From the NCBI RefSeq assembly GCF_026151205.1, contig NC_087075.1, positions 5,851,858 to 5,915,857 on the forward strand: a stretch of DNA of 64,000 nt, written 5' to 3'. A program made the translations under genes and the position numbers. Below are positions 1 through 64,000 of this stretch, piece after piece (position 1 is the stretch's first letter; every line of letters starts with the position of its first letter). Under the pieces are notes generated by a model. That model saw only the letters and a program-made list of their open reading frames with translations. It ran no database searches and was not told the origin of the DNA. This DNA comes from Bolinopsis microptera (lineage: Eukaryota; Ctenophora; Tentaculata; Lobata; Bolinopsidae).

Positions 1-299
1 CAATTTTGTCGAACCATATTGTCCTTTCAGTAGAGTGAAAAGTTGAAGCAGACATCATGAGCGTACACCATATAGCTAATAACAGCCAAGTACTGTATTA
101 TATCACCAAGTTTCTGCTTATCATATCATTCTGCTAAAAATATAAATTTAGGCAGTAGAACACACAATTATCTCAAGAAATTGGTATAAACAATTCGGTA
201 TTTTATAAAATTAAATGTTTTGAACTAGAATGTGTCGACAATATTAAGCTTCATTATATAGACTGAAGTGGTATCCAAGGAAGTTTCTTGAACTTTTAA
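1..299. other. No gene seen
   Basis: AT-rich sequence with stops in all frames. I see no coding similarity, RNA gene or clear repeat here. Confidence 0.5.
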
Positions 300-458
300 C
301 AGGTACCCCTCCTCATTTAACCCTCAATTAAGTTTCCTATCATTCGGCTGAGTCGACCAAGGAGATCACATAGCTGATAGATCCAATGGATCCTTAGCTA
401 CTCCCTAGACTGATTTGAACCCTGAACCTCCTGCGCAGAAGGTGGATGCTGTAACTAC
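300..458 (-). mobile_element. 5'-truncated tRNA-derived SINE fragment
   Basis: On the minus strand the piece opens with a degenerate tRNA-like T-arm/B box (GGTTCAGGGTTCAAATC, about 405-425). It continues into a core with TCAGCCGAAT and GAGGGTTAAATGAGGA. The same core occurs in the more complete SINE at 43917-44275 on the plus strand, so both belong to one family or share a SINE core. The A box is missing, so this copy is truncated and not an active tRNA gene. Confidence 0.6.
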
Positions 459-747
459 TTTTTTTTGAAATAAATTACTAGGCCACCTAGTCCATATCAA
501 ATCAATACTATAAATCAATTACGAGGTTACCATAACAACAATATAGATCCCCTGAGTAAAAGAATTGGTTATTGAACACTAGGCAGCAGGAACGCATCCA
601 CCATAAACTATTTTTAATCCAAAACTTGATATACGAGGCCAACACACTGTAAACAGTGTTGCTTTTTACAAATATTTAAAAGAGGTTTAAAAGGTTTTCC
701 TAAAAGCAACTTGTTCTCACAAATGATTCCTTGAATAATCATCTTAA

Positions 748-2815
748 AGGACCAGTTAACTCAAAAAAAAGTTATCCTCATATTTTGACAGATTGTGACA
801 AATAGCAAACTGAGCAACGAGTCGAAATTCCTAAATCTCTAACTGCTCTCTAACGCGTGTAATTAGCGTTTGTATTATTTTGGCGATGACGTCATAAAGT
901 CCCTTGCGCGCACAGAAGAGCTCGTGAGACTGTATTTTACAGGTAAAAATGGACATAATACAATGTTTCTCCCCTAAATAACTCGAAAAATAAGTGTTTT
1001 AGGGTACATGTTGCTTCATAAGTTGTATATAAACATGGCCATTCTGCACAATTTGCAATCATTCAAAAATCTGTAGGGCCTTCATAGCCCAATTTACAAG
1101 ATACCCATGATACTTTTGCATGATTTCTGGAACCGGAAATCAGTTTTTCGCCAATAACTGAAAAAGTAAGCACTTTAAGGCATCTGTTTCTTCGTAAGTC
1201 ATATATAAATATGCTAATTGCGGTTCTTTTGCACCCTGTCTAAAGACTCTATCACGATCCTATCGAAAATGGGCTCAGCACCACGCCCAAAATGGTTTTT
1301 GGCAAATTTCTCGAAGAGTAAGGATTTTAGGCCATGTGTTGCTCAGTAACTCCTATATAAACATGCATATGCCGCTTCGTTTAAGCCTATTTAGAAGTCT
1401 ACGACCTTCAGAAGCAAAGGGTCGGTTACGTTATTGGGTCAATATCGGCGTGGTCAATATGTCTCCAACCGAAAATCGTTTATTCATACTTTTGAGAAGG
1501 TCTTTGCAAAATTTCGTGAGTATACGAAAATTTGCAGGTTCAATTCCATAAATGTCCTTAAATGACTGGACTACACTAGTTTAGAGTTAACTTTAGAGAA
1601 ACTCATAAATCATTATTATCTAAAATTAAGCTGTCAGTGTCCATGATCAACCTATGGCTACAATGTTTTACATGAAAATTGAAATGTAAAAATCAGGAGT
1701 AATATAATAAGTGTATTTCTAGATTAAAGTGCTATCTCATAGTTTAAGAATTGTATAGATTAACGTATGTTGTTTAGCCATCTAAGAATCGATCGTGCCG
1801 CAATATATATGGCCAAAGAATAATAGGGTCTTGGAAATTCTATATTTGTTCAGTGGGTCGATTGACTGAACACGTTTGCACTTGGTATTTAATTTTACCA
1901 GTAGTTTATTTATGTTATGTACCTACCGATGATCATACAAGTAGGACGATAACTAGGTAAGTCACATTCAAAACACACCGCTCACCGTACACTCCGATCA
2001 GTATTACGTATACCGGGTATTTTTCAGTTCCCACGGCACCGTTCTGATAGGAGCTACTTCTACTAATGGTCCGATGGGAACGGCCGTAAAATAGCCAGAC
2101 TTCATGTCTCCTGTACTGTCTGGCACGTGTGGATTAAAGTAAGAAATTTCGCTATGCTAGAAATATAATTGCTCTCGGAACTATGTCTTTTAGGATAGCG
2201 AACCATTTGACTGCTCGCATTCTTCCGAACAACTGTAATATTATATTACAGAGTTACACTCTGATCAGCTATATTTAATATATAGCACATTATTTTGTGT
2301 ATTAGTTTCATGGACTGGGGAAAAATAATCGGTACAGTCTCCCTTCGTTTTAATGAAGCAATGAAAACAATCCAAAATTATCACATATGACATAACTTGT
2401 AATAGCAGAAACTTTCTAACCGTACATTCACCCGCCACTGTTCAAGAACTTATGTCACTGTTTAAAATCCTGACGTGAGCACTGTACATCCAATCAGCTA
2501 TTCATATAGTTAGGGTGATAGCCAAAACTATAAGGATTTTGGAGAACTAGGGAAATAGTCATAACTCTAAAATTTGAGTGAGTTACACGTGTTTTATTGA
2601 CGATGATAAACATTTGTGCATTGTATTACGCTATGCCAGCGCGCACTGAGGGACTTTATGACGTCACGCGGCCACAGCTTATTATTGCAATAACACGCGT
2701 TACACGTAAGCTAGAGAGTTGGTTCTTTCGGCGATACAAATTTTTACGAGTTTGTCACAGCTGATTTAAATCTTAGCCAAATTGGAGACTACAAATTTTT
2801 CAGTTAACTGGTCCT
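748..2815. mobile_element. Non-autonomous DNA transposon with TTAA target duplications (Kolobok/piggyBac-like size class)
   Basis: Both ends are flanked by TTAA (744-747 and 2816-2819). They match as an inverted repeat starting AGGACCAGTTAACT. The similarity continues imperfectly for roughly 190 bp and includes a shared subterminal GACGTCATAAAGTCCCT (about 888-905, and inverted at about 2650-2668). No transposase can be read, so it is non-autonomous. TTAA is the target of piggyBac and Kolobok elements; the AGG start is more like Kolobok, but the superfamily is an inference. The interior (about 960-1400) has degenerate tandem units. Confidence 0.75.
960..1400. repeat. Degenerate tandem repeat, unit about 180-190 bp, inside the TTAA element
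   Basis: Three diverged units share the order 'GAAaAaTAAG..TTTTAGG..A', then 'GT.ACTTCGTAAGT', then 'TATATAAACATG'. They start near 970, 1160 and 1310. I see no coding capacity. Confidence 0.5.
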
Positions 2816-2819
2816 TTAA

Positions 2820-3068
2820 TAATAATTTGAAAGCTGCAAACCACATTTGTAATAGGAACATCAAATTTTTGATGTATTTCCTGTAATAACTATAGCAGTT
2901 TGTTTCCACACTCTAAGCCAATTCAAAAGAGACAAATTTGTTAATGAATCAATCTGTTACAAATCCATCCATATTTATAGCAACTGACACAGTTTTAGGG
3001 ACTACATATATCTTTACAGTTTCAAGCTAGTGAGGTGAAAAGGAAAAATCCTTCAATGCACATACATT
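2820..3068 (+). other. Spacer and probable 5' UTR of the LINE
   Basis: Sequence between the TTAA element and the first ATG of the LINE ORF. No ORF1 is visible. The LINE 5' end probably lies here but cannot be fixed without other copies. Confidence 0.3.
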
Positions 3069-6000
3069 ATGATACAAGGATTTTATTCGTTTAAAAACAA
3101 TTCTGTTAATAATATACTTATAAGTTTTATGGGAATATCAGCTCAACAACACCGTGTTGCAACTGGTATGTTTTCTAGGTATGTTATCATCAGTAAAAGT
3201 AATAGAGGTAACGGGGAAAATTTTTTGTCCTGTCTTCTGTCTCGTCATATGTTATGTGCTCTATTGGGTCTATTTTATTTTTATGTTATTTTGTATATAT
3301 TTTCTTTGACTATCGATGCTAATATACTCCCTAGTGCTCCCCTCCAACCTAAAATACACTCTGTACCATGTTTGAGGTCATCCATAAATCTTTACTTTAT
3401 GGTAATATTTTGTACCATTTTTCTCAGACACTTTAAACTTGTGTATAGGGGGGAGAGGGGCATTGGGACAGCCTTAGCTGCAATTTCTGTAAAATTGCTA
3501 TCTACCACAAAAACCGAACTGTCACCTACCATGTCACCGAAACAGACTGTTAAGTTACTTTTCGGTATTACCAGCAGCTGGCTTGGGGTCATGTCTAGGT
3601 GCGGTCTGGTTTTTCTATCTCTCCTTAATATTTCCCTGATAGTAATTTGTAATTGTTCCTTACTGAACCCTGGACCAAATTTATCCGTTGTTTACAATAA
3701 TATCCATGGTTTCCTAAATACCTGTGATCTAGCATCAGGAACACCACCACTAAATTTGACCAAGATACATGAATTCCATGGTTATATCTACAAACATAAG
3801 CCTCACATCATTATTCTAAACGAGACATGGCTGAAAAATTCCATTCTCAGTAATGAAGTGCTCCCTGACAAATACAAAGTATTTAGGCTTGATCGATCCT
3901 TAAGATCGCATCCAGTGGATGCAACCCAGCCCAAGAAATTCAGAAAAAACGGTGGTGGTGTTCTGATTGCCCATAGAACAGACATTGATATCTCGAGTCT
4001 AAAGTTCTCAAAGGTTAGTGTTCAAGCTGAATTATTATCCGTCATAATTAAGACTCAGTGTGGAAGAAACTTTTGCATATCTACATTCTATAGAGTAGGA
4101 ACGCTTGGCTTAGATAATTTTGAATCTTTCAAGAAACATTTTGTTACTTTAGCATCTGCCAGAAAGTTGCAAAGACACATTCTGGTAGGAGACTTTAATT
4201 TAGCTTCGATTTCCTGGCCAGATGGTCAGTCATCTTGCCAGCTACATTCTAGCTTTGTAAATTTTCTCACTGATGACCTCGGACATACACAACTTATTAG
4301 CTCCCCTACTCACAAGTCAGGCAACACCTTAGATCTTGTGTTCACTAACATTCAGAACCTTATTAAGAATGTTAAAGTTTTAGATCAAAACGAAATGTGT
4401 ATGTCCGACCACTTTTGTATAACATTTGACATTGATGTTAAGACCAAGTATATTAAGCAGCCTAAAAGAAAGATCTTTAATTATAGTAAAGGTAATTTTA
4501 GGGGCCTGAATTCTGAGTTATTTGGCATCGATTGGGATAGTATATTTGAGTGTAATGATCCTTATCTTGCCTGGAGTCGATTCAGAGGAGTTCTTGATGC
4601 AGCCTGTGACCGATGGATCCCTAAAAAGACCATTAAGTCTCAGTTCCAGCCTCCATGGTATGACTCCGAATGTGATCGTCTCCTACGAAATAAGGAGAAA
4701 TGGAGAATAAGGCATAAGGGGAGCAACTCTGAGTCTCATAAACAAAAGTTTCGTGCATTTCGAACAAAATTTAAAAATATGATGGACGAAAAAATGAGAC
4801 TCAGTGTTGAGGATGACTCCGATGATGCTCTTATCTCCAAGAAATTCTGGACCTACGTTAAGTCTAAATCAAAGTCAACCAGGATCCCTGAAACTGTTAA
4901 ATATCATAATCGCTTTCGAAACAATCCATCTGATCAAGCTGCCCTTTTTAACGAATATTTTTATGAGCAGTTTTCTCAAGAGAGCGATTATGGCATTGAT
5001 ATAGATTTTCGTGATGATTGTTTTTCCAGTCTTGTGTTTAATAGAGAAGATGTTCTGTTGATTCTTAAAAAGTTAAATCCTAACAAGGCCCCTGGCCCTG
5101 ATGGGATTCATGGGAAAGTCCTCAAAAACTGTGCCCAAAGCCTTGCATACCCACTTAGTGTTTTATTTAACCTGTCTTTCTCAAGCGGATGCATACCCCC
5201 TGATTGGAAGCTGGCACTTGTAGTACCAGTGCACAAAAAGGGTGATAAGTCTTCGGTTGAGAACTACAGGCCTATCTCGTTAACATCTCTTGTAATGAAA
5301 GTCTTTGAAAGGTGCATAAAGACTGCATTATACGCTGCATGTTCTGATCTGTTGGATGACCGACAACACGGTTTTGTTAATGAACGTTCATGCACAACCC
5401 AAATGATACCTTTCACGGACAATCTTGCACTTGCACTGAACAACAGGTCCAGGACTGATATAATATATTTTGATTTTGCGAAAGCTTTTGATAGCGTTTC
5501 GCATGACCTCATTTTAAGTAAATTAAAGAATATTTTTAAAGTCGATGGACTAATGCTTAAATTTATCAAGTCCTATCTTGAGGGGCGACAACAACAAGTA
5601 GTGATAGGAGGCCAAACGTCTTCCTCTCTACCAGTTCGGTCTGGTGTCCCTCAAGGTTCTATACTTGGCCCTCTATTGTTTGTAATATTTATAAATGACA
5701 TGTTCTCCTGTGTCTCTGAAGGCACCAATATTGCCCTTTATGCAGATGACACTAAAATTTGGAGGGAGATTCTTGGTTACCCTGACCATCACATAATCCA
5801 AAATGACATCAATAGATTGTATGATTGGTCAGTGAGAAATCGAATGAAGTTCCATCCACAAAAGTGCAAAGCCCTCTCTGTGTCCCTGCAAAGAAACGTG
5901 CTGGATAACTTGCCATTCAATACCTTCTTCTATAAACTTTCTGGAAGTGATATTGACTTTGTGCCCTCTCAGTCAGATTTAGGAGTCGCAATAAACTCCA

Positions 6001-6635
6001 GGTTTAACTGGGGTGCACAATGTAAAGCGCTTGTTTCCAAAGCTAACTCCAGACTTGGACTACTTAAGAGAACATGTCATTTCACTATTGATAAAAGGCA
6101 GAAAAGATCGTTCTATTTGGCGTTAATTAGGTCTATATTTGAACATTGTTCTGTTATATGGTCCCCTCAATCTGCAACTCATCTTCAACAGTTTGTTGCT
6201 ATCCAAAAGAGGGCTATTAAATGGATCAATGGTGAACCCTACTCCAGTTATAATGACGATAAACTTGCTACAGAGCAAAAGAAGCTAAATATTCTCCCTG
6301 TCATGCAGAAGTTTATTTATAACGATCTTATGACCTTCTATAAAATAGTGAATAGCATAATCCCAGTTTCGCTTCCTACCTATATAGTCCTATGCCGTCC
6401 AGAGGGCACCCGATACACTAGGCACAATGCTCAAATAATTGATAGGTCGGATACTTCAACTTACATGAGTACCACTGTGCCCTGCTCGGATGCCTTCCGA
6501 AATAGCTTCTTTCATAGATCTATGCTGAAATGGAATAGTCTACCAGTATGTATCCGGCAGTCAGAGCGGATTTCTACTTTTAAGGCCAATCTGATCAAGT
6601 ACCTCTGGGCTGCCGATACAGTCTGGCCAGACTAG
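3069..6635 (+). CDS. APE-type non-LTR retrotransposon (LINE) ORF2, intact endonuclease and reverse transcriptase
   Basis: The 1188-codon frame has no internal stop. Residues about 206-450 form an apurinic-like endonuclease: NETW near 251, GDFN near 374 and SDH near 447 are present. The reverse transcriptase follows, with NKAPGPDG near 672, FDFAKAFDSV, SGVPQGSILGPLLF and the catalytic YADD near 890. The C-terminus (LDxRxKRSFYLALIRSIFEHCS-like block) is typical of Jockey/CR1-type LINEs. The first 200 residues are unusual: three hydrophobic stretches (about 61-80, 107-119, 179-195), the last ending in a degenerate 2A-like tail, CSLLNPGP, just before the endonuclease. No ORF1 or RNase H is seen. 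The open frame suggests recent insertion. The start codon is the first ATG and is uncertain. Confidence 0.92.
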   Translation: MIQGFYSFKNNSVNNILISFMGISAQQHRVATGMFSRYVIISKSNRGNGENFLSCLLSRHMLCALLGLFYFYVILYIFSLTIDANILPSAPLQPKIHSVPCLRSSINLYFMVIFCTIFLRHFKLVYRGERGIGTALAAISVKLLSTTKTELSPTMSPKQTVKLLFGITSSWLGVMSRCGLVFLSLLNISLIVICNCSLLNPGPNLSVVYNNIHGFLNTCDLASGTPPLNLTKIHEFHGYIYKHKPHIIILNETWLKNSILSNEVLPDKYKVFRLDRSLRSHPVDATQPKKFRKNGGGVLIAHRTDIDISSLKFSKVSVQAELLSVIIKTQCGRNFCISTFYRVGTLGLDNFESFKKHFVTLASARKLQRHILVGDFNLASISWPDGQSSCQLHSSFVNFLTDDLGHTQLISSPTHKSGNTLDLVFTNIQNLIKNVKVLDQNEMCMSDHFCITFDIDVKTKYIKQPKRKIFNYSKGNFRGLNSELFGIDWDSIFECNDPYLAWSRFRGVLDAACDRWIPKKTIKSQFQPPWYDSECDRLLRNKEKWRIRHKGSNSESHKQKFRAFRTKFKNMMDEKMRLSVEDDSDDALISKKFWTYVKSKSKSTRIPETVKYHNRFRNNPSDQAALFNEYFYEQFSQESDYGIDIDFRDDCFSSLVFNREDVLLILKKLNPNKAPGPDGIHGKVLKNCAQSLAYPLSVLFNLSFSSGCIPPDWKLALVVPVHKKGDKSSVENYRPISLTSLVMKVFERCIKTALYAACSDLLDDRQHGFVNERSCTTQMIPFTDNLALALNNRSRTDIIYFDFAKAFDSVSHDLILSKLKNIFKVDGLMLKFIKSYLEGRQQQVVIGGQTSSSLPVRSGVPQGSILGPLLFVIFINDMFSCVSEGTNIALYADDTKIWREILGYPDHHIIQNDINRLYDWSVRNRMKFHPQKCKALSVSLQRNVLDNLPFNTFFYKLSGSDIDFVPSQSDLGVAINSRFNWGAQCKALVSKANSRLGLLKRTCHFTIDKRQKRSFYLALIRSIFEHCSVIWSPQSATHLQQFVAIQKRAIKWINGEPYSSYNDDKLATEQKKLNILPVMQKFIYNDLMTFYKIVNSIIPVSLPTYIVLCRPEGTRYTRHNAQIIDRSDTSTYMSTTVPCSDAFRNSFFHRSMLKWNSLPVCIRQSERISTFKANLIKYLWAADTVWPD

Positions 6636-6794
6636 CTCATCAGTCTTATGATTCTCAGAAATGTGTTCTTGTTGGTTACAATTCTGCCGTCCAATTTCCT
6701 ATCCGCTTGACCTATTCTTTTTTCTTCTATCAGTTGTGACGGAATTGTAATGAACAAAATCCATATATAATTATTAATGATATGTTTGATTTTT
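6636..6794 (+). other. Probable LINE 3' UTR
   Basis: AT-rich sequence after the LINE stop codon, before a different dispersed repeat begins near 6795. There is no obvious poly(A) or short tandem tail, so the exact 3' end is not visible. Confidence 0.4.
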
Positions 6795-7635
6795 TCCTTT
6801 TCACCCTTTTGAAAAAAGGCAATAGTGAAAGGTTACGAATGGAGGTTTTTGCAGAAAAACGTGGATTTTGGAGAACGAGATAGGTGGGTTTAAATATGTC
6901 GTGTGTTCGTTCGTTACCATGCAACGAAAAAGTTGGGCGCGCGCGAGGATTGCTTGCGGAGATGTGATGTATAGATAGCCTGTGATCTATGAATGCGCGG
7001 CGCGACTGTGTATATGATGCATGTAATGTATAATATTACTATTAGGTAATACACCCAATTTGTACGTGGCACGCGTAGTGTATTGATGTGTACACGAGTA
7101 TATATAATTGATTCACGATGTCAATCCTTCGCAGCTCGGTGAGGCACAGTGGTGCATTGACCATTGTTAATGATCTGGCCCGGCGCGCGCTACTTCGTAG
7201 CACTTGCCGTCGGGCCATTTCGAGAAGAAAGCGGCGCGCGCTACTTCGAAGAAATTTAGACGAGTAACATCCGTCAAAGTGGTGCATCTCGCCGATCTAC
7301 CGAAGGTAGAGAAGCGTTGGTTGCGAGAAGCGTTGGTTGCGAGAAGCATTATTTGATGCGCGCGCGACCCAGTAGTGCATCGCGCTACAAATATATAATA
7401 GTTTACCTTTGCTGATAATTTCTTGAATTACAGATACAAGTTAAGTTCTACGGCAATTGAACTGAATTTCAAGTGTTTCCCGTATTTTATGCATAATTGA
7501 TCAATATTATTATCATGAAGATTGAAGTGAGCTGATTGGAGCTTATAGTTATATTTAAATTTATAGTAAATGTGAAATGGAAATCTAGCGTCCGCCAAAA
7601 CGAAACAACGGGCGCAATTCTTGTTTGTTATTGTA
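6795..7635. repeat. Dispersed repeat, long copy (partner at 41930-42356)
   Basis: This copy shares long near-identical blocks with 41930-42356, for example GGCAATAGTGAAAGGTTACG, ATGAATGCGCGGCGCGA, CCCAATTTGTACGTGGCA and TCTAGCGTCCGCCAAAACG. It is longer because it has an extra segment of about 400 bp (about 7110-7505), rich in GGCGCGCGCTACTTCG-type blocks, that is absent from the other copy. The conserved blocks are strongly GC-rich against the AT-rich background. No protein can be read; the short ORFs here are not convincing. It may be a non-autonomous mobile element of unknown class. Confidence 0.65.
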
Positions 7636-7639
7636 TGTC

Positions 7640-8885
7640 ATTCAAATTTGGTAGACGGCCCCAACGTTAATGTGGCTCTTGCTATGTGTTGGTTCAGCCG
7701 AATTAATTATTATGTAATCAAGTTTATTTTTCTCTTTTAGTTAGTTGTCATCCGGCCAAACATTAAGCAACTTATATTGCAGTTCCATTTATCAATTAGT
7801 ATATCAAAATATGTCATTGTAATTTTGCATGGCTGAAATGTAACGCTTGATTTATATATATATAATAATTAATTGAATTTTCAAAAAAAAAAATTTATCA
7901 TGATGTGAATATATTCCAATATGTGCTAAAGAGTATCTTTATATTAATTGTTATTATTATTATAAAACAGGTTCTTACCGTCAAAAATGATTCATTTCTT
8001 GTATGCAGCTATATTTTTGATTTCGTAACATAAATTTGATATGTTAATTATTAGCAGCCTTGCAAGTAGCGTATAAAAGCATTTAGTTTAGCGCTCGATT
8101 TTCATACCACTGTGTAGATTAGGAAAGTAATATGCGCGGCGTACCTAAAAACGTACCTTTTTTATATTAAGGAGATTGTGCTCATTAATTATACATGGTG
8201 TATTAATGAAATGATAACAAATTACTGAAATTGAAGTGCACATGCTAAAAAAGTTAAATTTCGACCATTATGATTCGTGATTTTAACTGAACTGAAGAAA
8301 TTCTAAATAATCATTTTAATACCAAATTTATAATTGTTAGTTGTTAGTGGATTTTAAAATTAAAACTTGCTTAGATAATTGTTGTATCACGTGGTGACCC
8401 CCACGGTCGCTTCACTATAGCGTCTGTATAGTATATACGTCACTATAGCGTCTGTATAGCGTCTGTAGCGTCTTCGACGCTACAGGGGGAGCCGCGCACT
8501 TCGTGCGCGGCGGGTCATACAACGTATGACAAGATAATTGCATGTATTATATTTAATGTTTTTAGGCTAAGTGTACCGAGCAAAAATAACGTAACATTAT
8601 ATTATTTGATTTGGAATATGTCGCCTCTTCGATGCGCCGCGCACATTATCATTTGAGTTTTAACAAATCTAGACGAGGAGTATTATTCGTCAAATTAAAC
8701 AATAAACTTTTGGTCATAACAATTACCGATCATTAAGCTGAATCGAACTTGAATTAATTTGTTTACTTTTTGATAAATGTCCAAGTTTATGTGAGAGTAT
8801 CTTTTTGCATATACATTACTTGGAGGACTTCGTCGCTTCGACGCGCCGCGCAAACTATCATTCTTTTTTCGCTCTGTTAATTCTC
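7640..8885. other. Gene-free AT-rich stretch with GCGTC repeats and GC-rich hairpins
   Basis: No coding region is seen. At 8395-8500 there is a run of TATAGCGTCTG units followed by a perfect 9-bp stem hairpin, GCCGCGCAC-TTC-GTGCGCGGC. Related GC islands (TTCGATGCGCCGCGCA near 8630, TTCGACGCGCCGCGCAAAC near 8840) recur and resemble GC islands in the repeat at 6795-7635. This suggests one decayed composite repeat. Confidence 0.4.
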
Positions 8886-8887
8886 AG

Positions 8888-10150
8888 ATAGATTAGATTA
8901 GATTAGATTAAGAATAATGACATAAACATCATCACTAGTTTTAAACATTCTTTCTGATTTCCTCATTATCAGAACTGTGAACATTTCACAGCCTTCGTCA
9001 TTAAAAAACAAACAAATTCTATAACTAACATAATTGTCATAATTTATTTACATATACAAAAGTTTAAAAAGTTAAAAACCGTTAATTTAAAAATAAATAA
9101 ATAAAAACAAATTCATGAAATATTTATTCCCTTTCTCTTGGCAACACGAGGATTTTTATATAAATATTGGACTTGTTGCTTCTTCTTTTCGATACGATTT
9201 ACACCCTCTATTTTTGCTAAAACTATATTTGACACTTCCCAAAAGTTGCCTGTGTCTACTAAATTATTAGTCTTTTTAAATTCTTCTAGATTAATTTTAA
9301 AATCAATAACAGACACTGAATTTCTAACAAAAGATGGCAATTTATTCCAAAAGCTGATAACACGCTCTGATAAAAAATTATTAGACAAGGTTTTAATATT
9401 TCTATCAATATTGTTAGATTTAGTGCTAACAATTTTATTTCCCGATCTACTTAAATTGAAAATATCTTTTCCATACTCAACCAATCCATTTACAATTTTG
9501 TAGGCTTCAATCAAATCTCCTCTAACCCGTCTCTCTGCGAGTGTTGTAATCTGTAAGGCATCCAACCTTTCACTGTGAGGAAGTGTTCCAATATCATCAA
9601 TAAGGCGTGTGAACCTTCTCTGGACATTTTCCAGTTCAATGATAGTAGCCCAATTCCCATGGCAGGCTGGTGGAGACCACAACTGAGCACAATACTCCAA
9701 GTGGGGTCTTATTATAGTTTTATAAACATTTCTCATAACATTAATTTCTCTTATAATGAGATTCCTTGTAACCCATGCAATCATACTGTTTGCTTTACTA
9801 ATACAACTTTTAATATGTTTCGACCATTTCAAATCTGAAGAAGTTAAAACTCCAAGATCTTTCTCTGCTTCAATACATTCAAGTGTAACACCACTAAATA
9901 CATATTCTTGAAGAGGATTCTCATTAAATGGAACATGCATTATTTTGCATTTGCTAGGATTAAACTTTAACAGCCACACATTCTGCCAGTTTTGCAAGCT
10001 TTCTAACATATTGAAAGTGCTTTCAGTGTCATTGGCATCCATAATAACTTTAAGATCATCTGCAAACAGTTTTGATATACCATTAATACAATCAGGCAAG
10101 TCATTGATAAAAATGACAAACAATAAAGGACCTGAGCAACGATCTGGAAG
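8888..10150 (-). mobile_element. 5'-truncated LINE insertion with (TAATC)n 3' tail
   Basis: Read on the minus strand, reverse-transcriptase coding sequence starts abruptly near 10150 inside the GPLLFVIFIND block. It runs to a stop at 9113 and has a 3' UTR ending in a short TAATC tandem tail at about 8888-8911, next to host sequence. A truncated 5' end plus a short tandem 3' tail is the usual outcome of target-primed reverse transcription in CR1/L2-like LINEs. Confidence 0.85.
9113..10150 (-). pseudogene. LINE reverse transcriptase C-terminal part (5'-truncated)
   Basis: The fragment opens with GPLLFVIFINDLP followed by FADD in place of YADD. It then has the typical C-terminal region with LEYCAQLWSP, LENVQRRFTRLI and RVRGDLIEAYKIVNG. 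This tail is characteristic of CR1/Jockey-type reverse transcriptases. It has no frame-breaking change after the truncation point but lacks the endonuclease and the first reverse-transcriptase motifs, so it cannot be autonomous. The apparent first residues upstream of the GPLLF block come from flanking DNA. It belongs to a different LINE subfamily from the element at 3069-6635. Confidence 0.88.
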
Positions 10151-10429
10151 GGTTGACATCGTCAATCAAATACAGTACACATTATATACAATATACATTG
10201 AAGGGTTTTCGGTCACTTAAAAGTCCTCGATCGAGTATAATACCAACGCCAAAATCGAAAAGCAGCTAAGATTTCAGAAATCAATGGAAAAAGTGTCAAA
10301 CAGTATTATATATACAATAAAGTAATTCAAGTGTTGCAATTGGCAGAGCACAATACAGAGGTAACGGAAATTTTCCACTGTAACCAATATTATATAATAT
10401 TAAATATCAACAATCAGATATATACACAT

Positions 10430-10641
10430 CTACTCCATCATAGGGGCAGGGATGAGGTTATAAGAGACTTCTGATTTTTTTCCTCTGTACCCTCGAAGAG
10501 CTGTGAGTGTGGTTCTTAACATATCGAATCTTATTCTTGTCCTTACATGTCTTACCACATCGCAATACCTCTCTTTTCTTTTCCTGGCGATGAGGTCTGC
10601 CACTCTATTTAGAAACCGCTTACATTCTTTCAGAAATACAA
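10430..10641 (-). pseudogene. Relic of a second LINE clade, extreme C-terminus
   Basis: Minus-strand translation gives ECKRFLNRVADLIARKRK, then ERYCDVVRHVRTRIRFDMLR and TTLTALRGYRG. This is clearly homologous to the plus-strand fragment at 11553-11764 (SQFLKHLAEKIS..., RYCDVISFVRRRLRFDLLR, ISIRGYRG). It is therefore the C-terminal tip of another copy of that retroelement, in opposite orientation. Nothing upstream of this tip survives. Confidence 0.7.
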
Positions 10642-10844
10642 AGGGAGGGTTGTGTTAATTCATTGAACCATACTATTAAGACTGAATTACTATTATCTCA
10701 TTTTGAATTCGATCCCTTTAATATTTTACCATAATGATGTATTACTAATACTTGATATCACGCCTGCATAATTACATAAATATTTCGGGCATGACTGAAG
10801 GTACTTATTTAGAGTTCTAAAAATTTGAAAAGAACTATGTGAAA

Positions 10845-11777
10845 CTATTATGAATGAGGTATCCCCATCCACACAAAGGCAAATAGAACTCCTCAGCGAA
10901 AAAGGAGCATCCATTTGGTTATCCACACTCCCTCTAAAAGCATGTGGGTATGTCCTCAACAAACAAGAGTTCTTTGATGCCCTCTCACTCAGATATAATC
11001 TTACACTGTCTACAGCTAACAGAAGTCCCCTATGTGTATGTGGAAAACAAAACCATATCAACCATACTTTAACCTGAAAAATCGGAGGCTACGTTTCACT
11101 TAGACACAATTCACTCAGAGATACAATAGCTGAACTCCTAACCACTGTTTGCAAAGACGTTGAAACAGAACCTCAGCTTCTCTCCGTTCCTCCCACACTT
11201 AAACTATCAAATGGAACAAATAGACAAGATGGTGCAAGACTGGACATCAGTGCGAGATCGTTCTGGTCGCCACTGGACAGGGCATTCACAGATGTAAGGG
11301 TACTTCACCCTCAAGCCCAGTCCAACAGTGACAAGAGCATCTCGCAGATGTACCAATCTCACGAGAATAACAAAAAACGTGAGTACAATGACAGAGTCCT
11401 CAATGTAGAAAAGGCTACCTTCACACCACTGGTGTTCAGTACGTTAAATATCAAATTGATTTATTGTAAACTTGTTTAATCTGTAATAAATGGCATAAAA
11501 TTGAAATTTTTGTTTAACTGAAATTTTTGTTTAACTGAGTACTACAGGAGGAATGGCAGTTGAGGCTTCTCAGTTCCTAAAACATCTTGCTGAAAAGATC
11601 AGCCTTAAGAAAGGCCAACGGTATTGTGATGTGATTTCATTTGTCAGACGCAGACTGCGCTTTGATCTACTCAGAACCTGTATAATATCTATCAGGGGAT
11701 ACAGAGGTACCAGAACTCTTCCACCCACGGCAATACGTGATTTGGACCTTAACCTGATCAACACTCCTAAACCCTAA
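10845..11777 (+). pseudogene. Decayed retroelement ORF, zinc-knuckle and nuclease-like C-terminal region
   Basis: Three pieces in shifting frames form one decayed C-terminal region. The first reads EKGASIWLSTLPL, GYVLNKQEFFDALSLRY and CVCGKQNHINHTL, then a stop near 11077. The second has LRHNSLRDTIAELL and a D..RLDISARSFW...FTDVRV block that resembles a PD-(D/E)XK nuclease. The third reads MAVEASQFLKHLAEKIS up to RDLDLNLINTP. I recognise this layout from ORFs common in invertebrate LINE-like elements. The nuclease assignment is an inference. A 100-bp insertion at 11443-11542 interrupts it. Confidence 0.7.
11443..11542. mobile_element. 100-bp insertion with 5-bp target duplication inside the retroelement relic
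   Basis: AGTAC occurs at 11438-11442 and again at 11538-11542, bracketing sequence that interrupts the relic's coding similarity. The insert begins GTTAAAT and ends in two tandem copies of AAATTTTTGTTTAACTG, so its ends are short inverted GTTAAA repeats. It is probably a tiny MITE. Confidence 0.5.
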
Positions 11778-12880
11778 AAGGTCATGGAGTGCTTGTTAGA
11801 TGGGGGTCTAAACTGCTTTTTGTTGTGATGTGAATTTGTTATATATTATTGCAAAGGGTTTTTATTTTTACCTCAGTTTTTAAAATTTGTACCATTTTTA
11901 AAGAATTTTTATATAGGGTCATTGCTATATTATGTGTATATTGTTTGAATAACTTATGTTTACTATTTGTATTCTTAACAAGGTCTTTCACATATCACGT
12001 GAGCATAATTTGTCAAATTGTAGCCCCTCCCCCTCTGTTATCAGTTTTACACACAGCTATTTTGTTTTATTTTTATTAATATGTGAACTACACCTAAGAA
12101 TTATTATATTGAAAATTGCAGCTGTCATTTTAATGAAAGCTGCAACCCTATTCCATCATGTTAATCTTATGATTGTTGACATTATTCATGGCATACTGCA
12201 CCTACAGTGCTTGGGTATTTCGAGCAGAAATTGATATTTTTTTCGGAACATTGTTAATATTTCAAATAATATTGGTTGAAATGGACCACTTCCACTACCT
12301 TTAAAAAATCATAAATCAAATCAAATAATAAGGCCACAAACATCACCACACGTCACCCAAAATAGTTCTACAAAGATTTATAAATTGCTTTGACAATTGC
12401 AATACCTGATTTGATTGAATATGTATATTGTTTGAATGGCCTTTTCCTGCATTTAATTGGAAGTATAGTTAAGAACAGAATTGTAATTCCTGATATTCAA
12501 ATACGGATTATCTTACAACTCTTGTACAAATATCAATATGGCTACAATATAAATGTTTGCTTTAACAAGGCTAAAGTTGAAGGCGTTCTAAGGAACATTG
12601 GCCATTTTTATGGATCTACCTATTTTGTATTAATTTACAGATGCCACGGAGAAGCTGAACCTGTTCTCAGCATAATAAATTAACAATTGATTATTACATA
12701 CGATTTTCATGAGTTGTTTTGTCTAAAATGCTGCTTTTGATTTAGAGCTGCCTTGCAATGTATGCAAGTAACTTGATTTTGCTGGTAGCTGCGTTGTATT
12801 ATTTAGAAATTTGGTTATTAATTGCCATGCTTCAGGCCAATCTGTGATGTGAGATGTAACCCCAAATACTTTTAGGTAAT
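11778..12880. other. Gene-free stretch before SDAD1; probable retroelement 3' UTR and SDAD1 upstream region
   Basis: AT-rich. The part to about 12330 ends in an AAATCATAAATCAAATCAAA run that may be the 3' tail of the retroelement relic. The remainder should contain the SDAD1 promoter and 5' UTR. I can identify no TATA box or other regulatory motif with confidence. Confidence 0.4.
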
Positions 12881-15800
12881 ATGACATCAAGTTTACCGAC
12901 TCTACAAAATCTCATCCGCAGAGATGCTGAATCGTATAAAGACGATTTTGCAGTTCAGTATGAGTACCTCAAATCAAAGATCACCCTCTTTTTTGTGTCA
13001 CCATCATCTGAGCTCAATGATGAAATATCAGAGCTGATCATGTTTGTTTCACACTGTTTGAAATGTTACCCCATCTATCACGAGGAGTTTCCCAAGATGT
13101 TGGAGGACCTTATCAGGAAACATAACAGTATCCTGCCTTCTGAGTTAAGATTGGTCATTTGCAAATCTCTGATTATACTGAGAAACAGAGATTTATACCA
13201 ACCTGTGCAATTGATGAAACTATTCTTTGAACTTTTGGGTTGTCCAGATAAAATACTGCGTGAAATGTTGAAACTCCATATTATAACAGATATACGAAAT
13301 ATCAATCTTAAGAACAGTAATAATAAGATGAATAGAGCAATCCAGGCTTTCATTCATACTATGTTGTTTAAAGCCTCTCCAGTCGCTGCTAAAATCGCAA
13401 TCCAAATAATGATTGAGCTCTACAAAAAACATGTTTGGAATGACGCCAAAACAGTCAACATAATTGCAGGTTTGTCATTCATAACATTTTTTGATTTTTA
13501 AAATTTCAATTACCAATTTCGAAATTGAACACAATATTTTGATAAGGAAAGTTGTAACTAATCTTAATTGTCCTCAGATGGGTGTCTTTCGACCAACAAC
13601 AAGATAATGGTTGCAGCTCTCTCCTTTTTCCTGTCAAATGACCCTAAGAACAACGAAGACGACGGTAATTCTTCAGAGGAGGAGAACAAGAAAGAGAAGT
13701 CTAAGAAAATCAGCACTATGGTCCGAGCTGCTGGGGTATGTTGTGCTTCTTTATGAGATGTGGAATTTTATAGAATTGTTGAGCTAAATCGCTTCACAAT
13801 ATTTAACTGCCATTGAAAAAAGTGCAAACTGCAAACTGCAGAGTGCAGTGAAGTAAAATTGATATTGTGACCTTCAAATATAATAACGATATTCAACAAT
13901 TAATTTCTTAACCTTTGTAATAAATTTTAATTTAATTTTGTTTTGTTAGATAACAAAGAAGGCTAAAAATAAGATGAAGAAGCTTGAAAGGGCACGTTTA
14001 ATTCTTAGAAAGGAAGTTAAAAAGAAGAGAGCACCAGAGGGATCATTCCTAGCTATTCATCTTCTTAATGATGCTCAGGTTTGTGTGCTGTTTTTAATAT
14101 TTAGTTGTAGGAGTACCAAGGTGCGTCTGATCTGTTAATTGGCAGTTAATTGACAGCTAATTGATCTGTTAATTGGCAGCTAATTGACATGGACATTTGT
14201 GTTCAGGTGCATTATAAATAAATCTACTCAGTCTTTAACCTTAATTTTAGTGTTATTTTTGGCCAGACATTTTCCGAGAAACTCTTTTACCTTAATGTTA
14301 ATATAATTTTTTCCAGACGTTTTCCGAGAAAAATGTTTACCTTAATGTTAATGTTACTTTTGCCAGACGTTTTCCGAGAAACTCTACAAATAGCTAGGGC
14401 GTCTAAACGACAAGTTTGAGATAAAGCTCTTTTACCTTAATGTTAATGTTATTTTTGCCAGACGTTTTCCGAGAAACTCTACAAAGAGCTAGGGCGTCTA
14501 AACGACAAGTTCGAGATAAAGCTGATGGTGATGCAGCTTATAGCTAGAGTTGTGGGAATCCATCAACTTTTCTTGTTCAACTTCTACCCCTATCTACAGA
14601 AGTGAGTTGTCATTGTTACCTATCAAATTACTGCCGTTGTTGACATTAGTGACTGAATATCAGTCAGGGTAGAAAAGATTCAAATTAAAATATTCAAATT
14701 AAAATATTCAAATTAAAATATTCAAATTAAAATATTCAAATTAAAATATTCAAATTAAAATATTCAAATTAAAATATTCAAATTAAAATATTCAAATTAA
14801 AATATTCAAATTAAATATTCGCTTTAATTCACAATTTACCAGGTATCTGAGTCACTCCCAAGTGCACTGCACTAAGATCCTGGCTGCTGCTGCCCAAGCT
14901 TCTCATGCATTGTGCCCCCCTGATGTCATCGAGCCGCTCTTAAAACACATAGCTAATACTTTCATATCAGGTGAGGAATTTAATTCTCCCTTTGAATCAA
15001 TCAAGCTAGATGATTTGTTGCAAATACTGAGATCAATTTACAGGCTATCGTCAAACATGTTGCAAGGCGTCATCTTCAGTGACATAAGCCTCAAATTATT
15101 CGTTATATAGTAGTGTTGAAAGTATTAAAACTTTCATATCAGGTACTTGATTTCTTGGTGTAGCTAACACCTTTACACCTTATTGATGTAGCTAACACCT
15201 TTAATGTTTATATTACATATCAAATACACTTCTCAATTATTAAATCAATACCTGCCAAATATGCTTCTATGGTTTTGGATCTGTAGTCTATTCTCAACTT
15301 CACAAAGATGAATATTCCACCGATTTCGAATCTCTCAAAAAACTGCATCAAATCACTAAGTTAAATATTAGCGACAAGAGAAACGCCATTGTAGGACGTG
15401 AGAAGAGTGAGGGCTCCTCAAACTACATTAAATTAATTCCTTCTGTAACGTCCTCAATAAATGTAATAGATTTGTAGTATTGTAATTTTAAAACCTTTCA
15501 GACCATCAGACAAACGAGGTGATGGCAGTGGGGATAAACTCAGTCAGGGAGATATGTTTCAGATGTCCTCTTGCTATGGAGAAGGACTTACTTCAGGTTA
15601 GGATGGCCCTAAGTCATCTTCATCAGCTTTCAAATTTTCAGGCAGTATAACGATGTTACCACTTTACTGATTCATCTTCATAATTATCAACAATGTTAGC
15701 AATGTTAACAATGTTAACAATGTTAACAATGTTAGCAATGTTAACAATGTTAACAATGTTAACAATGTTAGCAATGTTAACAATGTTTCAAGTTATCACA

Positions 15801-18800
15801 TGGCCTGTCCTCAGGATTTAGCTCAATACAAGAAGCACACGGATAAGGGTGTCAGTATGGCTGCAAGATCTCTTATCTCACTTTTCAGGACCATCAACAG
15901 AACAATGCTTACTAAAGTTGATCAGGTTAATAATAATAATAACGCTTTATTTGTATACCGCTTAGGCCGTATAAGCGACCAAAGTTCAAAAAATGGGGTT
16001 GATACTGGCCAGGTTGGTGAATGGTTATTATTATAGTTTCGTCGTTTTCCAACAATTTGAATAGTCAGTGTTTCTTTTATAATGTGATACATGACTAAAT
16101 GTTATTTATTAGCCTTGAACAACAATTATTGTTGATTATTGTTAATTATTGTTAATTATTGTTAATTATTGTTAATTATTGTTAAGTATTGTTAATTATT
16201 GTTAATTATTGTTAATTGCATGTTTCTGTAAACCTCCACATTACAGGGTAAGCCCGGAGAGAACTGGGTAGAAGATGGACCATCAAACTATGGAGCCTCT
16301 AAAGCCCTCGAGGCTATTCCTGGTTAGATAATGCTGAATTTCCTCTTATCTTTCTTGAATTTCTTATGGGGGGTATGCAACGACCATTAATGTCAGTAGA
16401 TGGAATTTTGTCAAAACTGACATTGTCATTAATGGTCATTAATGGTCATTAATGGTCATTAATGGTCATTAAATAATTGAAATTCTGAACTATCTTGGAA
16501 GCAACATGTCCAAGAAATTTACAATTATGATCACTTTGTATCACTTCTATAAAGTTTCTCACAGCCCCCTACATCGATTGCCAGAGTCTCGTTTGAGAAA
16601 ACGAATTAATATTCGCCTAATAGAGGCTCGGACCTCGGTTTCGTAATGAGTGCCAAGCACCATTCTGTTATACGTTGGTAACTTGGCTTGTTTGCATTTG
16701 ACTTAGTATAAATGCTTGTTTGCAGTTGACTTAGTATAAATGCTTGTTTACAGTTGACTTAGTATAAATGCTTGTTTGCAGTTGACTTAGTATACATGCT
16801 TGTTTGCAGTTTGCGTGGATTTGAATTGTATTGATTTCCTTTATTTGTGTTGATTGCTTTTGATAATTTGGATTTTCAATACCTCCTCACAGTACCTTCT
16901 ATGCCATCGTAAGACGATATTTGGAAATAAAAGTCGGAGATCGAAATTTTTTGGTACCGGCTGTTTCGAGGGTTCTGTGCCATACCAACCGGGCTGCAAA
17001 AATTCTTCTAAGCCCTGTCAACGTCGAACAATTCGAAAGGGTCATTAAGTGCTACCTTTGTTCCAAAAAATGCTAAACGTCCCCTTCGTTGCCTCGGTAC
17101 CATCTTATCAATGAGTGTCTCTGCTTCAAAAAAGGGCAACTGCAGATCTAGACGAATTCCTGCCGCATCAATTTGTCCCTATCACGATGACAGTGCTCGA
17201 TTTTGGGTCAAAACTTTAAACTGCCAAAGGCAGAGTATTGAACTGTAAACGAATTGTTCTATCTAATCCTAGGAAAAGATCAGCTTTTTTGTTGTCCGAT
17301 TCAGACTGATGACGATGTATTTCATGAAGTGCTAAAGTTGAATAAGTTCATCTACTGTGTAATTACTATATAATCGACTAGCATAATGATTTGGCTAAAA
17401 TATAAATCTTGATATGATATAAGAACGGGAACGAAGTATTTAATTTTAATACCCGTGTTATTATTATTTTATTATTGATTGTTATTTTACTATTGATACG
17501 ATCTGATACTCCTAAATTGCCCTTTGAATTATTATTATTGATAACTATAAGTCACCAACTGTTATCTGGTTTAAATCCCGTGGCCGCAAAATTTGTTCTT
17601 CATTACATTCGAACTTAATAAATGTAATCCCTAACTCACTCTGGAATCCACTCAAGTGATATTCTGGAAGGTCTGCCTAACCACGGAAGATTCTATTCTA
17701 AGTTTTCTCTTTCGAATCTCTAATTGTAAATGTAAAATAATAACATATACTTGTAGTTAGTTAACTTAAGGTAGGGTCTAAGTGATGCAGGCGTCCGTCC
17801 TTTTCGCTCTAAGAAGTGCCGGAAAAAACATGACCATTAATGTCAGTAGATGAAATTTTGACAAAACTGACATTGTCATTAATGGTCATTAATGGTCATT
17901 AATGGTCATTAATGGTCATTAATGGTCATTAATAGTCGTTGCATACCCCCCTTTCTTATCGAGTCATGGACTTAGTCGATAGCTTGATTAATGTACGATA
18001 TGACTATAAAAGTTGTAGATTCATTCACTGCCACAATCTTGGTTAGGCGACCACCGTTGTACTATGATTTTAAAATAATACATTACTTCAAAATCGAGCG
18101 TTAATGTTTGTTGTCACTAATTCCCATCTTTATTTGTCAGGAATTGAGTTCCTCAACTCCTCGTCCGACGAAGAAGGAGAAGAAGAAGAAGGAGAAGAAA
18201 CCGCAGAACCTGGAGAAAAACGGAAACGTCTCTCCTCCACCTCCTCCAACAATGCCAAGAAGAGGCGGCGAACTGCTTCAGAGAATAATGGTGTTGCTCG
18301 CAAGCGTCAACGTACAAACTCTTCCTCTCGAGGACGAAGAAACTCTACCTCTAGGGGCAGAACTCTCTCTGAAACTTCTATAACCAGTAGCAAGGTTAAT
18401 AACTTGCACTTTATACTATTTAAATCTGTAATGGATGTTCAACTCATCGTTACTAGTTCTTATTTTAACAATATTTTGCGATAGAAGAGTAGAGGAGTCT
18501 GGCATGTTGGTTTCTCCGGTTATAAAAAATCCGGAAAAGCTCTCCGCCGGTAATAGTACCTTTTGGAATGTTTTCCTACTAGCCTAAATTATTTAATTAT
18601 CATTTATTTAAGGTTAAATGATGATACCTTGTTTCAGATAAAGAGAACAGCTCAAGAATGGATGACAGAGAAGATCCTGACAGACGAGGATTACCAGAGA
18701 ATAGAGGAGAAGAGATTAGCTTGGCTGATGCAAGGTTAGTACGCCGTGTGTACGTTATCATTAAGGAGTCATGAATAAAACTGAACCAATGTTTTCAGAA

Positions 18801-19336
18801 CCATCAAATGTTTGCAAAAAAATGACAAAATGTGAAACATTTTCACACATTGAAATCGAGTGACAAATTGAGCAAGGTTCACCGTTCAATGTTCTAACTT
18901 CTGTTCTATATTTGGGTCAATTGCCAATAATCAACAGTTATGAATTATGATGTTACACATATCAAACAAACTTCTCAAATGTACAAATGATCAGGTAAAC
19001 AACCTGCGAAAAGGAAAACGACAGGCTTCTCCAGAACGAGCTGAAGACGGAGAAATCTTGAATCCCTCCAACATCGAACACATCAACAAACACATGAAGC
19101 AAACCAAGGAAGAGCGACTTCAACAGGTTAGAGAAGGTAGACCTGACAAGAAGAAGTTTGGAGTGAAGAAAGCGAAGATGGATGAACACGCTAGTACCAC
19201 CAATGCTGATAAGAGGAAGATGAAGCCGTTTATGATGGTGGTTCATAAGAGGAGTGTTAGGGAGAGGACCAGGAAAGGTTTTGCTGAGAAACAGAGGGAT
19301 TTGAGGAAAAAAGCTGCTGAGGGCTGGACGGTATAA
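12881..19336 (+). CDS. SDAD1: SDAD1/SDA1 homologue, nuclear 60S ribosome biogenesis factor (11 exons)
   Basis: SDA1 proteins act in the nucleolus in maturation and export of the large ribosomal subunit. Exons: 12881-13469, 13578-13735, 13950-14078, 14462-14601, 14843-14970, 15502-15596, 15815-15925, 16247-16322, 18141-18394, 18638-18734 and 19035-19336. All junctions are GT-AG and in compatible phase, giving about 692 residues; the human protein is close to that size. Hallmarks include [19 protein letters not shown] at the N-terminus, [52 protein letters not shown] and a basic tail with [20 protein letters not shown]. Exon 9 encodes an acidic run followed by a basic, serine-rich stretch, probably nuclear-localising. 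The exon 11 acceptor is inferred: the closer candidate at 18994 would hit a stop. Intron 8 holds a 1.58 kb transposon. Confidence 0.95.
14236..14461 (+). repeat. Three decoy copies of the SDAD1 exon 4 acceptor and exon start
   Basis: The segment 'CCTTAATGTTAATG..TTTTTGCCAG|ACGTTTTCCGAGAAA' that forms the true exon 4 acceptor (AG at 14460-14461) is repeated upstream, with acceptors at about 14266, 14316 and 14366. The third decoy also copies about 60 bases of exon but has AAATAG where the true exon has AAAGAG, so using it would bring in a stop codon. The units are diverged, so the duplications are not all recent. Confidence 0.85.
14685..14815 (+). repeat. 15-bp tandem repeat (AAATATTCAAATTAA)n just before SDAD1 exon 5
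   Basis: About nine nearly perfect copies end some 25 bases before the acceptor at 14841-14842. The last unit is shortened. Units are almost identical, suggesting recent expansion. The array sits where the branch point and polypyrimidine tract would normally be. Confidence 0.9.
15690..15790 (+). repeat. 9-bp tandem repeat (AACAATGTT/AGCAATGTT)n upstream of SDAD1 exon 7
   Basis: About eleven units alternate between AACAATGTT and AGCAATGTT and end 25 bases before the exon 7 acceptor at 15814. No function is apparent. Confidence 0.85.
16118..16216 (+). repeat. 10-bp tandem repeat (ATTGTTAATT)n upstream of SDAD1 exon 8
   Basis: About nine units of ATTGTTAATT, one changed to ATTGTTAAGT, end about 30 bases before the exon 8 acceptor at 16246. 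This is another short array placed close to a 3' splice site. Confidence 0.85.
16368..17951. mobile_element. DNA transposon with 8-bp target duplication, copy 1 (in SDAD1 intron 8)
   Basis: The ends are inverted: GGGGGGTATGCAACGACC at the left, and its complement ending in CCCCCC at the right. TTTCTTAT flanks both sides (16360-16367, 17952-17959), an 8-bp target duplication. Just inside each end is a hairpin (GACCATTAATGTCAGT...ACTGACATT) followed by five to seven copies of the 10-mer ATTAATGGTC, in direct orientation at both ends. The interior, from about 16905, contains coding-like remnants also present in copy 2 (52408-54099) that end in LSDSD-stop, but no recognisable transposase. An 8-bp duplication fits hAT, P or related superfamilies; which one is not resolved. 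Confidence 0.85.
16685..16812. repeat. 28-bp minisatellite inside transposon copy 1
   Basis: About five units of TTGACTTAGTATAAATGCTT followed by GTTTGCAG. Transposon copy 2 lacks this region, so the array lies in a part of the element that is not shared. Confidence 0.75.
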
Positions 19337-19821
19337 TCACTAAAAAAATGTTAACATTTTTAGTGATTTGAAGTTTCTGTGTGTAGGTTTAGTACTTAAA
19401 GTATACTGACTAAGTTAAGTTATCAATGATCGGGATTCTGTTTTGAATGTAATTTTATCTTTTACTTTAACTTATTCAAACTTTTATCAAGTTAACAATT
19501 TGTGTTTTATTACCTAGTTTACAACAAATTCTCCCAAATTTCTTCCTGGTACAATGTACATTGTACATTCATCAATCATAAACATGGATGTCAGACCCTG
19601 AAAAGTAATTTGATATTATATGTTTATGAAATACACAGTACTGATCATCTGGAATATTATTTAAAATGTCAAATTTCGAATGATTTTACGTTTTCGCAGT
19701 CTTGGCCATTTATTTTTTAGAATTTTGATCCTCTCGAGTGTTACGTATTTATACTTTCAAAATTAATTAATTAATTAAATCAAATTAATTGATTAACGTA
19801 TAATTTGCAGATAAGTGGTTC

Positions 19822-20571
19822 ATGTCAAGACGGAGTTTAAGATCCCGAGCAGTTCCTGATAAAGTAAACAATTATGTCTTTGGTAGTTTGAAGCCAATTA
19901 AAAAGGAGATAAAGGCAGAGTTTTCCGAAGAGTTGACAAAAACCGCTGATGGTTTTGTTTGTCCACCTTGTGAAGCCTATTTTTTGTGCGAGGATTCATT
20001 TTTAGAACACATTACAGAAAATCACACTGTCATGCCCCCTCAAAATCATAATTCTGATCAACCCTTGAGTTCCTCTAAATTGGAAGAAACGGGAAGTTCC
20101 CCAGAAACAACTCCCAAAGAGAAAAGTTTTCAATGTCAAGTATGCTTAATCTCATTTAATGAACAATCTCAACTTACAAAACATCAGTGGACCCACACCA
20201 CGCCCACAGATAAACCATTTAAGTGTGAGCAGTGCAATTCTGTCTTCTCCTTCGGATACAACCTTGTTAGACATCAGCGGCTCCACTCGGGTAAGAAACA
20301 TTACAAGTGTAAAGAATGCCCTTCAGCTTTCGTTAGGAAAACTAGTCTGAAAGAACACGAGAGAACTCACACGGGAGAGAGACCCTACAAATGTGAATTA
20401 TGTTCTTATGCCTCGTCTCAAAGTGGAAGTTTGGTCAGACATATGCGTCTTCATAGTGGTGAGAAACCCTTTAAATGTGAGAACTGCGCGTATGCTTCAC
20501 GTTCTAATTCTAACTTGAGAAGACATCAGCATACTCATTCTCACGAGAATGTGAAGAATCCTGATAGATAA
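19822..20571 (+). CDS. C2H2 zinc-finger protein, six fingers
   Basis: A 249-residue frame encodes six Cys2-His2 fingers at about residues 48-69, 104-125, 134-154, 161-182, 190-210 and 217-238. Linkers such as TGERPYK and SGEKPFK mark the last three as a Kruppel-type DNA-binding block. The first finger (CPPCEAYF...HITENH) is separate and atypical. The N-terminus is basic (MSRRSLRSR), probably nuclear-localising. The ATG lies 12 bases after a plausible acceptor (TTTGCAG at 19804-19810), so a 5' UTR intron is likely. It is probably a nuclear DNA-binding protein. No KRAB, BTB or SCAN domain is present and no orthologue is recognised. It lies between SDAD1 and YTHDC2 in the same orientation. Confidence 0.88.
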   Translation: MSRRSLRSRAVPDKVNNYVFGSLKPIKKEIKAEFSEELTKTADGFVCPPCEAYFLCEDSFLEHITENHTVMPPQNHNSDQPLSSSKLEETGSSPETTPKEKSFQCQVCLISFNEQSQLTKHQWTHTTPTDKPFKCEQCNSVFSFGYNLVRHQRLHSGKKHYKCKECPSAFVRKTSLKEHERTHTGERPYKCELCSYASSQSGSLVRHMRLHSGEKPFKCENCAYASRSNSNLRRHQHTHSHENVKNPDR

Positions 20572-21379
20572 AAGCGTGTTTTCATCATTTCGAGGGAGTA
20601 AATTTAGAATTTCAATCAGAGCAGCATTTTTATAATATTTAATTCATAAGACAAGTTTTACCAATTCCGTGAAAATACTGACTATAGATTTTATCAGTTG
20701 TTGAAATCTTTCGATCGGTTCTATCATGTATCGTAAAACAATCATTTTTCATCAACCAAAAGCAATCTTGAATCATTTTAGGAGCATGTTTGTACAGAGT
20801 TAGTACAGAGTTTGTACAGAGTAGCCGATATTTTGACCTCTATTTTAGGATAACTATTTTAGTCTTATCTGGTGTTTAATCTTTGCATATTATGTTTATC
20901 GTCAATTACTAAAGTAGTTTTCTGGCTTTAGTATTGAGTATTGACGATATATTTTCAAGCATAAGTTACTTTTCTTAACTTAGTATTCATGTTATTTTCT
21001 GGGATGACTAGTTTAAACACTGCTGAGTATAAGTTTTATCTTAATAGCGGTGTTATTAAATTTCAATTTATTATTATTAGGATCTAATGTTCACGTTCAG
21101 ACTCTTGATAATGAACTAATTTTGTAATGATTTTTGACTCACGTTTTTCGATTTAATGATGTAAATTAATGATTTAAATTTTTTACATTTTCAATTTTTG
21201 ATTGAAATCTTTTTAGAACGAGAGTATGATGTAGTTACAGTTACCTGAAATAAGCAGTTTCCTTTGGTTGTATTTACAGTTCTAATTATTAAAAGTTTGA
21301 ACACTTAGCATCTATGTTAGGACCTCTTGCGCTCTATTATGACTCTGTAATAAATCATATAAATCCTTCCTTATAGCTG
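20572..21379 (+). other. Intergenic region between the zinc-finger gene and YTHDC2
   Basis: AT-rich with no coding signal. It should hold the 3' UTR of the zinc-finger gene and the YTHDC2 5' region. A good acceptor (CCTTCCTTATAG, ending 21376) lies just before the YTHDC2 ATG, so the true first exon is probably a non-coding exon further upstream that I cannot place. Confidence 0.45.
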
Positions 21380-24300
21380 ATGACAGTAGCTGATCCAGAG
21401 CCTGTCGGCCCAGACTTTAAAGAAACGGTACAACTGCAGTTAGACTCGTTCAAGGAAAACACTGACGATGAGGTGAACACGAGAAACATAATTTTCTCGT
21501 TTATTAGTGCTGTCTACAATCTTGTATCATCTTTGAATTCAAATTTCGTCAAAAACCTTTTCATATATTAGGACGCAATGAAACTACCGGACCACGATGT
21601 ATGGGGACTTGCCACCCCATGGCAACATTAAAATATATCGACTCCCCATATCCAAAAAATTTTTAATTTCCTACATTCTCAATTTTTTCGTTTTCTGTGG
21701 CCCACTCGCTTCGCTCGCATAAAAAGTCTTTGTATTCGCGCGGTTCAAAGATTTTTCATGGCGGATTCCAGATTCTCAATTTTACTTTTTTAGGGCCCGG
21801 AATTCTTTTTAATAGATAGTCCTAGGTTACTTTTGGGGGCGAAGCCCCCGAAAATTTTGGAAATTTAAACTAGATTTGGCCTCCTGGAACGAATCTGACA
21901 ATGGAGAACGATTTTAGCATACTTTTTTCTGATTTCAATTTTTATTGGGATAAATTGTCTGGATTCTAGAATCCCTAAACACTTGGCTTAACTAAAGCAC
22001 GAAATAGGAGACAGCATGAAGTATCAAGAGTTTATAATTTTGGCAAAAATGTTTTCTCATCTACTACCATCACTTTCTGCTTTCAAGCTATAAACTAATC
22101 AGGGACGTAGCCAGGATTTTTCTTTGAGGGGGGCTGTCGGCGAGCGAAGCGAGCCGACGCGTCCAAACCAGCTTCGCAGCGAGCGAAGCGAGCAAGCTGT
22201 GGCAGGGGTCTGGGGGCGCAGCCCCCAGCGGGGTCCAGGGGCGGAGCCCCCCGGAAATTTTTTGCGAAACAGGGTGTTTAAGACGACATTTGGCATTAAA
22301 GAAATTTGTAGGACAGCAATAAACTGGGATTGAAAAGAATCAAGTACTCACGTAAATATGGTAACTTCACAACAGCAATCTGCATTCTCCAATCAGAATT
22401 TACGACTTACTCAGGCCTCATCGTCTTAAGATTTTTACATTTCCTACGGTCTAGGGGACACTATTGACTATTTATAGAAGTCTTCTAGAATGTTTGCTTG
22501 GATTTTATGACAGATATTTACTAATCCACAGTTCAAATCTTTGACTGACTGCAGTCATAAACACAGCCCAGTTACCAGGCGACCATGGGGACTAGGGGGC
22601 TTATCTTTTTTCTGGGGTTCGATTTTTTCCGGGGGGGCTGCCGCCCCCCTTGCCCCCCCCCCCCCCCCTGTCTATGTGCCTGAAACTAATACAGGGTTAA
22701 GGGAATTTGGAGAAGGAAGCAAGTATGAGACCAAATATTCAAGAAGTGGTTAGTGGTTACTTGATGCTTAGTGGTTACTTGATGCACAGATTTTGTAGCT
22801 AATAGCAACAAACTTTGGTCTGTGAAACGAAATTTGATAGACTGGATCAGTGGATCCCTGACTGAGGACATTTAAATAACGGACCAGCAACTTTTAGTCT
22901 GCTCTTTCACTTAAATTCCTACTGAAATATTATCGAAAATTCTCAGAGTTGGCTCTCGAATTTCCTACTTTTTGTCAAAAATTTCCTACTTTTAAAAATT
23001 TCCTACATTCTTAGAATGCGAGAATGCGGGTTTTTGGATATGGGATCGACTCTGTTACATCGTTTCCTGTTAATATAAAACTCCGTTACAAAATGAACTG
23101 GGACATAATATGCGGTTGCAGAGTTCTAAGACGAAAATTTCAATGTTGGATGTTACCATGACGACGGTTATCATGACGACGGTTACCATGACCACAACTA
23201 CCCACAGGTACTCCGATTTCCCAGCTGTTTTGAAGCTCACGAACAGAGTTACATTATTGAGGAGGCAAAGAAAATGGGACTGAACGGAAAAAGTATTGGG
23301 AAGAGCTGCAACAAACACGTGTCAATTACCCGACCTGTATCTTACACTGAGGTTATTTTACATTTTGTTATTTCTTAGTTATTTACCAGATCTGAAATAA
23401 TGCGATCTAAAGTTAGAGTCAGTTAGTAAGAATTATTAAAATGGTGCCCATTTATTCCCCATTTTTTGGTCAAATGGACAACGATGGTTTTAACAAAATT
23501 CATATAAAGTTCAATGAATTATGATATCAAATGTTTTATAAAATTCTGGGAGACTACTCTTAATCAAGTGCAATAAAAGCTTCTGAACTGTGTTATTCCA
23601 TAACTAACGTCACTAGTTAATACATTTCAGTGCGACTCACATAACATGAAGTTACGAGATTCAAGTGTCAGCCAGATCCACATGTTATTACGAGACCTTC
23701 CTGTCAAACCTACTGAGCTTACTGATTTACAGGTTAGTTAATTGTTTAATGAGTTAATTGTTTAATTAGTTAATTATTTAAAAGTTAAAATTAGCGTTTG
23801 TCAATCAATGAGTCAAATCAGCGGTTTGATTAGTCGTTGTTTTTTATTTATTATGACAGTATCAACCAATTAGGTGATTTAAAAGTTCCTTACTTGTTAC
23901 TTGTTTATTCAGACATCTTTGCCAATATAAACTTCTAATGAAAAGGAAACTCAGTCTAACTTGTATCATTATAAAATAGATGGCAACGTTATCCTTGTTA
24001 CAGTTACAGTTATCCTTGTTTTACTACGGTGTATGTGGAAATAAAGAAGTCTTAATGAATCGGGGTTTTGTGTGTTCACATAATGTATCTAAAGGCTTAT
24101 TTGGAGAAAGGAAATGACTGTGCTGAATCGGGGTTTTACTGTACATGGTTACGTTTGTGATGAGGGCAGATTAATAAACTGATCAATTATGTATTTAATT
24201 GAATTTATAATTAATTAATCACAGGCACAGGTAGAATATCCAGCGGGGACACAGCAACTTACAAACGCCTCCAACGAGCAAAAGTAAGCTTTGCGGTAAA

Positions 24301-27300
24301 ATACCATTTAAATCAAAATTTGGAAACGTTTTGTACACATTTATTTTTATTTTTAAAAGAGTCCTCTTATTCTAAGAATATATTGTTATTAGAAGCGTGG
24401 CGTGAAGTAAGGAATAGTAAAGAAGTCCCCTTTCACGACAAATAAAATTAAATTGACATAAATATTAAATTAATGATCGTATTTCAATTTAATTTCTTGA
24501 CCACTAAGTTTCCCGTTGTATTGACGATTATCGATTTTGGCAGTCAAAGCAAATTCTTGGTGAAACTAATTATTATCCTGCCAGTTATTTGCAGCTATAT
24601 ATATTTGCATGGCTGCCAAAGGATTATAATGCGTCACAAAATAAGTTATTTTGATTTAATTTGAAAATTGTTTAGCCCCTCAAGCCACAACTCTTTGTTA
24701 CGTAGACCACATGGTAATTTAATGCGCGGCTCGCGCGAGCTTTAGTAAGTGATCACAACACCCAGGTTTTTTGCGATACTCCTTGTTAAAAGTCCATCTT
24801 TTCATCACTTCGATATTAGCGTGTTATGCCGCGCGAAAGGTGAGTCGCACACCTTAACACATTTCTTGGTCCAGATGTGGTGACATCACTCAGCTATGGG
24901 CGAACCCTAAATAGATGATACCTAGTTTGATGATTAAAGTTTTTAAACATTCCTCTCTGCATTCATCTTACAGATTAACCAAGTGATTAATCAAATCTCC
25001 CCCATGCCCAGATTTAAAGATATGAACAGGAGGCAAATGGGGAAACTGTTCAACGCAAATACCATGACTATTCCTAGCAGACCACAAACAACCGATGTCA
25101 ACTACTTAGAAGGTATGTATTGATATATTATAGGTAGTTTCTCAAGCCATTGATCAAATTGCTCGGAGGGGGAAGCCTCTCTCTAGATTCTAGATGTTCG
25201 GCTTCATTACAACCGTGTCCACATTTGATTTAACTCCATAAATAAGGTGTACACAACTAACACAATGTTTGTTTGTAGCTCGACAGAGATTAATGATATG
25301 TCAGAAGAGAGATGTTATCCTGCAGACGGTGATGGAGAACCAAGTGGTGATAATATCGGGGGATACAGGATGTGGTAAAACCACCCAGGTGAGACAAACA
25401 CTGATTTTATCGTTTTTTTTTCTGGCTTACAGTTCTCAAGTAACGGGAGTAACAGATCAGTGAGACATCTCGTAACCTTCTGATGGATTATCAGACGTAC
25501 GTACCTAGAAATGTGGAGAGGCATTTGGACGAAAACTATTTTGAGTTGGCTCACTCGATTTTCTCCACCCAAGAAGTGATCGTTGAAATAGCAGAGATAA
25601 GTTTTACTCCCCCCCCCCCCATCTCCATCCTGTTACACTCTTCCACCACACTACCACTACTAACCACTCTTCCACCACAGGTACCACAATACATCCTAGA
25701 AGAAGCTACAGCAAACCAGTCTCACTGCTTCATGTATGTGACTCAGCCACGTCGTATTGCTGCTATAGCTGCTGCTGAACGGGTCTCACAGGTACTTACT
25801 TGTTACTGTAGATAAGTGCTTTAAATTTAGAGTCTACTTTGATCATATGAGATCATAACATAATTTTAAACTAATTACAACACTACAAATCTATTACATT
25901 TATTGAGTATTATGTAACGTGATGGAAACGTTTTAAACGGGTAAAAGCCGATCCAAACCCTGGCTCCATAACATTAACCCATTAGGGACGATAGGGTCGT
26001 TTTTATGACCCACCTTTTCTAGACGAAAAACCAAATTACTAAACGCTATAACGAATCTATAGCATATATACTCAAAATTTATTGGGCTTCATTATATGTA
26101 GCCCAATAAATTTTGAGCATATATGCTATAGATTCGTTATAGCGTTTAGTAATTTGGTTTTTCGTCTAGAAAAGGTGGGTCATAAAAACGACCCTATCGT
26201 CCCTAATGGGTTAACATGAACGTCTCCTTTAAATATGTATTGAAAAGCTCTAATAGTACAGTGCAGTGGTGCGAGAAAAACTAATTCCATTGTTCGACTA
26301 AATGGATTATTTTCACTAAATACTTAAATAAAATTGTATATTGCAAATATAGTAAAAACATTCAGTTTTAAACTTTTAAAAGCTTTTCCTGGTATACCGT
26401 GCCAACAAGGAACTCGCCCCTTCTTAAACCCTTAGTAGACTTTCCGGATATATTACATCTGTCCTTTTAAGACATTTTGTTGGACTTTATACCTAGTGCT
26501 GAAACCTTTTTGCTTGATGTTGATATTCATACGTGGCTATTTTTGGTAGGGGCGCCATTTAAGGGCGAATTCTCGGTACGTGCCTGAGTATTGCAATTCA
26601 GGAGGCGCCCGATTGTTCGTGCTATTGTATTTAACATGAACTTCATAAGTGTTGGTAGAACATTATTTTATGTTATCAAGTTATATGAAACAATAAAATT
26701 TCAGAGTTCTTTAGATTTTTCTGGAATTATGGTCTATAACAAGGATTCCATTACCTTCATACTTTCCTGTCTCATTACTATGTTAAATGTCTTAAAGTAT
26801 TTTACAAGCTTTATAATTAATATGTTAAATGTTTTTAAGTATCATGTAAGGTTTGTTATGTTAAATGTTTTAAAACTTATCATATAAGGTTTGAAGGGGT
26901 AAGGTTTTGAAGGCGTTGAGACTCGACCATGTGCATTGCTCATGTTTACCTCGCACAGTTTTGTGTTTTTCGCTCCAATTTTGCTTACCCTGACCCTTAA
27001 CGATTAGGGATGCTGTCCCGCACCCTTATCACTGAATTTATTCTGACACTCCATATTTTTTCAATGTCCTATTTTATAAACGTCCGATAGCTGTTCTAAA
27101 ATGAACGCAGTTAGAAAATCAGTACTTATTTAAAATTTTTCAATGCAGGACATTTCGGCCCGTTTTGAATATGCAAGGCATAATTTTATCACAAGAGAAT
27201 TAGAGATCAATTACAGATGGATAACTCATCACGTGGGGACTATATGACAAAAGGAATGTAATCATCAGGTATCTCGCACCTAACAATTGGTTTACTTGTT

Positions 27301-30300
27301 TGAACATTTGACGCATTAAAAATCGCTGAAAAAAGCTGGTCTGGAAATATTTTTGAATGTGGAATGTTAAACTGATAGTTGGATAATATCCGGTTGGAAG
27401 AGACAAGGACAAATGAAACAGGAAGTTAGGAATGTAGGCACATTTTCGGGGTCAACGCCATCTTCAGGCTCAAATTATTTGTTATATATAGTAGTGTTGA
27501 AAGTATTAAAAGTATTATCCAACTATGAGTATTTCAATCATGAGACTAATAAACAGCGAACTACTCCATCATTTGGAATGTTAAAGTTAAACGTTTAGTT
27601 TCTTCCACCTTTGGTGAAACGTCAAGTCACCATTCCCTTCTTTTCTCAGTTGCTCTTCTCCCTTGATCGCCTACCATGACCATGACAAAATTTCTATTAA
27701 GCAATCCAATTCTAACAGGAACACCAAAGTATTTGGACCTGTTGAAGCTAACCAATTACCAAAGGTATGTTCAGTTCTGCATACTTAACTGTAAAACTAG
27801 GCTCATCGGATTAAGATTTACCATGCTATATGAATCAACATTCAAGTAGGATACTTCAGCAGCTATGTTGAAAATGCAATTTTAAAGAATCCCCCACGCC
27901 CATCACTTTTATTCTGAGCGACTTTTTGAATTGACCACTTATTTGTTGGCCACAAACTGGATAAGTAATTTAATTTAAATTAAACTGCCGTTTAAAACGA
28001 ATGCTTTTACGTCGCTTTTTTATTGAAACAATTAATGCTTGTTACTAGATCATATTAATGAACGTCTCGTCTCCTTAATTGATTACAATTTGCTCGAAAT
28101 AGAGACACTGATCTAAGTTCGCTTAAATAGCTATAATTCTTCCTAATGTTCTGAATCAACGATTAAAGTGGTCGTGGTTACGTTTTGTTGGAACATAGCT
28201 GGTAAATATCCTGAAGTAAGCGAAATCATTGATTAGCACTCATTAGGCTTTATTAATCTAATGAATGAAAATACCCAACCCTGTACTGTCAAAATCCTCT
28301 TTTAAACGTAGATTAAGAAATTTTGTAATGCGTTTCAATTTAATCCGGTGTTTTTCTGAAGTCTTTCAATTTGAGGTTCCAAGGGTTCGCGAAGCCCTCT
28401 CTGCATACCTTGACAGTTAGCATATGTGCCTTAATTTGGATAGAATTTCTACAATTTGTGATTTTTTATCAGACTCGAGGGTTAACTGTGGGCCAGCCTC
28501 TATTAAACTGGCATCCCCCTATTAAAATTATTCCTCTATATCGGATGTCGGCAAAGTTTTAAAACCGACTAACACTGTAACTGCAGTGTTATTTATCAGT
28601 TATTTATCATTTGACCAACCTTTGGTATTCTATCGGCACAATCGTTGAGTAGTGTACTAGCTGAATCGTGGTTTCACTCCTTCAACAGATATAATATACG
28701 TTCACTGTCAACAGATAACTGACGGTCAGTACTTTGATTATAAAGGCGTATGTTTGCGCAGATTGTCTTCATATTGAAGTAGGCACGCACGCGCCACGCA
28801 GCACGCACGATAGGTCACCCGTATTTAGTATGTCATGCTTTCAGTCAGTCATTAATCCTTACAATTAATTATTGTTACTTTTGGTAACATGTCGTGGGAC
28901 GTGAAAAAAATGTGTGTCAATCTTTGAAGCCTGGAAATCATAATTCACTGACAAACGTGTCACTTGTCAGCAATGCCTTATTTGGTAACGTGTGAACGAT
29001 CCTCAATGAGTTTCAATTATTATTACGTTACGAAATTCAACGCATACACAGTATCGCTTCAGAATTAAAATATTAACTATAACGACTCCTGTCATAATTA
29101 GGTGCAAGGTCATATATATATTATATATTGAGTTTAAACTCACGGACACGTTCATTGAAGTTTGAGGAAATTGGTAAATTTCTAAAACAGCGTTTTTGAC
29201 GATAGTGGTTTACTTTTAACAATTATTAATCTAGCGTGTTCATAAGTTCTGAACATTAGCCACGTGACCCATACTCCCATATGCACTGCTCAAAAATAAA
29301 ATGTATTGCTTTTAGGCACTATTATGTAAAAAATGTCACATTTTTGTGACATTGTTTACCATAGCTGCCCAATTAGCATTTTTTGGTCTAAAATATAGTA
29401 GATTAGGTCAATCTAACAATTATGATACAATGTAGGCCTAAAGGGCAGTGATCGAACGGCTTTAAGGCAACATTTCGTAAACTTTGTCACACTCAGAATA
29501 CGGGACCTCTTTTCTACTGTGAGGTGTCCTCAAAACCCTTTCAACTCATTATTTGATAGTTCTTCTGCCAATCATAGCCCTAAAATATGTTGTTTTGGAA
29601 AATTAACAAATACATGCACTTGGCTATTGGGAAATGATGTAAATTCTGTCACATTATATGGAATTTGAAATTCTGGGTGAATTTCCGAAATCATTTATAT
29701 CTGATTTTGGTTTGGAAGGCGGGAAAACTCTATATGAGGACGATACACGGATACAGTTGATTGAAGTATAGGGCAGTTGATGTAAACATCGTCACAAAAT
29801 GATACGAAATCGTAAATGGACACGTTCATGTTGAAGTTTAAGGATATTGGTAAACCAAAAAAAATAACGTGTTCAGAAGTTCTGGACATTAGCCACGTGA
29901 CCCATACTTCCATATGCACTGCTCAGAAATAAAATTTATTGTTTTTAGGCACTATAATGTAAAAAATGTCACATTTTTGTGACTGTGTTAACCATAGCTG
30001 CCCAATTAGCATTTTTTTGGTTTAAAATATAGTAGATTAGGTCATTCTAACAATTGTGATACAACATTTGGCTAAAGGGCAGGGATCGAACGGTTTTAAG
30101 GCAATATTTCGTAAACTTTGTCACACTCAGAATACGATACCTCTTTTCTACTGTGAGGTGTCCTCAAAACCCTTTCAACACATTATTTGATGGTTCTTCT
30201 ACCAATCATAGCCCTAAAATATGTTGTTTTGAAAAGTTAGCAAATACATGCACTTATTGGGAAATGATGTAAATTCTGTCACATTATATGGAATTTAAAA

Positions 30301-33300
30301 TTTTGGGTAAATTGCCGAAATCATTTATATCTGATTTTGGTTTGGAAGGCGGGAAAACTGTATATAAGGACGATGCACGGATAGAACTGATTCAAGTATA
30401 GGGCAGTTGATGTAAAAATTGTCACAATAATAATAAGGGCAGTTGATATGAAAGAAAATCTATCTAACTAATGCAATGGCTGATGTGACGAAATTTACAT
30501 TTTTTTGAACTTATTTTGAAGAAACATGCCTCGATTAGAATTCAATATTCTTCCAGGAATTATTAGTAGGTTATTATTCAGCAAATCAGAACTCAAGTTT
30601 AACAATTCTGAGTTTAATTTTACTAAGTTACCGAAATGTGACGAAATTCACTTTTCCTGCCCCAACAGTATAATTTCAATGTGATGAAAAATGGGCATGG
30701 GTTTCTATATTTCCTTATCTCTGAATTAATCATTTCAAACTATAATTAGGACTGTTGATGTGAAAGAAAGTGTATCTAAATTTTACAATGACGTATTTGA
30801 CAAAATTTACATTTCTTGACCCTATTTTGAAGAACCATACCCCGATTAGAATTCAATATTCTTCCAGGAATTATTAGTAGGTTATTATTCAGCAGATCAT
30901 CAGAACTCAAGTTTGACAATTCTGAGTTTAATTATACTAAGTTACCGAAATGTGACGAAATTCACTTTTCCTGCCCCAAAAGTATAATTTCAATGTGATG
31001 TAAAATGGGCATGGGTTTCTATATTTCTTTTATCTCCGAATTAATCATTTCAAACTATAATTAGGACTGTTGATGTGAAAGAAAATGTATCTAAATTTTA
31101 CAATGACGTATGTGACGAAATTTACATTTCTTGACCCTATTTTGAAGAACCATACCCCGATTAGAATTCAATATTCTTCCAGGAATTATTGGTAGGTTAT
31201 TTTTCAGCAAATCAGAACTCAAGTTTAACAATGCTGAGTTTGATATCACTAATTTACCGAAATGTGACGAAATTTACTTTTCCTGCCCCAACAGTATAAT
31301 TTCAATGTGATGAAAAATGGGCATGGGTTTCTATATTTCCTGTATAAATCCATTCCAACTATAATAAGGGCAGTTGATATGAAAGAAAATCTATCTAACT
31401 AATGCAATGGCTGATGTGACGAAATTTACATTTCTTGCCCCTATTTTGAAGAATCATACCTCAATTAGTATATAATGTTACTTTATCACCATCACTATGT
31501 CGATAAATTAGTTATTTTGCCAACACGGAGCAAATAAAGTTATTATTTTTTTTTGTGACGAAATTTACAAATTTTTACCCTGTTCAGGTGTTGAAATTTA
31601 TCCAATGTTAACATATCACATTATCACTGCCATATAATAATTTATATGACCGGCGTATGGTTGAAATATTGTTAATTGACCCATAGTACGTAATATAGGG
31701 TGTTTAAGTTGGTATACTAATATTTACTCAATTTCACACATGTTGAGATATCATACAAATTTATGTGACTAAATTTACCTATTTCTGCCTTCTGTATTTG
31801 TATTTGCCTATAACAATGAAATATGTGAACAATTCCAAACACATTCAGCTCACAAAATAATGCTAGACTGTTCGGCATTTCTTGTCAGGATGTCATAAAC
31901 ATCCCTCATATAAATTTCTTAAATGTGTGACAGAGTTTACATGGAGCTACCATTTAAGGAAAAAAGTCGCTAAATATGTAGATAATAGTCATATACAGCT
32001 ATTCTATGAATTGGAAATTCGAAAATTTGGTCAAACACGGCAACAAGGGGTCCATATAAACTCCGTCACGTTTTTATAGTGTGACAAAGTTTACAACTCA
32101 CTGCCGGCCGCATTTAAGCGATATCTTATCGTCTGATATAGATATCGTTATGCGACAAAGTTTATCTAGAGGATGAAACGATTATCTTAGGGTAAGAGGG
32201 TTTATATAGTTTCATAGTGTGACACATTTTACATCATCGTGCCGTTCAGTAGGGTCACTAATATTTACCAATATCCTCAAACTTCAATGAACGTGTCCTT
32301 AAGTATTTTGATCCTACTCGATGCATCGGCACATTTTTTATGTTAAATTCCGTTAAGTGACAATTATTGTTATTAATTTTAATGCTATTCTTACTGACCT
32401 ACTCTAATTCTTAGCGCTTTTCAATATTATTTCAACCATTTCTAACTAACCTTGCTCATTGACGTTTGTGCCCAAAACCTATCGTTTTTAGTATAATCTA
32501 CATCAAAATAAAGATAATCATTTTAGCACTGAAACCGACAATGTCAGAATCCACCTTGAATGCAGGTTACTCCGTAACAAAGAAGACCCTAACAATAGAC
32601 CCCAACACGGGCGACCTAACCATAGAGACATCCATGAGCCCCACATCTGACGGTTCAACCTCACGACGTTTCTCCGCAAGCAGCTTCACCAGGATGTCCT
32701 CCGCTACGTCCCAGGACTTGGAATCTGTGTTTAACAGAGGTATGGTTCCGAGGGTTTACAGGAGACCCAGCAGCTCCTCTACAGCTCGCCGTGTTTCCAG
32801 CTCCAGTGAGTCGTCCTCGTCTAATGGTTCCAATGGTTCTTCTTCTTTTCGTAAGTTTACGATTAAAGGAGGGTCTCCGGACACCCAGTTCCAACTTCTG
32901 AAGAAATTACTGCCGCAGCTGCAGCAACTCCACGACCGCACCCAAAGTCATTTTGAGCTTTGAATCGAACAAACATGACGCGATGTATGAACGATAATCG
33001 ATATTGATGTTGTGATATTTATTTGAGAGTGATTTGTAATTTGAAAATGATATTGTTACAACTTAAAAGTATAGCATTCTGTTAAAAATTGAATGGGTGT
33101 AGATTTTTTTGTCAGAATTCTAGAATAATCCAATCCACTTAAGTATTAATTACAATTAAATCTATTAATACACACGGATCAAGTGTTAAATATTATATAA
33201 ATACATAACATACATTTAATCACATTCCCCTGGCGTCGTACCATAAAAACTAGTAAATTAATCTGTGAACAATTGAACATTTTATGTGATCACCATGACC

Positions 33301-36300
33301 ACACAACATGTGACCACCATGTGACTAACATGTGACCAACATGTGACCACCATGTGACCACACAACATGTGACCACCATGTGACTAACATGTGACCAACA
33401 CATGGCCACACAACATGTGACCACACAACATGTAACCACCACATGTGACTAACATGTGACTAACACATGACCACACAACATGTGACCACCATGTGACCAC
33501 ACAACATGTGACCACCATGTCACCACACAACATGTGACCACCATGTGACCACACAACATGTGACCACCATGTGACTAACATGTGACCACCATGTGACTAA
33601 CATGTGACTAACATGTGACCACACAACATGTGACCACACAACATGTGACCACCATGTGCATTGTGCAGTGACCAACACATGACCACACAACATGTGACCA
33701 CACAACATGTGACCACACAACATGTGACCACACAACATGTGACCACACAACATGTGACCACACAACATGTGACCACACAACATGTGACCACCATGTGACC
33801 AACACATGACCACACAACATGTGACCACCATGTGACTAACATGTGACCACACAACATGTGACCACACAACATGTGACCACCACATGACCACACAATGATC
33901 TTCAGGAGAGAGGTGAGAGAGTGGGTACGAGTGTTGGCTACCAGATCCGACTAGAGTACCGTAGTACCCAGAAGACGGTGTTAACCTACTGTACCAATAG
34001 TGTCCTGCTACGAGCTCTGATGTTGGCAGGCCCTCACGATTGTCTTGAGCAGGTACTTATAGTTATCTAGATAGCGTTAGTTTATACGTTGAGCAGGTAC
34101 TAGTTATGAAGATAGGTATAGTTTATACTCACTTTATAGGTTATAGGTTCAGTTCATAGGTCTATGTTATTATATATTTAGTTTGAATTACTAAAAAATA
34201 CTTTTGGAAGATCCGTCTTCAAATATTTCAGAAATGTTGAAATATTTCAATATTTTGCATTTATCTCCTCCCAATCAAATATTTGTTTTTGAGTTTCTTA
34301 ATTTAAATTTATAAAAGCAGGAAGTTTCTAATACTAAATAAAATATTTTCCGTTCAAGAAAGAATTTAACAAAAGAAATCATACAACAGCTTCTTCTTGT
34401 TAATAATAATTGAACTATAAAATCTTATAAAGATGGGCCGTTCTCGAAATATTTTAACCAAGCGTCAAAATGTTTTGCTAAATATGTTATCGATAGATTG
34501 ATGATTGTCGGTATCAACTTATCAGCAAAGCTAATCAGTTGATGAATAAATCTTTCCTTATCTTCTTGGCGCAGCTCAGGAAAAAAATAAGAAGAAAATA
34601 AAGCCATGTTTTAAAAGATATGAGTGGTGACAATAAAAACCAATAAAATCAAAAAACACCAACTCAATCAGAAGGCGTGTAACAGAAATTGGCCCAATTC
34701 TCCTAAAAACGGCGTTCCAGTTACCATAATCCAAACATATATTTTAAATATAATCTAACTATACGTATATTCTATTATACGTATATTCTATTATACGTAT
34801 TATATCCTATTAAACGTATATTCAGTTTGATTTTAACAAAATTACAGACTGGTATCTTGGGTCTGAACTCCTGATAAAACATTTTCTCTTTGAACAGGTG
34901 GAACTTCTCTTCTCAAACTAGATATAAACCCGTTGATTTGACTGCTAGAGTGGTCGTAAATAGTCATCATAGGAGCGAAAATAAAGTCAAACAAAGCCGA
35001 GTTATACAGTATAGGATTAATCATAGAATTCAGAGGTAAAATTATAACCGAGAAAAAGGGATACCAATCAGTCGCATCTATGATCTCACCAAAATGCATA
35101 AAACAGACAATGGTAAATGGGGCCCACGCTAAGAAATCAGTGAAAATTATGAAAGCTATTTTAGCCTGAAGTTTCCTGGCCTGCGCGTCCCTCTTGGCAT
35201 TGTTGTTGCTAGAACTTCCCTTACTTCGTTTGTGTATCAGGATATAGTTAGTTGTTATCACCAGGAAGCAGAGGAAGTTAATGATGAGAATGGAGAGAGA
35301 AAATTCTTTTTGTGGGTCTGACTGTGTAACCAAATACTTGAAAACGCACACTCCTGCATTTCCGTAAAAGTGAACGGCTTCTCCTTTAACACCTGCAGCA
35401 ATATTCTGTTAGAAAAAGGTTACCAATTTATCAAAAAAATTCGTCATGAAAATGCCGAATTATTTTTCAAAACCCCGATTCACGGACTGTTCTGAAAGCA
35501 ATTTAAAGATTTAAAATTACCTCCTTGATCGTCTGAGAACATAGTTGCGGTTATACGTTGAATAGTTTGCCAGGTAAGGGGCCCAGTTTTGTATCTCCCA
35601 TAGTAAGATCCGAACACAGAATAATGAGTAGACTTAGAAACAGAAGCAGTGAAGAGAGGGTTCTCGTGGTAGTATAACCCGTTGACAAAGTAGTCACCTA
35701 ATGCAGGTGTGAGAGGAACCAGGGCAATGACTGTGGAGCAGAAGATCACGGCGAATGCCGTTAAAGTCACTTTTAAGATTGACTTGGTTGTTCTGGCTAA
35801 ATCTGCCACAGTTTTACGAGATGACACGGTTATCAGTCTGCTTATACTCAAGGCTGCCATGGAAAAGAGAGAAACCTGTGAAGCTATCGTGTTGACGACC
35901 CCTAAACCCTTGCACCCTGAAGCTGATAGCCAGTGAAACTTTTCTTTGCAATATCCAGTTCCATAAGATCGATTTAGGTAGGCGATTGTTAGCAGATAAC
36001 ACCCCATCAGCAAATCACTCAAGGAAATTAACAGTACCATAACCCAGGTTATCAAAGCGGGATAAGTTTTGGTCTTTCTTAGTTCGTTCACGGAGTTCCA
36101 CACTGCTGCTGTATTGAGTATCGCCGATAATCCACCAGTCATCCAGGAAAATATTTCAAGTGCTAAGTTACCTAAGATCATTCGCTTTGGAGTTGGACAC
36201 TGAGTATTACACTCATCTGAATAGTCAGCGCAGTCATAAACATCGTCACAAAGAGCCGATAGAGGGACCACAGTTTTAGCAGTAGCTTTGTTCTGGCACA

Positions 36301-39300
36301 TAAAGTGGTTGGAACAGTCCAGTTCATCACTCCAATCTCCACAATCGTTGATCATATCACAGACTTGTCTATACAGCACGCAGTTCTTGTTCTTGCAGGG
36401 GAATATTTCATTGTGGTATTTGCCATGTTCTTTGAAAAGGACAGTGAGTTCATTCTGATCGGTTATCGTGTAGACCCTCTTGTTAGTGTTGATGCACGTG
36501 TCAACTGGCACGTGCTTGAGAGGACACGAAGCGTCGCTGCATTTTCCTGAGCAGCTCATATAAACATAATACTCTCCGTAGTAATACTGGCAGCTTTCAA
36601 TCTGATTAGGAACGTTAAGTTCAGTAGTGTGCATATATTGTGCGACAGTCGAGTGAATGTGCGTGAATTTTGTGGCCCCTGAGCAATCAATCTGTGCTTC
36701 ATGTCGGAAGTCGTTCAATCCTTCCTTGCAGCGAGGGAAAGTTTTGAGTTCCATACTATGTTTTCCAATCGAATGTACTCCAATTTCTTTGGTCAAAGCG
36801 ATTTGGCCCCTTGCTTTAGCGCACATATCATTCTCGGTACCACAGCTGTTAACAGTGTCGCATAAACTGGTCAATTTCACATAGTTGCTTCTATCTGAGC
36901 ACTTTAACACCAGGGGACACTCTTGCTGGGAATCCTTGTCTATGTCGATGTAATTGGTCCAATAGTTGGTACCGCATTTTTTCCAGAACTGTTCCTTTTC
37001 GTTATGTTCTTTTTCATCATGTCCCTTTTCATCATGTTCCTTTTCATCCATCCCATCTTCACAATCCTCGACGCCATCGAACACCCAGTCGAATAGTATC
37101 GGAAGTGATCTTTTGTTTGATTCTCTGTCATATGATGGCCTCAGGTCGACTCTACGCGTACAATTAAGGACGGAACGGCTACCACATAGGTCCTCTGCTT
37201 CGTCTGACCCATCCGGACAGTTGGAAACGCCGTCACAAAGTTGGTTCTTGTGAACAATGCACCCAGCCTCAATTTCTTCGCACCTATCGTCATATGCATC
37301 GTCACATATGTTGAAACCTTTACAAACTCCGAAAATGGAAACACTTGCAGTTATGTTGTTCACCCTACAAGTCAGAGCAACTCTCTTGCTATCCAAACAG
37401 TTCACTTGATCCATCCCGTCTGAACAAACTATTCTACTGTTTGGAACTGCGCAGATTTGGGAGGCAGCCAACTTTCTGCGTTTTTCCGCACTCTTCCCTC
37501 CCACTGAGGCACACTTTATACCCGAGTTGCAACCTTCCTCATCCTTATTGCTCATACAGGAAGCATCATCATTACATATACCATAACTTTCCACATATCC
37601 TCCCATATTGTATGTTCTTTGACACTCCACCCCGTAAGATATACCATTACAGTTCTTCTCATCATCACAGAATCTACAATCACATGTGTCATCGCACGTT
37701 TTATTAGGATGCAACTTTTGAATTGAACTATCCTTGCAACTATAAAATTCCAGGTTTTCTTCTTCGGCTCGGATATGTGTTGTTTCTGTGTTGTTGTTTC
37801 CGGTCTCATTTTGAGCGGCACACTTGAAATGCTCGTCAATGTCTGTGTTCTGGCAGTTAAAGACACCATTGCAACCGTTTTTCTGCAAAGACTGTGCTCC
37901 TGCACGTATTAACTTATGTCCTGATGTTTCATGACACAAATAAGTTTTACAAAGAACCTGAGCCCCTTTCCCATTCCCCATATCGCTCCCTACAAGAGCA
38001 GTACAGCCAGCATGACCACATGCTTGGTAGAATTTAGGGTCTTCTGGGCAGAGCGTATCATACACTTGTTCCCAGCACGTTTCGTATGAGCTTTTCACAG
38101 AACTGAAACTGTACAAGGTGTCCTTTGCATTGTGACATCTAAACCAATCCATGTTGTCGTATCTGCAAGACTCCTTCAGAAATACGTTCCCGGATACACC
38201 AACTTCCTCCACTGAGCAGTCTTGGTAATCTGTGATCAATTAAACATTATTGTAATGTAAGAATCATTTGACTCTTTTACCTCTTTATCTTGAATGGACA
38301 TAACGATATGTTCTCAAAAGTGTCGTAGTTGCGTCCCTTGATCCTCCATGTTGCCGAAGACCATAAACCCTCATTTTATTTAAGAAACCCCATCAATTAA
38401 AAAATTAAACTACCTCGGGTCCTATTTAATGTTAAGTGAATAACCACTTGCACTGAAAGCATCGACTATAAACAAGTTACGTTAATGGTACGTTACCTCG
38501 TTCTTCAGGCTGATAAAAGACAGTCCCAAAGTCTCCGCTGAGTCGAACCCAGGCTAAATTATCCGCCATTATCGCTGTACAACCTGTGTAAAGAATTACG
38601 TCTCCGTTGCAGGATACCTCCAAGGTTTGGTCCTCGACATTCTTTACTACTTTAAAATACCTGTATCCATCATCAAGAAGTTCACATTTAGAGAGGAATT
38701 TGTTCATGTATGGCTTACACCAATACATTACCACAAATGGCACTGAGTCGACGAATCGGATTGATATCCTATGCAAATCGGTGGATCCTCTGGTGGGTGT
38801 GAGTAGAGAAATGACTTGTTCACCATTAATGGGAGTATTGTTCACCTTCAAATGTAGCGCATTTTCTTCCAAGTTGTGAGGAATTGATGTATGTAGAGGT
38901 GCCCTTTTCCAATTTGACGGTAGAGGTTCCAAGTTTGTGAAACCTGGGTAACAGTCCTATTAATTTGTGGACATAGATTGCATTACTTAAATTACTTACT
39001 ATGTTTGTGTTTATTTTATCATTATTTTAAGTGAGCTTACTGTTTATATTTGCAAATTCAAGCTAATAAATACTATGAATCTTGACACTGGTGGGGAGGT
39101 GAATTATATTTGTTTGGATTTTATTGGTTGCTGCTGGAAGCTGGTTAAAAGTAAATCGCTGTCATGTGTGGAATAAATAAAATGGTTTGCCTCCCCTCCA
39201 GTACACCACTATACAAGTGTATCACTGGGGGGGGGGGGGGGGGGGGGTGCACTACCCTTTTTTACACCATACATTAAAAAAAGGCAAAAGTGTAGTGTAA

Positions 39301-42300
39301 AAAAGTGCAGTGTAAAAAAGCCTTTAAAAGTTTTTAAAAGTGATATTTTTTTCTCACAAAAGGTATGTTTTACCTTTGGAAATGTACTATGTGGAGACTG
39401 ATTGGAAAATAATCGGGAAAATAAGATTTTTAGAAGATAATTTTGTTAAGTGTAATTAAAAGTGTAAAATAGTGTAAAAAAGTGTATCTTTTTATTACAC
39501 TTGTTACTACACCATACACAAAAAAAGGCAAAAGTGTAGTATCACTATCATACCTTTATATGGAGCATACTGCACATCGTAGGATTCAAGTAAGAGTCCG
39601 TCTAAATTCGCCACTTTAAAACTTCTTTCCAGTTGCTCACTACACTCCGCTCCATACTCAACAACTTTCCTTCCGTTACAGGAAATACCCAGAATATTAC
39701 TTGATTGTGAAATTGACAGGTGTAACCAATTTCCTGGCTGCCTGTTACATCCTTGCACAACCTTTGTTGTTTGTGTCCCTGAGCATGACAATCTGGCTGA
39801 AGAAATCCCAAACTTTGTTATGTAGAGGTGCAACGTCAACATATTACTTTGATAGTATGTATGATAAAAGTGAATTGCCATCCATATCTTGGTCTTACGA
39901 GTCCCCAATGAAGAAGATGGTTTTATTTTAAGCTCAAGAGGAGAGGATGTAAGATAGATATAGTCATTTTGTTTGTAATATGTCCATGTCCAGTCAGTTG
40001 GTGTTGTTTGCGTCGAATCTTCTTCTAGATATAAATATGTTAATATAATGTGGAGAAATGAGAGAATTTAAATAAAATTAAAATTTGAATACATCCTGTT
40101 CTTGATTTATCATGAGATACTGAATTATAATTGTTGTTCACCAGGCTAAATTAACAATAGTTTCCTATTGAATTTATATTTTAATCATTACCTTCATAGT
40201 ATGGGAGAAGATACAATACGGATCCGGATCCGTCTTTTAGTCCAAAACTTTTTAGAAATATATACGCACTATCATCACCAAATTTCCTTGCACATTCTTC
40301 ACCGTAAACCAATGGCTCCCCATCATCACAACTGATCTCAACGGACAGGCTTGTTTTCTCGATCACCAAATTCACCCAAGACTCATCATTCACAAGACAC
40401 GAATCTAGAGCTCTGAGATCATTCCCGCAGATATCTACAGCAACATGTGTAATGCCGGAGTTAGTAGTTAACAGGTTTATCGTAAGTTTATATGTGTAAT
40501 CTGACGTGAAAAAGCTCACTTGTCTCCACCCATTACTTTTTGGGGGTTTTATCTTAAGATTTATGGCTGATTCGTCAAGGAGATGGCTTATGTATTGGTC
40601 TGGCATCGGTGTTTTCCATAGCAAGGAGATTGGTTGGTCACTATCTTCTGAAATGCAAAATTTGAGAGATTGCCATAATAAAAATCATCATAATATGATA
40701 CTTATATTCATATAATTTGTATAAGTAATAACTAATATTTCATACAATTTACTAAAGAAGTTTGTTGATTTTTTGAAGGATCGTGAATCATAAATCATCT
40801 TGTACTTATATAAACTTATTTTCTTCACAACAAAAGTAACATAATATGGAAAATTGAAGCATGCTCATTGCTCAATGCTCAACCCATCTGCAACATCATA
40901 CCTGCTAGGTTGCCGACTTGGTACATGAAAGACCCATAAACTGTGAAATAAGGATAAAAGTACACGAGATCGTTGCCAATTTTTCTGACACAGTCTTTAC
41001 CAAATATCACTGGACGTCCGCTATTACAACTTATGTGTAAGGCTAGATCTCCAAACTTCTCCAATACCAAATAAACCCATCGTCCATCTTCAACTTGGCA
41101 GGATTCCAATGCTCTAAATTCTGTTCCACAGGTAGCCATATTTACATGCGATACCCCAGTTTGAGTCACGTAAAAGTGTATGGTCATTTTTATTGCATAA
41201 TCTGTAGAGAAGAACTTGAATTCACGCCAAACACCTTCTGGCGAAGTTGCCATTTTCATGTTCAAGTGGAATTCTTCCAGAGGATGACGTATGAATGTAT
41301 TTTCCACTGGCATCTCCCAATACGGTGGAGCATTTTTGTAAATTACCGAATTTGCTCTGGATAACTCCGATATTCTGAAAATATCGAATGTGCCATGTAC
41401 CGCTCTGCATTCATTCTCTCTCTTGAAAATAGTTAGTTTGCCATCATCACAAGAAACATCGAAGGAGATGTCATCTTGCGCAAATGTAAGGTCAATCCAC
41501 TGACTGGCGGGTTTAGATGCACAGACCATCCTGTTGTTTGAGTGCGCAGGACAATCACGCCCACTGCTATGGATAGAAACTCTATTTTCGCTCACAAAAA
41601 TTGAGATTGGCAGTAGAAGAGTTGGTCTTGTTTGTGATTTGAAATATATATGATTCCAAGTCAGTGGTGCAGGTGGTCGTATACGAAGATGTAAAGGGAT
41701 ATTACCTAGAGGATAAAAAATATCCTGACCAAGTGGCGATCTCCAGTTTGAATTAGGCAAGAATTGGGCCGGTGATGTTTCTGCAAATATTGAGTTTTAA
41801 AACAGGACATAATTCACAATTATAAACAAATTGAGCATTCTAGCACTTCTGAATCAAAGCATATTTAGTATTTACAGCAATTTAGGAAAGCTAAAATTTG
41901 CGCTTATCAAGTTATCACATCTTTCTCATTTTTTCCGTTCACCCTTTTGTAAAAAGGCAATAGTGAAAGGTTACGAATGGACGTTTTTGCATAAAAACGT
42001 GGATTTTGGAGAACAAGGTAGGTGGGTTTAAATATGTCGTCGGTACGTACTTCCGTTAGTAACCATGTCAACTAGCGTGCAGTGCAGCGCGCGAGTATTG
42101 CTTGTGAAGATTTTATGCATATCGCGAGCCTGTCAATGAATGCGCGGCGCGAGTGTATTTTAATGTATACTATGTAATGTATAGTATTAGGCAATAAGCC
42201 CAATTTGTACGTGGCATGCGTAGTATAGTGTACTGATGTGTATCAATAATATTGTTATAAGTACGTGAGCTGATTGGAGCCTATATTTATAATTGTAGTG

Positions 42301-45300
42301 AATGGAAATCTAGCGTCCGCCAAAACGAAACAACGGGCGCATTTCTTGTTTATTCTGTTACGATTTTATAATGTGATCATTGTTTTAACCTGTATGCTTT
42401 TGAAGATAGTGAACTTTTCCTTGTCCAAATTCCTTTGATAGACTTATCTTATCAATATCCACAAGCTTGTAACTGCAGGATTCATCACATACAGTAAAAA
42501 CGTCATCATTGTTGTTACATCGCAATTCCAATGAACCGCTCTTTGTTTTATTGAAGGTAAACTTCCAAAATTTGCCATTTTTGTCCAATTCAAAAGTACA
42601 GTTTGTTAAAATGTTTGAAAACTTAGGCTGACTTTCAAGTGACAGTAATAATTTCAACTTGTAAGCTTCCGTAGTATGCTCCCATCGCCTGAAAAACTTG
42701 ATAAACTTTGTCCCTTTGAACCAGTGGTGTATCTTCAATTCTAACGGTGCCGAATCCAGTTCGTGGCTGATGAGACTTTCCAGAGGAGCCACCTTCCACT
42801 GCGGAGCTGATTAAAATTATTATTTAATATTTCTAAAATAAAATTCTTGAATAATTAAATAAAAATCTCAGTGAGGGTTACTAATTTGAGCATAATGCAT
42901 ATATCATATACTCACTCTGGTGCGGGAAATGAAATTTTTCGGTTGCGAACATGCATTTTATTTCTTGTTAACCACATCATGACCACATAAATATGTCCAG
43001 TCTCAATTCATTTTACGAAACTAAATAATATTAAACGCTTTTGTACAATATACATTTAAGCTGAATAATATGAGAAGTTTGTTTAGTGAATAGGGTCTCT
43101 TACCATACTTTTAAGAGGTCGTTGACTCTGGATGCCCGAGGCAGGCGCCATGTCATTATTTTGCCCAATTTCGGCCGAACTTTGTGATGTTCTACTTGCA
43201 GCTTAAAGTATCCTTGCCACACATAATTTTAAAGTTGAGCAAAATTTGTACCAAAATCAATATCAAAAGTAAGAAACTACAGTTTACTTATCCCTCATTG
43301 CATAGATAACATTCTTCAGTGACCCTTTTTACAGTTATAACCTATCTGATAGAAGATATCTCCCTTCCCAAAACCAGCCGACAAGTAAACTGTGTTGATG
43401 TCTTGAACGAGACCTTTGCAGCCATCATCAAAAGCAACCGTATTTCCACCATTACAATTACAAGAAACATCGATAGAGGAGCCATTTTGGGTTAGCGAGA
43501 AGAACCAGAATCCATCCTTATCATGCTGGCAATTAGAGATATACTTTGAAGTGGTTGCACAAGGGTAGAGCTTTGCGTAAGCATAGCTCGAATCTTCTGA
43601 GTCTTGTAACCACAGAGATACAGAAACATTTGCACTGTATTTACTGGATTCCCGGTCAAAGTGGTTAAGAGTTATGTAGTTCCACTCTGGAACTTTAGGT
43701 TGGTTTTATTTTTAGGTGAAGTGCGTTCTGGCTGAGGTCATAATCAATATATGTTTGAAGAGGAGCTGGCTTCCAGTTTTGCTCTGAAAAAAATTGTTTT
43801 TACTCGTTCAGATTTTTTATGATTTGGTTACAATGATCACTAATGTTAAGATCTTGGGGGGGGGGGGGGGGGGGGGGGGGGGAGTTGAGCTATATTCTTC
43901 TTTTAGATTTGCAAGATACGGCCAGGTAGCACAGTTGGTTAGAACGCCTGTCTTACAATCGTTAGGTTGCGAGTTCGAAACCCACTGACTGCCTGGTCGT
44001 GGGGTGAGCGTCGTCGACGTTCAGCTAAGGATCATGAGTGGTCTATGCAGCCCCCCGGTCTACTCAGCCGAATACTCGAGAAATCGGGTGTGAGGGTTAA
44101 ATGAGGAGCTGCACATTGCAGCAAAGTCTCGGACGAAGAAAGTATGGTACACACTACCTTAACCGTCACTGGCCAAAAAGATCCTTCGGCTTCCTGTAAT
44201 TGGCTGGTTGCACTTGTGTAACATTGTGGCTGTTGGAATACACCGAAGTAAAATAAGTGTCTAGATAAAAAAAAGATAAGCCTGTTTTTGGACTCCTAAA
44301 CACATACACGAATTTACATCCGGTACAAAACAAATGTGCCAAAAACTATGAAATAAGTGTAGATCGAAAAAGGGATGTAGTTTCAGGAGATTTGTTTCCA
44401 GAATTAAAAACTAGCAATGTGAAATGATGAATCCAGCAAGATTTTGTTGTGCCAATTTAAGGGTCAAATGATAAAGTCCTGCAAATTTTGAAAGATAATA
44501 GGTCTCACTCTCAAATAAAAAAGGGTGCAAGGAGGGAGAATCTGGACCAATTTGTGGGCAGTTTGGTAATCTAGCACACTTGGGGCACATTTGGGGCACA
44601 AAATTGAATTTCCTGGGGCAAAACGTTACTTAGGGCATAGTTGGGGCAAATACAGTTGGGGCACAATCGAGGCGAAAAAATGGTAATCTAGCAAGTGTGC
44701 CCCATGAATTTCAATTTTGTGCCCCAAGTGTGGCCCCCCTCCCCCCCCCCCCCCCCCCCCACCCCCTCTTCCTACACCCCTGGAGATTACACTTGACACA
44801 GTAATATTCTTCGTTTAAGGGATTGATTTTTAACAGTTAGACTCGCCAATATCTAAATTGAAGTTGCCAAATTTACCGCACTCATACAGACATACATGTA
44901 GCCTCTGGCATTGTCACTGAGACCTTACGTCAACCAATCATTATCAAAGATCACCCACCTGGCTGAGATTCCCGGTCGCCCTGACAGGTTTCAATGGGCA
45001 AAGGTATGTACTCGTCTCCCTCGCAGCACAAACTGTCTCTCTGAATCACACTGCCGTCACACTTGGTACCGTGAGCAGCGATAACTTTTTCCTTGTTCGA
45101 TTTACAACAGTATTTTCCGTCGACATAGACGTTGGGATGGGAAGCAGGACATTGACCTTCATCTGAAGAATAAATCTTATCATAATATAGTATATATTAT
45201 ATAATAATGATGGTGTGAATACATTTCTTCGTTCAAGATACTATCATAGGTGAAAATAAGTTCCAAAAGTGGCACCTTAACGTAACCTGAAATTTTTTAA

Positions 45301-48300
45301 CCTGGCTAGGGCTGTTGCTGTATTTTTTTCCACATCAGTTAAGTTATTATTATTTCTCAGGGGGTTCCTCCATATATAATATGCTTACTGTGGCAAGATA
45401 ATCAGGGCCCCTGTCATGTGCCCGGAGCAAAAGGGCAAGGTGTCCACTCAAATGCCGATCACCCGGAGACCGCAAGGGGTGCGGGCGGCGGGGCAAAATC
45501 GCCAGAAGCGGAGATTTTTTGAGATATGGTGCCCTAAAACCATTCTAAAATACCCTCCTAGAGGCGCCACTGGCAAATTTTATACAGTTTAGAAACGCTC
45601 TGAAAATAATTGAATGGAAGAGTCTGAGCATGCTCTGGAGAGTGGAGATGATAACTGGAAGGAATGCTGCTGCAAAATGATCAATTTTATTGCTCTCTGG
45701 TACTCCCAAACAGGTTAATTTAACCTCTCAAGTTAAAATTTCGCTTGAACTTTTTCAAAATTTGACCTGGCTTTGAAATTTTAACGTAAGGAGGAGGGAT
45801 GAAAAGGCACTTATTTACAGTGGTGGATACTATAGTTCATATGATAACCTGTAGGCGTAGAGACTTCAAAGAACCTCAGCCTCGGTCGATTCAACTTACC
45901 TGATGCCGTGAAAAATGACTTTAATAAGGAGCCCTAGATAATATAATTACATGGGTAAATGTTCAATGTACATCACTTTCATGCTTACCTTTTATTTCTC
46001 TTAAAGAAGTTCCGATGAGTTGGACAATCGCCAGCAAATGATGCTGCCGCTTTTGACGGATATGTTGAGGCACAATAAATGGTTTGCCGTTCAGAGAAGT
46101 TGAATATACTGACTTAAAATCTCAAACTGAAGCTGAGAATCCAAAAGTTACCAGTTTTGATGTACCTTTGTTTCTAAGATTGCTAAAATTTACCAGTTTT
46201 GATGTAGCTTTCTCGCCATATTATCACCAAAGATTATCAGTTTTGAATGTGTGTCAAAAATAACCGTCGATGATAGATGAAATTATCCACAATTGGCCCG
46301 CAAGTTTAAAATATGTCATTTGACATGTGTATGTGAAAATAGATAAGCTTAAAACTGAAATAAAGATGGCGTACCTGTTGCAGAAGCAATAGAGAGGACA
46401 GTCACAAAAAAGGATACTTTAGTCAGAAACCCCACGATATTATTCATGGTTTCTGATGTACATTAATCCATTATATTCATCGAGCACAAACGCTCCGTAG
46501 AAAGCATCCTGAGTAATAAGTTCATGAGCTGAGTTGGTTACTACAAGTATAATAGTTGAGATATGGCTAGCTGCAAATGTAAACGTGATATCACAGACGA
46601 AAGATTTGATTTGTATGTATTCAAACTCATATCACAGTTAAATCTCATGAGATTGTAGTGTTCAGGAGGAAGCATCACAGCTCTCGACAGACAAAGGCAA
46701 GTCACTGGTGAAAAATAGATGAAATAACCGACGTTTCGGCATTCATTGGCCTTTTCCTAAGATTAATCTTAGTCATTTGCATCATTTCACTTTAGCACTT
46801 TGTCTGTCGAGAGCCGTGATGCTCCCTACTGAACACTACAATGTTGAAAACTCACGCTCGGCCTTTTGAATTCTATAATTTCATGAGAGAAAGTAAGATA
46901 ATAGACCTGGTTACCAGTGAGCAATCAGGAGGTAACATGTGCCAGCTAATAACCAATCGGCTTCAAGCAGTAAACTAATCCAATCCACGAATTAATGTCA
47001 CGTGTCAGAGTCTATTATTAAAATACGAAATTTACTACAATATATAGCAGAAGTTTTCTAAAAGCAGATCGTTGGATCCCTTCAACACGTGCATTTTTCA
47101 GCACGAAAAATCAACAATGTAATTAACAATAGAGACTGAAATTAGTTGACAATAGAAATAGAACACAGAGACTGGAAATCACAATAGAGGCTGGACAGAA
47201 TTATAGTACGGATGATTGGAGAACAACAGTCTGTCTACGATTGTGGAATATCTACCACAGTTTTATTGTTCGAGGCCTTCCCAGACACCCGGCCAATACA
47301 GTATACAGCGCTTAGATTACTTCTTCAGCAACTTATTCGGCAACATGACTATCACTAGGCAGTGTTGAATAATCTGATGTCTACTTTAATTCAGGATGCA
47401 AAGACAACCACTGTCGAGCCGTGTACCTTATTGGCTGCAATTCAGATCGCTTATTCAGCAACTAATATATTAAGTATATATAAAGTAATTTGAATAATAA
47501 TAAAGTTCAACACTGTTGAATAATCTGGTGTCCCTAACAGGGTGCAACTGCACCTTATTGGCTGCATTGTGAATTAATTTGAATAATCATAAAGTTGTCT
47601 ACTAATCAACAGAGCTTGAGTTGGGGGTCTAATATCACGATTAATGACAATAGTATTCGAACCAGTGATCAAAAGATAAAGGTACTTACAAGGAGCTCAT
47701 TTTAAATATAATTACTATTACTTAAGTTGTCTATTTGTGAAGCGAACCCAAATGTAATGCTAAGTCCATACAAAACGAATATCACTGCTTTTCAATGAAT
47801 TGGGTACGGTTACACACAATACACATGTTACCTTGATATCAAAAGGTCTACTAATAACACCTTTTGTTTTATCTATATAAACACGAGATCCAATTACTTT
47901 AGAGTACTATTATACAGTAATGAGCTAGCTGCTGGAGATACTTAAGGGCTGTGTCATTTAGTGATAAGGGCCTGTCGTGGTATCGTGCATCAAATTAGTT
48001 CCATCGCGCCAGGATCTGGTTATTCTCATCATTCTATTTCTGCGGCCTCTGTGTTAATGTATCGTCATATCGCACACTGGATCTGTAACACAAACCTGTG
48101 AAACCATCTCAATAAAAAGCAATAACACGGCGAACATTCTTTAAAGGTTTTCTTTCACAGCCGAGTAATTATTCCTTTTAATACTGTGACAGCTAGCACG
48201 TTTCTACGGATATCGCCTTAGCTTCTTTACTATTCGTCTTGTATGACTTGAATAAAAGGATTCCTTAACTATTATTAAGGTGTTGTATAAGTCTATTATT

Positions 48301-51300
48301 AAAACCTGTATGATATTATCATACAAGTTATGATAAAAACGTACTAAATAAGGTACAAATTTACTTCGGACCATTAACGATGTTAACATCAAAATTATGT
48401 TCGTGATCCCCTTCAATCCCTCTAAGTGTTTTAATTGTACGGCACACAAGGAAATATTAATTCAGTTCTGTAATACACACTTAATTTCTCCGAACCATTT
48501 GAGTTTATTCCGTTAATTCAGTTAATCTTATACAAAATCGAGAAATATTAATATCTTGGAATTTAATATTAAAATAATGGATAGTACTCAGTATTATTTT
48601 TAAGTACATAGAATCTAGTACGAAGAATCTAGGCAGACAACGAACCAACCACAAGTACTACGGCAAATTGCTGGCAGCTGCACTGTATACCATTAATTTT
48701 GTGGCTCTCACCATTTATCGCTTAGATAAAGACGACTAATGGTTCCATTTCGTGTGATGAATATATTGAGGTAGGATAGAATAATGCATACATTCTATCC
48801 TTTGTTATAATGTAGTTATCACGAGGAAACGATCTGTAAAATTACCTAATTAATAACAGACATGTTGGTAAATGAGGAGTTTTGTTAAAATTTAGATTTT
48901 CAATCAAACGTTACCACCTGGCCAGTTATAAACCTGCATTCCACCTGAATATTTTTTATTATCCAAATACAGCAGACATCTAAGATAAGAAATAGTATAA
49001 CTGAGTTATCATTATTTTTCTAATTAAATATGCTAAGGAGCAGTAAGCAGAGGAAAAGACAGGTGCCCGGTAAATTGGACGTCTAGAGCTACAGACCAAA
49101 ACAGCAGATTTACTGTCCCTGGTTTCCAAAGCTATAGCTTAATTATTTTTAAGGAGTTAAATATTTTTAAGGAGTTATATTTAGGACACGGTAAAGCAGT
49201 GCTGGAAGTAGAGTACTCACAAAATGAAACATGAAGGTGTAAATATACATAAACATACCGACGCTACAACAGACTAATTGTAATAAGCGAGAAATACTTT
49301 TTTTTTCCAAACATTTATTACGAAATATTGTCGAGATACACTATTTTTTATGAAAATCTTTTCAAAATTTACATACAATATAACATGTGGCGCAAAAAAA
49401 AATCAAAATATAACTGATTGCGATCTCTAAAGGACAGATGTATGTAAATTTCAAAGGGAAACCAGAACGCAGTAAAATTGTAGTCGAAACCACACCGCAC
49501 AAGCCTAGTCCCTGGTAAATGAAAATCAATCAAATAATATGTTGATAAAAAATCATATCCCATCAGTCCTTCTCGGAGCTTACGATCTTATTGTTCCTTA
49601 TAACATGAACTCGCTGAGGCTCCAATTCCCGTTTCTGCTTAACTTCAAGAACTAACTTCCTGAAGGCAGCTCTCTGCTCGGCTGATCGGTCGGGGCTGAT
49701 GTACACTGAGTCATACCCCTCCACTTCTCTTAGTTTTCTCGCTTTGCTCAACACTCGCCGCACATGATCTGAGCCGCTGAGAGTGAACTTGATAGGTTTA
49801 ACGGCTGGTCCTCCATCTGATACAGTTCTCCCCATCCTACAGCAAGAAACGATTCGAGGTTTCTCATCTATGTTTTCTAGTACCTCAAGCACTCTCTTTT
49901 CCAGGATTTCTTCACTCTTTTCTGGTAGACCGTAGATGACCAGATTTTGACTACGATCCTCTTCCTCGGAGGCACTTTTCAGAGCAGCTTTCATTTTCTT
50001 AGGCGCTAGCGCCTTGCTGCATGAATTCTTCACAACTGACGACCAGGCTTTGAGTTCGCTTTTCACTGTCGTCTGAACAGAGGTCAAATCTTCACTTTTC
50101 TTCTCAAGCAATTGTCCTTGCAGTTTAATCACAGTGTTCTGATCTGCAATCTTTTCGTCCTTCAGTTGGTCGATTTCATTTTGTGGTTTGGTGGCTGAAA
50201 ACAACAGCGGTGAACAATAACTGTCGAGAATGTTGATAAAAGTTTCCATCCAATCACACAGTATAGCCTTGGTGATCTGAGGCTTGTTGAGCGTTTCTTT
50301 ACGTAACACATTGGATTTCTGAACACCTGCCGCTTGACGCATATCGTTGAGTAGCATAATCTGAGCACCCAAAATCTGTTCAGCATACATTGATCTGAAT
50401 TTGAGTGTAGAGTAATTCATCGCTATTTCATTGTCAAGATTCTCCAAGTATTTGTTAACCATGATGTACAATGTACACGCAGGGCCAGTTTAATATACAC
50501 GAGTATATTATCTGCTACACAGTGAGAGCTGTTTAAACCGACGCAAAAGCAATTAACTGATAAGACTATAAAAAACTAAATCCTCGGACCTTGAGTCTGA
50601 ACTGTAAGCAAACCAAATTGGCACCTCTACAATATAAAAATTTAAATCTAAAGTAAAATTAGAAATATTTAATAACAAATACATTCTGGTCAGGTGACCC
50701 ACATAATAGTAGACGAGGTGCACGAAAGAGAGATGTACTCCGACTTCCTCCTCAACATTATGAGGGACATCCTCCCCGTCAGACCCTACCTCCGACTCGT
50801 CCTCATGACCGCAGATCCGGACCCTAAAGAGCTTCAGGTTTGGTTTTATCTTTTAGAAGGTAACCAGGTAACCAGGTAACCAGGTAACCCCGTCAGACCC
50901 TACCTCCGACTCGTCCTCATGACCGCAGATCCGGACCCTAAAGAGCTTCAGGTTTGGTTTTATCTTTTAGTTTTATTTAATTTTCTATGTTTATTTGTTA
51001 TATTTGTTTTATCTTAGCATCCGTTCAGGTGTAAAATGATTTTGAGTTGTGCTTGGATTTGTGTAACCCTAAAAAAGGTTGAGACTCAACTTTAAGTATT
51101 AATCGGGCAAGATATGATTGATCTTTCAATACTTTGCTTCATATAAATCTTATAAATTCTAAAGATCTTTCTGATTTCTAATTTCGATGCACTTCACACA
51201 AACCATTTTCAGAACTATTTCAACAACGCGCCGATAGTGAGTGTTAACAGCAGCTCAGTGGAAGTGCATGCTATGTTCCTGGAGTCCGTTCTCTCGAGCA

Positions 51301-54300
51301 CTCGGTACCACGAGAAGTTCAAATACCAGGTTTATCTTCAGTTACATAGTTCAAATACCAGGTTTATCTTCAGTTACATAGTTGAAATACCAGGTTTATC
51401 TTCAGTTACATAGTTCAAATACCAGGTTTATCTTCAGTTACATAGTTCAAATACCAGGTTTATCTTCAGTTACATAGTTCAAATACCAGGTTTATCTTCA
51501 GTTACATAGTTCAAATACCAGGTTTATCTTCAGTTACATATTTCAAATAACAGGTTTATCTTCAGTTACATATTTCAAATAACAGGTTTATCTTCAGTTA
51601 CATATTTCAAATACCAGGTTTATCTTCAGTTACATATTTCAAATACCAGGTTTATCTTCAGTTACATATTTCAAATACCAGGTTTATCTTCAGTTACATA
51701 TTATTTCTATTTGTGGAAGACTGCGTATATTTTACAAATTACAGGTTTATCTTCAAGTTCAATTATATAGTTCTACGATTAGATGGGATGTTTGCTTATA
51801 GTTTTATTTTAGGCTTGACATTTCTGATCAGTGTAATCGCCTTGACTACTAGCCTGATTTAAACTCAATATGTAAAATGTATTATAAACTGTTTAACAAT
51901 CTCTATCATCTATATTTTATATTTTATAGGAGAACCTGAAGGCGCTGCCCATGTCCACGGAAGAATGCGCGTACAGGACAAGTCTAGATGCTGTCACCAG
52001 TATTATCACGTGCAGGATGAAGCAACGTGGACCCACCGTGGAGCAAGGTCGGGAATTAAATATAATTAAATGAAAATATTAAATATTAATTAAATATTTA
52101 TATTTAATTTAATTTAGTTTATAAACTTTATTATATTTAGTCATTGCTTTGCTTCTTAGGAGCAGTGCTTGAGTTCATATTGCAAGTAGGCACCGTCATT
52201 TAACTCTCATTCTCGTTTTTTACAGGTTTGACAGCGCGGATGTCGCAGTTAGGAATGAACAATGACGGGTACCAAGGGGGGCACAACAACAACTTCCAAC
52301 CCAAATTACCCATGTACCAGGTAATTTATCTGACGGTCCAATTCTTTCAGAGTTATTAGATAAAATGGGCGTTTTCTATCACTGAAAATAACTGTTTTAC
52401 TTTGGTTGGGGGGGTTGCAACGACCATTAATAGTAGATGGAATTTTGTCAAAACTGACATTGTCATTAATGGTCATTAATGGTCATTAATGGTCATTAAT
52501 GGTCATTAATGGTCATTAATGGTCATTAAATAATTGAAATTCGTCGCACCAGATAGTGAAAGTGAAGACAAGGATCTTCATGACTTAGTTACTATAAAAA
52601 ACAAGAAAATGAACAAAAACACCTCTATTACGAAGTTCTGTAATTTTGGTAAGACGATATTTGGAAATAAAAGTCGGAGATCGAAATTTTTTGGTACCGG
52701 CTGTTTCGAGGGTTCTGTGCCATACCAACCGGGCTGCAAAAATTCTTCTAAGCCCTGTCAACGTCGAACAATTCGAAAGGGCGACTCATTAAGTGCTACC
52801 TTTGTTATGAGCAATTGAAGAAACGCATTGATGGCTGCTACACTAGAATGCTAAGGATGGCACTTAATGTGGATTGGAAGCAGCGAAAAACCAACAAAGA
52901 AGTCTATGGCAACCTACCGAGAGCAACCATGAAGATCCAAGAGCGCAGGATGCGACTAGCAGGCCATATCCACCGGCACCCAGAACTAGTCGCAAACCGC
53001 TTGCTACTCTGGGAACCAACTCATGGGGTGCGGAGTAGGGGGAGACCAGCCATGACCTATATTGAGAGCCTACGAGCTGACACGGGTCTCAACGACACTG
53101 GAGAAATGGGCGGACTTATGGCGGATAGAGTTTTATGGAGACAGCGCATCAAAACTCGGACGCTGAAGCCGCCTTAAGTCAGTAAGTCAGTTTGTTCCAA
53201 AAAAGGCTAAACGTCCCCTTCGTTGCCTCGGTACCATTTTATCAATGAGTGTCTCTGCTTCAAAAAAGGGCAACTGCAGATCTAGACGAATTCCTGCCGC
53301 ATCAATTTGTCCCTATCATGAATCATGATGACAGTGCTCGATTTTGGGTCAAAACTGCCGAAGGCAGAGTATTGAACTGTAAACGAATTGTTCTATCTAA
53401 TCCTAGGAAAAGATCAGCTTTTTTGTTGTCCGATTCAGACTGATGACGATGTATTTCATGAAGTGCTAAAGTTGAATAAGTTCATCTACTGTGTAATTAC
53501 TATATAATCGACTAGCATAATGATTTGGCCTAAATATAAATCTTGATATGATATAAGAACGGGAACGAAGTATTTAATTTTAATACCCGTGTTATTATTA
53601 TTTTATTATTGATTGTTATTTTACTATTGATACGATCTGATACTCCTAAATTGCCCTTTGAATTATTATTATTGATAACTATAATAAGTCACCAACTGTT
53701 ATCTGGTTTAAATCCCGTGGCCGCAAAATTTGTTCTTCATTACATTCGAACTTAATAAATGTAATCCCTAACTCACTCTGGAATCCACTCAAGTGATATT
53801 CTGGAAGGTCTGCCTAACCACGGAAGATTCTATTCTAAGTTTTCTCTTTCGAATCTCTAATTGTAAATGTAAAATAATAACATATACTTGTAGTTAGTTA
53901 ACTTAAGGTAGGGTCTAAATGATGCAGGCGTCCGTCCTTTTCGCTCTAAGAAGTGCCGGAAAAAACATGACCATTAATGTCAGTAGATGAAATTTTGACA
54001 AAACTGACATTGTCATTAATGGTCATTAATGGTCATTAATGGTCATTAATGGTCATTAATGGTCATTAATGGTCGTTGCAACCCCCCCCCCCCCCCCCCC
54101 CCCCCCCCCTTTGGTTCACGCTATTTAATTGGTGATGACTGTTTATTGTTTAAATGTTATCCAATTTCCTTATCTCTGCTCATCTGAGAATCCGAATTTG
54201 GTTATAGACTATAGCACTCTAATAGCACTCTAATTTAAATTTCTTACACATCTGCATATCACACTGGGTTTTCCAATTTCCTGTTTCTTATTAGCATGAC

Positions 54301-57300
54301 TTCTTTTACCAGGGTAACTACGACGGTAACTATGAAGTAGCACAGAATAATAACATGTACGGGGTTGAGCTTGGAGAGATTCTGGGTATTGGTATGTTCT
54401 TTATTCTTCTCTTTACTCTATCTAAACAGTAAACATTCCATTGAATATTTCTTCAAACCTCTTCAGACTGTTCTCATTTTTGCGGGAATTTCGAATCTTT
54501 GTTGGGACAAGTAAATACTGTTATGTCCTTAGTTATCCAACTTTAAAGTTGGAACTAAACGTTGGAACTAAAAGTTGGAACTGAACGTTACATTTTCCCT
54601 CCAGGTGAACAGACGGACGTACAGGACAGCTGCTCGGAGGTGTGGCTCCACGAGAACATGGACGTTGCCATGGAGACGTGTCTGGAGCAGTTTAACGAGA
54701 CCACATTTACCCAGATGCAGGGTTATATCCTGAGCGAGAGTGTAGGAGTGGATTACCAGCACACTGCCTCCTTCATGACCGCTCTTATGGTTAGTTTCCT
54801 TGTTGTTTACTGAATCTAATTAGCATGATTAATTAATTAACGTAGATTAAATAGATTAATTTAGTAAGACAGGTGTAGCTATTATATGAGAATACTGACA
54901 AGGCAGATCGGTTACAAATATGTTCCACTACATATCTTTGACAACATACGAATAATAATTACTGATAATTACTGATGATTACTGATAATTACTGATAATG
55001 TCCTCCCTCAGATCTCAGCAAGTAAGGGATCAGTTGAGATGGTAGAAAAACTTCTGAACCTGGGAGCCGACCCTAACGTCAGTGATCTGAGAGGACACAA
55101 CACCTACAAACATGCCGATGCTCATCCTGCGGTATGCGGAATTTACTAATTTGTATGGTCGTTAACATGGATATTGAATCATGAATGATATTCCAAATTA
55201 ACGGCACTTGTCCCTTTGATAGTTGGAATGGACGATTTCAGAGTTAAACTAGAGGATCAATATATTAAGGAAGATTAGTTGTAATTACATTTTAATTTGG
55301 TTGTGAGAAAGAATAAGACATGGAACCCAAATTATAATAATTTATATTATTACACTTAAAATTGCAGGTGATAACACTGTTGAAAGAGTTTAATTACGAG
55401 TTCGTAACGAAGAAATTTGACAACAGCGAAGAGACCAACATAATTACAAATAAAGAGGAGAAAGGCATTTTGGAAACTTACTACAAGGTTTTTATCACTA
55501 CATTTTTGGTGAATTATCTAATGTTCATCATCTTATTAAAGTAAATAATCTCATCATTTCTTGTCATGTTTGACAAGAGGTTTAATATTGACTTTAATGA
55601 TGTCAGAGCTGATTTTAGCACGAAAATAAGTGACCTCTTTATAACGCGGTTTTCCTGTACTACGCGATTTTTAAACGTTAAATCTTTCAAATCTTTCATT
55701 CCAAAAACCATGTTACAAGAGGGGACTACTGTATTTCATAAGAGTTTGTACGTACTTCTTTCATTACGCAAAAGTATTGAGCTACGGCAACTATCTCATT
55801 ATTTGTGTATCTAGTCTCTAGCCTAAACCGCGGTCTTTCTGGGTTCGATCATGATATTGTGGACTGGAAACTTGCTAAGTTGCTATAGCTTTTAAGTATC
55901 AAACTGCTATTTAAATGTTCAATTGATGCCCGATCTTCACTCATCTAGCGGCATTCAGCTTTAAGACATCCTTCTAACTCTGATTGAATATTTACAGCTG
56001 CAATTTGTATAACCTTTAACTATTCATTGACGTCGCCTGGCGGCTGGTAAACTATTAAACTAGGTAATAACGTAACCGCTCAAACCAATATAAACCCTGA
56101 CAGCGATATCAAGTCTAGTTCTTTTACCCTGGCAGACTTTGGAGAGCCAGCCTTTTGTTTCAGAAATTCTTAAAAATCTAACAGAAAATCAATTCCCTGA
56201 ATTTAATGATCCCCTGCTCGTGTTGCTAATTACTGTAGACTCACTGACTCGCATTATGCAAACTGCAAAGGGTACCTGCATTCTCCAACTGTGCACTCTT
56301 CCAGGAACACAACAACAACAATGGCGAACCTAGCAAGCTAGGATCGAGGGGCCGATCTCCTTTTCTTTTTGCGGTGCGGCCACGGTCCTTCCGGCACAGA
56401 TTTCCCTGCAGCATATTCGGGACGCAACCCCAGGCATATGTACATGTGTTACTGTTATTTTCGCAGCTCTAATAAGAGCCACTACCATTCACACCATGGT
56501 TTGGTGAGTGACGGCTGCCCATCAATTTTGAAATCTTGGCCCAACGGCCAACTGGGATTCGAACTCGCAACGTCAGGGCCAGTAGACAAGCAGATTAACC
56601 AACTAAGCCACTGAGTCTTCCAGGAAGTAGGAACCAATGCTGTTGAATTCGCACTAAACGTATTATTCGAATTAAATTCGCATACGAATTTTTTTCTGAA
56701 AATTGCCGAACTTAAAAAATATACCAAATACGGGAACAGGAAATCACGTGCCCGCATCAAAATGTTCACGAAAGTTGGCTTTGTATGGTGGAATATTGCC
56801 AAAACATGTGCTTCCCGCAACACGTGCGTGGTTACTGGTTAGTGACTAGCGTAGGTACTGACCAAGATCGCAAGGGGTTAAATTTAGATGTTAGATGTTA
56901 TCATAGTTGGTCAGTACGCACTGTACGAACTTTTAAAAGGTGCCGAACTGTACGAATTTTAAAAAGCTGTCGATGAATTTTTACCGAATTTTAAACCACT
57001 TACCACCGACCGATTTGAAAAACCTTAATCATTTGGCTTCGTCAGAGTTTTGTCGGCACTATTTGGGCACTATACAGACAGACAGACACTAGACAGACAC
57101 ACACACACACACACACACACATCTATTGAGATTATTAGTATATATTGGTTATAATATACTAGATTCGTTCGTTAATAATACTCACCGATTATAGCGAGGA
57201 AGAAGTCAATAGCAGCGATTATATTTATATAGAGCACATAGTTTTCCCAGCCCAAAACATTTTCAAGTTCAGTGATGTTCAGTCTTGGGATGTAGTGAAC

Positions 57301-60300
57301 AGTGTTACTTGGTAAATTTCATTATAGGAGCGACCCCTGATGTACAGTGGTATAAAAGTCAGTCACAAACCGATTCCGACTATTTGGAGTATAAAATAAA
57401 ATAAAATCTCGGTTATGTAATTCTCGTTATATAGCACCACGCAGGAGAAAATATCGCGTCTAGACCATCGTAAGTTTGACGCAGTTAAACTAATGGCAAG
57501 AATATACCCTCTCACAGGTTGAGATGTATCGGGAGTGGGAATACTATATGTAATTATAATCTGCTTTACAAAGTTGTTGATCTCTTTTAAATTGCACGTT
57601 CATCTATAAATGTTCAGAACTAAATTTTCTACTTTTCGATGTGCTGTGCACCTATGGAACGGTTGTTTTAGAAACAGCTTTTCAATTCAATTAAATAACT
57701 TTAAAATCTGGTTTATAAAATGCAATCGTTTAATGAGTGCTGTAGCATCAATCCTGATCTCTATGATATATTAGTAGTGATATCGCAAAGAAATCCAATT
57801 AAAATCAATGATATTGCGTCAAATGAAAATTATTTTTAGTGGTCGCTTTCTTTGAACAAAATTCTTAATGATTTTAAACCATAAAATAAATCTTGACTCA
57901 TATCTGATTTCGTGATAAATGATAATAGTACTGGTAGATAAAGAGTATTTTAACCTCGCTAAAAGCACCGGTCGTTTGAAAAGGTACTTATCTATCAAAG
58001 GCCTGACATCTGAGTTAATTTAAGACTTAAGTTCTTTCGATTAAATCCAAGTTCGAAAATTTATGAGGCGAATTTTCCCGAACTAATCCCGAACTGAAAA
58101 AAGGTGCCGAACTGTACGAATTTTTTACGACTTTTGTACGAACTGACCAACTATGTGTTTAGTGCTCTGTAATCCAAAAGTTTAATTACAGCAACAATTT
58201 AGTCGAAGTTTGAATTCTCTATCTACTTCCTACAACCCACTAGCGCTAAAATAAAAAATGACTAAATACGTCAAGCGGGCTCGTCCATTAGCAAGCACCC
58301 TGCACCCTCAAATGAGGTATTTTGTAAGTCAAAGGGAAGAAGATTATAGTTTCTAATGTTTGCATCGATGTTTAGTAAAATGGCTTTCTTAAATTAAAAG
58401 CCTTCTGTTTTCTCAGACGGTCGCATATTCCCTCTTTCCGGTCCGTGTACATTCTGTATATCACTGGAAATAGCCACGTTTTAATATGTTTATGAAAAGT
58501 TGGCCTGGACAAGTCACAAGGTTGGTAGTTCCATTAGGTTCCAGAGGTTCTGCATGCTTTGAAACCGAATTCCACTCTTTATAAGAGCACAGGAAGTTTT
58601 TACATAAATAAAGGGATCGCCGATTCATGATGGGACCAGAGAACCAGGTTGCAGCTCGATCTCCAAAAGTGCACAAGGAGCAAACGTATTCTATTGTCAC
58701 GGCCATTCCACAAAACCTGGGTTTGTCCTCCACATTTAATACAGAAACTGAAAAGGAGCTGTTGAAGGTTAACGTACACCCAAGAAATCGGGTACTCCTT
58801 CTTGTGAACCTTCCCTCCTTTTGTCTTCATCTGACTGCTCCTTATTGCCTGTAAAGAATTTATTGTATTCAGAAAATAACTATTGATATCCTTGATAAAC
58901 AGACACTCGACAAAAGAATTACTTGATACTTGTTGTCTTTTAATATATAATACAGTTTACAGTATGTATGTATAAATGCAAAATAAAGTTTAATCAAAGC
59001 ATTAAAAATGTGATGATTTTGCTCTTAGAAGCTTACTGACCAATGATCCAAAAAAGCGTCTTTGGCTCTTTCGTTTGGTATTTATGGTCTACACTGTCAC
59101 TACACTGTTTATACTTTATTTCCGGATCACCACATACATGATACCGATAATTGTCTTTAACCAAACACGAACTATCCCATCTTAGTGACGGTGTTATGGA
59201 CGAGAGCTCAATAGCTGTCTCTATAACGAGCGGTATGATAGCCGTCCTGGGAACCCTCAGCAACACCCTATCCCTCTCCTACTTCCGCCGTAAAGTCAAA
59301 TCAAACACTCGCAAACAAGGCTCTTTAACAAGGCGACTATTCATCAACCTGAACATCTGTGATTTCGTGGTCTGTGTTTCGTTTTTTGGGTGCAGTTTGC
59401 AGGATCTGATGCCGCCTTATTTTGTGCATGTGCTGATTGTTTGCACTACGATCTGTATGTTGGCCTCTTTTGTTTCAGGGTTCTTGACCTGTGTGTTAGC
59501 GGTCACGAGGACTGTCAGTTTGGTAAGACCGCTCCATGTCGTGAAATTCCGTTCAATTGCAGTTGGAATGATAGTTTTTGGGTTGATTTTGTTGGTCATG
59601 GTGCCTGCGTACATTGTATGTGATTTTGAGATTTTAAAGGGCTGGAGACATGAGTTTATCTTGGTAACTGTCAGTAGAGCAGTTAATACCGCTTTGCTCT
59701 TCGTGATTTTCTTTGTGGTCATAACATCTAACGTGGCCAGCATGGTAAAGATATACCTCTCACAGACCACAAAATCGGTTTGTGAAAAGACCGAGACAAA
59801 GACCGAGAAAAAGACCGAGACAAAGACCGAGGAAAAGACCGAGAAAAAGACCGAGGAAAAGACCTTGAGAAGACGCGCAACAGTGACAGTTGGTATTCTG
59901 TCTGTATTCTACTGTATGTGTAACATCGGGTTCCTTGTAGATCTGATCTTGAAAACGGGGAACTCCGAGAACCATGTCCCGAAGTTGGTGAGGCTGGTGA
60001 ATTTTCACGTGCTATTGACACTTAACTCCGCATGCAATCCTGTGGTATATTTCGTGAGGAAAGCTGAAATGAGGATCTACTTGAGGGACGAGTGGAGGAG
60101 GATTTCAAGAATCAAGAATAGTGGTTAAGTAAGGGAGCATAACCAGCAATGCTTCCTCAAGAGATGAGCAACTAGGTTAACTTTTAAACCAATGTCTTAT
60201 TTAAACGGAGTTGATCTGCTCCGGAGTAGAGACCAGAACAAAAGATTACCCAGAAAATATGGATAACGAAGTCCTTGTGTTTCTGCTGCTTATTGATTTT

Positions 60301-63300
60301 ATGCGATTTTTGATGTTTTGATTTACGGTCAACAAAAATAAAGGTCTAGCCAATGCTTCCGTACTCAGTTCAGTATATTTAGACAATATAATCCCTATAA
60401 TCTGTATTATTACGTTATATCCGCTTATATATCTTACAGAATGTTTACAATATATATGTTTACTATCTATCTTATCAGTGACATCATATCTTCGAGAACG
60501 TGTGCTATTGTTTACCTCTCAATTTAATTCACTGCGGACACATTTTTGGATAAAATTACAGTCAAATATGCGTATAACATCGCTGTAAATATATTTAACT
60601 TTAATTCTATCCAAAAATGAGTCATCAGAGAATTAATGAATTAATTTGAGAAGTAGGACGACGCGTGATAGAGAAAGATATGTTTTGGTACCGCTAGGTC
60701 GACAAAAACTCTTCGGTCATATTCTTATGGTTGGTGGGCTAGACAGTGAAACACGCAAATGTAGTGTATACTTCGGTCATATTGTGTGCTGAGATGAAGG
60801 ACGATACATTTATCGGAAAAACACACGTGTATAATTAATATACTGGAAAAACACACTACACGTGTTTAATAAATATAAAAATTGTATGACTCTCCTAGCT
60901 ACTTCTTTGGAGTTGGAAACGTGATCAATGTCACAAAGTTGTAAGTAAGTATAGAATTAAACTAATGACTAGGCAAAACAGATCACATTACTAGGACCAT
61001 GTTACTAGGACCATCTACAGACCAACTAATAGTTATGACAAGTTCTCTACTCCAGGTTGTGGACAGCAGCAAGGCTGATCTAGATATTATCTTCTACCTG
61101 ATATCCCTGATCCTAGACTGCCAGCAACCTGACGGCTCTGTGTTGGTCTTCCTTCCTTCTTACGATGACATTACTCGACTCAGGTTAGTTATTCAGCTTC
61201 AATTTGCGGAAATTCTCTTAGTGTTGTGAATACCAGTTTCAGGTTTCTATCTCGACAACAATTTCAGGCCTAAACACCCATTGACTGGCCAGTTCCCAAT
61301 CCACAATCAAAATGTAACTTAAACTTAAACTGAGTTTTAGAATAGAGTTTTTAAGATTCAGCTTACTTTGTGAAAATTCTCACGGCGGTTAAATACAAAA
61401 TGAACTAAAGGTATTATAGCCGTTCCAACGTTGATTAATCATCAAAATAAATTATAAAGCCTGAATCTTTCAATCTACTGGAAATTTATCAATTTGTTTC
61501 CCTTTCGCAGGTCTATGTTGATGCAAGATCAGAATATGCTGCACAAGATTCACATCTTTATGCTACACTCATCCATGCAACCTTTCGAACAGAGAAAAGT
61601 CTTCAGAAAGTCCCCGTACGGTATTAGAAAGGTAATGAAAACTTTTGAATCTTTGTATAATTTCAACATAACTGATTATAATTGGAAAGATTAAGTATAT
61701 TATTGGGATTAATGGAATCGGCTACTTCAGGCTTAATGTGGATTGTAGAAAAGTTAAGAAGGATGAGATATTAAGGCTATCGCATGTTTTTGTTGAGCTA
61801 AACCAGATGATAACACCACTATTCACCACCTGCCACCCACTATTCACCGACCACCCACTACAGGTAATATTGTCGACTGGTATAGCGGAAACAGCGCTTA
61901 CAATCGACGATGTTATGTTCGTTATTGACTCCGGCAGGATTGAGGAACGTGTCTATGATGCTAAAGCAGGTAATATGTTAATCGAAATTATTTTACTAAT
62001 TTTTATCCATAATCTATTTTAATTATTATTTTTTAAATTAATCAATTAAGTATTTTCATTGATTTCTTGGTTGTTATCTTTAAATAGATGTCACCCTAAT
62101 CTCTATCAGGACTGAACAAGTACACAACCCGGTGGATCTCTAAGAAGAGTGCTAACTACAGACGTAGTCGTGCTGGTCGCACCAACCCGGGCGTCTGTTA
62201 CCACCTCTTTAGCAAGGATAGGTGAGTTTGTTACCACCTCTTTAGCAAGGATAGGTGAGTCTGTTACCACCTCTTTAGCAAGGATAGGTGAGTCTGTTGC
62301 CACCTCTTTAGCAAGGATAGGTGAGTCTGTTACCACCTCTTTAGCAAGGATAGGTCAGTCTGTTGCCACCTCTTTAGCAAGGATAGGTGAGTCTGTTGCC
62401 ACCTCTTTAGCAAGGATAGGTGAGTCTGTTACCAGTTACCACCTCTTTAGCAAGGATAGGTGAGTCTGTTACCACCTCTTTAGCAAGGATAGGTGAGTCT
62501 GTTGCCACCTCTTTAGCAAGGATAGGTGAGTCTGTTGTCACCTCTTTAGCAAGGATAGGTGAGTCTGTTACCAGTTACCACCTCTTTAGCAAGGATAGGT
62601 GAGTCTGTTACCACCTCTTTAGCAAGGATAGGTGAGTCTGTTGCCACCTCTTTAGCAAGGATAGGTGAGTCTGATGTCACCTCTTTAGCAAGGATAGGTG
62701 AGTCTGTTACCACCTCTTTAGCAAGGATAGGTGAGTCTGTTACCAGTTACCACCTCTTTAGCAAGGATAGGTGTGTCTGTTACCACCTCTTTAGCAAGGA
62801 TAGGTGAGTCTGTTGCCACCTCTTTAGCAAGGATAGGTGAGTCTGTTGCCACCTCTTTAGCAAGGATAGGTGAGTCTGTTACCACCTCTTTAGCAAGGAT
62901 AGGTGAGTCTGTTACCACCTCTTTAGCAAGGATAGGTGAGTCTGTTACCACCTCTTTAGCAAGGATAGGTGAGTCTGTTACCACCTCTTTAGCAAGGATA
63001 GGTGAGTCTGTTACCACCTTTTTAGCAAGGATAGGTGAGTCTGTTACCACCTCTTTACCAAGGATAGGTGAGTCTGTTACCACCTCTTTAGCAAGGATAG
63101 GTGAGCATTGTAACTACGTCATCTTGTCATGACGTGGTTATCTCACGTGATTTATAATCAAACGTCTTACATCACGTGGTACTGTTTTGTCACGTGGTAC
63201 AGTTTTGAACTATTCACAAAGAAAGTTACTATTATTCTCTATGTTGGATCATGAAACTCAAAAATCAATATTTCCCGCAACCAGACAACGAATGAGTATT

Positions 63301-63538
63301 CAATTTCCAACAAAATCTTTATAACATTGGTAGAATATTTTCTTAAAATAGAAACTGTTGAACTAACAGGAATATCCCCAGGTACAAGACCCTCCACGAG
63401 GTGTCACCACCGGAACTGTTCCGAGTATCCCTCTCCGAGATAGCCCTCAACACCAAAGTGCTAGCCCCTCACAACATGCCAATAGCTGAGTTTCTCAGTA
63501 AAAGTATTGAACCTCCTGATATACCTGCCCTGAAGAAG
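21380..63538 (+). CDS. YTHDC2: YTHDC2 homologue, R3H/DEVH RNA helicase with ankyrin insertion (20 exons; 3' end beyond the window)
   Basis: YTHDC2 is an RNA helicase that reads m6A through a C-terminal YTH domain and controls germ-cell entry into meiosis. Exons: 21380-21472, 23208-23351, 23631-23732, 24974-25112, 25279-25388, 25681-25791, 33906-34052, 50694-50837, 51213-51329, 51930-52047, 52226-52320, 54313-54391, 54605-54789, 55012-55131, 55368-55487, 61056-61183, 61511-61631, 61864-61969, 62110-62221 and 63382-63538. All are GT-AG with matching phases, giving 816 codons. Domain order is R3H, RecA1, linker, ankyrin insertion, RecA2, start of HA2, as in human YTHDC2. The rest of HA2, OB and YTH must lie past the window. 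Introns 6, 7 and 15 are huge and host other genes. Several splice junctions are tandemly amplified. Confidence 0.95.
21637..23055. repeat. Composite repeat in YTHDC2 intron 1 with inverted ends and a GC-palindromic core
   Basis: ATCGACTCCCCATATCCAAA near 21637 is mirrored at about 23033-23055 (TTTGGATATGGGATCGACT), and 'AATTTCCTACATTCT' flanks both. Inside, 22101-22270 is GC-rich with CGAGCGAAGCGAGC blocks and the self-complementary GGGGGCGCAGCCCCC and GGGGCGGAGCCCC. Similar blocks (GGGGGCGAAGCCCCCG) lie at 21833-21850. A C18-type run is at about 22651-22668. It is probably nested non-autonomous elements. No coding sequence is seen. Confidence 0.55.
23208..23351 (+). CDS. YTHDC2: YTHDC2 exon 2: R3H domain
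   Basis: The exon reads [20 protein letters not shown], then [20 protein letters not shown]. This matches the R3H layout (FPSS...ERAFIH...GL.SKS.GKG.NR...). The namesake Arg-x3-His positions are altered: HEQSYII replaces the usual ERAFIHR. Single-stranded nucleic acid binding may thus be weakened, which is an inference. The preceding exon (21380-21472) encodes the lead-in [16 protein letters not shown], equivalent to the helix before R3H in human YTHDC2. Confidence 0.88.
24225..24283 (+). other. Candidate cassette exon of YTHDC2, frame not compatible
   Basis: An AG-flanked segment with a GTAAGC donor and a single open frame in each of two phases. Including it between exons 3 and 4 would shift exon 4 into a stop. 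Joining 23732 directly to 24974 keeps the frame and the similarity to YTHDC2. It is either a non-productive cassette or no exon at all. Confidence 0.25.
25279..25791 (+). CDS. YTHDC2: YTHDC2 exons 5-6: helicase motifs I and Ia
   Basis: Exon 5 (25279-25388) encodes [15 protein letters not shown], the Walker A motif I of DEAH-type helicases, with GKT intact for ATP binding. Exon 6 (25681-25791) encodes VPQYILEEA and [16 protein letters not shown], motif Ia. The order and spacing match human YTHDC2. A pyrimidine-rich stretch that includes a C10 run precedes the exon 6 acceptor. Confidence 0.95.
25978..26210. mobile_element. Palindromic MITE with TTAA target duplications (piggyBac-like)
   Basis: The 233-bp element is almost one perfect inverted repeat. 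The arms, about 108-110 bases each, begin CCCATTAGGGACGATAGGG and meet at a short loop around GGGCTTCATTATATG near 26087-26101. It is flanked on both sides by TTAA (25974-25977, 26211-26214). TTAA targets and CCC-starting ends are standard for piggyBac. The near identity of the arms suggests a young insertion, and the transcript could fold into a long hairpin in the YTHDC2 intron. Confidence 0.9.
26215..29143 (+). other. YTHDC2 intron 6, left part, no gene seen
   Basis: AT-rich intronic DNA. The segment around 27440-27510 (CGCCATCTTCAGGCTCAAAT, then TATAGTAGTGTTGAAAGTAT) shares a block with 15070-15130 in SDAD1 intron 5, so a short dispersed repeat is present. A diverged tandem 'ATGTTAAATGT.TTAAA' occurs at 26779-26880. 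None of the short ORFs looks like a gene. Confidence 0.45.
29144..32298. mobile_element. 3.15 kb non-coding element with terminal inverted repeats and a recurrent GTGAC-N5-TTTAC motif
   Basis: Ends are inverted copies of GGACACGTTCATTGAAGTTT continuing GAGGA.ATTGGTAAAT (about 35 of 36 bases matching). The left third is a tandem duplication of about 675 bp, starting at 29144 and 29819, that repeats the terminal sequence internally. The middle (about 30437-31440) is four tandem units of about 310 bp. Throughout, a 15-base motif recurs about twenty times. It reads GTAAANNNNGTCAC in the left part (for example 29473, 29636, 29780, 30112, 30267) and GTGACNNANTTTAC in the right part (for example 30485, 31098, 31418, 31556, 32081). 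The switch is near 30.45 kb. No protein is encoded. The target duplication is unclear. Confidence 0.8.
32541..32963 (+). CDS. Serine-rich small protein, single-exon ORF in a YTHDC2 intron
   Basis: From the ATG at 32541 the frame encodes 140 residues beginning [20 protein letters not shown]. The middle is dominated by Ser, Thr and Arg (about 45-115), with runs such as [18 protein letters not shown]. The end is a leucine/glutamine-rich amphipathic stretch, [15 protein letters not shown], that could form a helix. The frame may extend 25 codons upstream to 32466. Codon use looks coding rather than random. It starts just outside the 3.15 kb repeat element and lies in sense with YTHDC2. I do not recognise the family. 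It could be a nested gene, an unannotated retrocopy or a chance frame. Confidence 0.45.
   Translation: MSESTLNAGYSVTKKTLTIDPNTGDLTIETSMSPTSDGSTSRRFSASSFTRMSSATSQDLESVFNRGMVPRVYRRPSSSSTARRVSSSSESSSSNGSNGSSSFRKFTIKGGSPDTQFQLLKKLLPQLQQLHDRTQSHFEL
33294..33895 (+). repeat. 600-bp minisatellite abutting the YTHDC2 exon 7 acceptor
   Basis: It is built from interchanging short words, ACCACACAACATGTG, ACCACCATGTG and ACTAACATGTG, in higher-order blocks. One homogeneous run of seven ACCACACAACATGTG units lies at about 33682-33790. It ends at about 33895, ten bases before the exon at 33906. Long open frames on the minus strand here (HVVWS/CGHML repeats) simply reflect the repeat. Confidence 0.95.
33906..34052 (+). 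CDS. YTHDC2: YTHDC2 exon 7: RecA1 segment with motif Ib
   Basis: It encodes [19 protein letters not shown] and [17 protein letters not shown], corresponding to the IGYQIRLE...LLTFCTNGVLLR region of YTHDC2. It is isolated between an 8.1 kb intron and a 16.6 kb intron. A 600-bp minisatellite abuts its acceptor. The donor context TTGAGCAG|GTACT recurs imperfectly at about 34091-34103. Confidence 0.93.
34053..34841 (-). other. Intronic spacer downstream of the nested receptor gene
   Basis: It contains the imperfect duplicate of the exon 7 donor (about 34091). It also has the 3' flank and UTR of the minus-strand receptor, with CGTATATTCTATTATA repeats at 34760-34810. A 60-codon minus-strand frame at 34425-34607 is not convincing as a gene. 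Confidence 0.4.
34842..35392 (-). CDS. Receptor exon 10: TM5-TM7 and C-terminal tail
   Basis: TM5 reads [21 protein letters not shown] short basic loop ([20 protein letters not shown]) follows, then TM6 [20 protein letters not shown] and TM7 [19 protein letters not shown], which has the NPxxY-like NPILY. The [11 protein letters not shown] and [12 protein letters not shown] signatures are close to those of leucine-rich-repeat GPCRs and relaxin-type receptors. The acceptor at 35393 was chosen because the alternative at about 35410 brings in a stop. Confidence 0.88.
34842..46447 (-). CDS. LDLa-rich 7TM receptor with seven-copy novel ectodomain repeats, nested antisense in a YTHDC2 intron
   Basis: Ten exons: 46447-46375, 45162-44959, 43783-43342, 42806-42390, 41780-40902, 40647-40192, 40024-39554, 38943-38497, 38229-35521 and 35392-34842. 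Every junction is GT-AG in phase 1, and all internal exons are 1-1 symmetric except exon 3, which is one base too long. Order: signal peptide ([20 protein letters not shown]), a Cys-rich module, seven copies of an about 130-residue repeat, LDLa modules, a 7TM core, and a short cytoplasmic tail. The total is about 2,215 residues if exon 3 is read through. The 7TM resembles LGR/GRL101 receptors (GCKGLGVV in TM3, [13 protein letters not shown] in TM7). It would be a cell-surface receptor with unknown ligand. The exon 3 defect may make this copy a pseudogene or an assembly error. Confidence 0.85.
35521..38229 (-). CDS. Receptor exon 9: LDLa region and TM1-TM4
   Basis: The large 2709-base exon starts with an unassigned Cys-rich stretch ([14 protein letters not shown]...). 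LDL-receptor class A modules follow, canonical in [40 protein letters not shown] and [16 protein letters not shown] charged micro-repeat, [20 protein letters not shown], sits inside one module. Transmembrane helices then begin: [60 protein letters not shown] with ISRLITV in place of DRY, and [20 protein letters not shown]. Many N-glycosylation sequons (NNT, NET, NKT) support an extracellular location. Confidence 0.88.
38497..42806 (-). CDS. Receptor exons 4-8: ectodomain repeats 2 to 7
   Basis: The repeats share W+..PL...I......L.LKI.P near the start, a central W..I.FF...Y...L.I, then S.V....C, C....W..L, and a closing L.ISC.G......G..C. Exon 5 (41780-40902) holds two repeats fused; the others hold one each. 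The cysteine pairs suggest a disulphide-bonded beta-rich extracellular module. I cannot assign it to a named family. A distant relation to the farnesoic acid O-methyltransferase-like (Methyltransf_FA) module is a guess. Repeat 6 (exon 7) and repeat 7 (exon 8) are the most diverged. Confidence 0.8.
39205..39545. repeat. Intronic repeat with G-run and paired TACACCATACA blocks
   Basis: A run of about 19 G lies at 39229-39247. Two direct copies of 'TACACCATACA..AAAAAAAGGCAAAAGTGTAGT' follow, near 39263 and 39509, about 245 bp apart. It falls between receptor exons 7 and 8. Origin unknown; possibly a MITE. Confidence 0.5.
41930..42356. repeat. Dispersed repeat, short copy (partner at 6795-7635)
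   Basis: It aligns to the first and last parts of 6795-7635 with high identity but lacks the roughly 400-bp middle. The junction is near 42240-42265, where GATGTGTA leads directly into TCAATAATATTGTTATAAGT. It lies in the intron between receptor exons 4 and 5, immediately next to exon 4. Confidence 0.65.
43342..43783 (-). pseudogene. Receptor exon 3: ectodomain repeat 1, carrying a +1 frameshift
   Basis: Acceptor and donor are good, and the two halves read as one repeat: [20 protein letters not shown] then LHLKIKPT, and after the shift [14 protein letters not shown] through [18 protein letters not shown]. The exon is 442 bases, one more than the 1-1 phase needs. In the incoming frame a TAA falls at 43697-43695. 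An extra base near 43697-43706 explains both. Everything downstream in the gene is intact. Confidence 0.8.
43857..43882. repeat. Homopolymer of about 26 G
   Basis: Directly upstream of the SINE. Comparable runs are at 39229-39247 (G), 44742-44760 (C) and 54072-54099 (28 C). Such runs are prone to sequencing-length error. Confidence 0.8.
43917..44275 (+). mobile_element. tRNA-derived SINE, near full length
   Basis: The head resembles a tRNA: A box TAGCACAGTTGG, B box GGTTGCGAGTTCGAAACCC, and a pairable GCCAGG/CCTGGT at the ends of the first 77 bases. The anticodon stem does not pair, so it is not a working tRNA gene. The body contains TCAGCCGAATACTCGAG and GAGGGTTAAATGAGGAG, shared with the fragment at 300-458. 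It ends in an A-rich AAAAAAAAGATAAG tail. It sits in the intron between receptor exons 2 and 3, antisense to that gene. Confidence 0.85.
44440..44765. repeat. Fold-back repeat with GGGGCACA blocks and a C-run
   Basis: TAATCTAGCACACTTGGGGCA near 44567 and the block ending TTTTGTGCCCCAAGTGTGGC near 44735 are inverted copies around a middle of TTGGGGCA words. It ends in a C-run at about 44742-44760. Probably a small non-autonomous element. Confidence 0.5.
44959..45162 (-). CDS. Receptor exon 2: Cys-rich module
   Basis: It encodes about 67 residues with [39 protein letters not shown] and CQGD. The cysteine pattern has two CC pairs and lies directly after the signal peptide. I do not recognise the fold; it resembles small secreted Cys-rich modules. 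Phase 1-1, so shuffling-competent. Confidence 0.75.
46655..46848. mobile_element. Fold-back element (inverted arms about 45 bp)
   Basis: TGTAGTGTTCAG..GGAGCATCAC followed by GCTCTCGACAGACAAAG at 46655-46705 is repeated in inverted form at 46797-46848. The loop contains AACCGACGTTTCGGC and CCTTTTCCTAAGATTAATCTT, a motif combination often seen in invertebrate fold-back repeats. It lies just upstream of the receptor's first coding exon (ATG at 46447), so it may overlap that promoter region. Confidence 0.7.
46850..49295. other. YTHDC2 intron 7, repeat-poor stretch
   Basis: No gene is seen. At 47360-47640 a segment of about 130 bp with GTTGAATAATCTG.TGTC, ACCTTATTGGCTGCA and GAATAAT.ATAAAGTT is present twice in tandem, diverged. 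The rest is AT-rich intronic sequence and the presumed 5' flank of the minus-strand receptor. Confidence 0.45.
49296..49316 (-). other. Poly(A) signal and A-tail of the ORF1-like retrocopy
   Basis: On the minus strand AATAAATG is followed within a few bases by AAAAAAAAA at about 49300-49310, downstream of the ORF1-like stop at 49563. This fits a retroposed 3' end. Confidence 0.5.
49563..50471 (-). CDS. Orphan LINE ORF1-like protein, probable retroposed copy
   Basis: The 302-residue intact frame has a coiled-coil-prone middle ([20 protein letters not shown]...). Its C-terminal half matches ORF1-type proteins of non-LTR elements: [16 protein letters not shown], then [27 protein letters not shown], and [19 protein letters not shown]. 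This region is a nucleic-acid-binding RRM/chaperone-type fold in LINE ORF1 proteins. No ORF2 follows. The downstream minus-strand sequence ends with AATAAA and an A9 run at about 49300-49316, so it looks like a reverse-transcribed polyadenylated copy. It could also be a domesticated gene. The start is the first ATG; a second lies three codons on. Confidence 0.7.
   Translation of the reverse strand: MYIMVNKYLENLDNEIAMNYSTLKFRSMYAEQILGAQIMLLNDMRQAAGVQKSNVLRKETLNKPQITKAILCDWMETFINILDSYCSPLLFSATKPQNEIDQLKDEKIADQNTVIKLQGQLLEKKSEDLTSVQTTVKSELKAWSSVVKNSCSKALAPKKMKAALKSASEEEDRSQNLVIYGLPEKSEEILEKRVLEVLENIDEKPRIVSCCRMGRTVSDGGPAVKPIKFTLSGSDHVRRVLSKARKLREVEGYDSVYISPDRSAEQRAAFRKLVLEVKQKRELEPQRVHVIRNNKIVSSEKD
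50694..51329 (+). CDS. YTHDC2: YTHDC2 exons 8-9: motifs II and III
   Basis: Exon 8 (50694-50837) encodes [19 protein letters not shown], the DEVH-box motif II, and [16 protein letters not shown] at the motif III position. Exon 9 (51213-51329) encodes [20 protein letters not shown] and [19 protein letters not shown], matching MFLEDILRTTGY in human YTHDC2. Motif III is MTAD, not the usual SAT and not human SSAA. Both exons have tandem duplications across their donor sites. Confidence 0.93.
50777..50969 (+). repeat. Duplication of the YTHDC2 exon 8 3' part with its donor
   Basis: The last about 61 bases of exon 8 plus 22 bases of intron (50777-50859) recur without visible change at 50887-50969. 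Between them lie three to four GGTAACCA units. The duplicate carries CTTCAG|GTTTGG, identical to the true donor. The lack of mutations points to a recent event. Confidence 0.92.
51318..51701 (+). repeat. 12-copy array of the YTHDC2 exon 9 donor (32-bp unit)
   Basis: The unit is TTCAAATACCAGGTTTATC followed by TTCAGTTACATAG. Its first 12 bases are the last four codons of exon 9 (FKYQ), and the rest is the start of the intron with CAG|GTTTAT. Twelve units follow without gaps. Later ones end CATAT, and two have AACAGG in place of ACCAGG, showing local spread of variants. The true donor is taken to be the first (51329/51330) because read-through meets a stop by the end of the third unit. Confidence 0.95.
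52408..54099. mobile_element. DNA transposon with 8-bp target duplication, copy 2 (YTHDC2 intron 11)
   Basis: The ends GGGGGGGTTGCAACGACC and GGTCGTTGCAACCCC...C are inverted. CTTTGGTT flanks both sides (52400-52407, 54099-54106). Hairpins and ATTAATGGTC tandem repeats lie inside both ends, as in copy 1 (16368-17951). From about 52650 to the right end it is nearly identical to copy 1 apart from a LINE insertion at 52807-53190. The left interior differs: here it reads [20 protein letters not shown] leading into the shared [19 protein letters not shown] frame. The terminal C-run is 28 bases against six in copy 1. Confidence 0.88.
52807..53190 (+). mobile_element. 5'-truncated LINE 3' end inserted in transposon copy 2
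   Basis: The last 120 codons of a LINE reverse-transcriptase ORF are present: [60 protein letters not shown], then a stop near 53177. A short AAGTCAGT tandem tail follows. Transposon copy 1 preserves the empty site. Comparing the two shows a 6-bp target duplication, TTTGTT (52801-52806 and 53191-53196). It is a different clade from the other LINEs in the window. Confidence 0.92.
54605..55487 (+). CDS. YTHDC2: YTHDC2 exons 13-15: ankyrin insertion
   Basis: Exon 13 (54605-54789) ends [16 protein letters not shown]. Exon 14 (55012-55131) continues [20 protein letters not shown] and [20 protein letters not shown]. Exon 15 (55368-55487) begins [12 protein letters not shown]. Together these form about two ankyrin repeats placed between the two RecA lobes. 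Among DEAH helicases this architecture is characteristic of YTHDC2 (VDYRHSETSATALM in human). Confidence 0.93.
55488..56335 (+). other. YTHDC2 intron 15, left part, no gene seen
   Basis: AT-rich intronic DNA. A few frames of 60-80 codons occur on both strands but lack similarity or start/splice context. Nothing else is recognised. Confidence 0.4.
56338..56620 (-). mobile_element. tRNA-derived SINE (second family)
   Basis: On the minus strand the head reads GACTCAGTGGCTTAGTTGG (A box) and, about 45 bases on, GACGTTGCGAGTTCGAATCCC (B box). A body with TGGGCAGCCGTCACTCACCA follows and reaches about 56338. Its body differs from the SINE at 43917-44275, so it is a separate family. Confidence 0.75.
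56621..59150 (+). other. YTHDC2 intron 15, middle part, no confident gene
   Basis: AT-rich with a (CA)n microsatellite after GACAGACA units at 57069-57121. Two near-repeats of 'GGTGCCGAACTGTACGAATTTT' lie at about 56939 and 58105, with 'GGTCAGT.CG.ACTGTACGAACTTT' related blocks, suggesting an element spanning roughly 56.9-58.16 kb. Minus-strand frames at 58461-58830 look coding-like (Cys-rich) but I cannot assign them. Confidence 0.4.
59151..60128 (+). CDS. Class A (rhodopsin-like) GPCR, intronless, nested in a YTHDC2 intron
   Basis: A single-exon 325-residue frame has seven hydrophobic segments: TM1 [22 protein letters not shown]2 [22 protein letters not shown]3 around [22 protein letters not shown]4 [20 protein letters not shown]5 [20 protein letters not shown]6 [20 protein letters not shown], and TM7 [20 protein letters not shown] with the NPxxY variant NPVVY. 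The DRY motif is TRT. The third intracellular loop holds a low-complexity [17 protein letters not shown] run, with Lys and Glu alternating, that looks like a recent micro-repeat expansion. The N-terminus is short, so a small-molecule or peptide ligand is likely; none can be named. The start could instead be the in-frame ATG at 59196. It lies in sense with YTHDC2. Confidence 0.85.
   Translation: MSLTKHELSHLSDGVMDESSIAVSITSGMIAVLGTLSNTLSLSYFRRKVKSNTRKQGSLTRRLFINLNICDFVVCVSFFGCSLQDLMPPYFVHVLIVCTTICMLASFVSGFLTCVLAVTRTVSLVRPLHVVKFRSIAVGMIVFGLILLVMVPAYIVCDFEILKGWRHEFILVTVSRAVNTALLFVIFFVVITSNVASMVKIYLSQTTKSVCEKTETKTEKKTETKTEEKTEKKTEEKTLRRRATVTVGILSVFYCMCNIGFLVDLILKTGNSENHVPKLVRLVNFHVLLTLNSACNPVVYFVRKAEMRIYLRDEWRRISRIKNSG
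60129..61055 (+). other. YTHDC2 intron 15, right part
   Basis: 3' flank of the GPCR and intronic DNA. A short duplication of 'TACTTCGGTCATATT' occurs near 60712 and 60769, and 'AAAACACAC.ACACGTGT' near 60818 and 60846. No gene is seen. Confidence 0.4.
61056..62221 (+). CDS. YTHDC2: YTHDC2 exons 16-19: RecA2 lobe, motifs IV, V and VI
   Basis: Exon 16 encodes [16 protein letters not shown] (motif IV). Exon 17 encodes [17 protein letters not shown]. Exon 18 encodes [20 protein letters not shown] (motif V). Exon 19 encodes [20 protein letters not shown] (motif VI). Motif VI is usually QRxGRAGR; here the Gln is Tyr and the first Gly is Ser. The two terminal arginines, including the likely finger, remain. 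The last 28 bases of exon 19 and its donor are the seed of a 33-bp tandem array. Confidence 0.95.
62194..63104 (+). repeat. About 27-copy array of the YTHDC2 exon 19 donor (33-bp unit)
   Basis: The unit is GTCTGTTACCACCTCTTTAG followed by CAAGGATAGGTGA. Its first 28 bases are the end of exon 19 (VCYHLFSKD plus the split Arg codon), and the remainder is intron with the donor AG|GTGAGT. The first unit is the coding one (donor at 62221/62222). About 26 more follow, with small variants (GTTGCC, GATGTC) and a few units enlarged by six to nine bases (GTTACCAGTTACCACC). The 33-base length keeps the frame, but every unit carries an in-frame TGA just after the donor. Confidence 0.96.
63382..63538 (+). 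CDS. YTHDC2: YTHDC2 exon 20: start of the winged-helix/HA2 region
   Basis: It reads [20 protein letters not shown], then [19 protein letters not shown], matching human TPELLRMPLQELCLHTKLLAPVNCPIADFL. It ends with DIPALKK|GTACGT, and this 3' edge with its donor is repeated at least nine more times up to the window end. The next exon is outside the window. Confidence 0.93.
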
Positions 63539-64000
63539 GTACGTGAGTTTGTATGTTTGTTTGTGATATACCTGCCCTGAAGAAGGTACGTGAGTTTGTC
63601 TGTTTGTTTGTGATATACCTGCCCTGAAGAAGGTACGTGAGTTTGTCTGTTTGTTTGTGATATACCTGCCCTGAAGAAGGTACGTGAGTTTGTCTGTTTG
63701 TTTGTCACTGATATACCTGCCCTGAAGAAGGTACGTGAGTTTGTCTGTTTGTTTGTGATATACCTGCCCTGAAGAAGGTACGTGAGTTTGTCTGTTTGTT
63801 TGTTTGTGATATACCTGCCCTGAAGAAGGTACGTGAGTTTGTCTGTTTGTTTGTCACTGATATACCTGCCCTGAAGAAGGTACGTGAGTTTGTCTGTTTG
63901 TTTGTGATATACCTGCCCTGAAGAAGGTACGTGAGTTTGTCTGTTTGTTTGTCACTGATATACCTGCCCTGAAGAAGGTACGTGAGTTTGTCTGTTTGTT
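63519..64000 (+). repeat. At least 10-copy array of the YTHDC2 exon 20 donor (46-50-bp unit), running off the window
   Basis: The unit is GATATACCTGCCCTGAAGAA then GGTACGTGAGTTTGTCTG and a few GTTT words. It starts with the last seven codons of exon 20 (DIPALKK) and includes the strong donor AAG|GTACGTGAGT. Units differ mainly in the number of TGTTTGTT words and an optional CAC. Ten are visible up to base 64000. Read-through from the first donor hits TGA inside the next CCCTGAAG. Confidence 0.96.

What the first reader, a model, noticed from the sequence alone, without database searches (positions are those of the whole stretch)
51318..64000. Splice-junction minisatellites: three YTHDC2 5' splice sites amplified as tandem arrays with the exon edge
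At exons 9, 19 and 20 the array unit straddles the exon-intron border, so each copy contains the last 12-28 exonic bases and a complete donor (about 12, 27 and at least 10 copies). Random intronic minisatellites should rarely start inside an exon, let alone three times in one gene. The spliceosome faces dozens of equivalent donors, and only the first preserves the protein. This could be a mechanism-driven process (break repair or replication slippage seeded at splice-site DNA, R-loops at donors). It could also be a tolerated but regulatory source of non-productive transcripts.
Basis: seen in the sequence. Interest (0 to 1): 0.88.

Follow-up and report, generated by a model that had tools for sequence, protein, structure and literature searches.

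The report
Splice-donor minisatellites at exon edges
In a minisatellite-rich animal genome, probably a comb jelly, the end of an exon and its 5' splice site have been copied in tandem at several borders of one gene and at some other genes; this is a known but rarely reported kind of repeat ("mirage" minisatellites of amphioxus), here seemingly commoner at 5' than at 3' splice sites.

Summary
A YTHDC2 model with one open frame shows arrays starting inside exons 9 (12 x 32 bp), 19 (27 x 33 bp) and 20 (at least 10 x 47/51 bp). Every downstream donor tested gives a premature stop. The genome (264.65 Mb) is full of minisatellites (about 20% of 180 kb sampled), so some border arrays are expected. 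Triplets of the donor word MAGGTDAGT form 10 distinct arrays in 12.46 Mb, against 13 in 111.2 Mb for two scrambled words (6.9-fold; 3.6-fold, P=0.007, when the one scramble whose single copies I counted is normalised). An acceptor word gives 27 places in 264.65 Mb. Seven of the ten donor arrays begin at a coding exon end, by frame. Whether splicing or the word itself is behind the excess is open (10/17 array sites against 7/20 isolated sites genuine, P=0.13). Extra donors are not more conserved than neighbouring columns, so no regulatory role is supported. The kind is known: amphioxus "mirages", human IFI6. New are several cases in one gene, a distant lineage, and a donor-against-acceptor count. 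RNA is the missing evidence.

The parts
23208..63538 (+). YTHDC2 gene, 19 exons modelled (y1, y2, y4-y7, E8-E20; y7 = exon 7); the YTH domain lies about 10 kb beyond the window
   Evidence: continuous open frame and GT/AG borders; YTHDC2 relatives; YTH matches at C4:5925853-5926020 and 5926110-5926259
51316..51700 (+). donor-spanning array of exon 9 (exon 51213-51329): 12 x 32 bp, 14 nt exonic + 18 nt intronic per unit, donor CAG|GTTTAT; one more donor-bearing remnant at 51744
62193..63105 (+). donor-spanning array of exon 19 (exon 62110-62221): 27 copies, 33-bp unit with three 40-bp units, 29 nt exonic + GTGA; donors 24 GTGAGT, 1 GTCAGT, 1 GTGTGT, 1 GTGAGC; frame meets TGA just after the first donor
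63517..64000 (+). donor-spanning array of exon 20 (exon 63382-63538): at least 10 copies of 47/51 bp, 22 nt exonic, donor AAG|GTACGT; followed by 5000 N
50774..50970 (+). exon 8 donor (exon 50694-50837) duplicated once: two identical 83-bp copies (64 nt exonic + 19 nt intronic) separated by a 31-bp filler of AGGTAACC units
34045..34128 (+). exon 7 donor (exon 33906-34052) duplicated once, 41-bp unit by TRF (donors 44 nt apart), 8 nt exonic, diverged (84% matches)
14232..14526 (+). acceptor-spanning array in SDAD1 exon s4 (exon 14462-14601): four acceptor copies, the last one at the exon
   Evidence: relative P0233 has the same protein sequence across this junction

Best explanation
These are 'mirage'-type minisatellites: short tandem duplications (about 25-115 bp) whose first unit straddled an exon-intron border, later expanded by ordinary minisatellite turnover. 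Duplications at a donor are tolerated because the original donor stays first, is transcribed first and is joined to the intact exon; the others lie in the intron as unused decoys. At an acceptor the functional copy must be last, behind competing upstream copies, so acceptor arrays are purged more. On top of tolerance, DNA bearing the donor word seems to enter arrays more often than other DNA in this genome. Shown: anatomy, frame consequences, the excess of the donor word over two scrambles and an acceptor word, lack of extra conservation of the extra donors. Inferred: which donor is used, neutrality, and that a bias at donors rather than the word itself causes the excess.
For: Anatomy and open frame; later donors nonproductive; acceptor arrays keep the functional copy last (SDAD1 s4; CLASP-like gene in the sample). 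Minisatellite-rich genome: TRF covers 3-69% of 18 stretches of 10 kb, mean 20%. Donor word MAGGTDAGT: 10 distinct arrays in the listed part C1:0-12.46 Mb against 5 in 51.5 Mb and 8 in 59.8 Mb for two scrambles, ratio 6.9, P=3.6e-5; normalised to single copies of the second scramble (18905 against 11373) 3.6-fold, P=0.007. Acceptor word YTTTCAGRT: singles 2.3x its reverse (21145 against 9204), yet 80 against 75 triplet matches and 27 array places in the whole genome; donor over acceptor 8.8-fold per single copy, P=1.5e-6. 7 of 10 donor arrays start at a coding exon end by reading frame, one beside a Pfam SHMT match ending one residue before the donor (E=1.1e-24). Extra donors not more conserved. 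Proteins of relatives join exon 19 to 20 and SDAD1 s3 to s4 without array sequence, though it is unknown whether those relatives carry the arrays.
Against: The coverage null shows no excess of borders inside duplications. In the 180-kb sample, border arrays (2 found) are about what a rough hand estimate gives for chance. Raw triplet matches: donor 3111, its reverse 126, scrambles 553 and 875, their reverses 507 and 465, so per single copy the donor word is only 2.1 times the second scramble. Border arrays alone (7) against that scramble: 2.5-fold, P=0.065. Single copies of the first scramble were not counted. Of the donor-word arrays inspected 10 of 17 are genuine donors against 7 of 20 isolated words, P=0.13; array sites were judged by eye and frame, isolated ones by a codon score (by that score 6 of the 10 pass). 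For exact CAGGTGAGT 4 of 8 listed arrays are borders, two of them paralogues. Distinct arrays were counted by hand from truncated listings, and the first scramble can contain a donor-like string. No RNA was available.
Confidence: 0.65

Rival explanations
1. Pure chance plus tolerance: in a genome with so many minisatellites some units must straddle borders, purifying selection removes arrays inside exons, and YTHDC2 is simply an extreme case picked by eye.
For: About 20% of sampled sequence is tandem repeat; coverage null not exceeded; 2 border arrays found in 180 kb is near a rough hand estimate for chance; border arrays alone exceed the normalised scramble only 2.5-fold, P=0.065.
Against: All donor-word arrays exceed the normalised scramble 3.6-fold (P=0.007) and the acceptor word 8.8-fold; 5 of 19 window families on borders against 0.56-1.02 expected.
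Confidence: 0.3
2. Functional array: multiple U1 binding sites downstream of an exon strengthen its first donor or suppress premature polyadenylation, so the arrays are selected for.
For: U1 binding at an intronic site downstream of PAH exon 11 enhances its splicing and is not or only marginally used as a splice site (PMC5933811, passages). Donor arrays exceed acceptor arrays.
Against: Donor columns in extra copies are not more conserved than other columns; array donors are of mixed strength (GTTTAT, GTGAGT, GTACGT).
Confidence: 0.08
3. Sequence-intrinsic: the donor consensus (AGGTDAGT-like) is itself prone to slippage or microhomology-mediated duplication, whether or not it is spliced.
For: 7 of 17 inspected donor-word arrays are not at donors; the difference in genuine fraction is not significant; the exon at L031 holds a GTTAGT that could act as microhomology with the donor (by eye).
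Against: The reversed word is 25-fold rarer in triplets; window arrays include off-consensus donors (GTTTAT, GTTTGG, GTACTT); no hairpin tendency beyond shuffles in three units.
Confidence: 0.27
4. Assembly artefact of repeat collapse or expansion.
For: A 5000-N run begins at the base after the window end, inside the exon 20 array; a draft assembly of an amphioxus mirage was reported as aberrant (PMC3087553, passage).
Against: Arrays carry internal variants and unit-length variants (33/40, 47/51), and independent loci on C1, C3 and C9 show the same architecture.
Confidence: 0.04

Closest known systems
'Mirage' minisatellites of amphioxus (Adh3; globin genes BflGb6 and BflGb9): passages of PMC3087553 seen; the original Adh paper is not held
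   Same: Minisatellite-like tandem duplications of exon-intron boundaries, at 5' and 3' borders, units of similar length, authentic border at the edge of the array.
   Different: Here probably a ctenophore, five donors of one gene, and a count suggesting donor over acceptor bias; haplotype and somatic instability and RT-PCR are not available here.
Human IFI6 (6-16) minisatellite providing multiple splice donor sites (Turri et al. 1995; seen only as a citation and one sentence in PMC4526556; the paper itself is not held)
   Same: Tandem repeat units that act as donors at an exon end.
   Different: In IFI6 downstream repeat units are reported as used donors; here each downstream donor tested would give a premature stop.
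Human internal tandem repeats at exon-intron boundaries in segmental duplications (PMC2812944, passages including part of the abstract)
   Same: Minisatellites (units of about 30 bp) at exon-intron borders that expanded recently.
   Different: There they are tied to novel introns and alternative transcripts; no new intron is seen here.
Intron gain by tandem duplication (potato RdRp, PMC4974935, abstract)
   Same: A tandem duplication crossing an intron-exon boundary supplies extra splice signals.
   Different: Here the reading frame is continuous with one exon per border; no gained intron found.

Membership tests
Mirage minisatellite | tandem repeat unit spans an exon-intron boundary | tested here: met
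Mirage minisatellite | both 5' and 3' boundaries can be involved | tested here: met
   YTHDC2 donors and SDAD1 s4 acceptor; CLASP-like acceptor
Mirage minisatellite | unit length in the reported range (10-72 and 150-160 bp) | tested here: met
   32, 33, 41 and 47/51 bp are inside the first range; 95 and 114 bp fall between the two
Mirage minisatellite | regular splicing of the mRNA is kept | not testable with these tools
   no RNA; only in-silico frame and relatives' proteins
Mirage minisatellite | length instability between haplotypes or in soma | not testable with these tools
   one assembly, no reads
IFI6-type multi-donor minisatellite | downstream repeat donors are used in mRNA | not testable with these tools
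   no RNA; predicted to be nonproductive
Intron gain by tandem duplication | a new intron inside former exon | tested here: not met
   one continuous frame through 19 exons with a single exon per border

The most novel reading that the evidence does not exclude
In this lineage functional 5' splice sites are mutational hot spots for tandem duplication (a splicing- or transcription-linked break or template switch near the donor), which has decorated perhaps hundreds of exon ends with redundant donors; acceptors are spared because upstream copies would compete first.
Probability: 0.28. Interest if true: 0.82.

Novelty: new member of a known kind. Interest (0 to 1): 0.54.

Why it matters
The amphioxus work calls the origin of border-spanning minisatellites unclear and lists only a few genes. 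A genome in which such arrays recur makes the question countable: donor against acceptor, expressed against silent genes, first against later copies. It is also a natural test of how a spliceosome picks one donor among dozens of equal ones, and of tandem duplication as a source of new splice sites.

Tried and rejected
Rfam on the window at gathering cut-offs: no family. DNA hairpins of three doubled units: none beyond shuffles. Microhomology at array edges: no common motif seen. Conservation of extra donors: none. Literature: ten searches; those naming ctenophores or Bolinopsis listed no paper on minisatellites at splice sites, judged by titles and abstract starts; led to the amphioxus mirages. 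Raw triplet counts were set aside as the main measure because single arrays dominate them; distinct arrays were counted by hand. Set aside: six of 28 duplication families with under about 1.5 copies; L027 replaced by L036 (same array, true start); L037 (54-bp unit) lies outside the triplet spacing and is not in the 10; L061, L063, L065 and L066 were fetched but not scored for conservation, L074 only shows array interior. The 70 arrays per Mb used for expected values is a hand merge of 20 TRF rows in 180 kb; with all 20 rows the expectation rises by about 1.6. A triplet search for AAGGTAAGT did not complete. Taxon: inferred from memory ('sb/' identifiers as Pleurobrachia models, 13 large contigs and 264.65 Mb as Bolinopsis-like); no tool named the species.

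Full report
What is there. The window (G000:C4:5851858-5915857 of a 264.65-Mb, 232-contig assembly) carries SDAD1 (11 exons modelled, 12876-19336) and YTHDC2 (19 exons modelled, 23208-63538) on the + strand. The YTHDC2 exons join into one 785-aa frame; the named relatives are mostly annotated YTHDC2. The closest protein, P0001, is 82% identical over 182 aa and joins exon 19 to exon 20 directly. SDAD1 has a 96%-identical relative of equal length from a 2321-bp contig (P0233), too short to hold the introns, with the same sequence across the s3/s4 junction beside the acceptor array. My typed SDAD1 model has a misread stretch near the s10/s11 junction, where the computed join shows a stop. Whether P0001's or P0233's species carry the arrays is unknown.

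The arrays. Exonic overlap is 14, 29 and 22 nt. Two more donors of the gene are duplicated: exon 7 (41-bp unit, diverged) and exon 8 (two identical 83-bp copies separated by a 31-bp filler of AGGTAACC units). Thus 5 of 19 modelled YTHDC2 donors carry a tandem copy. SDAD1 exon s4 shows the mirror case: three copies of the acceptor with exon edge precede the real one. Each downstream donor tested leads to a premature stop; in exon 19 the frame meets TGA immediately after the first donor.

Is it more than chance? Raw coverage says no: 5-11% of non-exonic points lie in a local duplication, against 3-5 of 29 donors and 1 of 29 acceptors. But a border can only lie in the terminal copy of an array. 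Counted so, 5 of 19 tandem families in 12.8-64 kb sit on borders against 0.56-1.02 expected (Poisson P 0.0039, or 0.0005 without the 312-bp family; circular shift 0.0008; viable placement 0 of 3000). These 19 come from 22 of 28 detected families, those with at least about 1.5 copies, with three units set by hand; the exon 7 pair was not detected there. Placing each of 36 arrays at random inside its own intron gives 2.7 crossings against 6 (P=0.009), and 7.3 within 30 nt of a border against 14 (P=0.0002). The locus was chosen for its look, so these are not independent tests.

The genome. In 18 stretches of 10 kb at round coordinates TRF covers 3-69%, mean 20%. A scan for AGGT in the first unit with codon-like sequence upstream puts four of the five window donor arrays among its top rows, with one false row on the minus strand of the exon 20 array, and finds one more, L014:8986-9281, in a gene with a weak DUF4139 match. 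Exon 8 is not found by TRF. An acceptor scan ranks SDAD1 s4 first and finds one more, on the minus strand of L013, in a gene with a CLASP_N match in a later exon. Two in 180 kb is roughly what a hand estimate from array density gives for random seeding.

The word test. Three copies of MAGGTDAGT at 21-51 bp spacing occur 3111 times in the genome, the reversed word 126 times, while single copies differ only 1.3-fold (18905 against 14544). Scrambles give 553 and 875 triplets, their reverses 507 and 465. Large arrays dominate such counts, so I counted distinct arrays by hand in the truncated listings: donor word 10 in 12.46 Mb; scramble GTMAGDTGA 5 in 51.5 Mb (it can contain CAGGTGA); scramble TGMGADGTA 8 in 59.8 Mb. 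The pooled ratio is 6.9, P=3.6e-5. The second scramble has 11373 single copies; normalised to that the ratio is 3.6, P=0.007, and 2.5, P=0.065, for the seven border arrays alone. An acceptor word YTTTCAGRT, with 21145 single copies against 9204 reversed, gives 80 triplets against 75, listed in full, and 27 array places in the whole genome; the donor word is 8.8-fold above it per single copy, P=1.5e-6.

Are these arrays at real donors? Flanks of the ten were read. Seven begin at an exon end by frame: L026 (coiled-coil-like), L036 (transporter-like), L028 (C2H2 zinc finger, Pfam), L031, L032 (weak EF-hand match, 3 nt exonic), L033 (SHMT, E=1.1e-24) and L034 (2-3 nt exonic); L026, L031, L034 and L036 have no Pfam match. 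Three do not: L029, L030, L035. L037 (weak Sushi match) is a further border array outside the spacing. By the codon score used for isolated words 6 of the 10 pass. For exact CAGGTGAGT, 4 of 8 listed arrays are borders, one already counted and two of them paralogues. Together 10 of 17 are genuine by eye, against 7 of 20 isolated words by codon score; P=0.13. So there is an excess for the donor word, moderate after normalisation, and only a hint that splicing itself is behind it.

How it most likely works. A short duplication spanning the border occurs, then expands. The first donor, transcribed first and attached to the intact exon, is kept; the rest is intron. Extra donors vary as much as other columns (2.9% against 1.7% and 2.3%, ten sets from nine arrays; without one poorly aligned array 2.1, 1.7 and 1.8%), which speaks against selection for them. 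The donor against acceptor contrast fits order of synthesis: unused donors come after the good one, unused acceptors before it. This is inference; no RNA was seen.

What is known. Amphioxus 'mirage' minisatellites are the same kind by definition (PMC3087553, passages). Human IFI6 and human segmental-duplication genes have related repeats (PMC4526556, passage; PMC2812944, passages). The Hormiphora californensis ctenophore paper reports that TRF marks 13% of that genome and 2357 nested intronic genes, in line with the setting here (PMC8527503, passages). The window's taxon is my inference from memory.

Noticed in passing
window, 29 donors of YTHDC2 and SDAD1: Donor consensus here favours T at +3 (14 of 29; MAG|GTTAGT) where A or G is usual (usual consensus recalled).
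   Followed up: partly
14958-14972 and 15130-15144: The SDAD1 s5 exon end with its donor (ACTTTCATATCAG|GT) recurs 172 bp downstream inside the intron: a possible decayed donor copy.
   Followed up: partly
59151-60125: A single-exon rhodopsin-like 7TM receptor (Pfam 7tm_1) is nested in a YTHDC2 intron on the same strand and has a coding 12/24-bp repeat.
   Followed up: no
about 16380-17945 and 52420-54080: Two similar elements bounded by (GTCATTAATG)n arrays, one in a SDAD1 intron and one in a YTHDC2 intron: likely a mobile element with tandem-repeat ends.
   Followed up: no
after 64000 (C4:5915858-5920857): Exactly 5000 N begin at the base after the window, inside the exon 20 array; assembly gap or withheld stretch, not known.
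   Followed up: partly
around 19000 (SDAD1 s10/s11): The joined frame breaks near this junction compared with relative P0233: sequencing error, polymorphism or a border I misplaced.
   Followed up: no
L008, L011, L035, 50857-50889, exon 19 unit: A GGTAACC/GGTTACC-like motif recurs in unrelated tandem repeats of this genome.
   Followed up: no
L072 and L073 (C9:1817890-1818500, C9:1884590-1885200): Two copies of one gene about 67 kb apart carry the same donor array in an exon with an insulin-like cysteine pattern (by eye; no Pfam match): the array probably predates the gene duplication.
   Followed up: partly
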